Source: Nitzschia sp. pyKryTriq1 (Eukaryota > Bacillariophyta > Bacillariophyceae > Bacillariales > Bacillariaceae). From it: 64,000 nucleotides of DNA. The notes below the pieces were generated by a model. It saw only the letters and a program-made list of their open reading frames with translations, was not told the origin of the DNA and did no database searches. The stretch covers positions 2,604,001-2,668,000 of the forward strand of contig OY101115.1 of the NCBI GenBank assembly GCA_956465555.1, written 5' to 3'. The position numbers and the translations under genes were made by a program. Below are positions 1-64,000 of the stretch, in pieces. Numbering within the stretch: position 1 is the first letter of the stretch; each line of letters starts with the position of its first letter.

Positions 1-1
1 T

Positions 2-3000
2 CAAAATGGGACTCCCTTACCGGTACCGGCTTTGCCAGTTCGAGATGCTGTCCCAACCGGTCCAGCCGTAGCTTCAGCTCCTGGAGACGTAACAAATAAT
101 GGCGGTGAGCTATCTCAAAATCACAATGATGGTTCAGCAAATGTTCTTGTGGTTCCTCCGTTGCCGGTTGCGGTTCCTCCTCTTCCCGGTGATGTTGTAC
201 CGAACAATGGTCGAAATGCTCATGGACAGAACGAAATCGCCCCTCCGGGTCAATTTGTCGCCAACGATGAAATGGATGAGGGGGTCAAGCTGCTATCTAA
301 GTTCAAGCACGGCGCCACTGGACCCAATGTGGTAGGCCCTGGAACCCGATCCAGACGAGCAGCCGTGAATGTGATTTGTATCGCTCGCTGTCCCCTGGGA
401 ATGTACTTTGCCACTGGATCTGACGATGGAATATGTCGGGTATTTGAAGACGACGAAGATCCCGGAGTCGCCATTGTCGATGGACGAGCCGACAAGCACT
501 ATCCTGGTTTGAACGAGCATCGTTCATCGCGAACGACTCGCGCAACCCGTGCTTCGGATGAGCCTGTCCTTAAATTGATGGGTCATATCAGTGCTATCAC
601 CGATTTGGCGTATTCAAATGCGGGTGACAAGATTTTGAGTGCTAGTCAAAAAGACGGCGTTGTTCGAATATGGTCGCTGGGCAAGCCGACTTTCGAACGA
701 AGTGGCGAAAATGGTATTACGCAGATCGTGGTGAAGCTCACTGACCCAAGATCGGGTGCACTGCCTCAGCCATCTCGGCGAGCCCAAGGTGGCGCAACCC
801 GTAACGATGGCGCCAAGGTGTCCTGTGATGTCGCAGTGTGGACACATGACGATTCAAAAATCATCACTTCACAGAGTGTGCTTGTGAAACAGAGTGGGAG
901 TGACATCCAGCCAGGTTCTCAGTATTTGTTTCTTTGGGATAGTCGCACTGGACAGTGTCTCATCGGGATTTCAGGAGCCCACACGATGCAGTGCCCTGTG
1001 GTTGTTCCCCATCCCACCGATTCATCCCTCGTCTTCAGTGCCGGGGCTGACGGAATGGCCAAAATGTGGGATTGGGAATCCGGACGATGCATATTTACTC
1101 ACTCCAACAAAGTTGAATATGGGCCTGTCGAACCCTCCGAGAAAAATAAACTCGCAGGTTATCTCGACGGCTCGTTCAATCCGGATGGCACAATGATCGT
1201 TCTCACGGATGATAGTGGCCGATTGACAATACTTGATTCAAGTTCAGTCGGAGCAAGCTCGGGAGAAGAAAATGCGAACGGGTGGATGCGTGAACAGTAC
1301 TTTGCGAACGACTATTATGAATTGTCCTACGATGTTAGTGGATATTGCGTCGAACGAGGTTCAGAACGCCCCCCTCATTTGGCGCCAAGAGGTGTTCGCT
1401 GCAACCATACTGGCTCCCCTTGGTCGGACGAAATCAAGGAAGCCTTTTCAAAAGTGGCTGGCCCCTCTCCACTCCCAGAAGAAATTGCTCGGTGGCGACG
1501 TGCTGAGATCAGACGTAAAGCGGCAAGCGCCCTGGAGAGCAACGACTTCTCTTCAGAGAAGCATACTCTGAAAGTTAGACGAGGCATCCGGGAATTCGAC
1601 CCACGGTCCACTATTGTGATCAAAGGCCCAGGTCACGATGCCGGGAAGTATGCTTCCAAACAACAGATCGATTCAACCGGGCCCATTCACATCGGGAGAA
1701 GTGGCACGCCTGCAACAAACAATTTGGCAAGAAACATGTCGGCCAATTATAGCTATTTAGATTACGATGACATGATGAGGCTACAAGGCAACCAAGATGA
1801 CGACGAACCCGATTCCGACGACGAAGAATTCAGTCCCACTGCACAGATTAGAGGAGGTAGGGACAACTCTGATGATGATTCGGACAACGACATGGATCTC
1901 GACGAAGACGATGCTGAGTCGTCCTTCTTATCTGGTAGAAACCGGCGCAACAGGGTTGAACAGGGAGGACGACGCGAGCGTGCACGGCGACGATCTAGGA
2001 ATCGGGACGATCAGTTTGTGGAGCTCGATTCTGAAGACGAAAACAATGAGCAGATCATGAGCACAAACAATACCCCATCGGGACCATTTGTTCAGGATTA
2101 TAGTAGTCACTTCTGGCGGATGCCGACCGACAATGTTCGAAGAAGATGGTTGAAACGAATGGAAAGTGATACATCATACGAAGGGAGAAAAACATATACA
2201 CCTCAGCTCGGCGATTCGGTGGTTTATATTCCACGAGCTCATTATGAGACTATCAATGGATTTCCAAGTCTAGAGCCACCCTGGCAGCATTGGCCGCAGG
2301 GCACAGCCTGGCCAGTAGTTCGTTGTTGTGTGCGTGGTGTGCGTTTTAGGTTTCCTTACGAAGACTATTACCGCTCAGCACAGTAAGTTTGACCACTTGA
2401 TTGAGTTTATCCTGAGCTGATTGTATGACTCACATTTTCGTTGCTTGGCACAGGTCTAGATCCAGGAGTCTTGTAGCCATTTTAACACTCGAAGTGACTG
2501 GGATCCCTGAGCTCTCTGAAAACCGCGAATTCCCATGGCCCAAGCCTAGCTTTATTGAATCGACAGGGACCTTTGTTTTCGAGGTGAGTAGCAAAGGTTG
2601 ATGGTACCTAAGTGTCTTCTTTCTTTCCGCTAAAATCTTCAATTATATTTCAGTTGAGTTTATTCGAAAACGATAATTGTGAATACATCTTGCCTGAGGG
2701 TTTATACACGGAACGTTTAAATTCTCTTGAGTCAGCTCTGAGAGACAGAAATGGTCCTGCAGGCTTACTTGTCAACGTTTATTATTCGAACTCAAAACGT
2801 GAGGATGAGCCAATGGAGGCGTCAGTTGGTAAAATCGAAGCCTTCATCCAAGAGGAGGATTCTACCTCAGATCCTCATCTGAGTGGCAGTGGCTTCGGGA
2901 TTGTCAGGGTGATGGCGGATGATTCATCCATCCAGCAGTGGGGGGACGACTTCAGCCCGTGGGATATCTGCATGTCTGATTTGTCGATTTCACGCCCTCA

Positions 3001-5115
3001 TCTTGCGGAGGATGAAAAAACTTTGGTTTCCGAAAAACTCAACGCACAGTGCAGGAAGGATATTGTTGCCCAGCAGTTTAACATGCCCGTCGACACAATT
3101 CGCTACTGTGACTACGAAAGAATGGTAGAAGTTGCGATGGATCTGATGACTGTGAAAAGGCGCCTGCGCGCAGATTACTACGCATCAAAATTCAGTGTAA
3201 TCCAGGATCTCAGGTTGATACGAGACAACTGTATCAAATACAATGGTGCGCAGCATGAATTGGTGGTCTTAGCCAAAGTAATGTGCGAAGAGTTTGAAGC
3301 TGGCATCCTCACGGAGGACGAAGCTTCAATTCTCAAAGAGTCTGACGCTTTAATGCTGGCTCGGAACGATTCTTCGGCTAGGAGGCGGGCCCCTACAATT
3401 CGAATCAACCTACGTCAGCGCACCAGTCGGGTTTCAGCTCAGAACCACCAGCCGAATCGAGAAAGTGCGAACCTTCGCTCCAGTCGCTTGCGGCAGCAGT
3501 CGTCACTGGAGTCCTTGCCGGCTCCAGAGGCAGCATCAGGTCGGGCAACTAGGCATGGACGAGCCAGAAACGTGCAGGCAGCGGCTCCTGGTAGACGCAC
3601 TCGTTCAATGGACTCGAATCAGGTAGAACCGCTCAACCAACGCCGCTCTATGAGATCTCGCGGCCACAACCTCGAGTCACTGAGTCGACTCAACGGAACC
3701 CGGCCCGGTGACAGCGAAGTGATCGACACAACCTACAACAACTCAGGCAGAGGACAACGTGGTCAAAGCCCAAGACGCTCAAACAGGAGTGGTGTGGGTC
3801 TTGCTGCTCGAGGTGAAAGTGATGACGAAGAAGACGTCACACGAAGAAACGTTTCAATCTTAAATCCAGCTGTTTCTCGTGGAAGTCGGCGGGCTGCCCG
3901 TTCAGCCGCAGTTGCACCCGGCGACATCGAGCACGAAGAACACACTTCCGAGCAAGTTCCACCGCGTGCATCGAATCGCTCCACGCGTCGATCGTCGCAA
4001 AACAACGTCGTCGCACAAAGAGAATCGGAAGATGAGGACTCCTCTCAGGGTGTGCATGAGAGTGACAACGAGTCGAAGGGTGAAGAGGACGATGAAGAGA
4101 GCGCGGCCTCGGAGCCTGAAGACCAATCAGATGTGTACGAGTCCGATGCCAGTCCGCCGGTGAGAAATACACGGCGAGCCGCAGCAAAACCAGGAACGAG
4201 GTCTTCTCCGAGGACAAAGAGGTCGGCGGAAGCTGTCCACCAGGAAGAATCGGGATCCCGAAAATCTAGTCGAACGAGAAACACAAGATTGAAATCATCC
4301 TACCAAGATGAGCCGTCCGACTTTGAGCCGGAAGAAGATGAAATGGACGAAGAGTCGGAGGAGTCCGAAGAAGAAATGTCGAACTCAAGAAAGCGGTCTC
4401 GCAAAATGAAATCGTACGCGGAACTGCCGTCCGATTTCGAGGACGAAGATGACTTTTCAGGAGACGAGGGAAATGCCAGGAATTCGCGGCAAAAGAAGAA
4501 GCGAAAGGGTAAGCATATTCGGTGTCTTTTAGCATCATTTAGCTCCTATCCACATCAACTCACACGACGTTTGGATCAGCGTCACCTTCGTCAAAGCGGG
4601 GTCAAGCAAAGAAGAGCAAGTCTCCTCCACAACAACAAAGACCTCATCTCAAGGCATGGCCAAACGTCGAATTGAAATTCATTACCCAAATCTGCAAGTC
4701 AATGGTTGCGATGGTTGCCAAGGAGGATCGAGACGGTGCTTTCACCGTCCCGGTCCTTGAAAGTTATCCCGATCTCACTGCAGCTTATCTGGAAGTAATA
4801 AAAATTCCAATGGATCTGCGGACCATAGTGGAGGAACGAATGTATATTTATGAAAGAATCAAGGACCTTCAAGATGATCTCAAGCGGACGCTTGAGAATT
4901 GTTGCACCTTCAATGGTGATGAAAGTGATCTGGGTCAATATGCCATGTACGTTGAAAATAAATGATGTCGCCGTAATTTCTCGCAACGCGGTTGATTTGA
5001 TCTTACACGTTTCTCTCTTCATTCCAATTGCAGAAATATAATGAACAAGCTAAACGACATGTTCGCCGAAGTCTGCGAAGAGCTGGGAGTTTCGTTGGGC
5101 AGATGGCGACCCTGA
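2..5115 (+). CDS. PHIP/BRWD-type WD40 and double-bromodomain protein (5' partial)
   Basis: Chromatin reader; family members bind acetylated or methylated histones and some act as substrate receptors of CUL4-DDB1 ubiquitin ligases. The frame is open to the left window edge, so the start lies outside. Five exons fit with intact frame: 2-2382, 2454-2583, 2654-4508, 4580-4946 and 5034-5115 (about 1,604 visible residues), all with GT-AG introns. WD40 repeats lie at about nt 350-1240. An acidic stretch follows, then a region starting near nt 2190 (TPQLGDSVVY) that resembles the cryptic-Tudor segment of BRWD/PHIP. Bromodomain 1 is at about nt 3100-3310 (CDYERMVEVAMDLMTVKRRL region), then a long Arg/Ser and acidic linker, then bromodomain 2 at about nt 4670-5100. 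The domain order is diagnostic of PHIP/BRWD1/BRWD3. It ends 113 bp from the convergent J-protein gene. Confidence 0.88.
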
Positions 5116-5228
5116 TTGGTCAACTACAAGTAGTCTATCTCCTAGAGAGATGGTCGCTCCGAAAGGGAACCTAAAAATGGGAATGGATCGGCAAGCGAGG
5201 CCCTATCTATGGTCACGAATAATAAACT

Positions 5229-6974
5229 CTAATCTAGTTCATCGATTTCGCCACCAGTTTGCCCCTTTTCTGCATCGTCTAGCAAGTCCACGACCTGCGT
5301 CGAGTCTTGAGCCGGGGCAGGGTTTTCCGTGGGTGGAGGTGGTATGGGTTCGTCAAAGCTTCCTTTTTCCGGGTCTAATTCCGCCTCGGTGGGCGACTCC
5401 TCGTCCTGTGGCGGCATGTAATTAGTTCCAAGTGGTGCGGTATCCGTTGTGCTGTCGCCCATGCCTTCTCCAGTGTCGAATTCAACGCCATCTGTAGAGA
5501 TTTCGGTGATTCCAAAAATTGCGCAGCCTAGGCAGCAAAGGATAATCGAGGCACCACAAAGGAATGGTGAAATAATCCAGAGTGACGAAAAACCGGCACC
5601 CTGCAGCTTTGCTACAAAGAGGATCATCAATATCAGCAAGAAGCCTTGTGAACAGCATTTGCTGCACAATTTTGACCCGCTCGCCATCACTTGAGCTTTC
5701 AACTCTTCCCTCTCTTCGTCTGAAATTTCAGGTTGCGTGGCTTCTGGTGTGGCTTCGCCGTCTTTTCCGACTGTGCCATAATTGGATGCAGCAGCTGCGG
5801 CAGTATTTGCTGCCGCAGCATCCTTTTTGAGACCAAATAATGTCGGGTCTTTCTCTGCCGCCGCTTGTTGCACTTCCGAGAAGGCCTGGTAGTTTCCGTG
5901 GCAGATAACAAAGGTCATTACCCAGAACGGCAGGAATACAAACCACCAATTCCAAGAGACTAGACCATCGATTTGAATCAAAAGTAGAAATACGAATGCA
6001 ATTCGGAATCCGCTTTTCATCATGTCTTGGCGCGCCCGTGACTTCAACTTTTGAGCAACATAAAAGTCAGGACTCGTGGTGGAGGGGACGACAGAATAAC
6101 GCTGCCCAATGAGCTCCTTCTCAGCAGATGTGAATTCAGAAAATGGTTTGCCAAGTGCTGTCTCGAGATCTTCCACTGTTACAATCCTCATTCTTGCCAG
6201 TGGCATCTTCTTGTAGAGAGTTGTAGCTTCCCAAGCATACAGTGGGATGAAAATAATAGCCCAGCTGACTTTAACCACACCATCGAGTTTCAGTGCAACG
6301 AGCAATTCGAAAAATAGTACCAACACAAATCGAGCGAGGGAAAAATATCTCTTTTTCATTGGCAGTGGATCGACCCACTCTTCCGGTGGAACGTGGTCGG
6401 GTCTTTGGATGGGCCCCATCAGGATAACCCTGATATGATAAAAGAGAATGAACAAGTTCCACAACCACAACGGCGTCAAAGTAGCTGTCCACGGAGCAGA
6501 TTCGCCAAACGCACCATCTGCATGGAGACAGACCAAAACTGGCAACAGCAAGACTCCAACGGCAATCGCCACGAAAATGGCAAAAATTTTGGATCGATCC
6601 AAAGCGGAAGACTTTGCAAAGTTGTGCGCTAGCTCTTGCGGGTCTGTCGAAAAAGGCTCGTCGATCCATTTCATTCCACGCTCTCCAATGGCATCGTAGG
6701 TTTCACGCTTGTGTTCATCCGAGAGGACCTCATAGGCCTCCTTCATTCTCGTAAACTTGGCTTGATCGGCTTCTGTCACTGTCTGACCTCTTTGAGCAAG
6801 TTTGTCGGGGTGCATTTGGAGACTTTGTCGCTTATACGCCTTTTTTATTTCTTCCGCACTCGCATCCCGGCCCACCCCTAGTAATGAGTAAAAGTTTTCG
6901 CTGCCGTCCAAATCATCTGGGCCCAAAAAGGACTTGCAGCAGCACAGAAAAAATGCAAGATCGTAGCGAACCAT
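5229..6974 (-). CDS. J-domain membrane protein with TMEM185-like segments
   Basis: Likely Hsp70 co-chaperone anchored in a membrane. Single exon, 581 aa. A hydrophobic N-terminus (LAFFLCCC) precedes a J domain at about residues 27-95 with the catalytic HPD motif (LQMHPDKL). Then come about eight hydrophobic segments, including SWAIIFIPLYAW and SWNWWFVFLPFW, which resemble the LDG...SW..VFxPLW pattern of TMEM185/fragile-X-F transmembrane proteins. The C-terminal tail is acidic and Pro-rich (ends IDELD). The J domain is certain; the TMEM185 relationship is from memory of the family pattern and is less sure. The ER is a plausible location but no retention signal is evident. Convergent with the bromodomain gene. 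Confidence 0.85.
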   Translation of the reverse strand: MVRYDLAFFLCCCKSFLGPDDLDGSENFYSLLGVGRDASAEEIKKAYKRQSLQMHPDKLAQRGQTVTEADQAKFTRMKEAYEVLSDEHKRETYDAIGERGMKWIDEPFSTDPQELAHNFAKSSALDRSKIFAIFVAIAVGVLLLPVLVCLHADGAFGESAPWTATLTPLWLWNLFILFYHIRVILMGPIQRPDHVPPEEWVDPLPMKKRYFSLARFVLVLFFELLVALKLDGVVKVSWAIIFIPLYAWEATTLYKKMPLARMRIVTVEDLETALGKPFSEFTSAEKELIGQRYSVVPSTTSPDFYVAQKLKSRARQDMMKSGFRIAFVFLLLIQIDGLVSWNWWFVFLPFWVMTFVICHGNYQAFSEVQQAAAEKDPTLFGLKKDAAAANTAAAAASNYGTVGKDGEATPEATQPEISDEEREELKAQVMASGSKLCSKCCSQGFLLILMILFVAKLQGAGFSSLWIISPFLCGASIILCCLGCAIFGITEISTDGVEFDTGEGMGDSTTDTAPLGTNYMPPQDEESPTEAELDPEKGSFDEPIPPPPTENPAPAQDSTQVVDLLDDAEKGQTGGEIDELD

Positions 6975-7786
6975 CTTGTGTTAATACTTCCGGTGTTGAT
7001 GGGAGATGGATAATATTATATGCAGGCAGGTACTGGTACCTGGTACTTTCTGGACGTAATGATGATTCTGATTCTTCTTCTCCACCCCAACGAACGATAA
7101 AGCAAGAACCACCTGATCAAAGGAGATATAAACTTGATAATGTCTGTGTGCTAATGCGGTAGGAAATGTAAATTGTTTTTCGATGGTCGTATCAATGTTA
7201 ATGTTGTACCTGAGTACCAGAACAGTACGAGTACTTGTACCGGTTTTACTGTACGAGTATGTTGTATCCTCCTCTATCGAAGATAAAGAGAGAGACAGAG
7301 ACAGAAAGAGAAAGGAAGAGAGAGCGAGAGAGCGAAGGGAATGACGAGAGCAAAAAGTGATTTGATGCAAGTTACCGACCGACGTTGAGGTTGGACATGC
7401 GCGCAAGGACTATGGAAAAGAATGTGTAAGGCCGGGCGTCCTCGATTTTATAACGTTGTGAGCATAACAAATATACGAAAATGAATATAGTTCATTGGAA
7501 ATCGTGGGTGGGGCTGGCGACCTCGTCGTATGTGACATTGCAGTAGCAAATGCCGCGCACCTTTTCCCCCTCCATCCAATGGGTTTTTGATTAGCTTGGT
7601 TGAGCCTCGCGCAAAAATTTATCTGCAAAACTACACATGATCATTCGCACGAATACCAAGATTATTTTCCGAGTATCCCTACCGGTAGGAGTACTTGTGG
7701 GACTTTTGCTTTGCAGAAGAGGATCATTGCACCGCCCAAACCCCACACAAGAAGACTGTACATTAGTGATCTGTGGTTGTTGAGTG
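6975..7786. promoter_or_regulatory. Intergenic region between divergent genes, GTAC-rich
   Basis: No convincing gene. It holds the presumed promoters of the J-protein (-) and the Ser-rich protein (+). GTAC-centred palindromes cluster at 7020-7055 and 7200-7262. A purine-rich GA tract occupies about 7280-7350. A small in-frame upstream ORF lies at 7637-7783 (listed separately). Confidence 0.6.
7637..7783 (+). other. Upstream ORF abutting the Ser-rich protein ORF
   Basis: A 48-codon ATG-initiated ORF in the same frame as the downstream gene, ending in TGA immediately before it (next codon GTG, then ATG at 7787). It encodes a basic N-terminus and a hydrophobic stretch (VSLPVGVLVGLLL) that would suit a signal anchor. 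It may be a regulatory uORF, an N-terminal part joined by unseen splicing, or chance. No good splice pair bypassing the TGA is visible. Confidence 0.3.
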
Positions 7787-9238
7787 ATGAGGAAACGCCA
7801 TGGGCAACAGCGGTCGTCTGACGACATTCCGACCGAAACGGAAGCTATACTTCAAGAATCCTGGCCGCACTCATCGTCACCAGCTTCCGAGCAACTACCA
7901 CCCTCGTCACCTTCCAAAAATAGTAATGGCAAATCGTCCAAGTTTTCTTGTGCTTTCAATGCATTGAAATGCTCGTCTCGGGCGTCTGAAGATGAACGTT
8001 CGCTCGGGCACTTTCCTGTCCTGTCAAAAAAAGGCAACGAGGGTATCATAGATGATTATGAGGGAACAGGGACAATGTCCCCGCAGGCAAACAGTCGGAC
8101 AGTGCAGCAAAGGCGGCCTTCCGAAGGTTATGAGAGTGATGCAAGTAGTCGACTAGTGGAACTTTCTGGGCTGGAGGCTATTGACCACGCTCCTTTTGAA
8201 GATTCTGAAGAGGAGGAAGGGGAGGGGGAGGAGCAAATACATGTTTTGCGTCCGAGTCGTACTTCATCGGATGATACTCACGACACACCGAATACATCCA
8301 ACCGTGGTCCTAACAATTCGAAGATACAACCAGTCCTGCTGGGTAGATTTGTTCCAGACTCTGATTTCGATGAGTTTTGTCAGTCCAATTTTAATACTCC
8401 GAGAATGCTTCACTCCAGAGGATCTTTGGGAGACTCGATTACACCGTTAGTGTCGCCTGATGGGCAAAGTGACCAAGAGGAGGATGACGGGGAATCGTTT
8501 CGTTGTAGTCCCAGGAGACCTTTGGACCATGATGCAAAGAGTGCGCTCGAGCTCCCGAATATGCATTCTAATCGTGATCCAGCACTACGAGATTCGATTT
8601 TGAGCTATGCATCTTCCACGTCCTTTCTTGTCGGGGAGACGATAGCCCAGGCGATATCCGAAGAGCAACAGGTACCAGAGGAGAAAAATCACATCACGAT
8701 CTCGCGTGAGATAAGTCGGCCCTTGGGAAACTTCGAAAGGTCTACGCCTTCCAATCTTGATCCACTGACAACCCAACAAGCATCAGCAGTGACGGAGGAG
8801 CAACCACGACCCGAAAGAGATCAGTCGTTACTACTCCCTGAAGAGTCTTCCGGCTCGTCAGTTTCCACATTCATCGAGCTATTGAAACAGAAAACAAACA
8901 ATGAGCAATCCAAAGCATCATCACGACAACCACCTTTCTTTTGGAGAACACATCCCACAACAACGCTTTATTCATATGATTTTCAGCAACCTCATCGAGC
9001 GCCCAGCCGACATGTTTTCCCGACCTCTGACGAGAACGACGGTGATTTCGTGTCGGTGGATATTGACTTACCCGTCAACACAGCCCGCACATGGATCAAG
9101 GACAGAAATATTGTATCATTCAATCCAACGTCCTTGAGAGACATGTGGACGACAAGTCAACATTTCGGCTGGCATGCTGCGAACAAGTTTGCTGCTGCCT
9201 TCACGGCTGCAGATAGCACGCGCCTACGCAGCAGCTGA
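7787..9238 (+). CDS. Unknown Ser-rich acidic protein
   Basis: Single-exon ORF of 483 codons from the first ATG at 7787. I do not recognise the family. The composition is Ser/Glu/Asp-rich and low in hydrophobics, suggesting a mostly disordered soluble protein. A short acidic Glu run sits near residue 145 (EDSEEEEGEGEEQ). The C-terminal ~60 residues are less biased (TARTWIKDRNIVSF...MWTTSQHFGWHAANKF) and may be the folded or conserved part. No signal peptide from this start. The long open frame and codon use like its neighbours support a real gene. Confidence 0.6.
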   Translation: MRKRHGQQRSSDDIPTETEAILQESWPHSSSPASEQLPPSSPSKNSNGKSSKFSCAFNALKCSSRASEDERSLGHFPVLSKKGNEGIIDDYEGTGTMSPQANSRTVQQRRPSEGYESDASSRLVELSGLEAIDHAPFEDSEEEEGEGEEQIHVLRPSRTSSDDTHDTPNTSNRGPNNSKIQPVLLGRFVPDSDFDEFCQSNFNTPRMLHSRGSLGDSITPLVSPDGQSDQEEDDGESFRCSPRRPLDHDAKSALELPNMHSNRDPALRDSILSYASSTSFLVGETIAQAISEEQQVPEEKNHITISREISRPLGNFERSTPSNLDPLTTQQASAVTEEQPRPERDQSLLLPEESSGSSVSTFIELLKQKTNNEQSKASSRQPPFFWRTHPTTTLYSYDFQQPHRAPSRHVFPTSDENDGDFVSVDIDLPVNTARTWIKDRNIVSFNPTSLRDMWTTSQHFGWHAANKFAAAFTAADSTRLRSS

Positions 9239-9391
9239 CCATATTATTTAGCTATTGGTTGATCTAGAGATTACAAGTTCTGTGTACCGGTATTGTACTC
9301 GTAGTTCATTGGTGCGTGGTATTTCATATTGTATATTCTAGTGTACATAATATTTCTGAATTTTATTGTTCCCCATTCCCAAAGTTCATAA

Positions 9392-12300
9392 TTAAACCGA
9401 TACAATGTTCATTGCCGATTTGATCTTGTCAACAGAATCTGGAGTTTCTGGGGCCGCGGCCACTGGGCTTACCTCCATTTTTTGTGGTGACATGACGGGA
9501 GAGTTCATCGGGGTAGCTTCCATACTCTCTTTGGACATTTCATCCACAGAATCTGTTCGTGTAACCTGTTCGTGTTCCCCAGCCGGGCTTTCCTTTTCCT
9601 CTTCCTCTTCACGCGAATCTTGCTCCGTGGCTAATTCTTTTTTCTTAGCAGCTTCGGCAGCGGCAGCGGCTTCGATTTCCTTCTCGTGTCCATGGAGTCT
9701 CTCCCACACACGATTGAAGAAAGCCTTCTGAGATCCACTCTTCAAGGCCAACGTTTGTTCCTTTCGGAGCTGCTTCAGTTCGGTAAGCTTTTCCTTCAAC
9801 TCAGCAGGAATATTTTTGCACTCCATCATGTGCGTGTGCACCGACACAAAGTTCGATTCCACAGCATTCACGCTTGACCAGAAGAACTTACGACTATCGG
9901 CTTGTCCAGTACAGTGTTTGCACTCGACTCCGATGCATCCAACGTCCTTGAGGCGTCGCTTGTTTCTATCGGCTTCGGTGAATCGACAAGCCTGTAGTTG
10001 ATCCATGACAACGTACAGGAACTCGGCAATGTAGGGCTTATCCTCGGGTAGGACAAGAGGCCGCTTCACCGAATTGGCATGGGAGGCCACTTGCGCAAGA
10101 ATGTCAAGGGATACCGCCTTCTCTCCGGGAACGGAAGGGTCGCGGTCAAATCTAATACCCCTCTCACTGTCCACGAGACCAAGCTTCTTTGCGGAAGAAA
10201 CCCAATACTGACGAGTGGCGAGACCTTTAGATCCCTTGGAACTGGAGCCTTGGAGTTCAATAAACCTTTGCTTGATGTCGGCGGGCATCATTTTACATTC
10301 TTCAAAGTGAAAGCGCTGAATGTCAGCGACAGATTGATAAATTCTGGCAATGGAGAAAGGAAAGCAGACCGCTCTATTGAGACGCAACTTTGATGGTAGG
10401 CGAAGGCAGTGGACACATGCAACTCCGACCTGTCCTTCCGACACTGAGAACGTTGTGGGGGTTCGCACAGCAATGTCTTCTTTGGTGGCCTCAAAAGCAC
10501 AGACTTGTTCTCGCAAGAAGCAACGAAGGGGGCTCAGGGACGTTTTATCTTCAGGCAGAGCCAGGAGTACTTGATGACCACTGCCGGTCGACTCGTTGCT
10601 GACTTCTGCTTCCGTACCGGTAGGAGCAGAAGGACCCGAGCCATCCGACGAAATCGAATACTTGCGCTGGATCTCAGCATCTGACCCGGGTGCCATCTCA
10701 TGTTCCTTCTCGCCCATGGTGGTATCCGGAGTCGCCATGGGTACCGGTACGTTTACTTCTTCGGAATGACGAGGTGTAGAAGGCTTCAACTCAGTCTTTT
10801 CCACAGAAGGCTGAAGGTGGAAATACTCGCCACCTTCAACCATCCGGACACCATTGCCATCCGGACTGTCAACCAAGCCCAATGAGCTCGCAGCTCGAAT
10901 AAAGTATTGCATTGTGGTTCCAGTACTTCGTGTGTTGCTTGCCTTCAAAGCATTTAGCATTTCCTTCAGTGGCTGCGGCACGAATTTGCAATGAAGAAAG
11001 TGATCAAGTTTCATGTCAATGACCGTGCGGTAGATACGCTTGAGTGAAGATGGATAGCATACTGCTCGCTTCACTCGGTCACTGGATCGCGTGGTGTGGC
11101 GACAGTGGGTGCAGCGAAGACCGACTTGTCCCACCGTAACTGCATGCTTCCGTCCTGGTGCTGGAGCCTCGACGTCTTCCATGGTTGCGGTAAATACCTC
11201 AACGTTCTGGAACAAAACAACAATATAAGTTAGCGACAAAGCAAGGCAACGACGATGACGACAAATAATACTATGTCAGCAAAGCTGATTTCTTCTTACC
11301 TCACGAACCAAACACAATGTTTCGCTCAAAGAAATTCTGTCATCTGGTAGAGCAAGAAGAAGAGTGCCATCTTTTTGTCGTTCCGGGGCCGGACCCGCCA
11401 TGGGCATCACATCGCGCATGGACAAGGACGTGCCTTGAAGAGCTTCCATTCCTCTAGGTGTCATATTAATCGATGGTCCGGAAACGAACCTCATCGGTGG
11501 CTCTCCATCTGATGCAGACTCGAAAGTTCCCTGTCGACGCATTTCTACATCGAAGCTTCCACGCTCCCTTGCCTCGCCCAGTTGCTTTGGAGCTTCATCC
11601 CGGGTCAAGATCACTGGATGACCCCACCCATGCTCCTCTTCTGGATGCCAGCGAGCATAGGATTGACCAGGAGAAGATGTCTCATAACTGGATTCCGCTT
11701 GAGGTGAGTATCGACTACGAGGTGATGGCATGACGGGAGCGTCAGTCCAATGAACTCCTCCCCTTTCATCGCGATATGACGATGGGGGGCTTCGGGACGA
11801 CCACGAGCCAGTATAGACTTTGCTTGGCTGATCACGTTGGTAGTAGTCGTCCCGCGAGGCCTCCCAGGACATTGCTCGGTTGAACCAACCAGGAGAACGT
11901 GCGGGAGCACCCTGCCTTTCAGAGTGGTAGACATCCTCGTGGGCATGGTGCGATGGCCGCGCTGTGACGATGTACTCGTGCGTTCGAGGACTAGGTGGAG
12001 TGACCTTGCTTCGTTTGGGAGGCAAGAATTCTTTTGGAAGCGACGCGCCAAAGTCGTCTCCTGGCCTTGCGTGGTGCCAGAAGCTTCGTTTCAACGATGC
12101 ATGGCTCCGATAGGATGCCATCGAGGAAGCGTTAGATAGAGACCGATGGAGGAACGTAGCATCGCCGCCGGGACTAGGCGGAGCACGGGCTTCTCCTCGT
12201 GTACCCCTCATCATCTCGTGGCGAGGATGGCGACCCTCTAGCTCTCCTTCTCGGATGGGAGGAAGATCCCGAGCATACAGGCGGGATGATTCTCTGGCAT

Positions 12301-12769
12301 CGTAGTGGTGGTCCCTGTCCAAGTGATGTTCCGATGGTTCACGTCCCGCCACGCCGTTGTGTTCCCGAATCGCCGCTTGAGGTGGCTCCATGCCATGAAA
12401 TACTTCCTCCCTTCCTCCGCTAGTGTTGTAATGATGAGGCAAGCGCTCGTGGGGGTGGTGCTGGCGCATTCTGTAGTCATGGTGAGCAAAGCCTCCATCG
12501 CGACGTTCCATGCGGCTGTCTTCGCGTTCCTCGAAAGATGTGGTGACAACGGATTTGAGCGGGAGGTTTGTTCGACTAGGTGGGTACGCAGGAGGAGAAA
12601 AGCCGTATGCTCCTCGAGGATGGTGGTGCGGAGGCAGCTGCTGCAGCTGCTGGCCGCCCGGTACCTTCAAATTCCCTTGCAAGTTCATGTGGGTCTCGGC
12701 ATGATTATCCGTAGCACCGGTCCTGCCGTACCCGGTAGAGGCCTTTGACAATCCAGAAGACGCTTCCAT
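9392..12769 (-). CDS. Protein with three tandem C2HC (GxVGxxCxHC) modules
   Basis: Two exons on the minus strand, 12769-11300 and 11206-9392, joined by a 93-bp GT-AG intron in phase 0; 1,094 aa. The first ~460 residues are low-complexity (His/Arg/Pro/Ser). Three copies of a ~140-residue unit follow. Each begins with LxLPxDk and a helix, continues with GQVGLRCTHC, GQVGVACVHC or IGVECKHC, and ends its finger with HFLHC, HFEEC or HMMEC, i.e. C-x2-C...H-x3-C, a putative zinc site. Units 1 and 2 then carry LGLVDS. The intron falls inside unit 1, and splicing restores the match to unit 2, which supports the model. Unit 3 is followed by a Glu/Ala-rich tail. I do not know a named family; similar GxVGxRCxHC proteins recur in diatoms as I recall. 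DNA/RNA or protein binding is inference. Confidence 0.8.
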
Positions 12770-14047
12770 CTTACTTCAGCAAATTCTTGTTGTGTCAAGT
12801 CGGCTACTACAAAAATCCAAAGTGAAATGAAAGGAGCAGGAAGACGAAGAATGTCGCAAATAACAACGTGAGAAACGAGCCGCCAATATGCCAGAACTAG
12901 CTAGGAAACAAGGGTCGAGCCGTTTCCATGGGTGTCCTCTAGACCAAACAATAGCAAAAATTCAACCCACGGCTCCCACAAGACTTCATGGACGCACCTC
13001 TACGAAAGTAATGAAGACAATGCTAGAAAGAACGAAGAGAAAATCCTCTCGTCGCCGCCAGAGTGGATGCAGGGTTGTGGTTGTGGCACTTGCTTGGCGG
13101 TATGAATTGACGCCGATGATCTCGCCACATTCATGTGTGAGCGATAAGGTGCACGATGGGAACAAAATTCAAATAGTTGATATGTTCGCCTACGTGAATA
13201 TATATAACATTTTGTCTTGATGACGTCTCACTCCATTTGATTTAGATGGATGGAGATCCAAATCCCTAAGTAACCTCGCTAAATTGAACGTGAGAAGTGC
13301 GGACTTGTAATTAGAGCGACTGGCGCTTCGTCTAAATACAAACGATGCACATAGCTGCGCTTTGTTTCAATCGGGGCGCGCATTTGCTACGCAGCACGCC
13401 GGGCGATCCAGATTTGGCGGCACCTTGAGACGATAGTGCGCCGCAGGAACCGCCGCCAAAACTAGGATATAACATAATTAGTACATCGTAGGTTTTGGCG
13501 CACTCCACGTGCAGGATTCATTCTACAGTACGGTACAAGTACAGTACCTCCCATCATCTCCCAGATCTCTCTAATAGACGAGAGAGTAGCAGAGATCTAC
13601 TATCTACGAGGAAAACAACAGCAGGCGTTTTGCTGCTTTGATTTAGAGCGAGGAAGAGATCCACCACTCTGAGGAACGATCCAATGCGCATCCGCTATCA
13701 TGTGCAATAATGTAAGTAGATTCACCTCATGGTGCGCTCCAGTAGACTACTCGTACTAGCTAGCAGTGGCGACATTTCTCTACTACTAGCTCATAGCAGA
13801 GAGACAAAGTACATTCTGTATTACTACGCTGTCGTCTCGTCGGAAAAGTCGGTGCGCTGCTCCTTACTCTCTAGAGAGGAGAGAGCACCCACCCGCGAAC
13901 TTACTATATGCATGTGTAGGTCTACTAGAAAGTAGGAAGAGCTATCTCCAGCAGCAATAGTACATACGTACCGGCATTGTATAAAAGCTCTCTCTAGTAG
14001 CAGAGCTCTAAGAGTAGTATTACAATGGAATGTCGTCGATTTGCTTG
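12770..14047. promoter_or_regulatory. Long intergenic region with E2F-like sites and CTCTAGAG palindromes
   Basis: No supported gene. It lies upstream of the C2HC-repeat gene and downstream of the nuclease gene. It contains three TTTGGCGS motifs near 13413-13501 (listed separately), a CACGTG at 13506-13511, GTAC palindromes around 13528-13552, and stretches of overlapping CTCTCTAG/CTACTAG palindromes at about 13560-13620, 13735-13880 and 13985-14015. Short ORFs here have repeat-like composition and no family resemblance. Confidence 0.55.
13413..13501. promoter_or_regulatory. Three E2F-like sites with ~40 bp spacing
   Basis: TTTGGCGG at 13413-13420, its reverse complement CCGCCAAA at 13453-13460, and TTTGGCGC at 13494-13501. 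All fit the E2F/DP core TTTSSCGC or its common GG variant. The sites start 40 and 41 bp apart. An E-box CACGTG follows at 13506. The nearest gene start is the C2HC-repeat gene about 640 bp away, so the target is uncertain. Confidence 0.45.
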
Positions 14048-16348
14048 TTAGTCGAGAAACAAATTTGCCATTCCCGGTCGAATAGCCATTGCCCGCTGTA
14101 CCTGGCCGTGCGGAATGTATGTTACTACTTCCACCTTGCCTTGCAATTCTTTTGTTTTCTCTAAGAACTTGATATAACGTTCACGGTCCGTGTCGGATGA
14201 TCCTTCCAGGAAAAAATTAGGTGGCGGAGGCTCCTCGCGTTCCACAAAGTCTTTCTGGAAACGATTCAGCCAATACAACATTTCCTCGATCCACGAATCG
14301 TCGCGGCGGACTCGTAGTACCAGCGAGCCCGATGTGGCCGTTTGTCTCACCATAATGCTTGACCTGCAATTTTCACCGATGCAGAACATTTCCATCATCA
14401 GTTGAGGAATATACTGGGGTGGAACACCTGCATTTTGAATGTCAAAGTGCCGAATGAAAAAGCGTTTTCCTTTATTTGCGTGTTCTGAGCTGCCCCTTTG
14501 ACTGTAGCTCTGGAGAGGGAAGAATGGGCAGTGATTCTTTACTTCGAGTGCTTCGATCGTGCCGTTTGGGTAGCAAAGCAAGCCGTCCGGTGTCGCTCCC
14601 ACGAGGAGAGTACTTGCTTCACCAGTGGTATGATTGGTCTTGAGACCTCCTCCGCACATGCCGACTTCCTTAAGGATGATTCCGCTGTCTTGCTCCCAGA
14701 AGTAGTTTAGGGCAGTCAGCAAAGCAGTCGCTTCCTGGGCATTACCCCACATCATACGGACAGAAAATTCAAAGCCAGGTCTTTTCGATACTGACTTGCT
14801 AAGCTTTCTTCTTTCTTCAACGTCATCTTGAGTCATTCGAAGCATGTACTTGGCAGCAAATGGGAAGTTACTCTTGCTGTCCACCTGATCCGGCCTTTTC
14901 CACATTCGGGGGTCCTTGCTTGTTGTCCCAGCACTGGCAGCACCATCATCTTCGGAAATAATATTCGTACTACTAGTAGTAGTAGGGTTGTTGTCTCGGC
15001 AAAGAATTTCATTCATTTCTTCCAGTGTCCGCAACGCTGGCTTTCGTAGTCGGTGGTAGGCTCCCCGTCCTCCATGACGCCAACTCTGCGGAACGCCCAA
15101 TATCATTCCCGTTTCCGGTTCCAGGAATCCCAAGGCAGCCACAGCTTGCGACGTAGTACATCGTCCTTCGTGTACCGCATCCCACTGCCATGATTCCTGT
15201 CGAAAGAGGCGAATATCTTCCAAGGATTCGAGTTTTTGGATTGTTTCGGGGAGAGGCAGAGCCTCAAAATTAGGGTGATGGCGCAAATGTTCCAGCGGAA
15301 TCGATCTCCAAAAAACGTCCGGCAAATTGCCCGACTTGGTTGGTTGGTGGGGTTTCCTCCTACTTTTACTACTGTTAGACTGGTGGGAGGAATTGGGAGT
15401 ACTTGTAGTAGTCTGAATTCCTCCTGCACTGCTCGTTTTCTTTTTCCGACGACGTTGGCGCTTTTGATTCGGATGACTTTTGCCACCACCACCACCACCA
15501 GGCACAAACGCATCATCGTCATCATCATCAGCCACTGCTAGTCTCGGAGAAGATGCCGACGACGACGACGATGGTGATGATGATGATGATGATTCGGCAC
15601 CAGATCCACCACCAGATGGTGATGAATGATGAGCCTTGAGGAGGAGTCGTCGTCCTCCTCCTCCTCGTACTACTTGTGACGGCACGAGAAACAAATGTGT
15701 AGGTGAGACTGATGTGGTGCGTTGCTTGGATTTTTCGGTCAACGACGCGCCGGCAGACTTGGATTGGGAGGAGGACGTTGATGATGTTTTCTTTTGTTGT
15801 CGTCGAACAACCTGAGATGGGACTAGAAAACTCCTCGTGCCGACTTGTTGCTGGGACGACGGCAAAAATGCCGTTGCGAGATCCACCACCATAGCTAGGA
15901 TAAGCAGTACTCGTAAGAACAGTGGTAGTACTTTCGCAATTGTCGTCTTCTTGGAGAAAATTCGAGGAGGAGGAGTTGTTAGAAATTTATTCTTGTTCGT
16001 CGATCGATGGGATGGAAACGGAGTCGTCGTCGTCGTCGTCGTCTTGAAGCCGAGGAGTGGACGGTGATGGGGCAACTCGGATGGAAGTCCGCCGACGACG
16101 GCTACTTTCATTATTGTGGCGGGTTCTGCGCCAAATCCATCCACGGTCGGTGGTTTCCCTGTACCGGTACAAGTACCGGTAGCCTTTTTAGTTGCGGCGA
16201 CGACGACTTCTGCAAAAATGGATGCAGATAGACTGCAGAAATAGTGAATGATGACATGACTGCATGCTGACTCAGAACTCGAACCGCAACGCGAGCTTGA
16301 GATCAGAGCTTTCGTCTCTCGTCGTGCGTCGATCGTCATGGTCATCAT
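14048..16348 (-). CDS. PD-(D/E)XK (YqaJ/lambda-exonuclease-like) nuclease, likely plastid-directed
   Basis: Putative nuclease. Open frame of 766 codons from 16348; an alternative ATG is at 16111. The C-terminal half has the pattern GNAQEATALLTALNYF, then GATPDGLL and EALEVKN about 16 residues later (near residues 583-607), i.e. the D...ExK catalytic signature of the restriction-endonuclease-like fold as in YqaJ recombinases and their plant organelle relatives. Around residues 140-160 a hydrophobic segment ends in VVDLATAFLPSS, like the signal-peptide/ASAFAP junction of diatom plastid proteins. It lies too far from either ATG for an ordinary signal peptide, so the true start or an unseen 5' intron remains open. 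The middle is low-complexity (Ser, Asp and Gly runs from trinucleotide repeats) and contains FLVPSQVVR twice. Likely role: plastid DNA processing or recombination (inference). Confidence 0.68.
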   Translation of the reverse strand: MMTMTIDARRETKALISSSRCGSSSESACSHVIIHYFCSLSASIFAEVVVAATKKATGTCTGTGKPPTVDGFGAEPATIMKVAVVGGLPSELPHHRPLLGFKTTTTTTTPFPSHRSTNKNKFLTTPPPRIFSKKTTIAKVLPLFLRVLLILAMVVDLATAFLPSSQQQVGTRSFLVPSQVVRRQQKKTSSTSSSQSKSAGASLTEKSKQRTTSVSPTHLFLVPSQVVRGGGGRRLLLKAHHSSPSGGGSGAESSSSSSPSSSSSASSPRLAVADDDDDDAFVPGGGGGGKSHPNQKRQRRRKKKTSSAGGIQTTTSTPNSSHQSNSSKSRRKPHQPTKSGNLPDVFWRSIPLEHLRHHPNFEALPLPETIQKLESLEDIRLFRQESWQWDAVHEGRCTTSQAVAALGFLEPETGMILGVPQSWRHGGRGAYHRLRKPALRTLEEMNEILCRDNNPTTTSSTNIISEDDGAASAGTTSKDPRMWKRPDQVDSKSNFPFAAKYMLRMTQDDVEERRKLSKSVSKRPGFEFSVRMMWGNAQEATALLTALNYFWEQDSGIILKEVGMCGGGLKTNHTTGEASTLLVGATPDGLLCYPNGTIEALEVKNHCPFFPLQSYSQRGSSEHANKGKRFFIRHFDIQNAGVPPQYIPQLMMEMFCIGENCRSSIMVRQTATSGSLVLRVRRDDSWIEEMLYWLNRFQKDFVEREEPPPPNFFLEGSSDTDRERYIKFLEKTKELQGKVEVVTYIPHGQVQRAMAIRPGMANLFLD

Positions 16349-16733
16349 CTCTCATCATCGGTTGGTTGTTGGTTTGTGGAGACAAGCGTTGGAGCGCGCG
16401 CAGCCCAGCGTGACACCGCCCATCGCGAACAAACTGAAGCCCTTTCACGGACAGACGGACGTCAACGGACAATTATTCATTGGCGGGGGTGGTGGCGCGG
16501 CGGGGTCGCCTCCGAGATGAGGCGCGAAACCACAAAATAGCGCGTTGTTGCTACAGTACGAGTACGAACTGGTACCTGGTACCGTACTCCCTGTCCTACC
16601 GGTATGATGATACAGGACTGTTTTCAGTGTACTGTTCAATTCATTCACATGGAATGGTAACCTCCATATCCTGTTCCATTACGCACAATCCATTGACTTA
16701 TTTACGCACATCATCGTCACCATCGTCATTATC
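16349..16733. promoter_or_regulatory. Divergent promoter region, nuclease / DMAP1
   Basis: Contains GGCGCGAAA at 16521-16529, the reverse complement of TTTCGCGCC, an excellent E2F/DP site about 205 bp before the DMAP1 start. A GTAC-rich patch follows at 16554-16605. No gene seen. Confidence 0.5.
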
Positions 16734-18764
16734 ATGGGGGATATTGCTCAAATTCTAAAGGACACTCAGGTGCCGTCGCCGTCGCCATCGACCCGTGGCA
16801 GCGGCGCGCAGCAGGATCCTACTCTAACTCTCCCCAGAGCCCTCCAAATGACGGGCATTTCCAAGGATGTCATGACGTTGTTGGCTGGAAGCAGACAAGA
16901 TCCCAGATCTGCTGCTTTGCCTCCTATTGTCCCTGTCTTTACGAAAGCAACCAGCAACACTGGGCAAAGTAGTGGTGGTGGTGCAGAAATAGATCATGAT
17001 GACATCTCAGGCGGGAGAGAAGTCAAAGTCAAGGTGGGAAGCAAGTGGATTTCTAGCAGCAAGCCAGCGCGACAGTGGGCATGGGCTCCGTTTGCCTCGT
17101 CGTCTCGAACGGATGGTGCTATGTTTCGACATTGGGTTCGGGCCAATGTGGAATACACGGATTATCCGTATGCCAAATTCGATATTCACTTGGATCCCGT
17201 AACCTATACGGACGAAGAGTTTGCCACCTATCTCAAAAGTGATAGCTGGACCAAAAGCGAGACGGACAAGTTGATGGAATTGGCCAGGAAGTACGAACTT
17301 CGGTGGGCCGTCATTCACGATCGATGGCTCGATCACTATTTTGCGCAAGAGCGTGGCGCGGATATTGCGACCCGAAAGGTGGAAGATCTGGAAGAACGAT
17401 ACTATACGGTAGCGGCCATTTTGGCACAAATACGAATTCGACAAGAAGCGGGTGTGGAAGTACAGGCGATTGCGGGAATCAAACAAGATCCAGTAGCCCC
17501 GGATGCTAGTGACAAAGCCGATCAGATGCTCCTGGAAAGTGCCGCGGCCCGGGCGCTGGCCACGGCGGCACCGCAGGCGCAACCGCTCGTGACAAACCTA
17601 GGGACAGGCTCCACCAACAAGGTATTTGATGCCACACAGGAACGAGAACGCCGTGCCCAATTAGATCGATTATGGAGACGAAGTAAGGAGGAAGAACGAG
17701 AAGAGATGGAATTACGCAAGGAGCTTCGCGAAATTGACATACAGCTCCGAAAGCTTAAAAAATCGGGGGGGCACGTTCTGGCGGCAGGCGCGGCTGGTGG
17801 CAATCGAGGAGTTCCCAATGCAGCTTCTTCGCGCAGCGCTTCTCGCTCGGTGACACCCGTTCCTGGTGCAGCCATCGTAGACAATCCAGAGTTGCTGAAT
17901 CAGAGCTTTGCCTCGACTGCCCCCGTTCCGATGCCTCAAAATCCATACCTGCAATCTGGGCGCTTGGCTCCTCCTGCGGCAGGTGGAAGTGCCGGAATCA
18001 ACAAGAGTATGCTCACTAGGATGCAGCAAGTTCTCACCGAGTTGAAGGTCCCAGCTCATCCTCTTCCGACGAAACGAGTATGTGATATTTATGACTCTGT
18101 TCGGAAAGATATTTTGACTTTGGTCACGCTTCAGAAAATGGTCATGCAGAAGGAAGGAACTCTCCACGCCAAGCGTGTCAAATTATCCAAGTTGGGCGCA
18201 AGTGATGTGAAAGTACTCGACGAAGAAGAACTTCTAGGGATTGCACCACCGCCACCACCTCCGGCCCCTGCACCGGCTCCTGCCACAAAGAAAAGTTCGA
18301 AATCAGGTACCGGTAGTACTAGCAAGTCAAAATCTTCGACGGGAGGTTCCAAATCAAAAGCTGCAGCCAAGTCGAAAACCGCCACCGACGACGGTGCCAA
18401 AAAATCCGAAGGAAAAGAAACAACGGATGGGCCACCAGCCAAGAAAGCAAAACCATCGGGGACCAAGCGAAAACGAAAACCGGACTCCGCGGCGAACAAG
18501 GACGGCAAGGAGCCAGCCAAGAAAGCTGCTACGCAAAGCGCTGCCTCTGGAAACCCCACCACCGCCACCACGACCGTAAAAACACCGCCCAAAGCTCCAT
18601 CGACTGCTACAAAAGCAGCGCCTCCTGCCGCAACTACTGCCTCTACTACTACGCCGGCCAAAACGACCAAGACGCCTGCGAAGGCTCCAGCCCCCGCTGA
18701 CTCCTCGGCTCCCGCTTCAGCAACCGGTTCGAGTACCGGAAAGAAAAGAGTTCGAAAGCCGTAA
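16734..18764 (+). CDS. DMAP1: DMAP1/SWC4-family subunit of SWR1/NuA4 chromatin complexes
   Basis: Shared subunit of SWR1 (H2A.Z deposition) and NuA4 (histone acetylation) complexes. Single exon, 676 aa, ATG at 16734. Starts MGDIAQIL. The family core lies at about residues 95-240: KWISSSKPARQWAWAPF, then FRHWVRANVEYTDYPYAKF and the SANT-like helices around WTKSETDKLMELARKYELRW. A basic helical stretch near residues 305-345 resembles the DMAP1 coiled coil, and a second conserved segment lies near residues 420-480 (LTRMQQVLTELKVPAHPLPT). From about residue 510 the protein becomes a Lys/Ala/Pro/Thr-rich tail resembling linker histone, longer than in animals. Nuclear. Confidence 0.93.
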   Translation: MGDIAQILKDTQVPSPSPSTRGSGAQQDPTLTLPRALQMTGISKDVMTLLAGSRQDPRSAALPPIVPVFTKATSNTGQSSGGGAEIDHDDISGGREVKVKVGSKWISSSKPARQWAWAPFASSSRTDGAMFRHWVRANVEYTDYPYAKFDIHLDPVTYTDEEFATYLKSDSWTKSETDKLMELARKYELRWAVIHDRWLDHYFAQERGADIATRKVEDLEERYYTVAAILAQIRIRQEAGVEVQAIAGIKQDPVAPDASDKADQMLLESAAARALATAAPQAQPLVTNLGTGSTNKVFDATQERERRAQLDRLWRRSKEEEREEMELRKELREIDIQLRKLKKSGGHVLAAGAAGGNRGVPNAASSRSASRSVTPVPGAAIVDNPELLNQSFASTAPVPMPQNPYLQSGRLAPPAAGGSAGINKSMLTRMQQVLTELKVPAHPLPTKRVCDIYDSVRKDILTLVTLQKMVMQKEGTLHAKRVKLSKLGASDVKVLDEEELLGIAPPPPPPAPAPAPATKKSSKSGTGSTSKSKSSTGGSKSKAAAKSKTATDDGAKKSEGKETTDGPPAKKAKPSGTKRKRKPDSAANKDGKEPAKKAATQSAASGNPTTATTTVKTPPKAPSTATKAAPPAATTASTTTPAKTTKTPAKAPAPADSSAPASATGSSTGKKRVRKP

Positions 18765-18927
18765 TTTAAAAAGACATACGATATTACTCATATAACATTT
18801 GTATGAATTATGATAGTTATTCGAACTACAGCTGTAACTTACCCACATATCTTATTGTATCAATGCACTTTTTCTAGATGAAATGAAATTCCCCAAGGCG
18901 GAAAACCGTGCCGGTACACGTACCGTA

Positions 18928-20193
18928 CTAAATCGGAATACCAGCCCTTGCAAGAAGAACGGCGAGCTCGTCATTTTTCTGCTCCAAATTTTCAATCCGA
19001 GCCTTACACTCCTGGTCAATGCGATTCTCGATACGCCGAATTTCGGCATCGAATTTCCTATTGAGAATGGAGATCTGCGCATTGACGCGTTCCTCGATTT
19101 GCTTTTCGATCTGACCGGCATTGGTCTTGACGAACTTTCCTCCACGCTGGGTGGGAGACGTCATAAAGTCTTCTCCAGACACAGAAGACGCCGCGGACGC
19201 AACTTCGTTGCCTTGACCGTCGTTGCTTGGAATTTTGACAATCATCATGTGCCTAGGAGACGAGCTTGGAGAGTTGGCCTTGGAGATTGACGATAGGAAT
19301 CTATCACCTATGGAGCGATGAGAGGTTGAGTTGGCACCAGAGACACGATTTCTGGTACCACCGATACAACTGGTCTGATCGACCCCAAGAGAAGGATCAG
19401 CTGCGATATCAGCTCCATCGTTCACACCTTCCTTGCCAACATTAAGGCTATCATACAAATTGATTTTGGGAGGATGAGAACGTTTGTTCGAGGAACCGCC
19501 GTAGCTATGCCTGACATTGACACGAGAGGATCCTCCGGTGTTTGTAGCTCTGACGCTAGTACCGAACAATGAGATTCTATCACGAACCGACTTGCTCGAC
19601 TTTGCAGAAACAATAGAAATGGCATCGCGCTCATCATCAGGAACATCAGTTTTCACTTCTTCGTCCCTCTGATCACCTCCCAGCGTCCGGGAAAAGGACC
19701 TAGAAGAAGCAAATGGCATGCTCCTCCTACCATTGCGGTCTTTCGGCCCGGTTACCGAAAAAGATCGGCTGTGAGAAGATTTATCAGGGGATGATGTGGC
19801 AGGAGGCCACTGACTGCTGATGCGTCCTTTACTGGCCTCGTCGGAGTGGCTACCAGGAGTGGCGTTGATACCGAATTTACTGCGACGTGGAGAGACATCT
19901 TGTCCCTTCGACATTTGATCATTGTCTTTGAGACCTGTATCAATCGAAGGGCGACCGCGGACGTAATTCACTCCCATTCTATCGTAGACATCTTGGACAA
20001 TATCACGAGATCGCGAGACCGAGCCTCCCCGGCTCCTGCTTCGGAGTCGACTGTGATAAGACGAAGCGGAGGCGTCGTCACCCATCTGCCTATCTTGATA
20101 GCTCATTAGATCAAAGGGACCGGGGGGCAGGGCCACAACCTTGTGACCACGACTGTGATTGGTGTTCGACTCTTGCATTGTGATGTCGTCCAA
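18928..20193 (-). CDS. Unknown Ser/Arg-rich protein with C-terminal coiled coil
   Basis: Single exon, 421 aa. Not recognised. The first ~350 residues are Ser/Arg/Gly-rich and probably disordered, with many RS and SxS sites (SRSRGGSVSRSRD) suited to phosphorylation. The last ~55 residues form a clear coiled coil with heptads, from GQIEKQIEERVNAQ to NDELAVLLARAG. This layout suggests a scaffold or cytoskeleton-associated protein that oligomerises through its tail, but no function can be assigned. Convergent with DMAP1, 163 bp apart. Confidence 0.65.
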   Translation of the reverse strand: MDDITMQESNTNHSRGHKVVALPPGPFDLMSYQDRQMGDDASASSYHSRLRSRSRGGSVSRSRDIVQDVYDRMGVNYVRGRPSIDTGLKDNDQMSKGQDVSPRRSKFGINATPGSHSDEASKGRISSQWPPATSSPDKSSHSRSFSVTGPKDRNGRRSMPFASSRSFSRTLGGDQRDEEVKTDVPDDERDAISIVSAKSSKSVRDRISLFGTSVRATNTGGSSRVNVRHSYGGSSNKRSHPPKINLYDSLNVGKEGVNDGADIAADPSLGVDQTSCIGGTRNRVSGANSTSHRSIGDRFLSSISKANSPSSSPRHMMIVKIPSNDGQGNEVASAASSVSGEDFMTSPTQRGGKFVKTNAGQIEKQIEERVNAQISILNRKFDAEIRRIENRIDQECKARIENLEQKNDELAVLLARAGIPI

Positions 20194-21043
20194 CCCCAGG
20201 AGTACTTACTATGAACACTTTCACTTGAAGACTGACTCTATCGTTCTTACTACTAGAGCAAATGATCAATTGCAGATATAAAAAGTAAACTTCTTTGTTG
20301 AAGTCAACTTGTATAGAAATGCTCGCTTCTTCTTGATAAAAGCAAGATAAAAGCGCTGTGTACAAGGTGCAAAGTAATCGCTTCCAAAACAAGAAAGATC
20401 CGAGGAAGATCGCAAAAAGTGACGAGTTTACAACGTCTGATTGTATTTTATATTTAACTACGTGCATGAATGTTTCATTAATTTCCTTAATTACCATCGA
20501 TTACATAGGTAGGTTTTCATGTGTAAGATTCATGATGCACTCGTAATACGGATGTGAATAAGTTAAATGTTTCCTTTCCGTTGAGAGTTGAGATGATTTC
20601 TTCAACGCAAGAGAAAAACTCCAAACAATACAGTCCAGTAGACCTCCAACCTCCAAACTTGTCCAAACAATAGAAATTACATCCGAGAGGGAAGACGACT
20701 CCTCCTCCTCTCCTTGCATTGCATTCAAAGCATTACTCCACGATTTTGAATTGTTCTATTCCGCATTTCCTTTGCAGTTGTTTAGGGTGCTTCATTCTTG
20801 GAGTTGAAGGAACGAAATCTCTACCGGGTACTGCTGGTGATTCCTTGTTCTGTCAGACCGACCGGCTAGTAGTTCATCTTATAAAAATCCCTTGGCGAAA
20901 CTCGAGTCGAGTGCAATCGACAATCGATCATACGTTGCCATATCTCCATCTAGAGAGAAAAGGACTTATTGTCAAGAGCAATAGGTAGAAAAAGGATATT
21001 CTTGGCTTTCGTTTTATCGCACACGGCACACGTCTCAAAAGTC
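20194..21043. promoter_or_regulatory. Divergent intergenic region, AT-rich
   Basis: About 850 bp between two divergent genes. It is noticeably more AT-rich than its surroundings, with no repeats, RNA gene or convincing ORF that I can see. An upstream in-frame extension of the next gene is open from 20969, but the local context favours the ATG at 21044. Confidence 0.4.
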
Positions 21044-22311
21044 ATGTCGTCCGGTCCTCCTCCCGATCGATCGAATAAGCGTCTCAAGAACGACGGCCCC
21101 ATGGGCGGACCCCCACCAGATGGATACCACGGTGGTTATCCGCCGGGAAGATATCAACAGCCTCCCTACGGATCAGCTCCAGGAGGGCCTCCCATGGGAC
21201 CGCGTTCGGGGTACATGGGATGGCAACACGGGCAATACGGTAACCCCCCACCTCCTCACAGTTGGAGCCACACCAGTCCCCCGCCTCCACCTGGATCCAT
21301 GTATCCACAACAAGGTGGTCCTCCGATGACCCCAGATCGTGGATACGGCTCGCCATACCCGAGGGGTCCCCCGCCGCCAATGCAAGGCCCCCCTGGAGCG
21401 CGGCGACCAACAAAGCCACCGGGACCTCCAACAGGCCCCCCAGGACCAGGTTCCAGACCCCCGTCGAAAACCCCAGATGGAGGACCTGACGGACCACCTG
21501 GTTCGAGTTATCAAGGCGGTGGATGGGGACCGGGAGGACAGTGGTCTCAGTCGCAGTGGGGCGGTGGACCGCCTGGACCGCCACCCCCAATGCATCACCC
21601 TCCAGGATATGCCGGCGGCCCGCCCCCACCGGGAATTTATGGAACTTCGCCGCCCCGACAGAGGCCACCAAGAGGATCCCCGGACATGATGAGCGGCTAT
21701 CCTGGTGGCCCTCCTCCTTCAGTTATTTGTCAAACGACTGACACCTCAGATATGGATATGTATCACAGCCGAGGAGTGGGTACTGGTATGGACGATGAAT
21801 CTAGTTGTGGGGCTGGGGGAAGCAGCTCGAAGGACAAGGGACGCGGAAGCTACAAATGTGGAAGGGTAAGTGAACAGTTATTATGATAAAGGTGCCTCTG
21901 ACACTATTAGGTTGCAACACGGGCCTTCTAACAATTTTCTGTATTTCACAGTGTGGAGTCCCCAAGAAGGGCCATATTTGTCCTTACCAGCCAAAGTTGA
22001 CGCGTCGACCTGGAGAGCCACTGCCCGAAATGCGAAGTGCAGCTATTCAAGTAGAGATGGATGAGTTTATGACTCTCCGACGACTGAACTTGAGGATCCA
22101 GGGATTTCCAGAGTCATATGCTACCGAGCCGTACATGGACGATGATATGGTGGTCGGCGAGCCCCATCCATCAGGTCCACCGCAATCACTATTGATTGAT
22201 CATGGTCCCGGTCCTACTTTGAGTATTCCTCCTCAGGACTCTGTTACCATGATGGGTAGTCCCATGCGGGGCTCGCCGATGACAGAAGATCCAATCACTG
22301 GAGCCGCATAA
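21044..22311 (+). CDS. Pro/Gly-rich protein with a CGxPKKGHxCP zinc-knuckle motif
   Basis: Two exons, 21044-21865 and 21952-22311, with an 86-bp intron; about 393 aa. It opens with MSSGPPPDRSNKRLKND, a likely basic nuclear signal, then ~200 residues of Pro/Gly/Tyr/Gln-rich repeats (GPPP, GGPP) typical of RNA-binding or condensate proteins. Splicing joins YKCGR to CGVPKKGHICPYQPK, giving a compact C-x2-C-x6-H-x-C putative zinc knuckle that exists only after splicing. A conserved-looking tail (MDEFMTLRRLNLRIQGFPE) follows. Similar CGxPKKGHxCP motifs occur, as I recall, in stramenopile and plant nuclear proteins; the function is unknown to me. An earlier ATG at 20969 would add 25 residues. Confidence 0.72.
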
Positions 22312-23648
22312 AGCTCTTGAAAAGTGGCAGCGGCGGGGATATTTTTCTAGCAGAGGGCGCAACAAGCTCATCTACACTCTAGTTCTACCTCTTCTAGTTT
22401 AAAAACAACGCAGGTAACCAAATCGGACTCCTGTAGACTCATACATTTTTAATATTTGTTGGTCGTCACTATATCAGTAGTCGAGAAAGGTACTACTCAT
22501 TAACTAGCCACAGACAGTAAGTAGAAGTGGTAGACTACTTGCCGTGCCATTTTTCCCTTTGCTACTCTAGAGAATAATCCAACGTGAAAGTCGATGGAGA
22601 AACCGGGACGAATGAATGGTAACTCACGGGAGATCAAAATTGAAACCGTCGATAAATACGAAGTACGTACTACTGAGCACCTTTCGGTGAGTCGAAACTT
22701 GGTCGGAACTGAATCATCATATTTGAAATTGGCCATATTCTACTCTAGATTGCAAACTTGATGATACTTGATGAGCGATCGAGCAAAACCTTTTAGATAG
22801 AGGGTTTCGACGTGGATCTATTCGGAACGGACTAGGTAGTAAGAGTCGGAGCAGTCGAACGTCGTCGCTCGTCGGTCGCTGTTAGATACAATTGGCATAC
22901 AAATCCAAGGAGTGGAGGGGTTGGGTTGTTATATATTTATTCATACACGAATAATAGAAACCTGAACAATTTAGCTCAATGCACATAATTGAGAACAGAA
23001 TCCCGCTCCGGTTTTGCCTCCAACGCCCGAATACTACAATAAGCGCCTCCGTGTCCCGCGTGTCGTCGTGTGTCTTGTTTTGTACTTTGTACGAGTACTC
23101 GCCGTTCGTACTCCTTCGATACGTTCATACTGCTTATTGTACAGTACTTGTACCGGTGTTCATTCTTGTCAACGCCGACCATAACGAAGACGACTGTTTT
23201 GATAGTAGGAGGGAGTCAAAAGGAGACACCCGTGTTTTTGTTTCGATTCAAAAATTGGCTGGCCTCTCCGTTGTTGCCATATCTTGATTTATTTGTCTGT
23301 CGACTCAAAGTGGATGATCATCTGAAGCAGCTCAGTCTCATAGTTTTTGGATCTCACAAAGTGGATTGCCAGAACGCAAGCAAGCAAGCAATCAGTCGAT
23401 TGATCCTGAGACGTTCCAGTTTCTCTCGCTCCGTGTGCGTTCTTTGACTTTCTCGGTTTTGCTGTTTGGTTGTACTTTGCAAGTTTCTTTGCCTGTATTT
23501 GTCATCGATCGATCAACGACCGTGAGCAAAGCACAATAATTACTTTGCTACTTTGTCGATAGTCTCGTGGTTTGTTGAATTCTACGAGTACACTACACTC
23601 CACTCAACTGACAGTCCCAACCCGAACAAGAAACCACTTCAAGACAAC
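22312..23648. promoter_or_regulatory. Intergenic region upstream of Cdh1
   Basis: About 1.3 kb with no supported gene. A short patch of TACTAC/AGTAG sequence is at 22430-22510 and GTAC elements occur at 23080-23160. The last ~200 bp are presumably the Cdh1 5' UTR; the Cdh1 frame is open from 23553 but the first ATG is 23649. Confidence 0.4.
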
Positions 23649-25745
23649 ATGATGGAGACAGACACTGTCACTCCAGCAGCATCTCTGCCTATGGTTCAGA
23701 TGATCCAACCGCGAGAAACCCCGGGGTTTTCGCCTGCGAATCGGCTGACAGTAAAGACAGCGTTGACGCCTGCAACGCACGAATCTTCAACGCCAATGTC
23801 GTACTCAACGATGGAAAGCTCGTTCACCCACTTGTCCGAGGACTCTTCTTCGAGCTGCTCCAATCGATCTGTGAGAGTTCCCATGCCCTCCCCTTCGCGG
23901 TCGAGACTGGATAGACGATATGCAAAGAGACTGGCAATTCCGTCTCCGATCAACACAAACTTAGCAAATGCTTCCACGCCCCCCTTGGCGCCGTCGTCGG
24001 CATCTTCGGCGGCTTCGGCTCCCGCGAGATTGGTTCTGCCACCGGGGATCACGCGAGATCCTTATGTCTTTCGTCCCACTCCAGTAGTGACTGCTTTTAC
24101 ACCTACCTCCTGTCCGAGCCCTTTGAACATGTCACCCAGACAACACTTCTTTCCAAGTACCAGAGAAGAAAGCTCGAGTAGTTGGAGCGCTAACAGTACT
24201 CCCACATCCAGACGTCGGCCGCCTGTTCGAGCGTCCTCTGATATTGGTACTTCGGATCGATTTATTCCTTCCAGAGCTACATCAAATATGAACTTTAACC
24301 TTTGGGACTTTATGAACGACAGAAGTCCCTCTGGAAGCACCGCATCAGTCTCGGAGGAAGGCAATGCGAATAACGATCCCCAAACTGCTAACACTGGCGA
24401 TGACACAAATACCTCCAGTACCAATACTGGTGGACGAACCTCCGATACTGCAACTTCAACTCAGCAAAATCTTCATAATGTGCTGCTCCGCTCTGAGCTC
24501 TTGGGTGAAAACGTTAGTCCTTACTCAAACAACATGCCTCTGAATGCCAGTCAACCCCGACTCCCTGGTCAAACCCCACCTCTTAGTGATGGAATGAATC
24601 GTCTAAGATTCCAGAGTCCGAGACAGGCTTACCAAGAGAATATCTTTAATGAGCTGGTGGGTCCGACTTCGGTTGTCAATTCGTTCAGTTTGACACCCGT
24701 TGGGAGTGCGGCAAGTCAACGACTCATGACGGCGCCACAGAAGCGCCGTCGGCGAATTGCCAAGGTCCCCTTCAAGGTGCTTGATGCGCCGGCCTTGCAG
24801 GATGATTTTTACCTCAATCTTGTGGACTGGTCGTCGCAAAATGTTTTGGCTGTCGGACTGGGTTCGTGCGTCTACCTGTGGAGTGCTTGCACCTCAAAAG
24901 TCACCAAGCTCTGCGACTTGGCACAGACTGAAGACATTGTCACATCTGTGTCATGGGCCCAGCGGGGTACGCATTTGGCGGTAGGAACCAATCGTGGAGA
25001 GGTGCAGCTATGGGACACTATCAAGTGCAAGAAGGTACGGACGATGACTGGACACTCTGCTCGTGTGGGAACGTTGGCCTGGACAGGACCAGTGTTGGCT
25101 AGTGGAAGTCGGGATCGATTGATCTTTCTTCGTGATGTCCGAGTCCAATCTTCGTTTACCGATCGCTTGACTGCGCACAAGCAAGAAGTTTGTGGTCTGA
25201 AATGGTCGTACGATGAACCGTCCTTTTTGGCTTCCGGTGGTAACGATAACCAGTTGCATGTTGTGGACAGTCGCAATCCCGGCGCACCCGTCTACCGCTT
25301 CTCCGACCACACGGCTGCTGTCAAGGCCATTGCCTGGTCTCCTCATCAGCACGGTCTCTTGGCGAGTGGAGGTGGTACCGCTGATCGCTGCATTCGATTC
25401 TGGAATACTCTGAGTGGATCTAGTCTCAGTTGTGTCGACACGGGTAGTCAAGTCTGCAATCTTGCGTGGTCTCAGAACTGCAATGAGATTGTTAGCACCC
25501 ATGGATACTCCTTGAATCAAATTGTGGTTTGGCGCTACCCCAGTCTCAGCAAGGTAGTGACACTTACGGGACATACCTACCGTGTCCTCTACCTTGCCAT
25601 GTCCCCTGACGGTTCCACCATTGTCACGGGTGCAGGAGACGAAACGCTTCGATTCTGGCAAGTCTTTCCTGGACCGCGATCTGACGGAAAGAACAATGCC
25701 GGAGGACTTTTGTTTCCGAATACACTTGGATCGGTCATTCGATAA
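23649..25745 (+). CDS. FZR1: APC/C co-activator Cdh1/FZR (CCS52-like)
   Basis: Activates the anaphase-promoting complex in late mitosis and G1 and recruits D-box and KEN-box substrates. Single exon, 698 aa, ATG at 23649. The Ser/Pro/Thr-rich N-terminus has many SP/TP sites, as expected for CDK control. The C-box DRFIPSR, which contacts the APC/C, is near residue 203. Next is KVPFKVLDAPALQDDFYLN, the classic Cdc20/Cdh1 entry to the propeller. Seven WD40 blades run from about residue 375 (VDWSSQNVLAVGL, LASGSRDRLIF, FLASGGNDNQLHV, IVTGAGDETLRFW). The protein ends in Ile-Arg, the IR tail that binds APC3. The DRFIPSR form of the C-box and the overall match favour Cdh1/FZR over Cdc20. Confidence 0.95.
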   Translation: MMETDTVTPAASLPMVQMIQPRETPGFSPANRLTVKTALTPATHESSTPMSYSTMESSFTHLSEDSSSSCSNRSVRVPMPSPSRSRLDRRYAKRLAIPSPINTNLANASTPPLAPSSASSAASAPARLVLPPGITRDPYVFRPTPVVTAFTPTSCPSPLNMSPRQHFFPSTREESSSSWSANSTPTSRRRPPVRASSDIGTSDRFIPSRATSNMNFNLWDFMNDRSPSGSTASVSEEGNANNDPQTANTGDDTNTSSTNTGGRTSDTATSTQQNLHNVLLRSELLGENVSPYSNNMPLNASQPRLPGQTPPLSDGMNRLRFQSPRQAYQENIFNELVGPTSVVNSFSLTPVGSAASQRLMTAPQKRRRRIAKVPFKVLDAPALQDDFYLNLVDWSSQNVLAVGLGSCVYLWSACTSKVTKLCDLAQTEDIVTSVSWAQRGTHLAVGTNRGEVQLWDTIKCKKVRTMTGHSARVGTLAWTGPVLASGSRDRLIFLRDVRVQSSFTDRLTAHKQEVCGLKWSYDEPSFLASGGNDNQLHVVDSRNPGAPVYRFSDHTAAVKAIAWSPHQHGLLASGGGTADRCIRFWNTLSGSSLSCVDTGSQVCNLAWSQNCNEIVSTHGYSLNQIVVWRYPSLSKVVTLTGHTYRVLYLAMSPDGSTIVTGAGDETLRFWQVFPGPRSDGKNNAGGLLFPNTLGSVIR

Positions 25746-25990
25746 AAATAACAATTGCATTACGGCTTGACGGCGCGCAGCACGCAAATTCTACAGCTAC
25801 GGCTCTGCTACAACAACAAGATAGAAGTGGAATGAACCTAGAAACTTTCTGCTAAGAACATTTAGACGAATTGAATTTTCAAACTTCAGAAATGATGTTT
25901 ACCAGAGATTTTACTTTATGGTCATGAGATGTTCCACCGCTGTAGCAAATTCCTGGCTATAGCATAGCTTGGCCAAGCACGCAAGCTAGG

Positions 25991-27757
25991 CTACACTTTG
26001 TCCTTTAGCTGCCGCTCCAAACTTTCTATCCTCGCCATCCACTCAGCTTCTCTTTGCTGTGAAGTCCGCTGCAGTGAGTGCAATTCCGATCGCACTTCCT
26101 CGAGGGAAGCTCTTGTGTTCTTCAGTTCGGTGTAAAGGTCCTGCTGATCGGTGGTTGCAAAAACCCTCTGACTGGGGAAGATAATTTGACGCCTTTGTCG
26201 CTGTTGCTCTCTTTCTACTTCTAGTATATCCAAGGTTTTTCTCAACCGGGTCGAGAGATCCTCAATGACAGCGTCCCTCTTTTTGATCGCAGCATCCGCT
26301 TCGTCCAATCCCTTCGATTCATAATACTGCTGCTTCGTTTCCAGAACTTTACGCTCTTGGGCATCTCTCTCGTGTTGCGCAATGGTGGCACGCGCAGTTT
26401 CGAGTTCTGCCGCCATTTGGTCCCGCTCTAACCGCAAAGAACCCACCTCTTTGTGTAAAGAAATGACTTCTTCGTTTCGGATCGTCGCCTCTTCGTTCAG
26501 ATCCTGGCATAGACCAGCATACTTCTGAAGCTTGACGTGCGCATCATGCTGCCACCGTTGCTGCAATACCGGTATGTATATCAATCGATAAAGAGAGAAA
26601 CGCATGAGATACGCTGGGAGCACCATCCCTGCCGCAGTAGTGCAGGCATGGACATTGTTGTCGGAATAAATACCCATAAAACTTACCCTGTCTTTCGTGA
26701 GCTGCTCTAGTTGTGCCTTGTGGCGTGCAGTGACTTCGTCGAGTAATCGGTCGCTGATTCTCAGGCTCGACTCCAACGACGATGAAGGATGAGCTGCATC
26801 TTCTGGGTGCGTTAATGCTTCCGTGTTGCAGGAACTACACGTGTACTCATTACGGAGGCCCACAGACCGAAGGTACTCCATATCATCCCTAGCTGCAGCC
26901 AGTTCAGTCTCAAACTTGGTACAATGGCGACATTTACCGTTGTTGTTGTCATTGGAGAAGATATTGGAAGGAAATCTGAATCCTCCCTTGGATGCACTGT
27001 CGTTGGATGCCGATCTATGAAATAAATGATCCTGTGTGGGCTGGGCACGGGCTGGAAGAGAGTAGCCCCCTCTCGAAGGCAACGACTCGGCATCTAGCTG
27101 CTGTGTCTGTGGTACCCACTGTAATGATGCTGTATCGAAATTGATGCTCTCGTCCCCCTCCATTCTCCTTCCTGATGGCTCAAGAGAAAGTTTATCCAAA
27201 TCAGCACCCAACAAGCCAGCCACGAACCGGAGCGGCTCATCCGGCTCTACAATCGTTGTAGTACCCTGATCTCTGCCTTGAGCATGGTGGTGGCGGTGGT
27301 TGTTTACGGAAGGAGGGGGTCTTTTCAGCGACGCCGCGACTGCTATCTGCTCTGCTGTCGCCTGGGTCGAAGTGGAAACATCCAGCACAGTTTCCAACAA
27401 CTCTGTCTTCCCTCCAAGATTCTTGGCTTGATCTCGAATGAGATCCGAGGCGGACTTCGTCTTGTGGAGACGGCGTCTATGCTTGCGATTGTTTACCCGC
27501 TGGATAGTTTGACTCTCGACATCTTCGCTGACAGCAGTTTTCGCTGTTTTCCCCGAGCTGATGGTTCCCGAGGATTTTCCAGGATGCTGCTTGTTGGTTT
27601 GACTGGTGGAATGGTGGCTATGTTGACTACTACTCGAGGACTGGTGAATGCTTTGATTATTATTGCTAGCAGGCCCATCCTCCTCGCCCCGTTTGTAAAC
27701 AACATGCTTGTTGTTCACTTTGACCCAGGCATTCAACCATCCCTGACCGAGGGGCAT
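25991..27757 (-). CDS. Unknown coiled-coil protein with CxxC pairs and an in-frame intron
   Basis: Best model: exons 27757-26687 and 26560-25991 (546 aa). The 126-bp interval 26686-26561 starts GTAAGT and ends TTGCAG and has no stop in frame, so retention would give 588 aa. It encodes hydrophobic, non-coil sequence that breaks heptads present on either side (QLTKDR joined to QRWQHDAHVKLQ), which argues it is an intron. The first ~270 residues are Ser/Gln/His-rich. CRHC and CSSC, about 30 residues apart and flanking a helix near residue 300, could bind zinc. The C-terminal ~200 residues are a long coiled coil. Family unknown; a scaffold or cytoskeletal role is only a guess. Confidence 0.68.
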   Translation of the reverse strand: MPLGQGWLNAWVKVNNKHVVYKRGEEDGPASNNNQSIHQSSSSSQHSHHSTSQTNKQHPGKSSGTISSGKTAKTAVSEDVESQTIQRVNNRKHRRRLHKTKSASDLIRDQAKNLGGKTELLETVLDVSTSTQATAEQIAVAASLKRPPPSVNNHRHHHAQGRDQGTTTIVEPDEPLRFVAGLLGADLDKLSLEPSGRRMEGDESINFDTASLQWVPQTQQLDAESLPSRGGYSLPARAQPTQDHLFHRSASNDSASKGGFRFPSNIFSNDNNNGKCRHCTKFETELAAARDDMEYLRSVGLRNEYTCSSCNTEALTHPEDAAHPSSSLESSLRISDRLLDEVTARHKAQLEQLTKDRVSFMGIYSDNNVHACTTAAGMVLPAYLMRFSLYRLIYIPVLQQRWQHDAHVKLQKYAGLCQDLNEEATIRNEEVISLHKEVGSLRLERDQMAAELETARATIAQHERDAQERKVLETKQQYYESKGLDEADAAIKKRDAVIEDLSTRLRKTLDILEVEREQQRQRRQIIFPSQRVFATTDQQDLYTELKNTRASLEEVRSELHSLQRTSQQREAEWMARIESLERQLKDKV

Positions 27758-29672
27758 GTCGACCGACTACCTGACACTCAGACAAAGTGTCAAGTGATAT
27801 TATTGTTTGATGTTGTTGTGGTCACCCAAAGCTCAGATGCAGGTGTTCATGTCTGTTCCCCTGGTATATCTATTCTCTGTCCTTCTTCTTACGAGTGCTA
27901 TCAACTAGTTGTCGCTGTTCAAAGACTAATGGACTGAAACCTCCCACAATGTAAAGGCAATCGCTTGTTTGATGTTGCGTGATAAAATCAACGAACGGGA
28001 AGCAAGAATAAAGCAGGCACACGCGGAGAGAGCCCTACCGGTGAATACGTACCAGGTACTGTACCTGGTACTTTTAGTACAGTAAAAAAAACGAGTACCA
28101 GTACCATACCCGTGAATCGCATGGGAGCGGAGGCGATTTTTCTGCGTAACTCATGCATTCCAAAAAAATCATCAACCGGTTGTTCGTTGTTGAAAGAGCC
28201 TTTTTGGTTGGCTGTCTGCTCTCGTAGGATGTCTACCATGAAGTACAGGTATCTGGTACTGCGCAGAGTTGATGTGGCCCCTCTAACGAGGAGGGAAGCG
28301 GAACTCTCCACTAAATACCCCGCCCGAGCGAGCGAAATTACTATTCACCAGCAATTATCGGGCGTACTTATAGATCCTTGGTGACGAACGAACTTTTCGT
28401 CGCGACGAGAAAATTGAAGAAACTCCATTTAAGGGCATTCTTGAGTTCTGACAGCGAGGGGCACTATTGACACATGTTGACCAAAGAACCCCAACGAACT
28501 TCCGGAAGATTTTAGGTGAATTCTCTTTTTGATATACAAGTTGCACCACAAGGGTGCGCTGGAGCTTAGCATGATGGTTGGGGAAGGACGGAGTTTGTGC
28601 CTCTGGCAAGGTGGACTGCAACGACTCGTAGTTACGGGATTCAATTCGTGATTTAAAGTAGATGAAATTAAAAGAAGTGAGACTATTTTTCTGGGGTGTT
28701 TTTGAGAGATGAATCTTTTGTAATCGTAAAGTAGTCGTGAAGTGTCAGAGGCACGAACGACTTATCATAAATGTAGTGGTGATGGCGATCTTGGATGTCT
28801 TGTGAAGTTTGTGATGCATGCCTGGTTTTGGGGATCCCACAATTTTTTTGATTGTTTATTAAAAATATTACATTTTTTGCAAACAAGACACGAATTTTGT
28901 AGATTCCTCAAAATACTTAAATCCGGGTGACCCCTTGACGCGCGTACAGTACCAGTATGAAAAGGAGTACCAGTACGAAAAGGAGTATCCTGTACATCAC
29001 GCCCGGTCACCTCCCCAACAAGAGAGACCGGCGCCGGCAAATCTGCTGTAAGTAACACCTTATCATATTTGTCATATATACGTGGTCCACGAATACGGCC
29101 GGCACGAAAAAAGGTGTAGATGCGAGCATGCTAAATTGAGCTCTATACGTGTATAGATACAACTCAATGTAGATTTTACAATCTCGATGACAATATGAGA
29201 AATCCATGGGCTTTGCGCTTGGGTTTGGGATACTGCCTGCGGGTCAAGACCACTGCGGCTCCATTATTTTCGTTTTTGTGCGTACCGGAACGTACTGTAC
29301 CGGTACCTGGTACCCAGCACAGTACCTGGTACTACTGTACGCACTGGTACAGAAAGTACAGACGGTACCTGTACTATGAATATTCCTACGCAGTACCTGG
29401 TACCAGTACCACGTACTGTATGTATGTACACGGTACTTGTACAGTATTCACAAGTCGCGTGAGTCCAAGAATCGAATCTGATCTGTCTGGTATTCCACCC
29501 GTCAACTAGATTAGATATCCCAGGGGCACAAATCGATCACGACCACCACTTTCTCGTTCCAACATCATCGGACCCTACTGTACAGATACAATTCTCCTCT
29601 ACAATTCAATCCTTCATCACTTCGTGTTCCAAATATATCGACTCCAGAGATAGCTGACTTTGAACAGTAATA
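27758..29672. promoter_or_regulatory. Longest gene-free stretch, with GTAC islands
   Basis: About 1.9 kb between the divergent coiled-coil gene and RPA43. I see no coding sequence with a recognisable family and no RNA gene. GTAC-centred palindromes cluster at 28045-28110 and very densely at 29281-29450. A short imperfect direct repeat of GTACCAGTAYGAAAAGGAGTA type occurs twice at about 28950-28990. An AT-rich patch lies at 28830-28890. The last ~150 bp are presumably the RPA43 promoter and leader. Confidence 0.5.
29281..29450. repeat. Dense GTAC palindrome island
   Basis: I count 19 GTAC tetramers in about 170 bp, most inside longer palindromes such as GGTACC, AGTACT, TGTACA and CCGGTACC. 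Random sequence would give fewer than one. No fixed repeat unit or period is evident, so it is not a simple tandem repeat. Similar but smaller islands occur in many other intergenic stretches of the window. Confidence 0.8.
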
Positions 29673-30480
29673 ATGGGAAAAAGAGATCGGTCGGATAGTG
29701 ATAAAAAGGCCAAGAAGCGGTCCAGAAACGACAAAACAAAAGACGACGACAATAAGATTGCTACTACCAGCGAGAAAAATATTGCCCCAGACGTGTCGTC
29801 GGTCGGTGATCAAAGAAAGAAGACGCCAACCAAAAAAGAATCATCGGCAAGGCTCAAGAAGTCTATATTTTTGAAAAAGAAAATTGACGTCGAACTTTCA
29901 TTGCTTCCAGGTTCACTACATAACACAGATGACGCCGTTCAGGATTCCCTCAACCAATTGCTGATGAAGTTCTCGGATGGGCTGGGTGGGATTTTATTGG
30001 CCTACGAAAACGTGCGGATAAATAAAGATGGAAAAGGAGAAGGACGAGGGTTTATATTGAACGAACTTCCATGGATTCATTATACTGTATCATGTGATGC
30101 CTTGGTCTTTCGACCGTACATTGGATGCGAGGTAAGAGTGCAATTATTGTCGAGTGGGTTTGTTCGAAAAATATTTTCTCAAAACTGTTGAGATCTGTTC
30201 TAACCAAATTCAGTTGCATGGAGTGGTGAATGAGTGTTTTCCTTCCCATTTGGGTATGCTAGTATTGAATTACTTCAATGCAATGGTGTCTGCGGAACAG
30301 CTCCATGGTGCCGGATATTCGTTCGATGCTGATCTACAAAAGTGGGTTTCCGAAAGTGGGGCGCAAACGATTTCTGTTGATAGTAAGATCACTTTCGAGG
30401 TTGACAAGATCCATGAATGCGAAGGAACAATGTCTCTGGAGGGCGTTAACCCGTCACTTAGTTTACTGGTGGAAGCATAA
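29673..30480 (+). CDS. RPA43: RNA polymerase I subunit RPA43
   Basis: Stalk subunit of RNA polymerase I; pairs with A14-type partners and contacts Rrn3/TIF-IA for rRNA transcription. Exons 29673-30131 and 30214-30480, phase 0 intron of 82 bp; 241 aa. A Lys-rich nuclear/nucleolar N-terminus precedes the SHS2/OB-type body: LNQLLMKFSDGLGGILLAYENV, then HYTVSCDALVFRPYIGCE, and across the splice LHGVVNECFPSHLGMLVLNYFNA, which matches the GvVN...H.G.LV...FNA signature of the family. The intron lies exactly before that signature and splicing restores it. Converges on Costars 1 with only 91 bp between stops. Confidence 0.9.
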
Positions 30481-30571
30481 CGAGGTCCTCGGATCTATTG
30501 ATGCTTCATTCTGTCGCCAAGGCTTGTAGATCCGTAAAAGTAATCGAGCACATCACTGTATCAAACGGCTT

Positions 30572-31166
30572 TTATTTTCCGACGATAGATATGATAACAT
30601 TGTCATGTGCGCCTTTTAGCAGCATTTGTCCTTTGAAATCGATGAGCTTGCGCTTCTTTGCGCTTTTTAAAGTCCCAACCAGAGCTTCATAGTAGTTCGC
30701 CACTTTATCGTCATCAAACAATTCTCCAAATTTCACTTCTGGCTTGCCCTCTTCTCCTATGCGTCTTATGTCTTTTAATAGTTGCTGCAATTCAGCTTCC
30801 AATCTCGACTGAAAACGTAACGAACAGAGAACGACGGTTGGTTCTGATGAGGATTACTGGCAGGAAGTTGGACGTTGCTTCGAACAATACATGGACAGTT
30901 TTATTTACCTCCTGTTCATTGATTATATCGTCCGATGTCACAATTTTATTTTCCGATTCTTCTTCGGGTGGCCACTTCAGCTTGCTGGCCTTTCGTGTTG
31001 GGATTGGGGGTGTGCAAGTCGTGGGCTTTTCTGGTACTTTCTCGTCCTCCAAAACAGAACTGGTCGGGATTTTGTCCGGGGTGGGTGGCTTTACAGTTTT
31101 AGTCAAAGCCTTGGCCGGTGACTTTTCTACCTCATCATCAGGAAAGTCCTCTTCCCATTCTGACAT
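30572..31166 (-). CDS. Costars/ABRACL-family protein 1, N-terminally extended
   Basis: Costars-domain proteins are small winged-helix-like proteins linked to actin dynamics and cell motility in Dictyostelium and animals. Exons 31166-30909 and 30808-30572, with a phase-0 100-bp intron; 164 aa. The domain is in exon 2: LQQLLKDIRRIGE, VKFGELFDDDKVANYYEALVG, then TLKSAKKRKLIDFKGQMLLKG and HDNVIIS, a close match to ABRACL. Exon 1 adds ~86 acidic, Pro/Lys-rich, probably disordered residues beginning MSEWEEDFPDDE. The frame is open further upstream to 31439, but that part reads like leader sequence. A second copy lies at 55917-56309 with an intron at the same place. Confidence 0.88.
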
Positions 31167-31800
31167 TTTTGTCTTGGCTGCAGAGAGGGAGAAAACGGTC
31201 GGCACGGCGGGAATCGGCAGATTCGTAGGGAGCACGGGTGGATATAATTTCCGCTTTCCAAGAAGTACGGTACGACCGGTGGAGGGTTTCTCAGTATATC
31301 CTGCAGAAGCAACACCAACACTGCACTTTAAAAAGCAGAGGGGGAGTGGGACAGCGAAAGACACAAGGTTGCAATAGATTGTGAACTGGAACGACAGCAA
31401 CTGAAGGGGAATGTGTGGGAAATATGAAGAGGAAGACATCTCTCGGTCACGCGGGTCACATCATGCAAGCATCAGCTCTAACCGGTACCAGTACCGTACC
31501 AAAGTGGTCGGCCAAATAGGGGACTTTCCCCGAGTTGTAACCCGAATTAAGCCCCAAAATAGTGAATTCCCCCAGCTCCCTGGTATTGTACGCGCATGAA
31601 TCTCCCGCCAAAAAACCTGTCCATCCTCCGTCGTACTTTCATGGACTCAAACGACAAACGACCGCGACTTCCAGATCGCGGCGAGAGCAGGACCGAGAGG
31701 ACACATTATTTTTTCGTTTTTCGCTTTTCGATGAAACCCACAAAGGTGTTTGCTCTTTCCATTCTTCTATTCCTCAACGGTTAATCCTCTCTCGGTTAAA
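31167..31800. promoter_or_regulatory. Divergent promoter region, Costars 1 / NUFIP1
   Basis: About 630 bp between divergent starts. It contains CCCGCCAAA at 31604-31612 (reverse complement TTTGGCGGG, E2F-like), about 190 bp before the NUFIP1 ATG, and a GTAC patch at 31483-31502. No gene seen. Confidence 0.45.
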
Positions 31801-32886
31801 ATGGCTGGCCGATATCCGTACAATCAGTCAGGAAAGAATTCGAATGGACCACCGGTACCGCCACCGCCACCGCCACCTCCACCCGTACAAGGACTCCTCG
31901 GAAGCGATGTTAGGGCTCCTCAAGCGTCCCCCGCCTATGGCTTCGCGTATGGATACCAGTCGGCATCACAAAGTCTTCGTTTAGCTCCTGGGCAGGCTCC
32001 ACCCCCAGCACTTCCTGTACAGTCGTTGGTTACACAGACGAGTCCTGTTGAAGCATCTGTACCAGAAAAATCAGATCAGAAGGAAATTTCCTGGTATTGT
32101 GATGCTTGCGATCTGCAGTTGGATTCAGCACAAGCATTCAAGAGTCATCGAAGAAGCCATGTCAAGTGCTCTGAGTGTTCATTTGAAGCTGCTCCTAAAA
32201 TTGTAAAGGGACACTACCAGGGATCTCATGGAAAATTCTCAGGTGCCGGGTTCAAGACCGTAACAGTCGCAATCCCTGGATGTCGAGCTCAGAGATTTCG
32301 AATATGCGTAGGCAATCGACCCGAAGATATCCAACGATGGATTGCCGAAAGAAAGAAGCGATTTCCACGTCGAGTTTCGGAGAAGAATGAAGCCAAGGAG
32401 GAAGCAGGGGAAGTAACATCGGCAGTGACAAAAACAGAGACCAAGGGGATGACTTCACTGCTTGCAGGCTACGGATCTTCAGGATCAGAAAGCGACAATG
32501 ATGACAACAATGAGGCAGAGGAGTCGAAAGCCACATTAGAAACTACCGTCTCGCCGGAGGTTGATAGAAATACTCAAAGCGACAAACCATTGCAGGATTC
32601 ATCTGGATCGGCGGTGCAAGACAAACGTGGTACCCGCCCATGTCGATACTTCTTTCGGAATGGCTCTTGTTTAAATGGCGAGTCCTGTCGATTCAGTCAT
32701 GAAGCTCCTGTGCAACGATTCCCGACGAACAGTGATGGAAAGAAAAGAAAGCGTGGAGGGCATACAACATCAGATACACTCCTGAGAAAACTTCTAACAG
32801 GAGACATGGAAAGAGAATCTGCCCTGACGATGCAACTATTGAAGTTCATAGTCGCCAAAGATTTCTTCAAAGCTCCTTCTACATGA
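31801..32886 (+). CDS. NUFIP1: NUFIP1-like snoRNP assembly factor with CCCH finger
   Basis: NUFIP1/Rsa1 scaffolds box C/D snoRNP assembly with 15.5K/Snu13 and R2TP. Single exon, 361 aa. A Pro-rich start (poly-Pro near residue 20) leads to a C2H2-type finger, CDACDLQLDS...HRRSH, at about residues 98-120, followed by CSEC...HYQGSH. The NUFIP1 signature is near residues 165-190 (GNRPEDIQRWIAERKKRFP). An acidic linker with TSLLAGYGSSGSESD is also typical. A CCCH finger at about residues 281-300 has the spacing C-x7-C-x5-C-x3-H. The C-terminal helix (TLLRKLLTGDMERESALTMQ) is conserved in some family members. Nuclear/nucleolar. Confidence 0.85.
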   Translation: MAGRYPYNQSGKNSNGPPVPPPPPPPPPVQGLLGSDVRAPQASPAYGFAYGYQSASQSLRLAPGQAPPPALPVQSLVTQTSPVEASVPEKSDQKEISWYCDACDLQLDSAQAFKSHRRSHVKCSECSFEAAPKIVKGHYQGSHGKFSGAGFKTVTVAIPGCRAQRFRICVGNRPEDIQRWIAERKKRFPRRVSEKNEAKEEAGEVTSAVTKTETKGMTSLLAGYGSSGSESDNDDNNEAEESKATLETTVSPEVDRNTQSDKPLQDSSGSAVQDKRGTRPCRYFFRNGSCLNGESCRFSHEAPVQRFPTNSDGKKRKRGGHTTSDTLLRKLLTGDMERESALTMQLLKFIVAKDFFKAPST

Positions 32887-33819
32887 GTCTATTTTGGGTG
32901 AACGAGGAATGCCAAGCTTTTCTGTTGGTGCAAGAACCTCGCTTTCTCGTTCGTATGGAAGGTTCGAATAGGAATTCTCTAGCTTGAAAACGGGTACTCG
33001 TACTGTTCCACGATTGATTGTAAGCGTCTGTAAATTTCAAATTGCTTTTGCACACACCCGCTTTTACCGTGGATGTAGGCTGGTGGGAGGAAGCTAATCA
33101 ATACCAATCGTCAAAACCCTTGTCGTATAACCTTGTTAAGGCTCTCAAAATGACGCAATCTCCGCCAGAACAAGGAAGTGGTGAGCGAAGGCCTATCCGA
33201 ATAGCAAGTGACGTAGAGGAATGCTAGTACCACATCAACAGATACACGATGTCGAGATACGAGCGGAGTAAAGTATTCGTACCAGTACCGGTAGATAGAC
33301 AGGATAGTACTCATAGTCTACTTTCTACTAGAGAGTATTAGCTGACAGATGGCTGCAGTACTGGACCCGTACGAGTACCGGTAGTGTACTTCGTAGACTT
33401 TGTACGTACCATACCTGTAAATAGAATGAAGAATACCAGTACTGTAGATCTGATGATGATTCTCGCATTGATTAATCCGACCATTTCCTCATGGCTGACG
33501 TGGGGGACGTGGAAGTGGCGATGTAGCAGGGCGAAACCCGCACTCTCACCTCGGCGTAATCCTTGGTGTGCGTGTTTTCGCTATTACAAGTACATACAGT
33601 TTGGTTCGCTTTTCGCTGATATATGTACCAGTATTTCGAGGACAACACTAACAGCAAACAGCACAACGCATACCGTACCTGTACAGGACCACTTTTGGAG
33701 GTCACAAGAATCCGATCGCTATAGTGTAACGTAAAGATCCATCCTTCCTTGTTAGAAGAAGCGAAGACTGGAAGCAAACTCTCCGTACTCACCCTAATCG
33801 AGAAGATTCGTGTTTCAAA
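32887..33819. promoter_or_regulatory. Intergenic region with GTAC and CTAGAG palindromes
   Basis: About 930 bp. GTAC-centred palindromes are spread over 33270-33450 and again at 33590-33690; a short CTTTCTACTAGAGAGTA patch lies at 33320-33340. No ORF with a recognisable family. The last part should hold the promoter of the small PH-like gene. Confidence 0.45.
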
Positions 33820-34716
33820 ATGGCTGATACATCCGCTCGTGGTGCAAAATCGGTCGAATTCTCTGTCGCCGACGTCTCCGACGGGGGCAGTGGTGCTCCA
33901 AGACCGTCCATGACTAAGAAAAATAGCAAACGTCGAAGCAGTTTGTTGAAGCAGCTAAGTCAAAGCTTCAGAAGGTGAGCTTGCCGCGATTTCGGAGGAA
34001 TGAATGACTTCACTTCGTGGCAAAACCTAACACGTTTTGTGTCAAAGGTCTGGAGGAGAACGAGGAGCTGATGTAGAGACTCTGCGAGGGACACACGGAC
34101 CAGAGTTTGAAGCAGAGGCCATCATCAATCGTGCAGGTGATACTGGAATTGGCTGTGGTTGCTTCGGTGGCAAGGACATGAAGAAACAGCGTTTAGTCTT
34201 GATCAAGGGACCATTCATTTTCGTCTTTACTAACGAGTCCGACAAAGCGCCGAAGTATGCCATTAGTCTTGCCCATTTGAAAGCGAAGTCGCAAGGGACT
34301 TCCGGAGGAATGTATGTTGTTATGCTTGAAACGAGTTTGGGAGACGCGGAATACGAAGTTTCGTTCAAGACGGAAGGTATTGCAAAGGAATTTCTGGACG
34401 TCGTTAAGAGGCAAGCAGCGGTGGGCGAAGCTGAGGAAGTCAGAAAGGTATGTCTACTCATATTTACTGTTGTGGTCGATAGAAATATGATATGAGACTA
34501 ATCCAACATCCTCGATTGTTTCTGTTTTGAAATTTTCCCTTAATTCAGCGTCTTGGTCATGAGAATTTGTTGACCAAACGATCTTCAGTTAGATATGCTG
34601 AAAAAGTGGCACTGAAGAAGGTAGAAGATCAGCCTGCGAAGCAAGAGCGCCTAACTGCTGAAGAAATGGCAAGAGTCACTGGGAACCCTGCGCTCGACCC
34701 TGCGCTGGCCTTGTAG
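33820..34716 (+). CDS. Small PH-like domain protein
   Basis: Three exons, 33820-33974, 34048-34447 and 34549-34716, all GT-AG and in frame; 240 aa. N-terminal basic/Ser-rich segment (KKNSKRRSSLLKQLSQSF). Residues ~80-180 look like a pleckstrin-homology fold: KKQRLVLIKGPFIFVF, then KYAISLAHLKAK and YVVMLETSLGDAEYEVSFKT, ending in an amphipathic helix IAKEFLDVVKRQAA. This is a fold-level impression from strand pattern and terminal helix, not a firm match. The C-terminus is charged and helical. It could act at membranes or as an adaptor. GCGCFGG before the domain is a Cys-rich spot of unknown meaning. Confidence 0.65.
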
Positions 34717-35409
34717 GCGCCATCACCGTCTTGAACGTACTGTAGGAGCATGTTGAGCTGTCAGAGTTAGTGCTGTCTGGTTTTCGTTTGCATTCTGAAT
34801 CGGTAACGATTTCTAGGCTGGTCACCAGCTATTTCTAATAATATCCACGATGTTAAACGTATGTACCTGATCTCTTCTTCTGCCGGCAGATGAGACGAGA
34901 TTGATGCAGAACCTCTAGAACCCGTTCCGCCTGAAAGACTCCATCTGGAAGTGGCAACGAACGTACTTCCCGTCTGCCTTCGTATTGTACGCATAGGCAG
35001 CCACATAGGCAGGGGTTTGAAAGTTTTGAGCATTCTTTCCCATCGGCTTTGAACTTTGAATGCGTCCGACGTCGTGCTTCTGCATCCTGATGATCGGCTA
35101 TCCGTCGACCAATGCGACTTCATGTCTGCCGACAACGCACAAATCATCATCAACAACACTACAGCAGCACCCCAGGCTGATCCCTTTGTGTCTGCAAGGA
35201 TCGATTCAACCTTGCTGCATTTTTATAACTGATTCAATCTTTCTGCCTTGCTTCTATCTATGTGCACAAGAAACACCTGTACTTTTAGTAGATAGCACGG
35301 AAATTCATAACCATGCCGTGTGAGGCCTATATTTGTAGCCGTTTTAGAATCATCGTTTGCCGTTGGGTACTTGCACAGTGGGTCATTTTGCCTGGTGCTG
35401 CCTCAGGCC
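34717..35409. other. Convergent intergenic region, nothing recognised
   Basis: About 690 bp between the 3' ends of two convergent genes. I see no RNA gene, repeat or plausible coding sequence; presumably two 3' UTRs and spacer. Confidence 0.4.
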
Positions 35410-37227
35410 TCAGGTTACCACATTGTCCAAGAAGAAGAATGGCTTGAAAAGAGGCGGACGTTCAATTTCTTCTTTTGACGACTTCTCGGTGTCATCTGAA
35501 TCTTTGCTCTCTTGTGAAGAACTGGGTTCCTGGACTGGATCAGACTCTTCAACAGCCATTCCTTCGGGAACATCTTCTTTGATTTCCACTTCGTCAATGG
35601 GTCCTTTTTCCTCTTCAACGGGCGGATTCTCCAATACAATGGTGCCACTTCTTCTGTTTTCATCTTCCTCGTCATCAGTGGCTCGCTTTACTGTCAAAAG
35701 GCGCGGAATATACCCAAAATTGACAATGAACGCCCCGACAGCTTGAATGCTTTTCTTGGTGAGTGCGTCTATTGATTCGTATCTTGACTTGATTGCGATC
35801 AGACCTGTCCGTAGAATTCCATATTGTATCACAACGATTCTCATCGCAGTGATGTAGAAAAGTCCGGCCGCAATGGCGCGTCCGAGTAAAAGTCTTCCTT
35901 CCGGCGAGACCAAAGTGTTTACGCCGAATGGTAGGTTCAGTGCCCGAAGAAAACTTTCCGTGATGGACATGCTTTGATCGCCCCCACCGATGGTACTACC
36001 GGTAGTGCGAGACTTGATAGTCGGGACTTGCTTCCGAACCGAGATCTCCAGTTTCTCTTCGACGAACCGAGTCAAAACCCAAGCAAATTGTTCCGGTTTG
36101 AGACGATGTGGGGCCGACCCCCCGCCAAGTATGACGCATCGATCACCAGAGTTGTCGGCTCCTAGTGCTTTGTGAGCACTCGCACCAGACACGACTGTCG
36201 GGGAGTCGCCATCCCATACGATCAAGAATGGGCAATCCAGTACCCTTTTAAGAAAGGTATCAAGCTCTCCGACCCCAGATGCAGCGGCGACTTGATTGGA
36301 ACCGGCAAGATCACCAGCCAAAACCAAGCCAACCACTTGATCTGGAGAAAGCATCATTGCAGTTTCCATGGCAAGTATTGACTCAGCATCACAGCCAACA
36401 ATGATAACCTTCTTCCATTTCAACGCCTCCATAACTTCTAGTACCAGATTTGGGGAATCCTCGTTCCTTTGTTGTCGACCCCGTGCGTCGCCTTTTTCCA
36501 ACCGTTCGCATGCAATAGTGTTGAATCCTCTGGATGCCAAGACTTGACCCACGGCCTTCCAATGATCCACATTCGGTCCCAAAAGAATGAAATGCACTGA
36601 GTCGGAAGGATTCCCTCGGATACGCGATCGGCCGTAGTACTGATACACGACAGGGGAGTGAGATAGCTTGCGGCTAGTACCGTCCAATCTCCCTCTGTAA
36701 TCCACAAATGATTGTTGATCTGCATCGACGACAGAGTTCCTTTCACGGACTGCTCCTCTGGAGTTGGACGAAGAATCAGCATAATCATAGTCATAATCAT
36801 CACCACCCCCATCGCTCGTCTCATCAGCCGTCCGAGACCACTGCCGTGCATCACAATTCAGTATATCTCGGTACTCTAACGGTCGTTGACGATGATGGCG
36901 ACGACTAATCTTTGAAGTCGTTTGCTCCACTACCCCTTTCGCATCCGCCGTTGGTGACGATTCACTACGAGTACTGCTTTTATCCCCCGGCCACAATATT
37001 CGCCTGGACACTGTGTCATTCCACCCAAAGTCGGAGGTGGAGTCGGCGTCACCACCTCGTATCAGCAGATGCCTGTTGGGTGAGGATGATGATGGATCCA
37101 AACCGAATGATGGAAAGGTAGGAATTCCACCGACCGTGGCTTGGCACAGAGTCGATGGGAAAAGGCAGCACAGCACCAACCCCACGATACGAGTCCTGCT
37201 ACTCGTACAAGTAGCGCTAGTCTCCAT
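35410..37227 (-). CDS. Alpha/beta-hydrolase-like protein with signal peptide
   Basis: Single exon, 605 aa from the ATG at 37227; a 12-codon longer start exists at 37263. The N-terminus METSATC...TRIVGLVLCCLFPSTLCQA is a signal peptide; no clear ASAF motif follows, so secretory, ER or plastid fates are all possible. A hydrolase-like core spans about residues 215-410: SVHFILLGPNVDHWKAVGQVL, then a putative nucleophile elbow VIIVGCDAES, where Asp sits in the usual Ser position (as in epoxide hydrolases and dehalogenases), and a late His in GGSAPHRLKPEQF. Two hydrophobic stretches near residues 460-490 could be membrane-associated. The tail is acidic. Activity is uncertain: the elbow is degenerate, so a non-catalytic homologue is possible. 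Confidence 0.62.
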   Translation of the reverse strand: METSATCTSSRTRIVGLVLCCLFPSTLCQATVGGIPTFPSFGLDPSSSSPNRHLLIRGGDADSTSDFGWNDTVSRRILWPGDKSSTRSESSPTADAKGVVEQTTSKISRRHHRQRPLEYRDILNCDARQWSRTADETSDGGGDDYDYDYADSSSNSRGAVRERNSVVDADQQSFVDYRGRLDGTSRKLSHSPVVYQYYGRSRIRGNPSDSVHFILLGPNVDHWKAVGQVLASRGFNTIACERLEKGDARGRQQRNEDSPNLVLEVMEALKWKKVIIVGCDAESILAMETAMMLSPDQVVGLVLAGDLAGSNQVAAASGVGELDTFLKRVLDCPFLIVWDGDSPTVVSGASAHKALGADNSGDRCVILGGGSAPHRLKPEQFAWVLTRFVEEKLEISVRKQVPTIKSRTTGSTIGGGDQSMSITESFLRALNLPFGVNTLVSPEGRLLLGRAIAAGLFYITAMRIVVIQYGILRTGLIAIKSRYESIDALTKKSIQAVGAFIVNFGYIPRLLTVKRATDDEEDENRRSGTIVLENPPVEEEKGPIDEVEIKEDVPEGMAVEESDPVQEPSSSQESKDSDDTEKSSKEEIERPPLFKPFFFLDNVVT

Positions 37228-37958
37228 GGTACATCCAGACAGCACCAGTACTGGTGGTAGCAAATTCGCCAGAATGAATCTCCGAAAATCTTCAAAGCTA
37301 GTGGAACTCGTAGCTATAATTCCGGAAGGAATTTATTGGGAAGGGACGATTCTTCAAACTTTTGCCCTTTGTTCTACGGATACGAGTCAGAGTAGCGACT
37401 GTCAGAATCTACTAGTAGGGAACGAAAGTTTGGACTCGTCGTCAAAATAGAAGGTCCAAATCAAAGCCATCAGCCATGTGCATCAACCATCAATCAATCA
37501 AAAATCATCTCTTCGCGTTGAAGGTCTTCCCCCCGTCGGCTTTCGGTTGACTTTCTCAGTCCGTTGAGTCAGTCGATTTGACACGAAGTTTCGGTCTGTC
37601 AGTTGTGCGAAATTGAGAGAGGTCACCCGGGACTCAACCTGCCCACGTAGATTTCTACACAGTCATGGTTCCGTTAGAAGAGAAGGGTGGATCTCAACGC
37701 TCGCGCGTGCTGCCGCCGGCCGGTCCGCAAGCAAGAAAGCCGCCAAAGCTTGACCTTCGCTTGTTCCAAGCGCTTCCGCGTATTTTCTGCTCGTCATTCA
37801 TCGTCATCATCATCACGCACGATTTCCAAATGAATTTCCGAAGCAAAGGAATTATTGTTTCCCTGTACTGTAGTATTTGTCTCTCTGTACCGAGACTGTA
37901 TTCGTAGCTGTTCGACACCCTACACGGCAACTTTAAAAAACTAACAAAGAAACAAACA
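37228..37958. promoter_or_regulatory. Divergent intergenic region
   Basis: About 730 bp between divergent starts. A small ORF at 37665-37907 precedes the FAIM-like gene and may be a chance or upstream ORF. No RNA gene or GTAC island seen. Confidence 0.4.
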
Positions 37959-40541
37959 ATGGCTTCAGCCTCTCGAGCATTGACTGTGGCATCGCCTACA
38001 AGTCCGAGTACTGCGGCGAGGCCTCAGCTCTATCAGATTGATTTTACCGCCGTCGCGAGCGGGAAAAGGATTGCTAGTACGAAACGCCGAGTTCGCTGGT
38101 AAGTCGTGCAAGAAATGCTGTCTCCGCTCATATCTGTAATGGGCCTCGGGATAAGGCTCCGCTGCCAAGCTGCAGCTTTGGTTTTGCCAACGGAACGCCG
38201 TGGGAAGCCACCATCGTGGTCATTTGCCGGACATGCACGCATCGGCTCTCGTTCGGATCCATTTTTCGCTGTGCAGCAATGCTCTCGCCGCGCGCCGATA
38301 TTTCGAATTTCGACCGGCCCAAAAAAACAAAAAAATTCGTTCTCACTAACTTTGCCTTTTATTATTTTTCGTCGTCTTGAAGGAGATTTGGTTTTGCCAA
38401 TCCCGAAGCTCTCGCCAACGGTGAAACTGGTACAGCGTGCCGTGGCGAGGAACATGATGTTACGATTGTTTGGAGTATCACTTCGGGAAAGCGTTTGGTG
38501 TTGGCTGACGGGCAGGAGGTCCACTACTCGGGCAGTCGCAGCAATGTGTTCGAGTTTAGTTGGACCATGAAGGGAAACCACGTGTTGAAGATTGTCGCGC
38601 ATGCTTCTCCTCCAATCCAGGTTAACCCGGGGTTCCGCCAGTATGACTTTTTTGTGGACGGGCAAAGCTTCTTCCTTTTTCCGAAGGTGTTTCGCCTTGG
38701 TCTGGCTCCCAATGATCCTCGTGCCAGTGGGTCTCCGCGTTCACCGCCTTCCCTCGCCGATCGCAGCCGACCTTACAACGGAGCTACCAGCATTCGTAGC
38801 AATGGCTCTGCTGCTAATATTGCAGCGATCGAAGCACCTCACAACCCCGACGAAGAAGAGGCATATTTGCAGGAAGCGATTAAGAATTCATTGCAGGAAC
38901 AGGCGCATGGTGGTCCTCCCTCTGGTGCTAGCGTTTATTCGCAGCCGCCCCCTGGAGGAGATTTGCTCGACTTTGGAGCTCCACCTGCACCGTAAGTTGT
39001 TGATGGCGTTTCAGTTGCCATTTTTGTGGTCATCATTGTTCTAACTTTTCAATCGCATTTTCTGTTGCAATACAGCGGTCCCGGTGCTATGACTCCGTAT
39101 GTGGCCGCTCCTAGCAACGATTTCTTCGGAGCACCTCCTTCCCATTCCCAGACATCTTATGCGTAAGACCTATTTTTTGTGAAGTTTACATTTTGTCACT
39201 GTAACCTTCCAAACTCACTTTTGTTTTTGTCATTCAGTTCCTTGCCACCATCCACTTCTGTGCAGTCTCAGCAATCTGCAGATCCATGGGGTGCGCCTTC
39301 CGGGTATGGGGCTCCACCACCAGCAGCTGCCGCGATGCCATGGGGTGAGCCTGCGCCGGCTCCCACCGGTTTTGATTATGGTGCTCCAGCACCTGCACCT
39401 TCCGCGTATGGAGCTCCTCCCCAAGATCCATTTGGGGCTCCTGCTCCTCCTCAACAACAACAAGCTTTGCAGGCTGCTCCCCCCCTGGCCCCGTATGGCG
39501 CTCCACCCCCACAGGCTGCCCCCTCGCCAAACCCTTATGGCGCCCCGCCTCCACAGGCCGCCCCTTCCCCGACCCCCTATGGCGCCCCGCCTCAGATGCA
39601 ACAACAGCAAGCAGCCTACGAACAGCAGCCAGCGTACGGCCAACAACCAATGTACGGACAGCCCCCAGCTCAGGAACAATCGAATCCATTTGGCACGCCT
39701 GCTCAAAAAACTGTATCCGCTGGTTTCGATTACACTCCCGCTTCTAGTATTGGATTTGCATCGCCACTTGGTCAGAATGCTCCGGAACCAGCCCCCTCTG
39801 ACTCATTCTCTCATCAGTCTTCGGACCCTGCTCTAGCGTCGATGAACGTACTCAGTGGTCAAACACCAAGTCTTGTTTCATCGGAACCACAATTAAATGG
39901 CACGGGAGGAGGAGGATCCATGGCAGATCAAGCATACGCCAAATTGGTGAACATGGACGCGTTTGATTTAGTGAAAGACAAGTCCGAACAAAAGAATCCA
40001 TTTGAGTTCACCAGTAGTAGCACTAACACCGCCTCACTCGCCGATATGAAGAAAAGCAGCAGTGTAAGTTTTCCGTTTTGGGGGTTGTCCCGATAACAAA
40101 CCACAGAATTACAATCCTGACATTTTGCGTTGAATCGTTCCCCCGCAGAATCAACCAAAGAAGCCTGTCATGAATAACGTAGCTCCCGCCCCTGGAGCAA
40201 TGGTACTCACGAGCAATCAGCAAGGAAACTTTGGCGGATACGGAAGTCAAATGGGTATGGGTCAGCAAACGATGGGCCAACAACCCATGTCGGGATATGG
40301 TCAACCCCCTATGCAACAACAATACGGGCAGCAGCAGCAGCAGCAGCAATTTGGACAGCCCCCCATGCAACAGCAACAGCCATTTGGACAACAACCTCAG
40401 TATGGACAGCCACCAATGCAGCAGCAGCCACAACAATTTGGGCAGCAACCTCCGATGCAACAGCAGTATGGACAACCTCAATATGGACAGCAACAACCAA
40501 TGCAACAACAATACGGTCAGCAACCCTGGGGTGGAATGTAA
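37959..40541 (+). CDS. FAIM-like/UIM/DPF-NPF protein, putative endocytic adaptor
   Basis: Five exons, 37959-38098, 38383-38991, 39076-39162, 39238-40063 and 40149-40541, join in frame to 684 aa. Residues ~47-150 form a beta-rich domain (HDVTIVWSITSGKRLVLADG, VFEFSWTMKGNHVLKI, YDFFVDGQSFFLFPKVF) that resembles the FAIM fold. A ubiquitin-interacting motif follows near residues 202-220 (EEEAYLQEAIKNSLQEQ). Beyond it are short linear motifs used by clathrin adaptors: DLLDFG (~239), DFFGAP (~264), DPFGAP (~341), and NPF at ~425 and ~530 for EH domains. The rest is Pro/Ala/Gln-rich, with YGAPPPQAAPSP tandem repeats and a YGQPPMQQQ-type tail. The motif set looks like epsin/Eps15-type cargo adaptors, but no ENTH domain is present. 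The role is inference. Confidence 0.7.
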
Positions 40542-40759
40542 GGCGTGAAACTATACTCTAGATCGACACAACACGCGTGCGCGCACGCGAGGAAATGTTC
40601 ACTGCTTGCGGCGGGGTCGAGACGAGAAGCATGTTTGCAGGTTGCGTTCTTCCGGTTATACCGCTGGTGTTGTGGTCGTGTGGCGTGGTTACTTTTCCTC
40701 TTTTAAAAAAGTTAAGACTACTGTTAGTGTGGAAAAATGCTGATGACCTTTTTTTCTCG

Positions 40760-42208
40760 TTAGCTAGTAGGAGTAGTTGAAGAAGATTCTTCTCTCTCCC
40801 TGAGACCGTGAAGCAGGATTCCACAAGCGATGGGAACGCTCAGCGAGTCAACGCCTTCTTCCATATCGATCCGAATTCGTTGGGTGCACGAGTCCGCAAC
40901 CTTCTTTGAAATCCCTTGACTTTCATTCCCCATTACACAACACCATGATGTTGGCACCCTCCCATGCGATATGCTGCACAGCAAAAAGTCTGTGTCTATC
41001 ACTGCAGCAAAAGATTTCAATGTTGGAAACCGAGATGCCCATCTGGTGAAAGTAGCAGCAAGATCATTGACACGCACCACTGGTACTCGAAAGATGTGAC
41101 CCATCGAAACACGAATCGAGCGTCGATACCAGGCTTCACAGGTGTCCTTCGATATGACTATGGCATCGATACCAAAAGCCGAGGCACAACGAACCATGGA
41201 GCCTAGATTTGCAGTATCACATATTCCATCTAGCGCCAAAAGTCGTAGCTTCTTGGAACCTTCCCGAGACATGCGACTCTCGACGAAATTTTCCAACCAT
41301 GCCTCGTTGCAGTCTTGTGGTATCACACCACACGCCATAGCTCCTCGAGAGACTTGGAAGCCTGCTACTTCACTGAGAGCTGATTCCGATCCAACTAGAA
41401 CACGGAATCCGGGGCCTTTCGCATCCTCTGCGTTCTTTTCTCGTTTCTTCTGATAAACACTTTCGACGTCCACTAGTAGATTGACGGGGTCATCAAACAG
41501 GAGGCTGGGCTTGACAAAAATGCTTTTCAGTTCAATCGGTTTCAAGCCATCTGTCCTGTCTTGCGTCAACTGCTGAATCAGCAATCTTATCGTCTCGGTG
41601 CCCTCCGCTATAAACAATCGTTCTTCAGAACTCTGCGTTTCAGCCACATCTTTCGGTAGCTTGCTTGTGTCTTGGATATCGACATAGGGTGTCAATAGCT
41701 CTTCTAACTCGGATAATGCTGATGATTGGGTTCTCGTTCGGCTCTGAATTGCAGTAGCGTCTTCTTCTGTGACCAGAGATGCAAATTGCGCGTTTTCTTT
41801 TATCCACCGAGCCCGGGATTCCTCCCTATCCTGTTTATCTCTCGTCCGAGCCTGCTTGGCTTCCCACTTGCGTCGTTTGTCTTCCCGCATCTTTCTTCCG
41901 TCTGCGAGGTGTCTCTTTTCACCAGGTTTGCCCGACGAATCAGCATCATCACTTTTGGTGATGGACGTGTCCATCGTTCTGGACTGAACGGTCCGATGAG
42001 TGGACGCAGCACGACGTGATTCTTGTTTGTTCTGTCTAGTCCTTTCCCCCTCTCTAGGCCATGATCGCTTTGTACTCCCAATCAACGGCAACAATATGGG
42101 CAGGAGCAACTTCAAACTGAACAATTGGACAATGGAGACTGGTGAAACTGGCGAGAGAGTTTTGCCATTGTCTTTGATCATGTTGTGTCTTCCAGCTGTC
42201 ATCAACAA
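40760..42208 (-). CDS. SpoU (TrmH) family RNA 2'-O-methyltransferase
   Basis: Transfers methyl from SAM to ribose of tRNA or rRNA. Single exon, 482 codons from 42208; alternative ATGs at 42181 and 41974 (MDTSITKSD). The SPOUT knot signatures are clear near the C-terminus: motif 1 DGICDTANLGSMVRCASAFG, motif 2 VMGNESQGIS, motif 3 DSLSVPIACGILLHGL. Before it is a substrate-binding-like N-domain (ERLFIAEGTETIRLLIQQL) and a very basic helix (KMREDKRRKWEAKQ). The longest start adds a hydrophobic stretch (LFSLKLLLPILLPLIG) that could be a leader to an organelle. Architecture resembles TrmH/MRM3-type enzymes; the exact target site is unknown. Confidence 0.85.
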   Translation of the reverse strand: MLMTAGRHNMIKDNGKTLSPVSPVSIVQLFSLKLLLPILLPLIGSTKRSWPREGERTRQNKQESRRAASTHRTVQSRTMDTSITKSDDADSSGKPGEKRHLADGRKMREDKRRKWEAKQARTRDKQDREESRARWIKENAQFASLVTEEDATAIQSRTRTQSSALSELEELLTPYVDIQDTSKLPKDVAETQSSEERLFIAEGTETIRLLIQQLTQDRTDGLKPIELKSIFVKPSLLFDDPVNLLVDVESVYQKKREKNAEDAKGPGFRVLVGSESALSEVAGFQVSRGAMACGVIPQDCNEAWLENFVESRMSREGSKKLRLLALDGICDTANLGSMVRCASAFGIDAIVISKDTCEAWYRRSIRVSMGHIFRVPVVRVNDLAATFTRWASRFPTLKSFAAVIDTDFLLCSISHGRVPTSWCCVMGNESQGISKKVADSCTQRIRIDMEEGVDSLSVPIACGILLHGLREREESSSTTPTS

Positions 42209-42407
42209 AATTGAAAATCAGGAGCCAGACGACTGGGTCCTTCCTGGTTCCTGGGGTCGCGCTCGACAACACCGAATTGACTTATCGGATTCAAGTTGCC
42301 TGTGCAACTCAGCTCCTCTCTATTCTATCGATATCTTCTCCGAGAGACAGCTATACTAGCTCGAGTAAACACTCATACATAATCATAATCATGATAAATA
42401 CTTAGAC

Positions 42408-43520
42408 TTAGAAAGGCCTATAATGACGTTCCTCTTTCATGCGCTTCACTCGTCTGAGATCTTCTTCGAATTGCGCCCGAAGATCCTCCAGGCTGCGTTT
42501 CTTATTTTCTCGTCGTTGAAATCTGTAAAAGTCTTCCAGCTCCTTCGATCCATTCGCCTCTTTTTTCTTTCTGCTCCGCATGTTACCCTTTCGTCGCATT
42601 GGAGTATTCCCAGTGGCATGTTTGCTCACTTCAAGGTCCACTTGACTTCCCACTGCCCCTGAATACGAAACTGTGATGAATCCATCATCGTCGGGCTGAG
42701 ACCTGGCCAGATCCTGAGCCCGCTTTTTAGTTTCTTCGGCGTCTTCGTATTCCTGCATAACCTTATTACACTGTTCTAATAGTTTGTCTCGTGAGAGTTC
42801 GGCACAGGTAGCACGGTATCGTGCCGCGACTGCATAAATGCCCGTAGCTTCATCCATCGCCACATCCTCGTCATCGTCACTACTCATACCAAGGTCTTTC
42901 CTCCGCTCTTCTCTATAAATTCGACTTGTTTCATCCGCAAGTGTCTGTATCTCAATCTTTTCCAATACCAATCCTGGTCGGGCTCCCTTTTTCTCCTTGC
43001 CCGATGCCTTTTTCATAGCATCTTGCATGGCACGTAGTGCTTTCTTCATGCTCTTGGGAGTCTCAAACACAATGTGCGCAAACTTTCCTTCCGAGTAAAT
43101 CGGTGGCAGAAAAGTCGGATCGTGAAATTTCGTACACCATTGCAAGGATGTGTCTTTGGAGGAGGAGGTGTTGTTATTATCGCTTGAATGATGATCACCC
43201 CTCGGATTTTGCACCACAGTCACTCGAGCCACATCCGCAAACCTTCCAAATAGCGACTGCAATAATATCTTGGTGGAGACACCAGGGACAACCGGTGCAT
43301 TGGCTACAAATAGCGTGGACTTTCGCTTGGAGGGAGTACTTGTAGTTTCATCGTCGACGGCGGCGGTCGATGATCTCGCTTGATGTTCGCGGACATAAAA
43401 GTACGTTTCGTCGTGATATTCAGTAGTCCACGTCGGGGGCAAAAGAAGTCGGACGGGAAGATACCCTTTTATAAGCGGAACGGATGATGATGATGATGAT
43501 GGTGGTGTTGACGGTGACAT
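42408..43520 (-). CDS. RRP7: Ribosomal RNA-processing protein RRP7
   Basis: UTP-C/small-subunit processome factor for 18S rRNA maturation, nucleolar. Single exon, 370 aa. N-terminal part begins GYLPVRLLLPP with a Thr/Ser-rich insert; an RRM-like fold follows (TLFVANAPVV, FGRFADVARVTVVQ, FAHIVFETPKSMKKALRAM). The C-terminal RRP7 domain is diagnostic: DDDGFITVSYSG, then ELEDFYRFQRRENKKRSLED, and the terminal helix LRAQFEEDLRRVKRMKEER followed by HYRPF. Same strand as the SpoU gene 199 bp away; divergent from the double-PH gene. Confidence 0.92.
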   Translation of the reverse strand: MSPSTPPSSSSSSVPLIKGYLPVRLLLPPTWTTEYHDETYFYVREHQARSSTAAVDDETTSTPSKRKSTLFVANAPVVPGVSTKILLQSLFGRFADVARVTVVQNPRGDHHSSDNNNTSSSKDTSLQWCTKFHDPTFLPPIYSEGKFAHIVFETPKSMKKALRAMQDAMKKASGKEKKGARPGLVLEKIEIQTLADETSRIYREERRKDLGMSSDDDEDVAMDEATGIYAVAARYRATCAELSRDKLLEQCNKVMQEYEDAEETKKRAQDLARSQPDDDGFITVSYSGAVGSQVDLEVSKHATGNTPMRRKGNMRSRKKKEANGSKELEDFYRFQRRENKKRSLEDLRAQFEEDLRRVKRMKEERHYRPF

Positions 43521-44264
43521 GGCTATAGAGAGAGGGGGTGCAAAGGAGAGATATCACCCAATAATTGTTTGGATTGATGATGATGGATGTGCCGGAGAAA
43601 TGGAAGATAGTTGTTATCATCGTTCATTTTTCTTGGCTTATTTCTTCGTCGTCTCAAGTTGGGTGGTGGCTAGTGGGTGGAAGCGATCAGTCGATCTTGT
43701 CGAAACGGAATCTGGAATTTGGAATGTTGAAACATTTTGTATCTTCTCGATCTCACCACTGATTTTCGGCCAATGTGCTCGTTGACTCCCGTGACCGGAA
43801 ATTTCGACGGTAGGACTTTCGTTGACCCCTGAGTTGTTATTCAACTCACAAGTAATCTGTACATGAAAAAAAGGGCTGCGCGGATCGATGAAAAAAATGA
43901 TATCCATGCTTCAAATTAGAGAGAACATTCCTGGGGGGCCTTGTCAGTCTGGAGCTGAGTGGGGCAATAGTTTTTTGACCTTCGCTCGACACTGTACTAC
44001 CAGGTACCAGCGCAGCATAGTACCAGTACGGTACTGTACCATACTCGCGTACAAGGCGTACGGCGTACGGTATGCGGTATGAGTAATGTACTTGATACTC
44101 GCGACTCGCGACACATCACACATCACAAGCAACAGAGATGATTCTGCACATCACACCCAACACCCAGTACTAATCTCCAACAACCAAAGGGTTGTTACCA
44201 GGTATTAAGAGGATTTATTAGTAGACGGTCGACCGCTTAGTTCCGGAGGAAACAATCATCAAGT
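43521..44264. promoter_or_regulatory. Divergent promoter region, RRP7 / double-PH gene
   Basis: About 740 bp. GTAC- and TAC-rich palindromic patch at 43995-44095, including CGTACGGCGTACGG. No gene seen. Confidence 0.45.
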
Positions 44265-47229
44265 ATGGCGGCTCCCAAAGGCTTTCCGTTAAGCCTTCCA
44301 ATAACTGATGATGATGACGTTGATGATGTCAAGCCAGAGTCCCAGGGTATCGAAGAAGTCGACGCTGCCGCTGAACAAGGAGCAGGACCTTCGGCCGATT
44401 TAGGTGATAGAGGCTCAGCAACGGTACCCTTGCATATTATCCGGAAGGATCGGGATTCCCCAGAACGAGGTAGGCCGAGGGACCGTCATGATCCACCTAC
44501 TCGAAACGACTCTATCGAAGACAATATTGTGGGTCAGCCACCATTTGGCGATAACGAAGTGGATTTCGAGATTTTACCAGACGACGACGACGCAGGTGAC
44601 GAGGGTGTTGCGAGTGAACAAGTACAGCAGGATACAACCAAGCCCAGACTTATACGGAGAAGTAGTGCTCCTTCTCCCAAAACCGTCCCAATAGTTAGTC
44701 CGCCTAGATCCCCGACCAACACTCCTCCCGACTCCCCACCGCCCTCACCGGCGACACCTTCGCGCAACCTTTTAAGTCGAATAGCTGCTCCCTTGACACC
44801 AAGGGGTCGTGTATCGTGGAAGCAAGGTCAAGAAGAGGAGGATGTCAAAGCCAAAGCTGAAGAGGAACAAGATGGGAAAGGCGCGAAGGCTCATCGTCGA
44901 AGTCAGACTACCACTACGGACGGCTTTGCACTGAGATCCCCCGGACCTTTCCGAGCGATGCTTCGTGCCCGTGGAATGACTCCCTTCAAGGGCAATGGTA
45001 GTATTAAAGATCTCTCGATTGAACCGAGTATGGGCACTGATGACTGGGGGCAAGAGGATGGATCGTCATCGGAGGAAGAATATTCCGAGGACGAAGACGA
45101 AATCTCGATAGATGATGAATCAAGCATATTTGATGACGTGGCTGACGATGCTGAGCTCGTGAGTGATTTTTCTTCCATACCGCCCATGCCAAACAGCTTT
45201 TTAGACCTTCCGCCAGATCTTTATGACTATCTTGACCCGGAATTGGTGAAAAACATTGCCTCCCAAAAGATTGCTACCATTGCGTATGAGCATCATTTGC
45301 TAGTCAAGGGAGTCTTGCAGCTCTTGGCAGAGCGGGATGTTGTGGGAGTCGAAGGTGACATCCACGATACTTCGAACGTTGTGAAAATGGGGCCACTCAA
45401 GAAGAAGTCTACTCATGGACTTTGGTCCGTCAAATACGTGGAAATCCGCAGAGGCAATTTATCCTACTTTTCAGACGATGCCAGTCAATTTGGTAGTGCT
45501 CCTCGGAAAACTATCCACCTTCGGAAACGAACATGTCGGTGTGAGCCTGTCGTTGAGACGAATGCCAATGCGGATAGTTTTGTGTTTCAGTTGTTAGTAG
45601 AGGGCGGTCCCAAGAAACTTTGGATGGCAAAATCAGATGAGGAACGGCAAGGATGGATTCGAGCTATAAATCAATCGATGATTGGTCAGACGGAAGGATC
45701 CCAGGACGCTCCTGTTGATCTTTCCATGTATCAATCTGCTATTGCAGCCTATCGATCGGTTCAAGGATCGCTGAAGGAAGTAGAATCGCGTGAAGATTAT
45801 CTCGTGGCGGTCGATGGTTTGCTGTATCGAAAAAGCTCCTCTTCGGCACTGCGTGTACCGATGACTTGGGTTCGCGAGGAAGTGATACAACGTGACGATA
45901 GTCCGAAGGATGCGCATACTGCAAATGCACTTGTCAAAACTTCAATCTCTGAAAATTGGAAGTGCTTGTCTAGCACATCTGTTGATATCAACGGCTGTCT
46001 GATCTCGGCTGACACCGCCTATTCGGCAGAACGAGTCATTGGTACGTTATCTCGATGTATCCTTGAATTCGATAGGGTCGATGATTGCGAACTGGAGTCA
46101 GGAATCTCGACCAAAAAAATCAAACATTCCAATAAGGACTCTTCCATGACGGAGGTCGAAGCTGTTTCGTATGCCCGTACTATCTTGTTCGGTGCCCTGA
46201 GAAGCCAGATTCGAGGTGATGTCCTGGCAGCTGTGCAAAATTTAGTTCAGAATGAAAGCATCGCCCATGTAGAGCTCGATAAATCAGAACCGCTACAAAT
46301 TGATGTATCCTTTGCCGGCGATGACTTCGCAGAACGAGAAAAACACCCATATGATGTGAGTGGTTGGCTTCTCACCCGACCAAAGAAGGGCAAAGCAGCA
46401 TGGAAGCATCGATTTTTCGTTGTCTCGGAGGGTATATTGAGCTTTTTTGCAAAAGCGGAGCCACGCCCTTACGATTTGCGAGGTCAACTAGTCCTTAGCA
46501 AATGTACGATTGAGTCGCTTGATGACAATGTTCTTCAGATCGAAGGGGAGGAAGATGGAAGATGCCTACAATTTGAAGACCGGGGAGTCTTGTTGAAGTG
46601 GCGAACGGTTTTGGAGCGCGCCGCTGATCCCGAATTCCCAGTAGTAATATCGGACCCACCGTCGGCCGAGCATCGTCGGCGGGGAATGCGCGGAACTATT
46701 ATTGTCCAGCCCGTCAAGACGGCAACGCGAGGTGCAATGAAGGCAATGAAAGGTGCGAAAAATGCAGGTATGAAACAGATCAAGAACGCTAGAGGCATGA
46801 TTGCTAGAGGTATTGCCGGTCGGCAGCGGGGAGAAAGACGCGCCTCCGCTCACGACATGCTAATTATGAGTACAAGGGGTCTGACGGAAGCCGTCGGGAC
46901 TCAAAAGAGAGAACCGACTGTTCAGGCTGTAACTGAGTTCAATCATGTGTTCAAAGTGATGCCAATCCTATCCAGTGATAACCCGGAACCGCTACTGTAA
47001 GTGAATCAATCGATCCAAGGCTCGTCGCCTTGAGGATTGGTTCTGTCGTACTCACGTCGTCTTTTTCTTCTTCTTCAGTATCATCCGCGTTAGATTGTAC
47101 CAGGCCTTCTTGTTGTCAGGTGGGGTCAATGGTCGCCTTTCTCGTGGAGACGAGCTGATCGAAATGGAATTTCTTGGGCTGGAGGACGATGGTGACCATG
47201 AATTTTTGGAAGCCCCGACGTCCCTGTAG
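44265..47229 (+). CDS. Protein with two PH domains and a basic amphipathic tail
   Basis: Exons 44265-46996 and 47079-47229 (82-bp intron); 960 aa. The first ~310 residues are acidic and Ser/Pro-rich. PH domain 1 is at about residues 371-475 (GPLKKKSTHGLWSVKYVEIR ... LWMAKSDEERQGWIRAIN, with the invariant Trp in the final helix). A helical middle region of unknown type follows. PH domain 2 is at about residues 696-795 (GWLLTRPKKGKAAWKHRFFVV ... LLKWRTVLERA). A basic, glycine/methionine-rich helix follows (TRGAMKAMKGAKNAGMKQIK), which could bind membranes. The short last exon restores a hydrophobic end. Likely a phosphoinositide-responsive peripheral membrane protein. Its stop is 13 bp from that of response regulator 1. 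Confidence 0.82.
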
Positions 47230-47242
47230 GCGGTTCTCTTTC

Positions 47243-48325
47243 TCACAATTGGACGTTACCCGTTTTCACTGCCCAACGGACCAACTCAGTTCGATTTTTA
47301 ACCCCTGTTTTGCGGAACATCCTTGTCAATAGCTGTTCCACACGCCGTGTAGATAAAAATGTCTTGGCTGCTATTTCTTTTGTCATGAGCCCTTCGCACA
47401 AGAGTGCCAAGATTTGTCGTTCATCTGGAGCCAAAAAGACATTTGTCTGTTCCACCCATCCATTGCCAATACCGCCGCCGCCCTTTTCAAGTAGCAAATA
47501 CTTGATCTCATCCAGATCGCGTTTCAAATCATCCACCTGCACATTTGCTCCATTAAGGTTCTCATGTCGTTCAATGACCCCATCAACTATGGCTACAAGC
47601 TCATCTGGATCAAAGGGTTTCGGTAGATAGGCATCGGCACCTGCATTGTATCCTGCAATTCGATCTTGGGTCATACCTTTTGCCGTAAGCAGCACCACCG
47701 GAACTTCCATCATTGTCTCATCGTCTCGAATGCGTTGCAGGAGTTCCAAGCCGTCCATTTCTGGCATGCGAATATCACTCACAATGCAGTCTGGTAATGT
47801 CTTTTTGCCCAGTACTATGTTGTTGTTGCCTCCTTCACCACCACCTCGACCACCCGAGAGACTATCTTCGGTGCGTCTTGTCTTGCTACTCGCCACTTGG
47901 AGTGCCGTGGGTCCATCGGCGCATGCTGTTACTTGATACCCTCGATCAAATAACAGCTGCCCGACGGCCTTGCGAATGGCTTCTTCGTCGTCGACCACGA
48001 TGACCCAACATTCAGATCGTTTTCGCCACATGGGATCCTCTCTCGAGGTATATTGAAACACATCAATGTTTGGATTGTCGTTTTCGTCATCATCACCGCC
48101 CAAGTCGTCGTCATCGTCATTGTCATCTTCCAGACCCATCCACAAGGTCGTTGTGCTTGGTGTGCGTATTAATCCACAACAATTGATATTCAGTGCCGCC
48201 GTCTTTTCGTCGACATGATTGGTATTTATGCTACCCGAGAACAACGAAAATCCATGTACTGCCACTGACAAGGCTTCGAGGCACACAAGAAGCAGGACTC
48301 TTTTCCGGCAGTGCCATATTGTCAT
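47243..48325 (-). CDS. Ycf29-like response regulator 1 (REC + LuxR HTH), plastid-targeted
   Basis: Two-component response regulator and DNA-binding transcription factor of the NarL/LuxR class. Single exon, 360 aa. The N-terminus MTIWHCRKRVLLLVCLEALSV followed by AVHGFSLF is a signal peptide with an ASAF-like Phe, pointing to the plastid. The REC domain keeps the acid pair D112/D113, phospho-acceptor D184 (IVSDIRMP), T214 (VLLTAKG) and K236 (LPKPFDPDE); a Gly-rich insert lies at ~150-170. A short linker helix (VDDLKRDLDEIKYLLLEKG) leads to the HTH at ~298-355 (LLCEGLMTKEIAAKT, GVKNRTELVRWAV). LTAKGM.DRI.GY.AGADAYLPKPFDPDEL and the linker are characteristic of Ycf29 of red-algal plastids and cyanobacteria. 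Probably a plastid gene moved to the nucleus. A paralogue is at 58458-59526. Confidence 0.88.
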   Translation of the reverse strand: MTIWHCRKRVLLLVCLEALSVAVHGFSLFSGSINTNHVDEKTAALNINCCGLIRTPSTTTLWMGLEDDNDDDDDLGGDDDENDNPNIDVFQYTSREDPMWRKRSECWVIVVDDEEAIRKAVGQLLFDRGYQVTACADGPTALQVASSKTRRTEDSLSGGRGGGEGGNNNIVLGKKTLPDCIVSDIRMPEMDGLELLQRIRDDETMMEVPVVLLTAKGMTQDRIAGYNAGADAYLPKPFDPDELVAIVDGVIERHENLNGANVQVDDLKRDLDEIKYLLLEKGGGGIGNGWVEQTNVFLAPDERQILALLCEGLMTKEIAAKTFLSTRRVEQLLTRMFRKTGVKNRTELVRWAVKTGNVQL

Positions 48326-49019
48326 GATGATAATGATAGTGATGGTAATTGTGATGAGGTTGCTTATTTAATATTATTGTCTCTTCATTGGCATGACTTA
48401 TGTCTTATGTCGTCCACATCAAGCAAGAGGAGACCAAACACCAAACAAAAAAGTTTGTGGATGAGAACAGAAATTCTTCATCATTCGAGGCCGAAACAAG
48501 GCCGAAAGACGAAGAAAAATAAAATGCTATCTACCCGACTGACTGGATCGGTCGGTCGACCACGCGCATTGGCCACGTCATGGAGGCATATTCAAACGCC
48601 GAAGAGCAGTGACGGACAGACCATTCGGAAACGACATCTAATCTTTCCGACTTCAAGGATCTGAATCTGGATCATCAGCGCCAGCCTCGCTCCACACTAA
48701 TAAACTCCACACGCCAACAAGTTGTTGACACGAGCAAGATGGCAGAACGCATCGGAACATCTGTTCTTCCAAAACAAGATCAATCATTGTTATTCCGAGC
48801 GAAGAAGCAGAGAGACATTGTTTGCACATACCGTACATACATAGCACCGGTAGTATTTTTGTAAGGAGAAACGAAAGAACAGGTTGTAGCAGGGCGTGAA
48901 TGTTCTTGGCGATACATACTCCAGTTGGTCACGTCGTCGCTATTACAGAAAGTCAGTCAGTACGATAACGGCATCTGCTTGTTTTGTATTGCTATTTGGA
49001 AGAAAGCACGGATAGAAAA
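48326..49019. promoter_or_regulatory. Divergent promoter shared by response regulator 1 and ABC1 kinase
   Basis: About 690 bp between two divergent genes for plastid-directed proteins. No ORF of note and no dense GTAC island; one CACCGGTA lies at 48845. Shared regulation is inference from position. Confidence 0.45.
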
Positions 49020-52000
49020 ATGACGGAAATCGGTGCTAGCTCCAGGCAGAAACATCACTCGCGGAGGTCTCTCGTATTATTATTGTTCTTATGTTCCACC
49101 TTGTCGTGGGTTTCCAGCAACCGAGGTGCAGCAGCTTTTCCGACATTCTCCTCCTCTAGGACGGTACAATCTTCACAACTCTATGCCTCTGGGGTCAGCG
49201 TTAATAACAACGAACGGCAACCAGAATCTCGGACATGGAATGTACAACGCCGGAAACCCACAAATAACAACAACAGCAACAACAACAAGATGGGCCCGAT
49301 CCTCCCGGATACCTCGCCCATCCATATTTCCGAGAATGTGATGGGCGGCCCAGGACGGAAAAAGATGAAGCCACTTCCAGTGACGGGGTACGATGCCCAG
49401 GCCATCTTGGATTTTTATGATCGTCGGCCACTACAGGTGGGATGGAGGCTCAACGCGTTGGGAATTCCTTTGTTTGGGTGGTACTTGGGTTTGCTGATGG
49501 ATAAGGCAATGGGCATTGCAGACAAACCCAATGTTCAAAGGAAACGAGGGGAAGAACTTCGGCAACATTTAGTGAGATCTCAAAGCGTGGCGCTAGTCAA
49601 GGTGAGTTGATATACAGTATTTACAATGGGGAAAACTTGTGTTGAGGTCAGCCAGCTATGTACAGTATAGTCAGGAACCAACTCGAACCAAGCAACCAAC
49701 CAATGTACCATTCTAATTTTGTTGTTGTTAAAAGTCTGGTCAAGCTCTCAGTCTTCGGCCAGACCTGATTCGAAACAAGATCTGGGCCGAAGAGCTGGGC
49801 AAGCTGGTGGATGCGGTTGGCGCATTTTCGGATACAGAGGCGATGCAAATCATGAAGGCGGAATTCACTGATTTGCAACCACGGATGAAAGTCACCAAGA
49901 AGACCTGGGTAGAACCGTTCAAGCGAAGAAAAGCCGCCGCCGTGAGCAAGCTAGAGAAACTTGTCGCCAGTGATCCCATTTTGAGTTTGTTCGAATTTGA
50001 TAACGACAACAAGGCTGTAGCTTCGGCATCGATCGGGCAAGTGTACAAGGCTAAGATTCGAAGAGGTCCACAACTGGAGGCGGCGATTGGAAAGGAGAAT
50101 GCTGCCAAATGGGGAGGCAAAACTGTGGCCATCAAGGTGCAGCGACCCGATGTGGCGGCCTCGGCGTCGCTGGACATGTATTTGCTTCGAAGGACGGCCA
50201 TGTGGCTAAGCACAATGCGAGGCGGGAACTTACCTGCCATTGCTGATCAGTAAGTTGACGCGAAAGGAGACTTGACTCGAAAGTCCTGGTCACGAATTGA
50301 CTCAACTGTATTGTTGGTCTCGACTTGTTGCTGTTAGGTTCGGAATGCAGCTATTTGGAGAACTGGACTATGTGCGAGAAGCTAACAACTGTGAGAGATT
50401 CCGGGAGTTGTATGGAGGATGGAAGAATGTAATGGTGCCGGACGTCTGTACGCCACTGACCCGCAAGAAGGTATTAGTGATGCAATGGGTAGACGGTGTG
50501 AAGGGCCCATGGCCGGGTGATGATGGGATTAAGATGGTACGAATCGGTCTGAGATGTTCGGTGGACCAACTGGTGAGTAGTCTTGACCTCAGAGGGTTTT
50601 CCAAACCAAGGAGTTCTCTTTCGCACGCTCACTCGCACCGTGCTACTTTCGTTCCGTAGATGACAACGGGACTTTTCCACGCAGGTAAGCGCATCCTGAA
50701 AGAAAGGAAGAAGAAGTAAAAATGAACCAGACATTCCTCACACTTCTGTTTTGTAGACCCCCACAGAGGAAATCTTCTCAAGACTTCTGACGGGAAATTA
50801 GCGTTCATCGACTTCGGGATGATGGCCGACATTGACGAAGAGGACCGTTACGGGCTTTTCGGCCTGGTGATTGGACTCCAAAATAAGGATTTGCCACTTG
50901 TCACAGAGAATCTTCTAAAGGTACGCTATTCTACCGTCTGATGTGCCGAGTTTTGTTGGGCTGGTTCTCACTTTTTGCTTGCTTTCTACATTTGATAGCT
51001 GGGATTCCTAGAAGACACGGCCCAACTTGATCAGTTGATTCCTCGACTACGGGCAGCCTTGTTGAATTCTACAGGAGGGACGGGCAAGGCATCCGATGTC
51101 AACTTTGCTCGACTCCAGGCAGAACTGGACGAAATTAGTCGCGAAAATGTGCTCCGCTTCTCGACTCCTCCATTCTTTACAGTCATCATTCGGAGCCTGA
51201 CTATCCTGGAGGGCGTCGCCCTGTCGGTGGACCCAAAGTTTCGGTTGGTGCGGGGATCGTATCCATATGTCTTGCGTCAACTTTTGGCGCCCGAAGACAA
51301 TGTGCGCACCCCAGAGGCACTCAAAAAGTTATTGGTCCGTCTATTGACTGTCAATGGAGAAGGTGCGTCAAAGTCGAAGGGAACGGGAATTTACGATGGG
51401 AAACTTTACTGACTGACTCTATACGTTTGCTCTATTCCGCGCTACAGAAAAGGAGATCGACTGGGAACGACTCCGAGACTTGCTAAAATTGGCTCAAAAG
51501 GCGCGAATACAATATGTACCTTCACAAGCAGAAAAGGAAGATGATAAAGCCACCGTCTCCAGGCAAACAATTGAACTTTTCTTCAAATTCATGACCAGTC
51601 GCACGGGACTATTCTTGAAACGACCCCTGGTCCACGAACTGGCTGAAGCCATTGACGGTATGGCAAGTGTGGGAGAAGCCAGACTACTGCAAGCTACTAA
51701 CGGCTTTCTCCCTCCCTTGCCTGGCATGAACGGTCCGGTCAATGAGCGTGTTATGTCCGAAATGAGAATGATGCTCGATACTTTCCAAGATGCATTAGCA
51801 GTGGAAGGCAACGAGAAAGATACAGGTTTGGGGCGTGCTAGAATCGCGGCAATGCAAGAACTTATTAGTGAAGTAGGCGCGCTCCTTAGGGATGAGCGTC
51901 TCCGTGAAGACGCCGGACCACTCTTAGAGGAAGTCCGATCCGTAATCCAAATGGTGGCGGTGGAAGTGTTGGAGATTCGAGGATCAAGAGCCATGAGATC

Positions 52001-52031
52001 CATCCTTCGCTTATCACCGTTGCAACGATAA
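49020..52031 (+). CDS. ABC1/UbiB atypical kinase (ABC1K), plastid-type leader
   Basis: ABC1 kinases support prenylquinone metabolism and plastoglobule or thylakoid function. Seven exons join in frame: 49020-49601, 49735-50249, 50338-50572, 50660-50684, 50757-50920, 50999-51362 and 51448-52031 (822 aa). Exon 4 is only 25 nt. A signal peptide (SLVLLLFLCSTLSWVSS) runs into NRGAAAFPTF, an ASAFAP-like plastid motif. Hallmarks: the KxGQ motif (KSGQALSLRPDLI, split by intron 1), Ala-rich loop ASIGQVYKA, VAIKVQRP lysine, catalytic DPHRGNLL (~453) and IDFGMM (~472), with MQWVDG between. The C-terminal ~200 residues are helical. Which ABC1K subclass it belongs to cannot be told by eye. Confidence 0.93.
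50660..50684 (+). other. 25-nt microexon of the ABC1 kinase gene
   Basis: Flanked by TAG before and GTAAGC after. It encodes MTTGLFHA plus one base that completes the Asp codon of the catalytic DPHRGN in the next exon. Skipping it would remove conserved residues and shift the frame before the active site. Confidence 0.8.
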
Positions 52032-52071
52032 TATCATGATGTACACTAGGCTAGCAGCAGATTTTTACGAA

Positions 52072-52548
52072 TCACTTTGATTTCTTTTTCAGATTGGATG
52101 ACTTGCTCGCAGTGGAATTCTTCTTGAGGAGCTTCGCGATCTGTGCCATTCTCTTCTCTTCCTGGTGCTTCTTGTATCGTTTCTTGTTAAAGGTGGGAAT
52201 GAGCGCCTTTTTCAATTCTGTGCTACTACTTCGAGTGTTCCCCAGGGTCTTTTTGGCCGTAGATTTTTCCACATGTCGTTGTTTGATATGATTTTCTCGA
52301 ATACGAGTGGCTGTCAGGTTTTTCTTGCTGTCCTTAGACGCCATCTTACGATCCAACAGCAAGAGAGAATTCACTTGATGGCGGATGACTTGCTCCTTGT
52401 CCACAGGGATTTGGGCCGGTTTGTTTTTCTTTCGTTTTAGTTTGGCGCGGCGTGTCGTCTCTTCTCGGGCTTCGTCGCCATCCTTTGCGTGTTCGGTAGC
52501 CAATTCGCAGGTCTGCTGTAGCAATCGTCTGATTTGTCGGAGGGACAT
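52072..52548 (-). CDS. Small Lys/Arg-rich protein, unknown
   Basis: Single exon, 158 aa, very basic (KRKKNK, KKRYKKHQEEKR, NLKKKSK). A helical N-terminus (MSLRQIRRLLQQTCELATEH) and a middle segment (VNSLLLLDRKMASKDSKKN) look conserved rather than random. Composition and size fit a nucleolar ribosome-biogenesis factor, but I cannot name the family. Convergent with the ABC1 kinase gene, with only 40 bp between stops. Confidence 0.65.
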   Translation of the reverse strand: MSLRQIRRLLQQTCELATEHAKDGDEAREETTRRAKLKRKKNKPAQIPVDKEQVIRHQVNSLLLLDRKMASKDSKKNLTATRIRENHIKQRHVEKSTAKKTLGNTRSSSTELKKALIPTFNKKRYKKHQEEKRMAQIAKLLKKNSTASKSSNLKKKSK

Positions 52549-53029
52549 GGTGAAAGAGGATTTAGAAAAGTAATGAACCCTATGGTACTCGTAGACTACA
52601 GGTACTGTGTTGCTATCGTCGATCGAAAGAAGAAAAAAGCTATTGGCGTTATTTTTCGTGCTTTTTTGGATTTCGATGATTTTCGATGGTGGAGAAAAAT
52701 CGGACGGAAGGACAGACTAAAGATTGACCATTCGGATCCGTCTGATTGTCACCCGGTCTGTGGTCGCCCCACGAAATTGGACCAATTCGACCAAACCATT
52801 TCTCCAACATTCGGCGGGCATCATTTCGCATCATCTCGAAGCAAAGATAGATCACGACGCGATGTCTCGCGGCAATGGCGTTGCTGTGCTACATACTCGT
52901 ACAGCACTCACCACTACTCGACACCTCTCTGCTCTCTGCTCGAGTTGTTGAAGACAACAAAAATCATCCTCTTCATCGATTGCAGTACTGTAGTAGAGAT
53001 ATTTTTGTGTTTCTTTCTTAAGACCCAAG
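52549..53029. promoter_or_regulatory. Divergent promoter region upstream of proteasome beta5
   Basis: About 480 bp between divergent starts, no convincing gene, no GTAC island. Confidence 0.4.
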
Positions 53030-53972
53030 ATGGCTACTGCAATGATCGGTAATGATATCCTTGATATCGGGACCCGTAAGGCCCGAAGACAACGAGGCGA
53101 CCCCATGGCTCCATCCATGTTGTCCATGGGTGCTCCTGGTCAATTTGACTTGCCCAATGTTCCGAACGTACGTAATCCTCGATGATTGACGGCTTATGCG
53201 TACATATATTTCTGCCCATGCTTAATCTCACAATGACTTGCTATCCCCTATTTTCTTCCAGCCGGCAGCCTACTGTCGCAGCAACTTTGCCTCGGTGTGT
53301 GGTACCGGAGACGAAAGTCAAGCCGTCAAATTTTCCAAGGGAACCACGACGCTTGCCTTCAAGTTCAAAGAAGGTGTCATTGTAAGTGTCGATTCTCGTT
53401 CGACGATGGGTGCCTACATTGCCTCCGGAACTGTGAAGAAAATCATCGAGATCAACCCGTTTTTGCTTGGAACCATGGCCGGTGGAGCCGCCGATTGTTC
53501 CTTCTGGGAACGAAACTTGGGCATGGAATGCCGTCTGTACGAACTCCGCAACGGTCGTCGTATCTCGGTTGCTGGTGCGTCCAAGCTCTTGGCGAATGTC
53601 ATGAGCTCGTACCGTGGATATGGACTCTCGATGGGTACCATGATTGCTGGTTGGGACGAAAAGGGTCCTCAACTCTACTACGTGGATGATGATGGAACCC
53701 GTCTAAAGGGAAAGATGTTCTCGGTGGGAAGTGGTTCAACGTATGCCTATGGTATCTTGGATAACTATTACCGAGACGACATGACTTTAGAAGAGGCGAT
53801 TGACCTTGGAAAGAGAGCCATCTACCATGCGGCGCATCGTGATGCTGCTTCGGGAGGTATCAACAACCTCTACCACATGACCAAGGATGGATGGACCAAG
53901 ATCCACTCTATTGATGTCAACGATATGCATTATGAGTTTGCGGAAGAAAAGGCCAATGCCATGCGATCGTAG
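53030..53972 (+). CDS. PSMB5: 20S proteasome subunit beta5
   Basis: Chymotrypsin-like catalytic subunit of the 20S core. Exons 53030-53167 and 53262-53972 (94-bp intron); 282 aa. The propeptide ends KFSKG, and autocatalytic cleavage would expose Thr74 as the mature T1 (GTTTLAFKF). Counting from T1, the catalytic Asp17 (VDSRST) and Lys33 (TVKKII) are in place, and Met45 ([12 protein letters not shown]), which shapes the beta5 S1 pocket, is present. [13 protein letters not shown] and [15 protein letters not shown] are typical beta-subunit blocks. The length matches the family. The identification as constitutive beta5 is secure. Confidence 0.97.
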
Positions 53973-54337
53973 ACTGGACTAGTTGATTGACGACGACTCT
54001 TGTAAGAATTATCCACTTGATCGATAACATGTAACGTACTACTGATAAGTTTGATTGACAAAGGCACATTCACCGCACATGTCTGGCTTAGCACACTACG
54101 ACTCCCTTAATATAGATTGAAAGGAAGCTTCCCTGAAAATTGGGTGTCATAAATGGAAGTTGCTACACTTGGAATATCCTCGAAAGGTAGTCGTCTGGTA
54201 CGCCCCACAAGGAGACATTTATCTACGGCGAGATGAACGATTACAGTACTGGTACTGGTACCAGGTACCGTTGCTTAATGTACAGGGTTTTCTACTAGTA
54301 GTTGCACGCACTCAGGTGTGTATAGTATGGTCTCCAA
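53973..54337. other. Convergent intergenic region with GTAC patch
   Basis: About 365 bp between beta5 and RbfA stops. GTAC palindromes at 54245-54285 (GGTACTGGTACCAGGTACC). This island sits between two 3' ends, so it is not limited to promoters. Confidence 0.5.
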
Positions 54338-55069
54338 TTACTCGGAGTCGTCATCGAAAAAGTCGTCGTCTTCCTCCTCCCACTCGTCTTCGTCGAACTC
54401 TTCATCAAAGTCCATACCAGCCACAAAGCCTTGTGGTACCGTATTCTCGCCGAATTCCCCAATTCTTTCACGTTCATAGCCCGCAGCAACTTTCTCAATC
54501 AAATACATGACATCCACAGCCGCTCCAACATCCACTTGGATGAATGTCAAACTTGGTGATGACTTCATATGAGACATTTTCTGCGCCAAAGTGTGTCGAA
54601 TTGGCTTGGTGTTTTGTACCAGCCAGGAATACGCTCGACGCTTGTCCACTACTGGATTATCTTCGGAGGAAGAAGACTTTCGGACCGAAACTGTAACTCT
54701 TGCTTGTCTCAAATCAGGGGAAACGTCCACACTGACGATGCTAATTCGTCGTCGCAGCTCGTCGTCGATAAAATCCACATCCCCTTTGATGATACCTGTG
54801 TGGAGAATTTTCCCAAGTTCTGACTGCACTAGCTGTCCCACACGGTATTGTCTCTTTGAGCGGTCTTTTCCAGATCGAGATGCCGATCTTCCCGGAGTGT
54901 AGAGGGCTTGAAGAGCCGTGGTGGACGAGACGCCAATACAGGATGCGGATCGCATGGAATAATTATTCTGCTTTTCCATCATTCTGCTGGGCGAAAAGGC
55001 CGATACCGAATAGAAGAGGAACAAAACGGAAACAAGCCGCATCGAAAGGGCGACGTCTTGACGGAACAT
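54338..55069 (-). CDS. RBFA: Ribosome-binding factor A (RbfA), plastid-targeted
   Basis: Assists 16S rRNA 5' maturation and 30S assembly; here for plastid ribosomes. Single exon, 243 codons from 55069; the ATG at 55042 gives a cleaner signal peptide, MRLVSVLFLFYSVSAF then SPSR, a near-perfect ASAFAP-type plastid leader. The RbfA KH-like core spans about residues 65-200: YRVGQLVQSELGKILHTGII, then RRRISIVSVDVSPDLRQARVTVSV, IRHTLAQKMSHMKSSPSLTF and VDVGAAVDVMYLIEKV. The C-terminal ~35 residues are strongly acidic (DEWEEEDDDFFDDDSE). Plastid location is inferred from the leader. Confidence 0.92.
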   Translation of the reverse strand: MFRQDVALSMRLVSVLFLFYSVSAFSPSRMMEKQNNYSMRSASCIGVSSTTALQALYTPGRSASRSGKDRSKRQYRVGQLVQSELGKILHTGIIKGDVDFIDDELRRRISIVSVDVSPDLRQARVTVSVRKSSSSEDNPVVDKRRAYSWLVQNTKPIRHTLAQKMSHMKSSPSLTFIQVDVGAAVDVMYLIEKVAAGYERERIGEFGENTVPQGFVAGMDFDEEFDEDEWEEEDDDFFDDDSE

Positions 55070-55916
55070 TATCGAGATATCTAGGAGATGAAAAAAATGC
55101 TTTGCGGCCTCTTACTTCGTTCTCTTGTTGTGCTTTGTCGGGAAGGAATGTGTTTTGAACACAACATAAAGCGTGCAAGGAACAAGTAACACTGCCTACA
55201 ACTTTGAGCGAAGAAAAAAACGATGGTGGCTGTGATGGCTTTCGTGATGTGTGCGTTCTTTCTCTGAAAGGCCGGACAGACCGAAAATCAGCGACCAACT
55301 GGATTCGAATTCTACGTGGAGTTGCGAGAAGTTGAAAATGAGGTCATGATGGTCATCTCCTCTGATCATGTCGTGGACTCCTCTACTGTAGAGAGAGACT
55401 ACTCTAGAGAGTACCTCTCTACCGGTACTGCAGCTAGAGCTGAGTATCTTACTCCCTCGTGCAGTACATAGAGTTAGTGGGAATGAAGTTTTTGACCTAC
55501 TACAAGTAGACGACGAGTAAGTCAGCAGAGTGTCGTGTCCTCATAGAAGTACTTGTTCAGATACTTTCAGACACTATCGGTACTAGGCGGGCTATCCTTT
55601 GTAATCAACGACTAGTAACTTATGGGTATGCACTACGTACTACGTACTGTAAGTTCCTACTTAGAAGATATTTGAATGGCTAGAAAGGATATTACTAGAA
55701 TGCATTGGACAAGGTCGTGTAGAAACAATCACGAGCTTTCCTTTTATAATAGTTGTTGTACGCCGCATGGACCCTTCGTTCGTTCTGTAAAATATAAAAT
55801 CCGATATTGGTAGATAGTTACCAATCAGCCATTGCTTCTAAAACGAACATAGATGGTGAACATTCCCAAAAACCTGTCCTCGAATCTCGTCATCGTCGCT
55901 GCACACACCCCATAAT
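55070..55916. promoter_or_regulatory. Intergenic region with CTCTAGAG palindromes
   Basis: About 850 bp between the RbfA start and the Costars 2 stop. A cluster of overlapping CTCTAGAGAG/TACTAGTA palindromes lies at about 55378-55455, with weaker ones to 55640. No gene seen. Confidence 0.45.
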
Positions 55917-56309
55917 TTAAGCTTCGATGATTGTGATCTTTACATTGTCGTGAGGTCCTTTGAGAAGCATTTGTCCTTTGAATTCGATGAGTCCCCGCTT
56001 CTTGGCACTCTTGAGCGTTCCGACAAGAGCTTCATAGTAATTCGCCACTTGATCGTCGTCAAAGAGCTGGCCAAACAACACATGCGGCTCCCCCGGTTCT
56101 CCAATCCTGCGAATATCCACCAATAGCTGGGCGCACTCTTCTTCTAGACGGGTCTGCCAGAGGTTTCGAATCAAAATCAATCACGTAATAAATGAGATTA
56201 CAAACATGGTGATTATTCTTCACAAGGCATACCATGTAGCACTTACCGCTTGCTCCGAGACGACCGAGTCTGATGTTGACAGCGAGTGTTTGAGGTCGGG
56301 CTGGGTCAT
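55917..56309 (-). CDS. Costars/ABRACL-family protein 2
   Basis: Exons 56309-56247 and 56153-55917 (93-bp phase-0 intron); 99 aa, close to the usual ABRACL length. Exon 1 codes MTQPDLKHSLSTSDSVVSEQ-A; exon 2 holds the whole domain: CAQLLVDIRRIGE, VLFGQLFDDDQVANYYEALV, TLKSAKKRGLIEFKGQMLL and HDNVKITI. It is very similar to Costars 1 at 30572-31166; both have the intron immediately before the (S/T)RLE start of the domain, so they arose by duplication of an intron-bearing gene. This short form is the more canonical. Probable actin-linked cytosolic role, from the family. Confidence 0.9.
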
Positions 56310-57021
56310 TTTCAACAGAACGATTTTGTGTAAAAAAGGAAGGAAATCAACGCAGAAATTCAAGAGCAACGAACGATCAGGGGTGATCAATCAGGGTAAG
56401 AAGGGAGTGAAAAGAGAGAAGTATCAATCTGGGTCTCGAGAAAAAGAGTATGGAATGATAACGCCAGCTCTATCCAAATTATTATAATAAAAAGTCCAAA
56501 GCCGGTTTTTTTTTGTGTCGTCGGTCCTTGGCTTTGTTGTGTTGATTACAGTTGCGAGCGAAAAGCGACATGATGGATGACCGTTCGCGCCAATCGCGCG
56601 CCGCTCAACTCGTTCGTTCGCCGGTCCTACCGGTACTGTACGTACGTACCGGTACCAGGTACAGACCAGTACTGTATCAGGTACTGTGCCGGTACGGTAC
56701 CAGGTGCTGTACCGTACAGCGTGCCTGGTACGAGAGTACCAGTACTGTACTCTGTTCCGCACGAACAGTAGTGGGCCTTGCTCCTTGCTCTTGCTTTTGT
56801 TCAGGTCACTTTAGAAGCCATCGGCTGACGTACAGACTTATTTTGGGATAATATTGGGGGACTTTATTATGGGGAGCAGTCCATGTTTTTTGTACTGACT
56901 GTAAAGAAATGTACTGGTACAGTACAGTAGAGTACCAGGTACTTTCTGTGTGTTTACACTGCAGTAGGGGTTGTTGGCAGGGAACTCCCTTTTTGCAGTC
57001 CTCCCATCTGGCTTCCCTTGA
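56310..57021. promoter_or_regulatory. Intergenic region with strong GTAC islands
   Basis: About 700 bp. I count 16 GTAC tetramers between 56632 and 56750, and a smaller group at 56910-56942. GTTCGCGCC at 56583-56591 is a partial E2F-like site. No gene; the following DNA is a transposon fragment. Confidence 0.6.
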
Positions 57022-57603
57022 GTGTGTATCATCCTTCCTTTCCTGGTCACTTTGAAAGCAAGAAGTGGTTCGAATGTAGCACCGGGGGATCAGTTCACCA
57101 GTTGGATGTATTGGGCACAAAACTTTGTGGAGCGTCATCGTCTATCTGAGCAAAAGACGACGTATCTCGCGAAGAATCCCGAACATGCGACGATGGACTT
57201 GTTGAAGATCAAAAAAATGGTCCAAGACAAAGACAAGGAAGGTCTCGCGCAACTTACCTCCAAGATGCAGTCCTACACTGCGAATATCAATGGCTCCGAC
57301 GCGTATATGGCCCTGCACCGGAGGCAGTTGGAAGCCCTGATGGAGATCCACGGGCTTCCCACTCTCTGGTTTACTCTTTCGGCCACTGACAACCACTGGG
57401 CCGATCTTCATCAGCTTCTACGTATCCATTGGCAAGACAACTGGAACGAGCTTCAAAAAGCTATTGCACGGCGGAAGTTTGGACCACTGAGTATCCCAAT
57501 ACTCTCAAGTCCATGAATTCTACTTTCACACGTGGACTGGCCACTGAGACTCCATACGAGTCAGTCTTTGCCACAATGCGGTGTTCCCTGTCCCCTTTTG
57601 GAT
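57022..57603 (+). mobile_element. Helitron fragment (helitron helicase-like N domain)
   Basis: A 57022-57516 reading frame carries the Helitron_like_N pattern: FTSWMYWAQNFVERHR, KNPEHATMDLLKIKKMV, MQSYTANINGSDAYM, LEALMEIHGLPTLWFTLSA and DNHWADLHQLL. This domain lies upstream of the helicase in rolling-circle Helitron Rep/Hel proteins. Only ~155 codons remain; no HUH nuclease motif or helicase is present nearby. Near 57478 the likely continuation (TTEYPNTLKSMN) shifts to another frame, which runs to 57603, indicating a decayed copy. I see no intact Helitron ends. Plain DNA transposon remnant. Confidence 0.75.
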
Positions 57604-58013
57604 AAGTATTCACCGCCGTCGTCTACCTTGGGAGGCTTTGCTGGAATACAAGCAACATCTGCTGTTCGTCGTTGGGGTGTAGAGGAAGTAGAGAGTGTTG
57701 AGGCGGAAGAAGGACCCACCCCAGTGGAGACAGTCACTAGGGACACTGGAGGACTGCCAAAACGATTTCTGGAATTAGTAGAATGACTGCCAGAAGGACA
57801 GGGGCCATTAGTACTCCTAGTGATAGGGATCTCAGTCTTTCTGGCGGCATCACGAGCTCGCTTAACACGCTTCTGAAGAGTTGTGTCCTTTGATTCCTGT
57901 AGGGAAAAACCTTCCGCCAACATCGCTTTGGGGACCGACAAAACCCCAGCAGTCTTCAGCAGCAACCGAGCTGCTGCTGCAACTCTACCATCATCAGCCA
58001 CTATCTTTGGCAT
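57561..58013 (-). pseudogene. Fragment with Psq-type helix-turn-helix
   Basis: ORF of 150 codons from the ATG at 58013. The first ~60 residues (RVAAAARLLLKTAGVLSVPKA, then MLAEGFSLQESKDTTLQKRV and KRARDAA) resemble a Psq/CENP-B-like helix-turn-helix that recurs, as I recall, at the start of diatom transposase-like ORFs. The rest is Ser/Thr/Pro-rich and no DDE catalytic domain follows. It is antisense to and overlaps the tail of the Helitron fragment, so it is probably another mobile-element remnant or a truncated regulator. The frame is open upstream to 58121. Confidence 0.45.
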
Positions 58014-58457
58014 GATGGTAGACTTTTGCAATAGTGTTGTCGCGATATAATCGACGGCAACAAGTCCAAAAGCGGATCGGACAAAAGAATTTCGAGTTTC
58101 ATCGGCGTGGCGAGACTGCATCCACTGTGCATCGTTGGCCGTGGAGGAGGCATTTTCGGAGCGATGCCAATGATCAGCACACCGTTGGAAAGCTCTTGAA
58201 CTCCTCTTGCCAGTGGTACAAAAAGCGAGTAGAATAGACAGTCTCAGAAGGCGAAATCAGTAGAAAAGAATACCCTAAATAAAATCCGGATTTTATTGTC
58301 CGAAATGGGGTGCGTCACTACCCTACTTAAACCCATACCCATCATACCGGTACCGGTATTGTGTCTCGAGTCTCGAGGATGATGAATGAGTGTGCATGCG
58401 TATTGTGTCTCGATGACAGACTCATTTCCTGTGGAATATAACAACAAACTTGGGGAA
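58014..58457. promoter_or_regulatory. Region upstream of response regulator 2
   Basis: About 440 bp. One CCGGTACCGGTA element at 58350. A near direct repeat of TATTGTGTCTCGA is seen at about 58357 and 58401. No gene seen. Confidence 0.4.
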
Positions 58458-59526
58458 ATGAAAAAACAAGTGTTTCGTTGTATCCTTTGTTTCATAATAT
58501 GGAGACGATCGATTGCTTTTCTTACAATCCAAGTGGATCCAAAAATACTCCAGAATGGCAGAAGAACCCAGCGAATCATCATCCACGTCCCTGACCCAGT
58601 CGTCGGTGTATGGGCAAGGGCGAGACAAAGGACGGCAGCTACCAAACAGGACGTGGGTTCGGACTCGAAAGACGATGAAAAATCCCTGCAAGACCCAAAA
58701 TTTATCGAACGCAACAAGCGATGGATCATCGTAGTAGACGACGAAGAACCCATCCGAATGGCAGTCGGAGATTTTCTCTATGATCAAGGGTATCAAGTTA
58801 CGGCTTGTGCCGACGCAGATTCCATGTTGAAACTAGTTTCCTCATCCAACCAAGATCCAGACGATGGAGAACTCTCGACGCTACCAGATGTCATTGTTAG
58901 GTAAGCATCTGAGCTTGCTACAGTATTCGTACTACGCTTTCTCGACCAGTGAAGCGACAGCATTTCAATCTCATCCGTTCCTCTGTTGCTAAAACAACAG
59001 CGATATTCGAATGCCCGGAATAGATGGTATTGAGCTTCTAGGACTGATACGTGCCGATGAGAGACTTGCAAGAGTACCAGTGGTTTTGTTAACGGCCAAA
59101 GGTATGGCGCAAGATCGTGTACAGGGTTACAAAGCAGGGGCCGACGTGTATCTACCCAAACCGTTTGATCCAGATGAGTTGCTCAGTATTATCGACAATC
59201 TGATAACAAGACGACAGCAAATGAGTGGGAAGAGTGGCGAGCTAATGGATTTGAAAGAGGATATGGAAAAGATCAAGCAGATCATGAAACGCAACAGTGC
59301 GACCGTTGTAAAAAAGACAGATATATTCCTCACAGACACAGAGCGAGATGTCCTCGAGCTGCTTTGCAAAGGGTTTACAAACTCAGAAATTGCCGACGAG
59401 CGAAGTGTCAGTATTCTTGGGATCAACCGGGTCATTCAGAAGTTATATTCGAAAACAACAACGCGAAATCGAACCGAACTTGTTCGCTGGGCTATTACGA
59501 CAGGATACGTATCGCCGAGGATGTAA
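58458..59526 (+). CDS. Ycf29-like response regulator 2 (REC + LuxR HTH), plastid-targeted
   Basis: Exons 58458-58900 and 59001-59526 (100-bp intron inside the codon before the phospho-acceptor Asp); 322 aa. The start at 58458 gives a leader MKKQVFRCILCFIIW then RRSIAFLTI, a signal peptide with an ASAF-like SIAF, so plastid targeting is likely. REC domain: acid pair in IVVDDEEP (~93-94), phospho-acceptor D149 (VIVSDIRMP), T179 (VLLTAKG), K201 (LPKPFDPDE). Linker LMDLKEDMEKIKQIM and HTH at ~262-318 (LLCKGFTNSEIADE, TTRNRTELVRWAI). It lacks the Gly-rich insert of regulator 1 but is otherwise its close paralogue. The cognate histidine kinase is not in this window. Confidence 0.88.
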
Positions 59527-59674
59527 AGGGGGTGCACTAGTCTACTAGAGGGATCTACTTTGGTTCATGAACAAAAAAGTAGGACTCTTGCGTGTTTAGC
59601 ATTCTACAATAATATCCTTTTGATATGCTAATCCTAGTAGATTTACTTGCGTGCGAATACAGTAAATCTTACTT

Positions 59675-61126
59675 CTAACCAAATAGGCGAAAGTACACTT
59701 CGTGGGCGTACCACCTCCATCCATTCTTCTGCATCTCCTCCTCATCCTCGTCTACTTGTCCTTCCTTGCGGCCGGCCTCGAATTCTTCCAGAGTCCAACC
59801 CATTTCTTTCAATGCAAGTTCGTGTTGCTCGTCTTCAATATGGTGGATATCACGGTATTTGCACAATTCCTCCTTTCGCTTATTCAAGTATTGCGGGTGC
59901 GCCAGCATGTTGCTGAGAATGTTCTTGTAGCGGTGCAAGGTTTGTTCCCGACGCTTCCTTGTCCACACCTCTGGGTCTACGACCTCACCGGTCGATATCA
60001 AACCTCGCTGTGACTTGAGCTTGGATACAATATCCCAACTCATCACGGCCTTTATGGCACGTTGTATATTTTTGTCAACTTCCAACAAATGCATGAGTTC
60101 CGTCCTGTCCCATGTCAATACTGTTACATCGTTTCCGTTGGCCTTGACATCGCAGCAAGAATTCACATTTCCTCTCAACAATAGTCCAGCATGTAAACCT
60201 GTTTCGGAAATAAAATTTCCTTCATGGAGCTGGTACGTCACTAGCCCATCCCGTTCGACATTCAAGGTTCCCTGAAGCACCAATCGAACATAACGGTTGT
60301 CTTGATTTTGTTTCGTCACCAGTTCGCCCTTCATAAAGTGTTCAATTTTTCCCAGCCGGACCAATCGGGCAAAATCCGCCGCGTCCATGACGTAAAAATG
60401 ATGTTCGTGCATATGCGTCAACAAGGGCGATAGCTGGGACGCAAAGAATCGGTCGATATGCACCTTTAACACTCGATACGCATTGAGGGCGATAAAGAGT
60501 ACATTCCATTTGAATGGCAGCCACAAGACTCGACCATGCGGATGAAAATAAGCAAAGACGAGCATCGCCGAGCTTCCTGCAATCGCCAGAAGACGGAGCT
60601 GGACAAAGTCGTCCACGGCATACGAGATGGCCACCAGAATAAAACTGCCGTGGCCGAAACATTCCGAGAGAGAAATGGTGGCATGTTGGGGTGATACCCA
60701 ACGCGGAATCGGTACGGTTCTTGGCTTGTTCAAATATTGATTGGCCATATCCCGAAAGTGGGCAAACGTCAGCTGTTCCGAAGCGGCGGCACCTTCCCCT
60801 GCCGCCGTCGCCGCCTGGGAAGTTCCTCCTCCTCCACTGCTGCTGCTGCTGCTGTTGTTGCCTGCCAGTGTCGCCTTTTTGCGTTTGGTAGGGACGACGT
60901 TCCGCGATGCACGATTATTAGTATTTTTGCTTGATAAATATCGCCGCCGCGGGACATGGCATTCCCCTTGATGGTGGATGATATTTCTTCCTCCCTGCTG
61001 GAACATATTTCTCCCAGTCGATGACAGTAGTTGTAAAGCTGACCGTTGCACACCACCGCTGGTATGAAGAGAACGCTTCAATGCTGTTCTAGCCGCTGCT
61101 ACTGAGGATAGCATTGTTATTGGCAT
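59675..61126 (-). CDS. Popeye-domain-like membrane protein with mitochondrial-type leader
   Basis: Single exon, 483 aa. The first ~65 residues are basic, Ser/Thr-rich and lack acids (MLSSVAAARTALKRSLHTS ... RRRYLSS), like a mitochondrial presequence. After a low-complexity linker come three hydrophobic segments at about residues 160-230 (FILVAISYAVDDFVQLRLLAI, MLVFAYFHPHG, WNVLFIALNAYRV), then a cyclic-nucleotide-binding-like beta-roll at ~270-370 (GELVTKQNQDNRYVRLVLQG, YQLHEGNFISETGL). This matches the POPDC architecture. The DSPE cAMP-contact motif of animal POPDC is not obvious (FISETG is in its place). The C-terminus is helical and charged. Mitochondrial location is inference; animal POPDCs are plasma-membrane proteins. 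Confidence 0.78.
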   Translation of the reverse strand: MPITMLSSVAAARTALKRSLHTSGGVQRSALQLLSSTGRNMFQQGGRNIIHHQGECHVPRRRYLSSKNTNNRASRNVVPTKRKKATLAGNNSSSSSSGGGGTSQAATAAGEGAAASEQLTFAHFRDMANQYLNKPRTVPIPRWVSPQHATISLSECFGHGSFILVAISYAVDDFVQLRLLAIAGSSAMLVFAYFHPHGRVLWLPFKWNVLFIALNAYRVLKVHIDRFFASQLSPLLTHMHEHHFYVMDAADFARLVRLGKIEHFMKGELVTKQNQDNRYVRLVLQGTLNVERDGLVTYQLHEGNFISETGLHAGLLLRGNVNSCCDVKANGNDVTVLTWDRTELMHLLEVDKNIQRAIKAVMSWDIVSKLKSQRGLISTGEVVDPEVWTRKRREQTLHRYKNILSNMLAHPQYLNKRKEELCKYRDIHHIEDEQHELALKEMGWTLEEFEAGRKEGQVDEDEEEMQKNGWRWYAHEVYFRLFG

Positions 61127-61768
61127 TGTCTTACTATTGTATTGTCGTCGATGTTATCGTGAGCGAAACGGGCTTCTCACGTTCCACGAAAATGCAGATG
61201 ATTGATTGATCGATCGAAAGTGCAAGCTCGAGAAGGTTTGTGATGTCTCTGCTTTTGGCTCTTTGATTTTATTGACTCGCTCGGAATGCGAAGTTAAGAG
61301 GAATGTGGCGACAGCAATGACTAACTGGCGCTGCTCGTTTGTTGTGTGCTGGGTGTTTGGTTATCCAAAAGTCATCAGAATGGAAAGGACGCGGCAATGA
61401 AGAATACTGTAGATTGATGATGATGATGTGATGGGTCATGGTGGTGTGGCGATCCCGCAATGATGAGCTGTACTGGTACCGGTACGAATGTCGGAAGTCA
61501 AAACGTGACGTCGTGGGTCGCGGAGTTGGATGGCGCGGCGGGCGGAACTGGAACGAACGTGAGGCGCGAAATTCTTCTTCGCCATTTCACTTGGAACCGT
61601 CCGTATCAATGACGGACGTTAGTTCGATCCAATGAGTCATCCACGTCTCGTGGAGCGTGGAACGACAACCACTAAAACTTGAACTCAAACTTTTCTTCAC
61701 ACCACCATCACACACACCGAAACCTTTGGCATGAGCCAGGAGGCAGCACTGCTGGCACTGTAGACAAA
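61127..61768. promoter_or_regulatory. Divergent promoter region, Popeye-like / TRM11
   Basis: About 640 bp. GGCGCGAAA at 61563-61571 (E2F-like) lies about 200 bp before the TRM11 ATG; one GGTACCGGTAC element at 61476. No gene seen. Confidence 0.45.
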
Positions 61769-63565
61769 ATGCAAAGCGACGACAGTAATACCGGTCGTGT
61801 GGAACAACTGCACACAAGAACAACAACTGAGAAAACGAATACGAGTAGTATGTCCGAACAGAACAAGGGTGGTGGCAATGATCATCAACAGGACGAGGAG
61901 GAGCAGAGGTACCTCGTCTTGGTCGAGTTTGCTTACAAACACATGGACTTTCAAATGGCCGAACTAGAGGCGGTCTTGGACATGTACGGGATTCAGCTGG
62001 GTGGACCCGCGTGTCGAATAGTCCCTCTTCCGAATTCATTGCCTGCTGCTGCTTCTGCTCATACTACTCGAGAGGCACAAACCAACTACGACCATCAGAG
62101 AGGGGGATACCAACATGAGCGCCCCTTTGTGATTCTATCCTTTCCCATAAAAGATGCGGCTCGTCTATCTGCCAACAATGAAAACGTCGAAAAATGGGGC
62201 ACCAACAGTAGCCGGGTAGATCCAACGTCAGGGGTGGGGCAGATTTTACGACGGTGTGCGCTGGTTCGATCAGTTATAGAATTGTGGGGATATGGGGTCT
62301 CCATAGAAGACTCCGCCAAGACAGCTCAGGTCTGGGCCAAAGAGTCTCCAATAGGAAAATCCATCTTTGACAAGGTCGCCGACGCTTCCCAAAGTTGGAA
62401 ACTGACGGTCCACACTCTGGGAACCAAATACAATCGGGAAGAGCAAGATGCGATGCGAAAACAATTTTCATACCTTGGATTTGCTGGCCCCGTCAAGATG
62501 GAGGACTTTGATAACGAATTTATTCTCATACGGGAAGTCGAGATGGATCCCAGCGGCAGTCCAAAATATCCGAGACATTCTAAAAAGCAACTTATAGCCG
62601 AGAACGACGCTCGGCCGCCACTGGGATTGTACTTTGGGAGAGTATTAGGAGGTCTTCGAAAGGGAAGGAATGGGCTCGATCAATACAATCTCAAAAATCG
62701 AGCATATTTGGGCCCTACGTCTATGGATGCGGAACTGAGTTTTGTCATGACAAGCTATGGTCAAGTCCAGAAAGGATCTGTGGTATACGATCCTTTCGTA
62801 GGAACGGGGTCGATTCTATTGTCGTGTGCGCTACGAGGGGCTTACTGTATTGGCTCCGATATTGACTCTCGAGTTTTGAAAGGAAAGAGTGATACTCAGA
62901 ACATTTGGAAAAACTTTGACCAATATAATCTGCAACGGCCCGAAATCGTGAGAACTGACAACGCTATTTATCATCGACATTATCGAAACCACAAACCACT
63001 GTATGATGCAATCATCTGTGACCCTCCCTACGGCATTCGGGCCGGTGCTCGAAAGACTGGGTCGCGGAGTGAAAATCCAAGACCGGTACTCGATGAAAAT
63101 CGGCATGATCACATTCCCCAGACCAAACCCTATGCTGTATCCGATGTCATGTCCGATCTTCTAGACATGGCGGCTCGATCTCTGGTGATGGGTGGGCGAC
63201 TTGTCTACGTGATCCCGTCGTTTGCAGACTTTAGTCCCGACACAGACCTCCCGCGTCATCACTGCCTCGAACTTGTTCATTGTTGCTACCAGCCTCTGTC
63301 CATAGAACTTGGAAGACGCATTGTAGCCATGAAGAAGATATCTGACTATGACCCATCTCTTCGTGATCATTATTATGAGAAAATCTGGGTCAATGGTACC
63401 GAGAGTGCCGAAAAGTGTGCCAACCTCCGTGACAAGATATTGGAAAACGCCAAGAAGAAGCCTGGATACGAAGAAAAGGCAGCCATTCGAAAGCAGAAGC
63501 GAAAGGTGCATAAACAAGCAAAGAAGCTCGCGAAAAGGACCAAGCTGCAGGAGAGCTCATCATGA
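61769..63565 (+). CDS. TRM11: tRNA (guanine10-N2)-methyltransferase TRM11
   Basis: Catalytic subunit of Trm11-Trm112, which methylates G10 of tRNA. Single exon, 598 aa from the first ATG at 61769; the frame is open earlier and another Met is at about 61850. The N-terminal half holds the family's NFLD/THUMP-like part (YLVLVEFAYKHMDFQMAEL, LRRCALVRSVIELWG, WKLTVHTLGTKYNREEQDA). The Rossmann methyltransferase follows: KNRAYLGPTSMDAELSFVM, SAM motif VVYDPFVGTGSILLSCAL, IGSDIDSRVL, and catalytic AIICDPPYGIRAG. The C-terminus is Lys-rich. The order and DPPYG motif make TRM11 secure. Confidence 0.95.
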   Translation: MQSDDSNTGRVEQLHTRTTTEKTNTSSMSEQNKGGGNDHQQDEEEQRYLVLVEFAYKHMDFQMAELEAVLDMYGIQLGGPACRIVPLPNSLPAAASAHTTREAQTNYDHQRGGYQHERPFVILSFPIKDAARLSANNENVEKWGTNSSRVDPTSGVGQILRRCALVRSVIELWGYGVSIEDSAKTAQVWAKESPIGKSIFDKVADASQSWKLTVHTLGTKYNREEQDAMRKQFSYLGFAGPVKMEDFDNEFILIREVEMDPSGSPKYPRHSKKQLIAENDARPPLGLYFGRVLGGLRKGRNGLDQYNLKNRAYLGPTSMDAELSFVMTSYGQVQKGSVVYDPFVGTGSILLSCALRGAYCIGSDIDSRVLKGKSDTQNIWKNFDQYNLQRPEIVRTDNAIYHRHYRNHKPLYDAIICDPPYGIRAGARKTGSRSENPRPVLDENRHDHIPQTKPYAVSDVMSDLLDMAARSLVMGGRLVYVIPSFADFSPDTDLPRHHCLELVHCCYQPLSIELGRRIVAMKKISDYDPSLRDHYYEKIWVNGTESAEKCANLRDKILENAKKKPGYEEKAAIRKQKRKVHKQAKKLAKRTKLQESSS

Positions 63566-63904
63566 CATAGAAGCGATCATTGCATAGTTCAAATTGAATA
63601 GTCCGGAGCGCTTGACCTCCTTATCTCTCTTCACTACCAGTACTGGCACTGTACGACTTCTGTACACTGTGCCGGTACGCGCGTTCGACGCTGATGGTTC
63701 GAAGATTCCCCCAAATCGATGACGCATGTAAGCCAATCAAAACGCTGGAAAAGAATGCGAAGCCTTCTCCCGCCAAATAATATGTAAGACAAACGATGAT
63801 CGAGATCCATCACACAACATCACACATCACAGCATGATGATGATTCTTTATACTCATGCACCGACAATGGCACAATCATAGCGTTCAGCCAAGAAGAAAG
63901 CAAC
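63566..63904. promoter_or_regulatory. Promoter/leader of the next gene
   Basis: Carries GTAC patches at 63650-63680, CCCGCCAAA (E2F-like) at 63779-63787 and a short upstream ORF beginning at the ATGATGATG near 63834 and ending in TAG near 63881. Confidence 0.4.
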
Positions 63905-64000
63905 ATGGCATTCATTGCGTCTCATATTCGGTCATCCTTGACGGGAGCGTGCTCGGGTAGCTTCTCAGCGGGTCTTCCGGCAACAATAATCGATCTACAA
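63905..64000 (+). CDS. Start of a gene cut by the window edge
   Basis: ATG at 63905 opens a frame that stays open to the last base (MAFIASHIRSSLTGACSGSF, then SAGLPATIIDLQ). Only 32 codons are visible, so the product cannot be named. A 3' promoter-like stretch and the ATG in good context support a start here. Confidence 0.4.
   Translation, partial: MAFIASHIRSSLTGACSGSFSAGLPATIIDLQ

What the first reader, a model, noticed from the sequence alone, without database searches (positions are those of the whole stretch)
47243..59526. Two nuclear, plastid-addressed Ycf29-like response regulators 10 kb apart
Both genes encode REC plus LuxR-type HTH with all phosphorelay residues intact, and both carry a signal peptide ending in an ASAF-like Phe (VHGF, SIAF). 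The GM.DR..GY.AGAD.YLPKPFDPDEL block and the LK.D...IK linker are those of Ycf29 of red-algal plastids and cyanobacteria. This suggests a plastid regulator moved to the nucleus, was duplicated, and then diverged: copy 1 gained a Gly-rich insert, copy 2 has an intron beside the phospho-Asp codon. A pair could form redundant, heteromeric or opposing plastid transcription switches, possibly lacking a plastid-encoded kinase.
Basis: partly seen in the sequence, partly recalled or inferred. Interest (0 to 1): 0.78.

Follow-up and report, generated by a model that had tools for sequence, protein, structure and literature searches.

The report
Two diverged algal plastid response regulators
An alga, probably a diatom, carries two old duplicate copies of a bacterial-style response switch that look sent to the chloroplast; they share their input and pairing surfaces but have entirely different DNA-reading helices, which suggests that they control different chloroplast genes.

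Summary
Both genes are real. g1 (47243-48325, minus) and g2 (58458-59526, plus, one 100-bp GT-AG intron) each encode a leader, a receiver with all five phosphorelay residues, a linker and a LuxR-type HTH. The core is 53% identical (122 of 230); synonymous sites are near saturation, so the duplication is old. They fit Ycf29/Rre1, already in print as nuclear in two diatoms, so relocation is not new. Support for that family is indirect (OmpR/RpaB/FixJ-type rather than NarL-type scores; PedR as best HTH model for both, 0 of 10 controls). No cyanobacterial or plastid Ycf29 sequence was reachable, so orthology is untested.

Most likely the copies take a similar signal, perhaps from the plastid kinase CSK, and read different plastid operators; heterodimers are possible. 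Against a shared kinase, 3 of 5 recalled kinase-facing positions differ. Plastid import is plausible, not shown.

The parts
47243..48325 (-). g1, REC-LuxR response regulator, single exon, 360 aa
48251..48325 (-). g1 putative signal peptide MTIWHCRKRVLLLVCLEALSVAVHG, followed by F (ASAF-like site)
   Evidence: sequence; heuristic
47567..48007 (-). g1 receiver domain (residues 107-253), phospho-Asp D184 at 47774-47776
47804..47863 (-). g1 Gly-rich insert, in a low-confidence loop between alpha2 and beta3
   Evidence: alignment; model
47252..47440 (-). g1 LuxR-type HTH (residues 296-358)
47312..47350 (-). g1 DNA-recognition helix TRRVEQLLTRMFR, 0 of 13 identical to g2
47258..47299 (-). g1 likely HTH dimer helix KNRTELVRWAVKTG, 11 of 14 identical to g2
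58458..58900 (+). g2 exon 1: leader and first half of receiver
58458..58517 (+). g2 putative signal peptide MKKQVFRCILCFIIWRRSIA, followed by F; in-frame ATGs further upstream (58413, 58386) leave the start open
   Evidence: sequence; heuristic
58901..59000 (+). g2 intron, 100 bp GT-AG, phase 2, splits the Ser codon before the phospho-Asp
   Evidence: predicted from sequence, no transcript seen
59001..59526 (+). g2 exon 2: phospho-Asp D149 onward, linker, LuxR HTH, stop
59413..59451 (+). g2 DNA-recognition helix ILGINRVIQKLYS
59464..59505 (+). g2 likely HTH dimer helix RNRTELVRWAITTG

Best explanation
g1 and g2 are two nuclear copies of the cyanobacterial/plastid response regulator Rre1/Ycf29, imported into the plastid of an alga with a secondary red plastid, most likely a diatom. 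A plastid histidine kinase, most plausibly the nuclear-encoded CSK (Hik2 homologue), phosphorylates D184 of g1 and/or D149 of g2; the receivers then dimerise and the LuxR HTHs bind plastid promoters. After an old duplication the receiver and the HTH dimer helix were kept, while the DNA-recognition helix diverged completely, so the copies bind different operators. Shown here: gene structures, domains, intact residues, old divergence with constraint, and the concentration of divergence in the recognition helix. Inferred: family membership, plastid import, CSK as kinase, different operators. Which helix is ancestral is not settled: GerE scores favour g1 (48.3 against 35.8 bits), PedR scores are even (47.8 and 49.1).
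For: REC+GerE in both. Alignment-based model of g1 residues 90-360 (43 rows, pLDDT 82): receiver, linker helix, HTH; nearest solved full-length chains FixJ and StyR. Best PDB sequence match of g1 and of the pair profile is cyanobacterial RpaA, receiver only. NCBIfam, full length: g1 best PhoB 91.3 and RpaB 91.0, NarL 70.9; g2 best FixJ 87.9, then OmpR, PhoB, RpaB 85.2, NarL 66.8; in 5 of 5 bacterial controls (of 40 held) NarL or MctR is best at 152-208 bits. HTH alone: PedR best for both, by 10.0 and 20.5 bits, but in 0 of 10 control HTHs, margins -1.2 to -22.6. dN 0.43, dS 2.29; 51 of 118 identical residues share a codon, 43.3 expected at saturation. Recognition helix 0/13, permutation P 0.0047; 0 of 780 bacterial pairs that low, minimum 3/13 among 286 pairs at 45-70% core identity. 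Next helix 11/14, reached by 29 of 741 pairs. Positions aligned with DosR 179/182/183 are R/E/Q in g1 and L/N/R in g2 (that these contact DNA is recalled). Print: nuclear ycf29 and CSK homologues in two diatoms whose plastids encode no two-component system (PMC2677595); Rre1 in diatoms with canonical CSK (PMC6949291); Hik2 transfers phosphate to Rre1 (PMC4751278).
Against: No Ycf29 or Rre1 sequence was compared directly. In absolute terms PedR scores the 10 control HTHs about as well or better (47.9-63.3 bits) than g1 and g2 (47.8, 49.1); only its rank and margin set them apart, and divergence from the other models could produce that. FixJ, a LuxR-type regulator, is the best full-length model for g2 and high for g1 (88.8 bits), above the 67-81 bits of the 5 controls. 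Both HTHs lack the Thr and His/Tyr present in 40 of 40 controls, so DNA binding is not certain. Alpha1 is 9 of 15 identical; at the kinase-facing positions (recalled mapping to Spo0F 14/15/18/21/22) 3 of 5 differ, and 2 of 4 at those named in the title of 4ja2 (alignment recalled). The linker is 9 of 37 identical. PMC1885438 (passages) says diatoms lack His/Asp genes; it does not mention ycf29. The leader evidence is weak.
Confidence: 0.62

Rival explanations
1. g2 is a repurposed or degenerating copy that no longer binds DNA and acts as a phosphate sink or dominant-negative partner of g1 through the shared dimer surfaces.
For: g2 differs from g1 at all 13 recognition-helix positions and lacks the family's Thr and His; lower GerE score; the dimer helix is conserved.
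Against: The frame is intact with a clean predicted intron, the receiver is complete, GerE is above cut-off, PedR is best with a larger margin than for g1, and buried-looking helix positions stay hydrophobic (V/I, L/V, L/I, M/L, F/Y). g1 lacks the Thr and His as well.
Confidence: 0.15
2. The copies are functionally equivalent or differ only in expression; the recognition-helix change is drift in a loosely constrained helix.
For: Old duplication near synonymous saturation; the linker and the insert also drift; alpha8 is only 4 of 13 identical, which 165 of 780 control pairs reach or undercut.
Against: The receiver (86 of 130) and dimer helix stay conserved, and 0 of 780 bacterial pairs lose all identity in the recognition helix. 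The pairs are not independent: they come from 40 sequences.
Confidence: 0.13
3. One or both copies are not plastid proteins, or came from another bacterial source than the plastid ancestor; for example a FixJ-type regulator.
For: Shuffled leaders carry the motif in 10.6% and 4.2% of cases and 1 of 12 other genes, a DnaJ protein, also matches; FixJ is the best full-length model for g2 and the best fold match.
Against: No record in plasmids (best 5000 counted), phages or viral contigs came near (below 60% identity); HTH margin for PedR; print places diatom Rre1 in the plastid pathway.
Confidence: 0.1

Closest known systems
Ycf29 (plastid NarL-like regulator of red algae and cryptophytes) and its reported nuclear homologues in diatoms (PMC2677595, PMC4810238; passages)
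   Same: Receiver plus LuxR/NarL-type HTH without an extended wing; Ycf29 and Ycf27 linked by BLAST in print, as the receivers here score with RpaB-class models; reported as nuclear in diatoms.
   Different: Here two diverged copies, a Gly-rich insert in one and an intron in the other. No printed account of such a pair was found in searches (open-access library only).
Rre1 of cyanobacteria (slr1783 / Synpcc7942_1860)
   Same: LuxR-type response regulator, partner of Hik2, the CSK homologue (PMC4751278, PMC13421787; passages).
   Different: One gene is named per strain in what I read, with a proposed motif GTNCGGK; here there are two recognition helices.
PedR (NF052366), photosynthetic electron transport-dependent regulator (that it is cyanobacterial is recalled)
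   Same: Best-scoring NCBIfam HTH model for both copies.
   Different: A 74-position HTH model without receiver; 48-49 bits is far below its cut-off of 120.
FixJ, NarL and DosR families
   Same: Overall fold and two-domain plan; FixJ is the nearest full-length solved fold, at about 14-15 A rmsd, so the domains are set differently.
   Different: FixJ and NarL model scores far below their cut-offs; HTH lacks the Thr and His/Tyr of all 40 bacterial controls.

Membership tests
Ycf29/Rre1 | Receiver with intact phosphorelay residues plus LuxR-type HTH | tested here: met
Ycf29/Rre1 | Receiver closer to the Ycf27/RpaB class than to NarL (Ycf29 and Ycf27 fall in one BLAST component, PMC4810238) | tested here: met
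   RpaB 91.0/85.2 against NarL 70.9/66.8 bits; NarL-class far ahead in the 5 controls. FixJ scores alike (88.8/87.9)
Ycf29/Rre1 | HTH of cyanobacterial type | tested here: inconclusive
   PedR is best model for both and for 0 of 10 controls, but its absolute scores are no higher than in the controls
Ycf29/Rre1 | Clade membership in a tree with cyanobacterial and red-algal sequences | not testable with these tools
   genome scan gave no cyanobacteria; no Rre1 or Ycf29 found in the collections searched
Ycf29/Rre1 | Plastid location | tested here: inconclusive
   leader heuristic
Ycf29/Rre1 | Partner of Hik2/CSK | not testable with these tools
   no histidine-kinase family in the 28 of 38 other window ORFs scanned; rest of genome not held
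NarL class proper | Full-length match to NarL-class models as strong as in bacterial members | tested here: not met
   NarL 70.9/66.8 bits against best NarL or MctR scores of 152-208 in 5 controls
FixJ | Score above the FixJ model's cut-off of 255 bits | tested here: not met
   88.8 and 87.9 bits
PedR | Score above the model's cut-off of 120 bits | tested here: not met
   47.8 and 49.1 bits

The most novel reading that the evidence does not exclude
The pair forms a combinatorial plastid switch: receiver and dimer surfaces were kept compatible while the recognition helices were fully exchanged, so that one redox kinase drives two homodimers and a heterodimer that reads composite operators. In effect the alga rebuilt, by duplicating Rre1/Ycf29, the two-output arrangement that cyanobacterial Hik2 has with Rre1 and RppA.
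Probability: 0.2. Interest if true: 0.72.

Novelty: new variant of a known kind. Interest (0 to 1): 0.48.

Why it matters
How diatom plastids tune transcription to photosynthetic electron flow is little mapped. The papers I saw name CSK and a nuclear Rre1/Ycf29 in diatoms, but no second copy and no diatom targets. Two copies with exchanged DNA-reading helices and shared pairing surfaces give a directly testable model of how one redox signal could drive more than one plastid gene set, and a natural case of specificity change after organelle-to-nucleus transfer.

Tried and rejected
Single-sequence AlphaFold2 model of g1: pLDDT 40, discarded; the alignment-based model was used.

Genome scan for relatives drew its patterns from the receiver's N-terminal part and returned 13 loci, none cyanobacterial by title; this used the only scan. 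Viral contigs: no Ycf29-like protein (4 of 8 scans). Plasmids and phages: no record counted reached 60% identity (23 and 29 stopped at 5000 records). YN00 failed, so dN/dS rests on NG86.

Helitron-mediated duplication: a Helitron_like_N fragment lies 0.9 kb before g2, but the duplication is near synonymous saturation and no other duplicated ORF or long repeat was found, so no link is claimed.

'Same kinase because the receivers are alike' was my first idea; the alpha1 comparison weakened it. 'g1 keeps the ancestral HTH' was dropped, since GerE and PedR scores disagree.

Papers that gave nothing on the pair: PMC5462543 (ochrophyte plastid proteome; none of six terms in its main text), PMC7596299 (no 'two-component', 'LuxR' or 'CSK' in its main text), PMC5859163.

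Unspliced intron as source of the Gly-rich insert: judged by eye as too short (about 60 bases, in frame), not tested.

Full report
Observation. g1 lies at 47243-48325 on the minus strand as one exon of 360 codons. g2 lies on the plus strand at 58458-58900 and 59001-59526, 322 codons, with a predicted 100-bp GT-AG intron that splits the Ser codon just before the phospho-Asp codon. Both carry Pfam Response_reg and GerE above the curated cut-offs and all five phosphorelay residues. g1 has a Gly-rich insert that g2 lacks. They are the only paralogous pair among 40 ORFs of 150 aa or more, and the only repeats of 30 bases or more found in 44000-62000.

Setting. Of 28 other ORFs scanned (of 38), several are typical nuclear genes: proteasome subunit, RRP7, DMAP1, CDC20/Fizzy. 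Between the two genes lie an ABC1-type kinase, preceded by an ORF with a GAAAF leader that I take as its first exon, and an RbfA protein with SVSA|FSPS. That the organism is a diatom is my inference from these leaders, the short intron and base composition; no eukaryotic collection was available to test it, and no whole genome is held.

Plastid address. A simple rule (hydrophobic 8-mer, small residues at -3 and -1, aromatic at +1) finds a site in g1 (VAVHG|F), g2 (RRSIA|F), RbfA and the ABC1-kinase leader (there at a W, not at GAAAF), and in 1 of 12 other genes, a DnaJ protein. Shuffled leaders match in 10.6% (g1) and 4.2% (g2). By eye the g2 hydrophobic stretch is short and followed by RR; on the other hand its next 20 residues are net +3, those of g1 net -1. 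The address is plausible for both and shown for neither.

What family. Three tests that need no Ycf29 sequence were made. (1) Full-length NCBIfam scores: g1 is best with PhoB (91.3) and RpaB (91.0), mostly through the receiver; g2 with FixJ (87.9, over its length), then OmpR, PhoB and RpaB (85.2); NarL gets 70.9 and 66.8 (best 25 of 95 shown). In 5 bacterial controls chosen from the 40, NarL is best in 3 and MctR in 2, at 152 to 208 bits, and FixJ gets 67 to 81. (2) HTH alone: PedR is the best of the NCBIfam models for both copies, by 10.0 and 20.5 bits; in 10 control HTHs it is best in none, with margins from -1.2 to -22.6. But PedR's absolute scores in the controls (47.9-63.3) are about as high or higher, so this is a rank signal, not an identification. 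(3) In a tree with 40 bacterial REC-HTH proteins g1 and g2 pair with 100/100 support across a branch of 3.63 changes per column (midpoint root, and the letter make-up of g1 and g2 differs from the rest); the best bacterial identity over the core is 34%. The best PDB sequence match is cyanobacterial RpaA, receiver only. PMC4810238 (passages) reports that Ycf29 and Ycf27 fall in one BLAST component, and that among 72 plastids of the red branch Ycf29 is encoded in cryptomonads and in red algae except Porphyridium. PMC2677595 (passages and outline) reports that plastids of P. tricornutum and T. pseudonana encode no two-component system and that CSK, ycf27 and ycf29 homologues are in their nuclear genomes. 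The most economical reading is that g1 and g2 are such nuclear Ycf29/Rre1 genes. The direct test, a tree with Ycf29 and Rre1, could not be run.

Age. NG86 gives dN 0.43 and dS 2.29; at 118 identical residues (Met and Trp left out) 51 codons are the same against 43.3 expected from codon usage. The duplication is old and the proteins have been under constraint. The closeness (10 kb, opposite strands) is therefore not a sign of a recent event.

Where they differ. Over 230 aligned core columns 122 are identical: receiver 86 of 130, linker 9 of 37, HTH 27 of 63. The longest run of mismatches is 13 columns, g1 326-338, and it falls on the DNA-recognition helix (permutation P 0.0047 over the core, 0.005 within the HTH). 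The alignment-based model of g1 (pLDDT 82) has a helix at g1 326-340 and the next at 345-355. As a yardstick I took 40 bacterial NarL-type proteins, 780 pairs: none has 0 of 13 identities in this helix; the lowest seen is 1, and among the 286 pairs with 45-70% core identity the minimum is 3 and the mean 6.3. The pairs share sequences, two of which are near-copies, and come from one actinobacterium and ten Chloroflexota genomes, so this is no probability. The next helix, the HTH dimer helix by analogy with NarL (recalled), is the opposite: 11 of 14 identical, reached by 29 of 741 control pairs; the two helices before are unremarkable or low (8 of 15; 4 of 13, reached or undercut by 165 of 780). 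In the alignment to DosR (3c3w) chain positions 179, 182 and 183 face R, E, Q in g1 and L, N, R in g2; that these contact DNA in DosR is recalled. Hydrophobic positions of the helix stay hydrophobic. The Thr and the His/Tyr found in 40 of 40 controls are missing in both copies.

Mechanism. Receiver kept, dimer helix kept, DNA-reading face exchanged: this fits two regulators with related input and different operators, able in principle to form heterodimers. In cyanobacteria Hik2, the CSK homologue, passes phosphate to Rre1 and RppA (PMC4751278, passages); Rre1 of PCC 7942 activates chaperone and sigma-factor genes, with a proposed motif GTNCGGK (PMC13421787, passages). PMC6949291 (passages) states that Rre1 occurs in diatoms with a canonical CSK. 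I therefore propose CSK as kinase for one or both copies. Against a simple shared-kinase view, alpha1 is 9 of 15 identical and 3 of 5 recalled specificity positions differ.

What is new. Not the relocation to the nucleus. In the searches made (over an open-access library only) I found no account of a second copy or of exchanged recognition helices. I rate this a new variant of a known kind.

Noticed in passing
57022-57513: Helitron helicase-like N-terminal domain fragment (PF14214, 2.8e-14), 0.9 kb upstream of g2; no other helitron domain in the ORFs scanned.
   Followed up: partly
48969-52031: ABC1-type atypical kinase (Pfam hit in the ORF 49732-50250), apparently in several exons, with an upstream ORF that carries a GAAAFPTFSS leader; divergent from g1.
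   Followed up: partly
54338-55069: RbfA ribosome-binding factor (minus strand) with a clear SVSA|FSPS plastid-type leader, so four genes with plastid-type leaders lie within about 12 kb.
   Followed up: partly
59678-61153: Protein with POPDC1-3 / weak cyclic-nucleotide-binding match on the minus strand, next to g2.
   Followed up: no
literature: PMC1885438 (passages) says trg1 (ycf27) is missing from nuclear and chloroplast genomes of two diatoms, whereas table 2 of PMC2677595 lists nuclear ycf27 in both; I did not see the conflict resolved.
   Followed up: no
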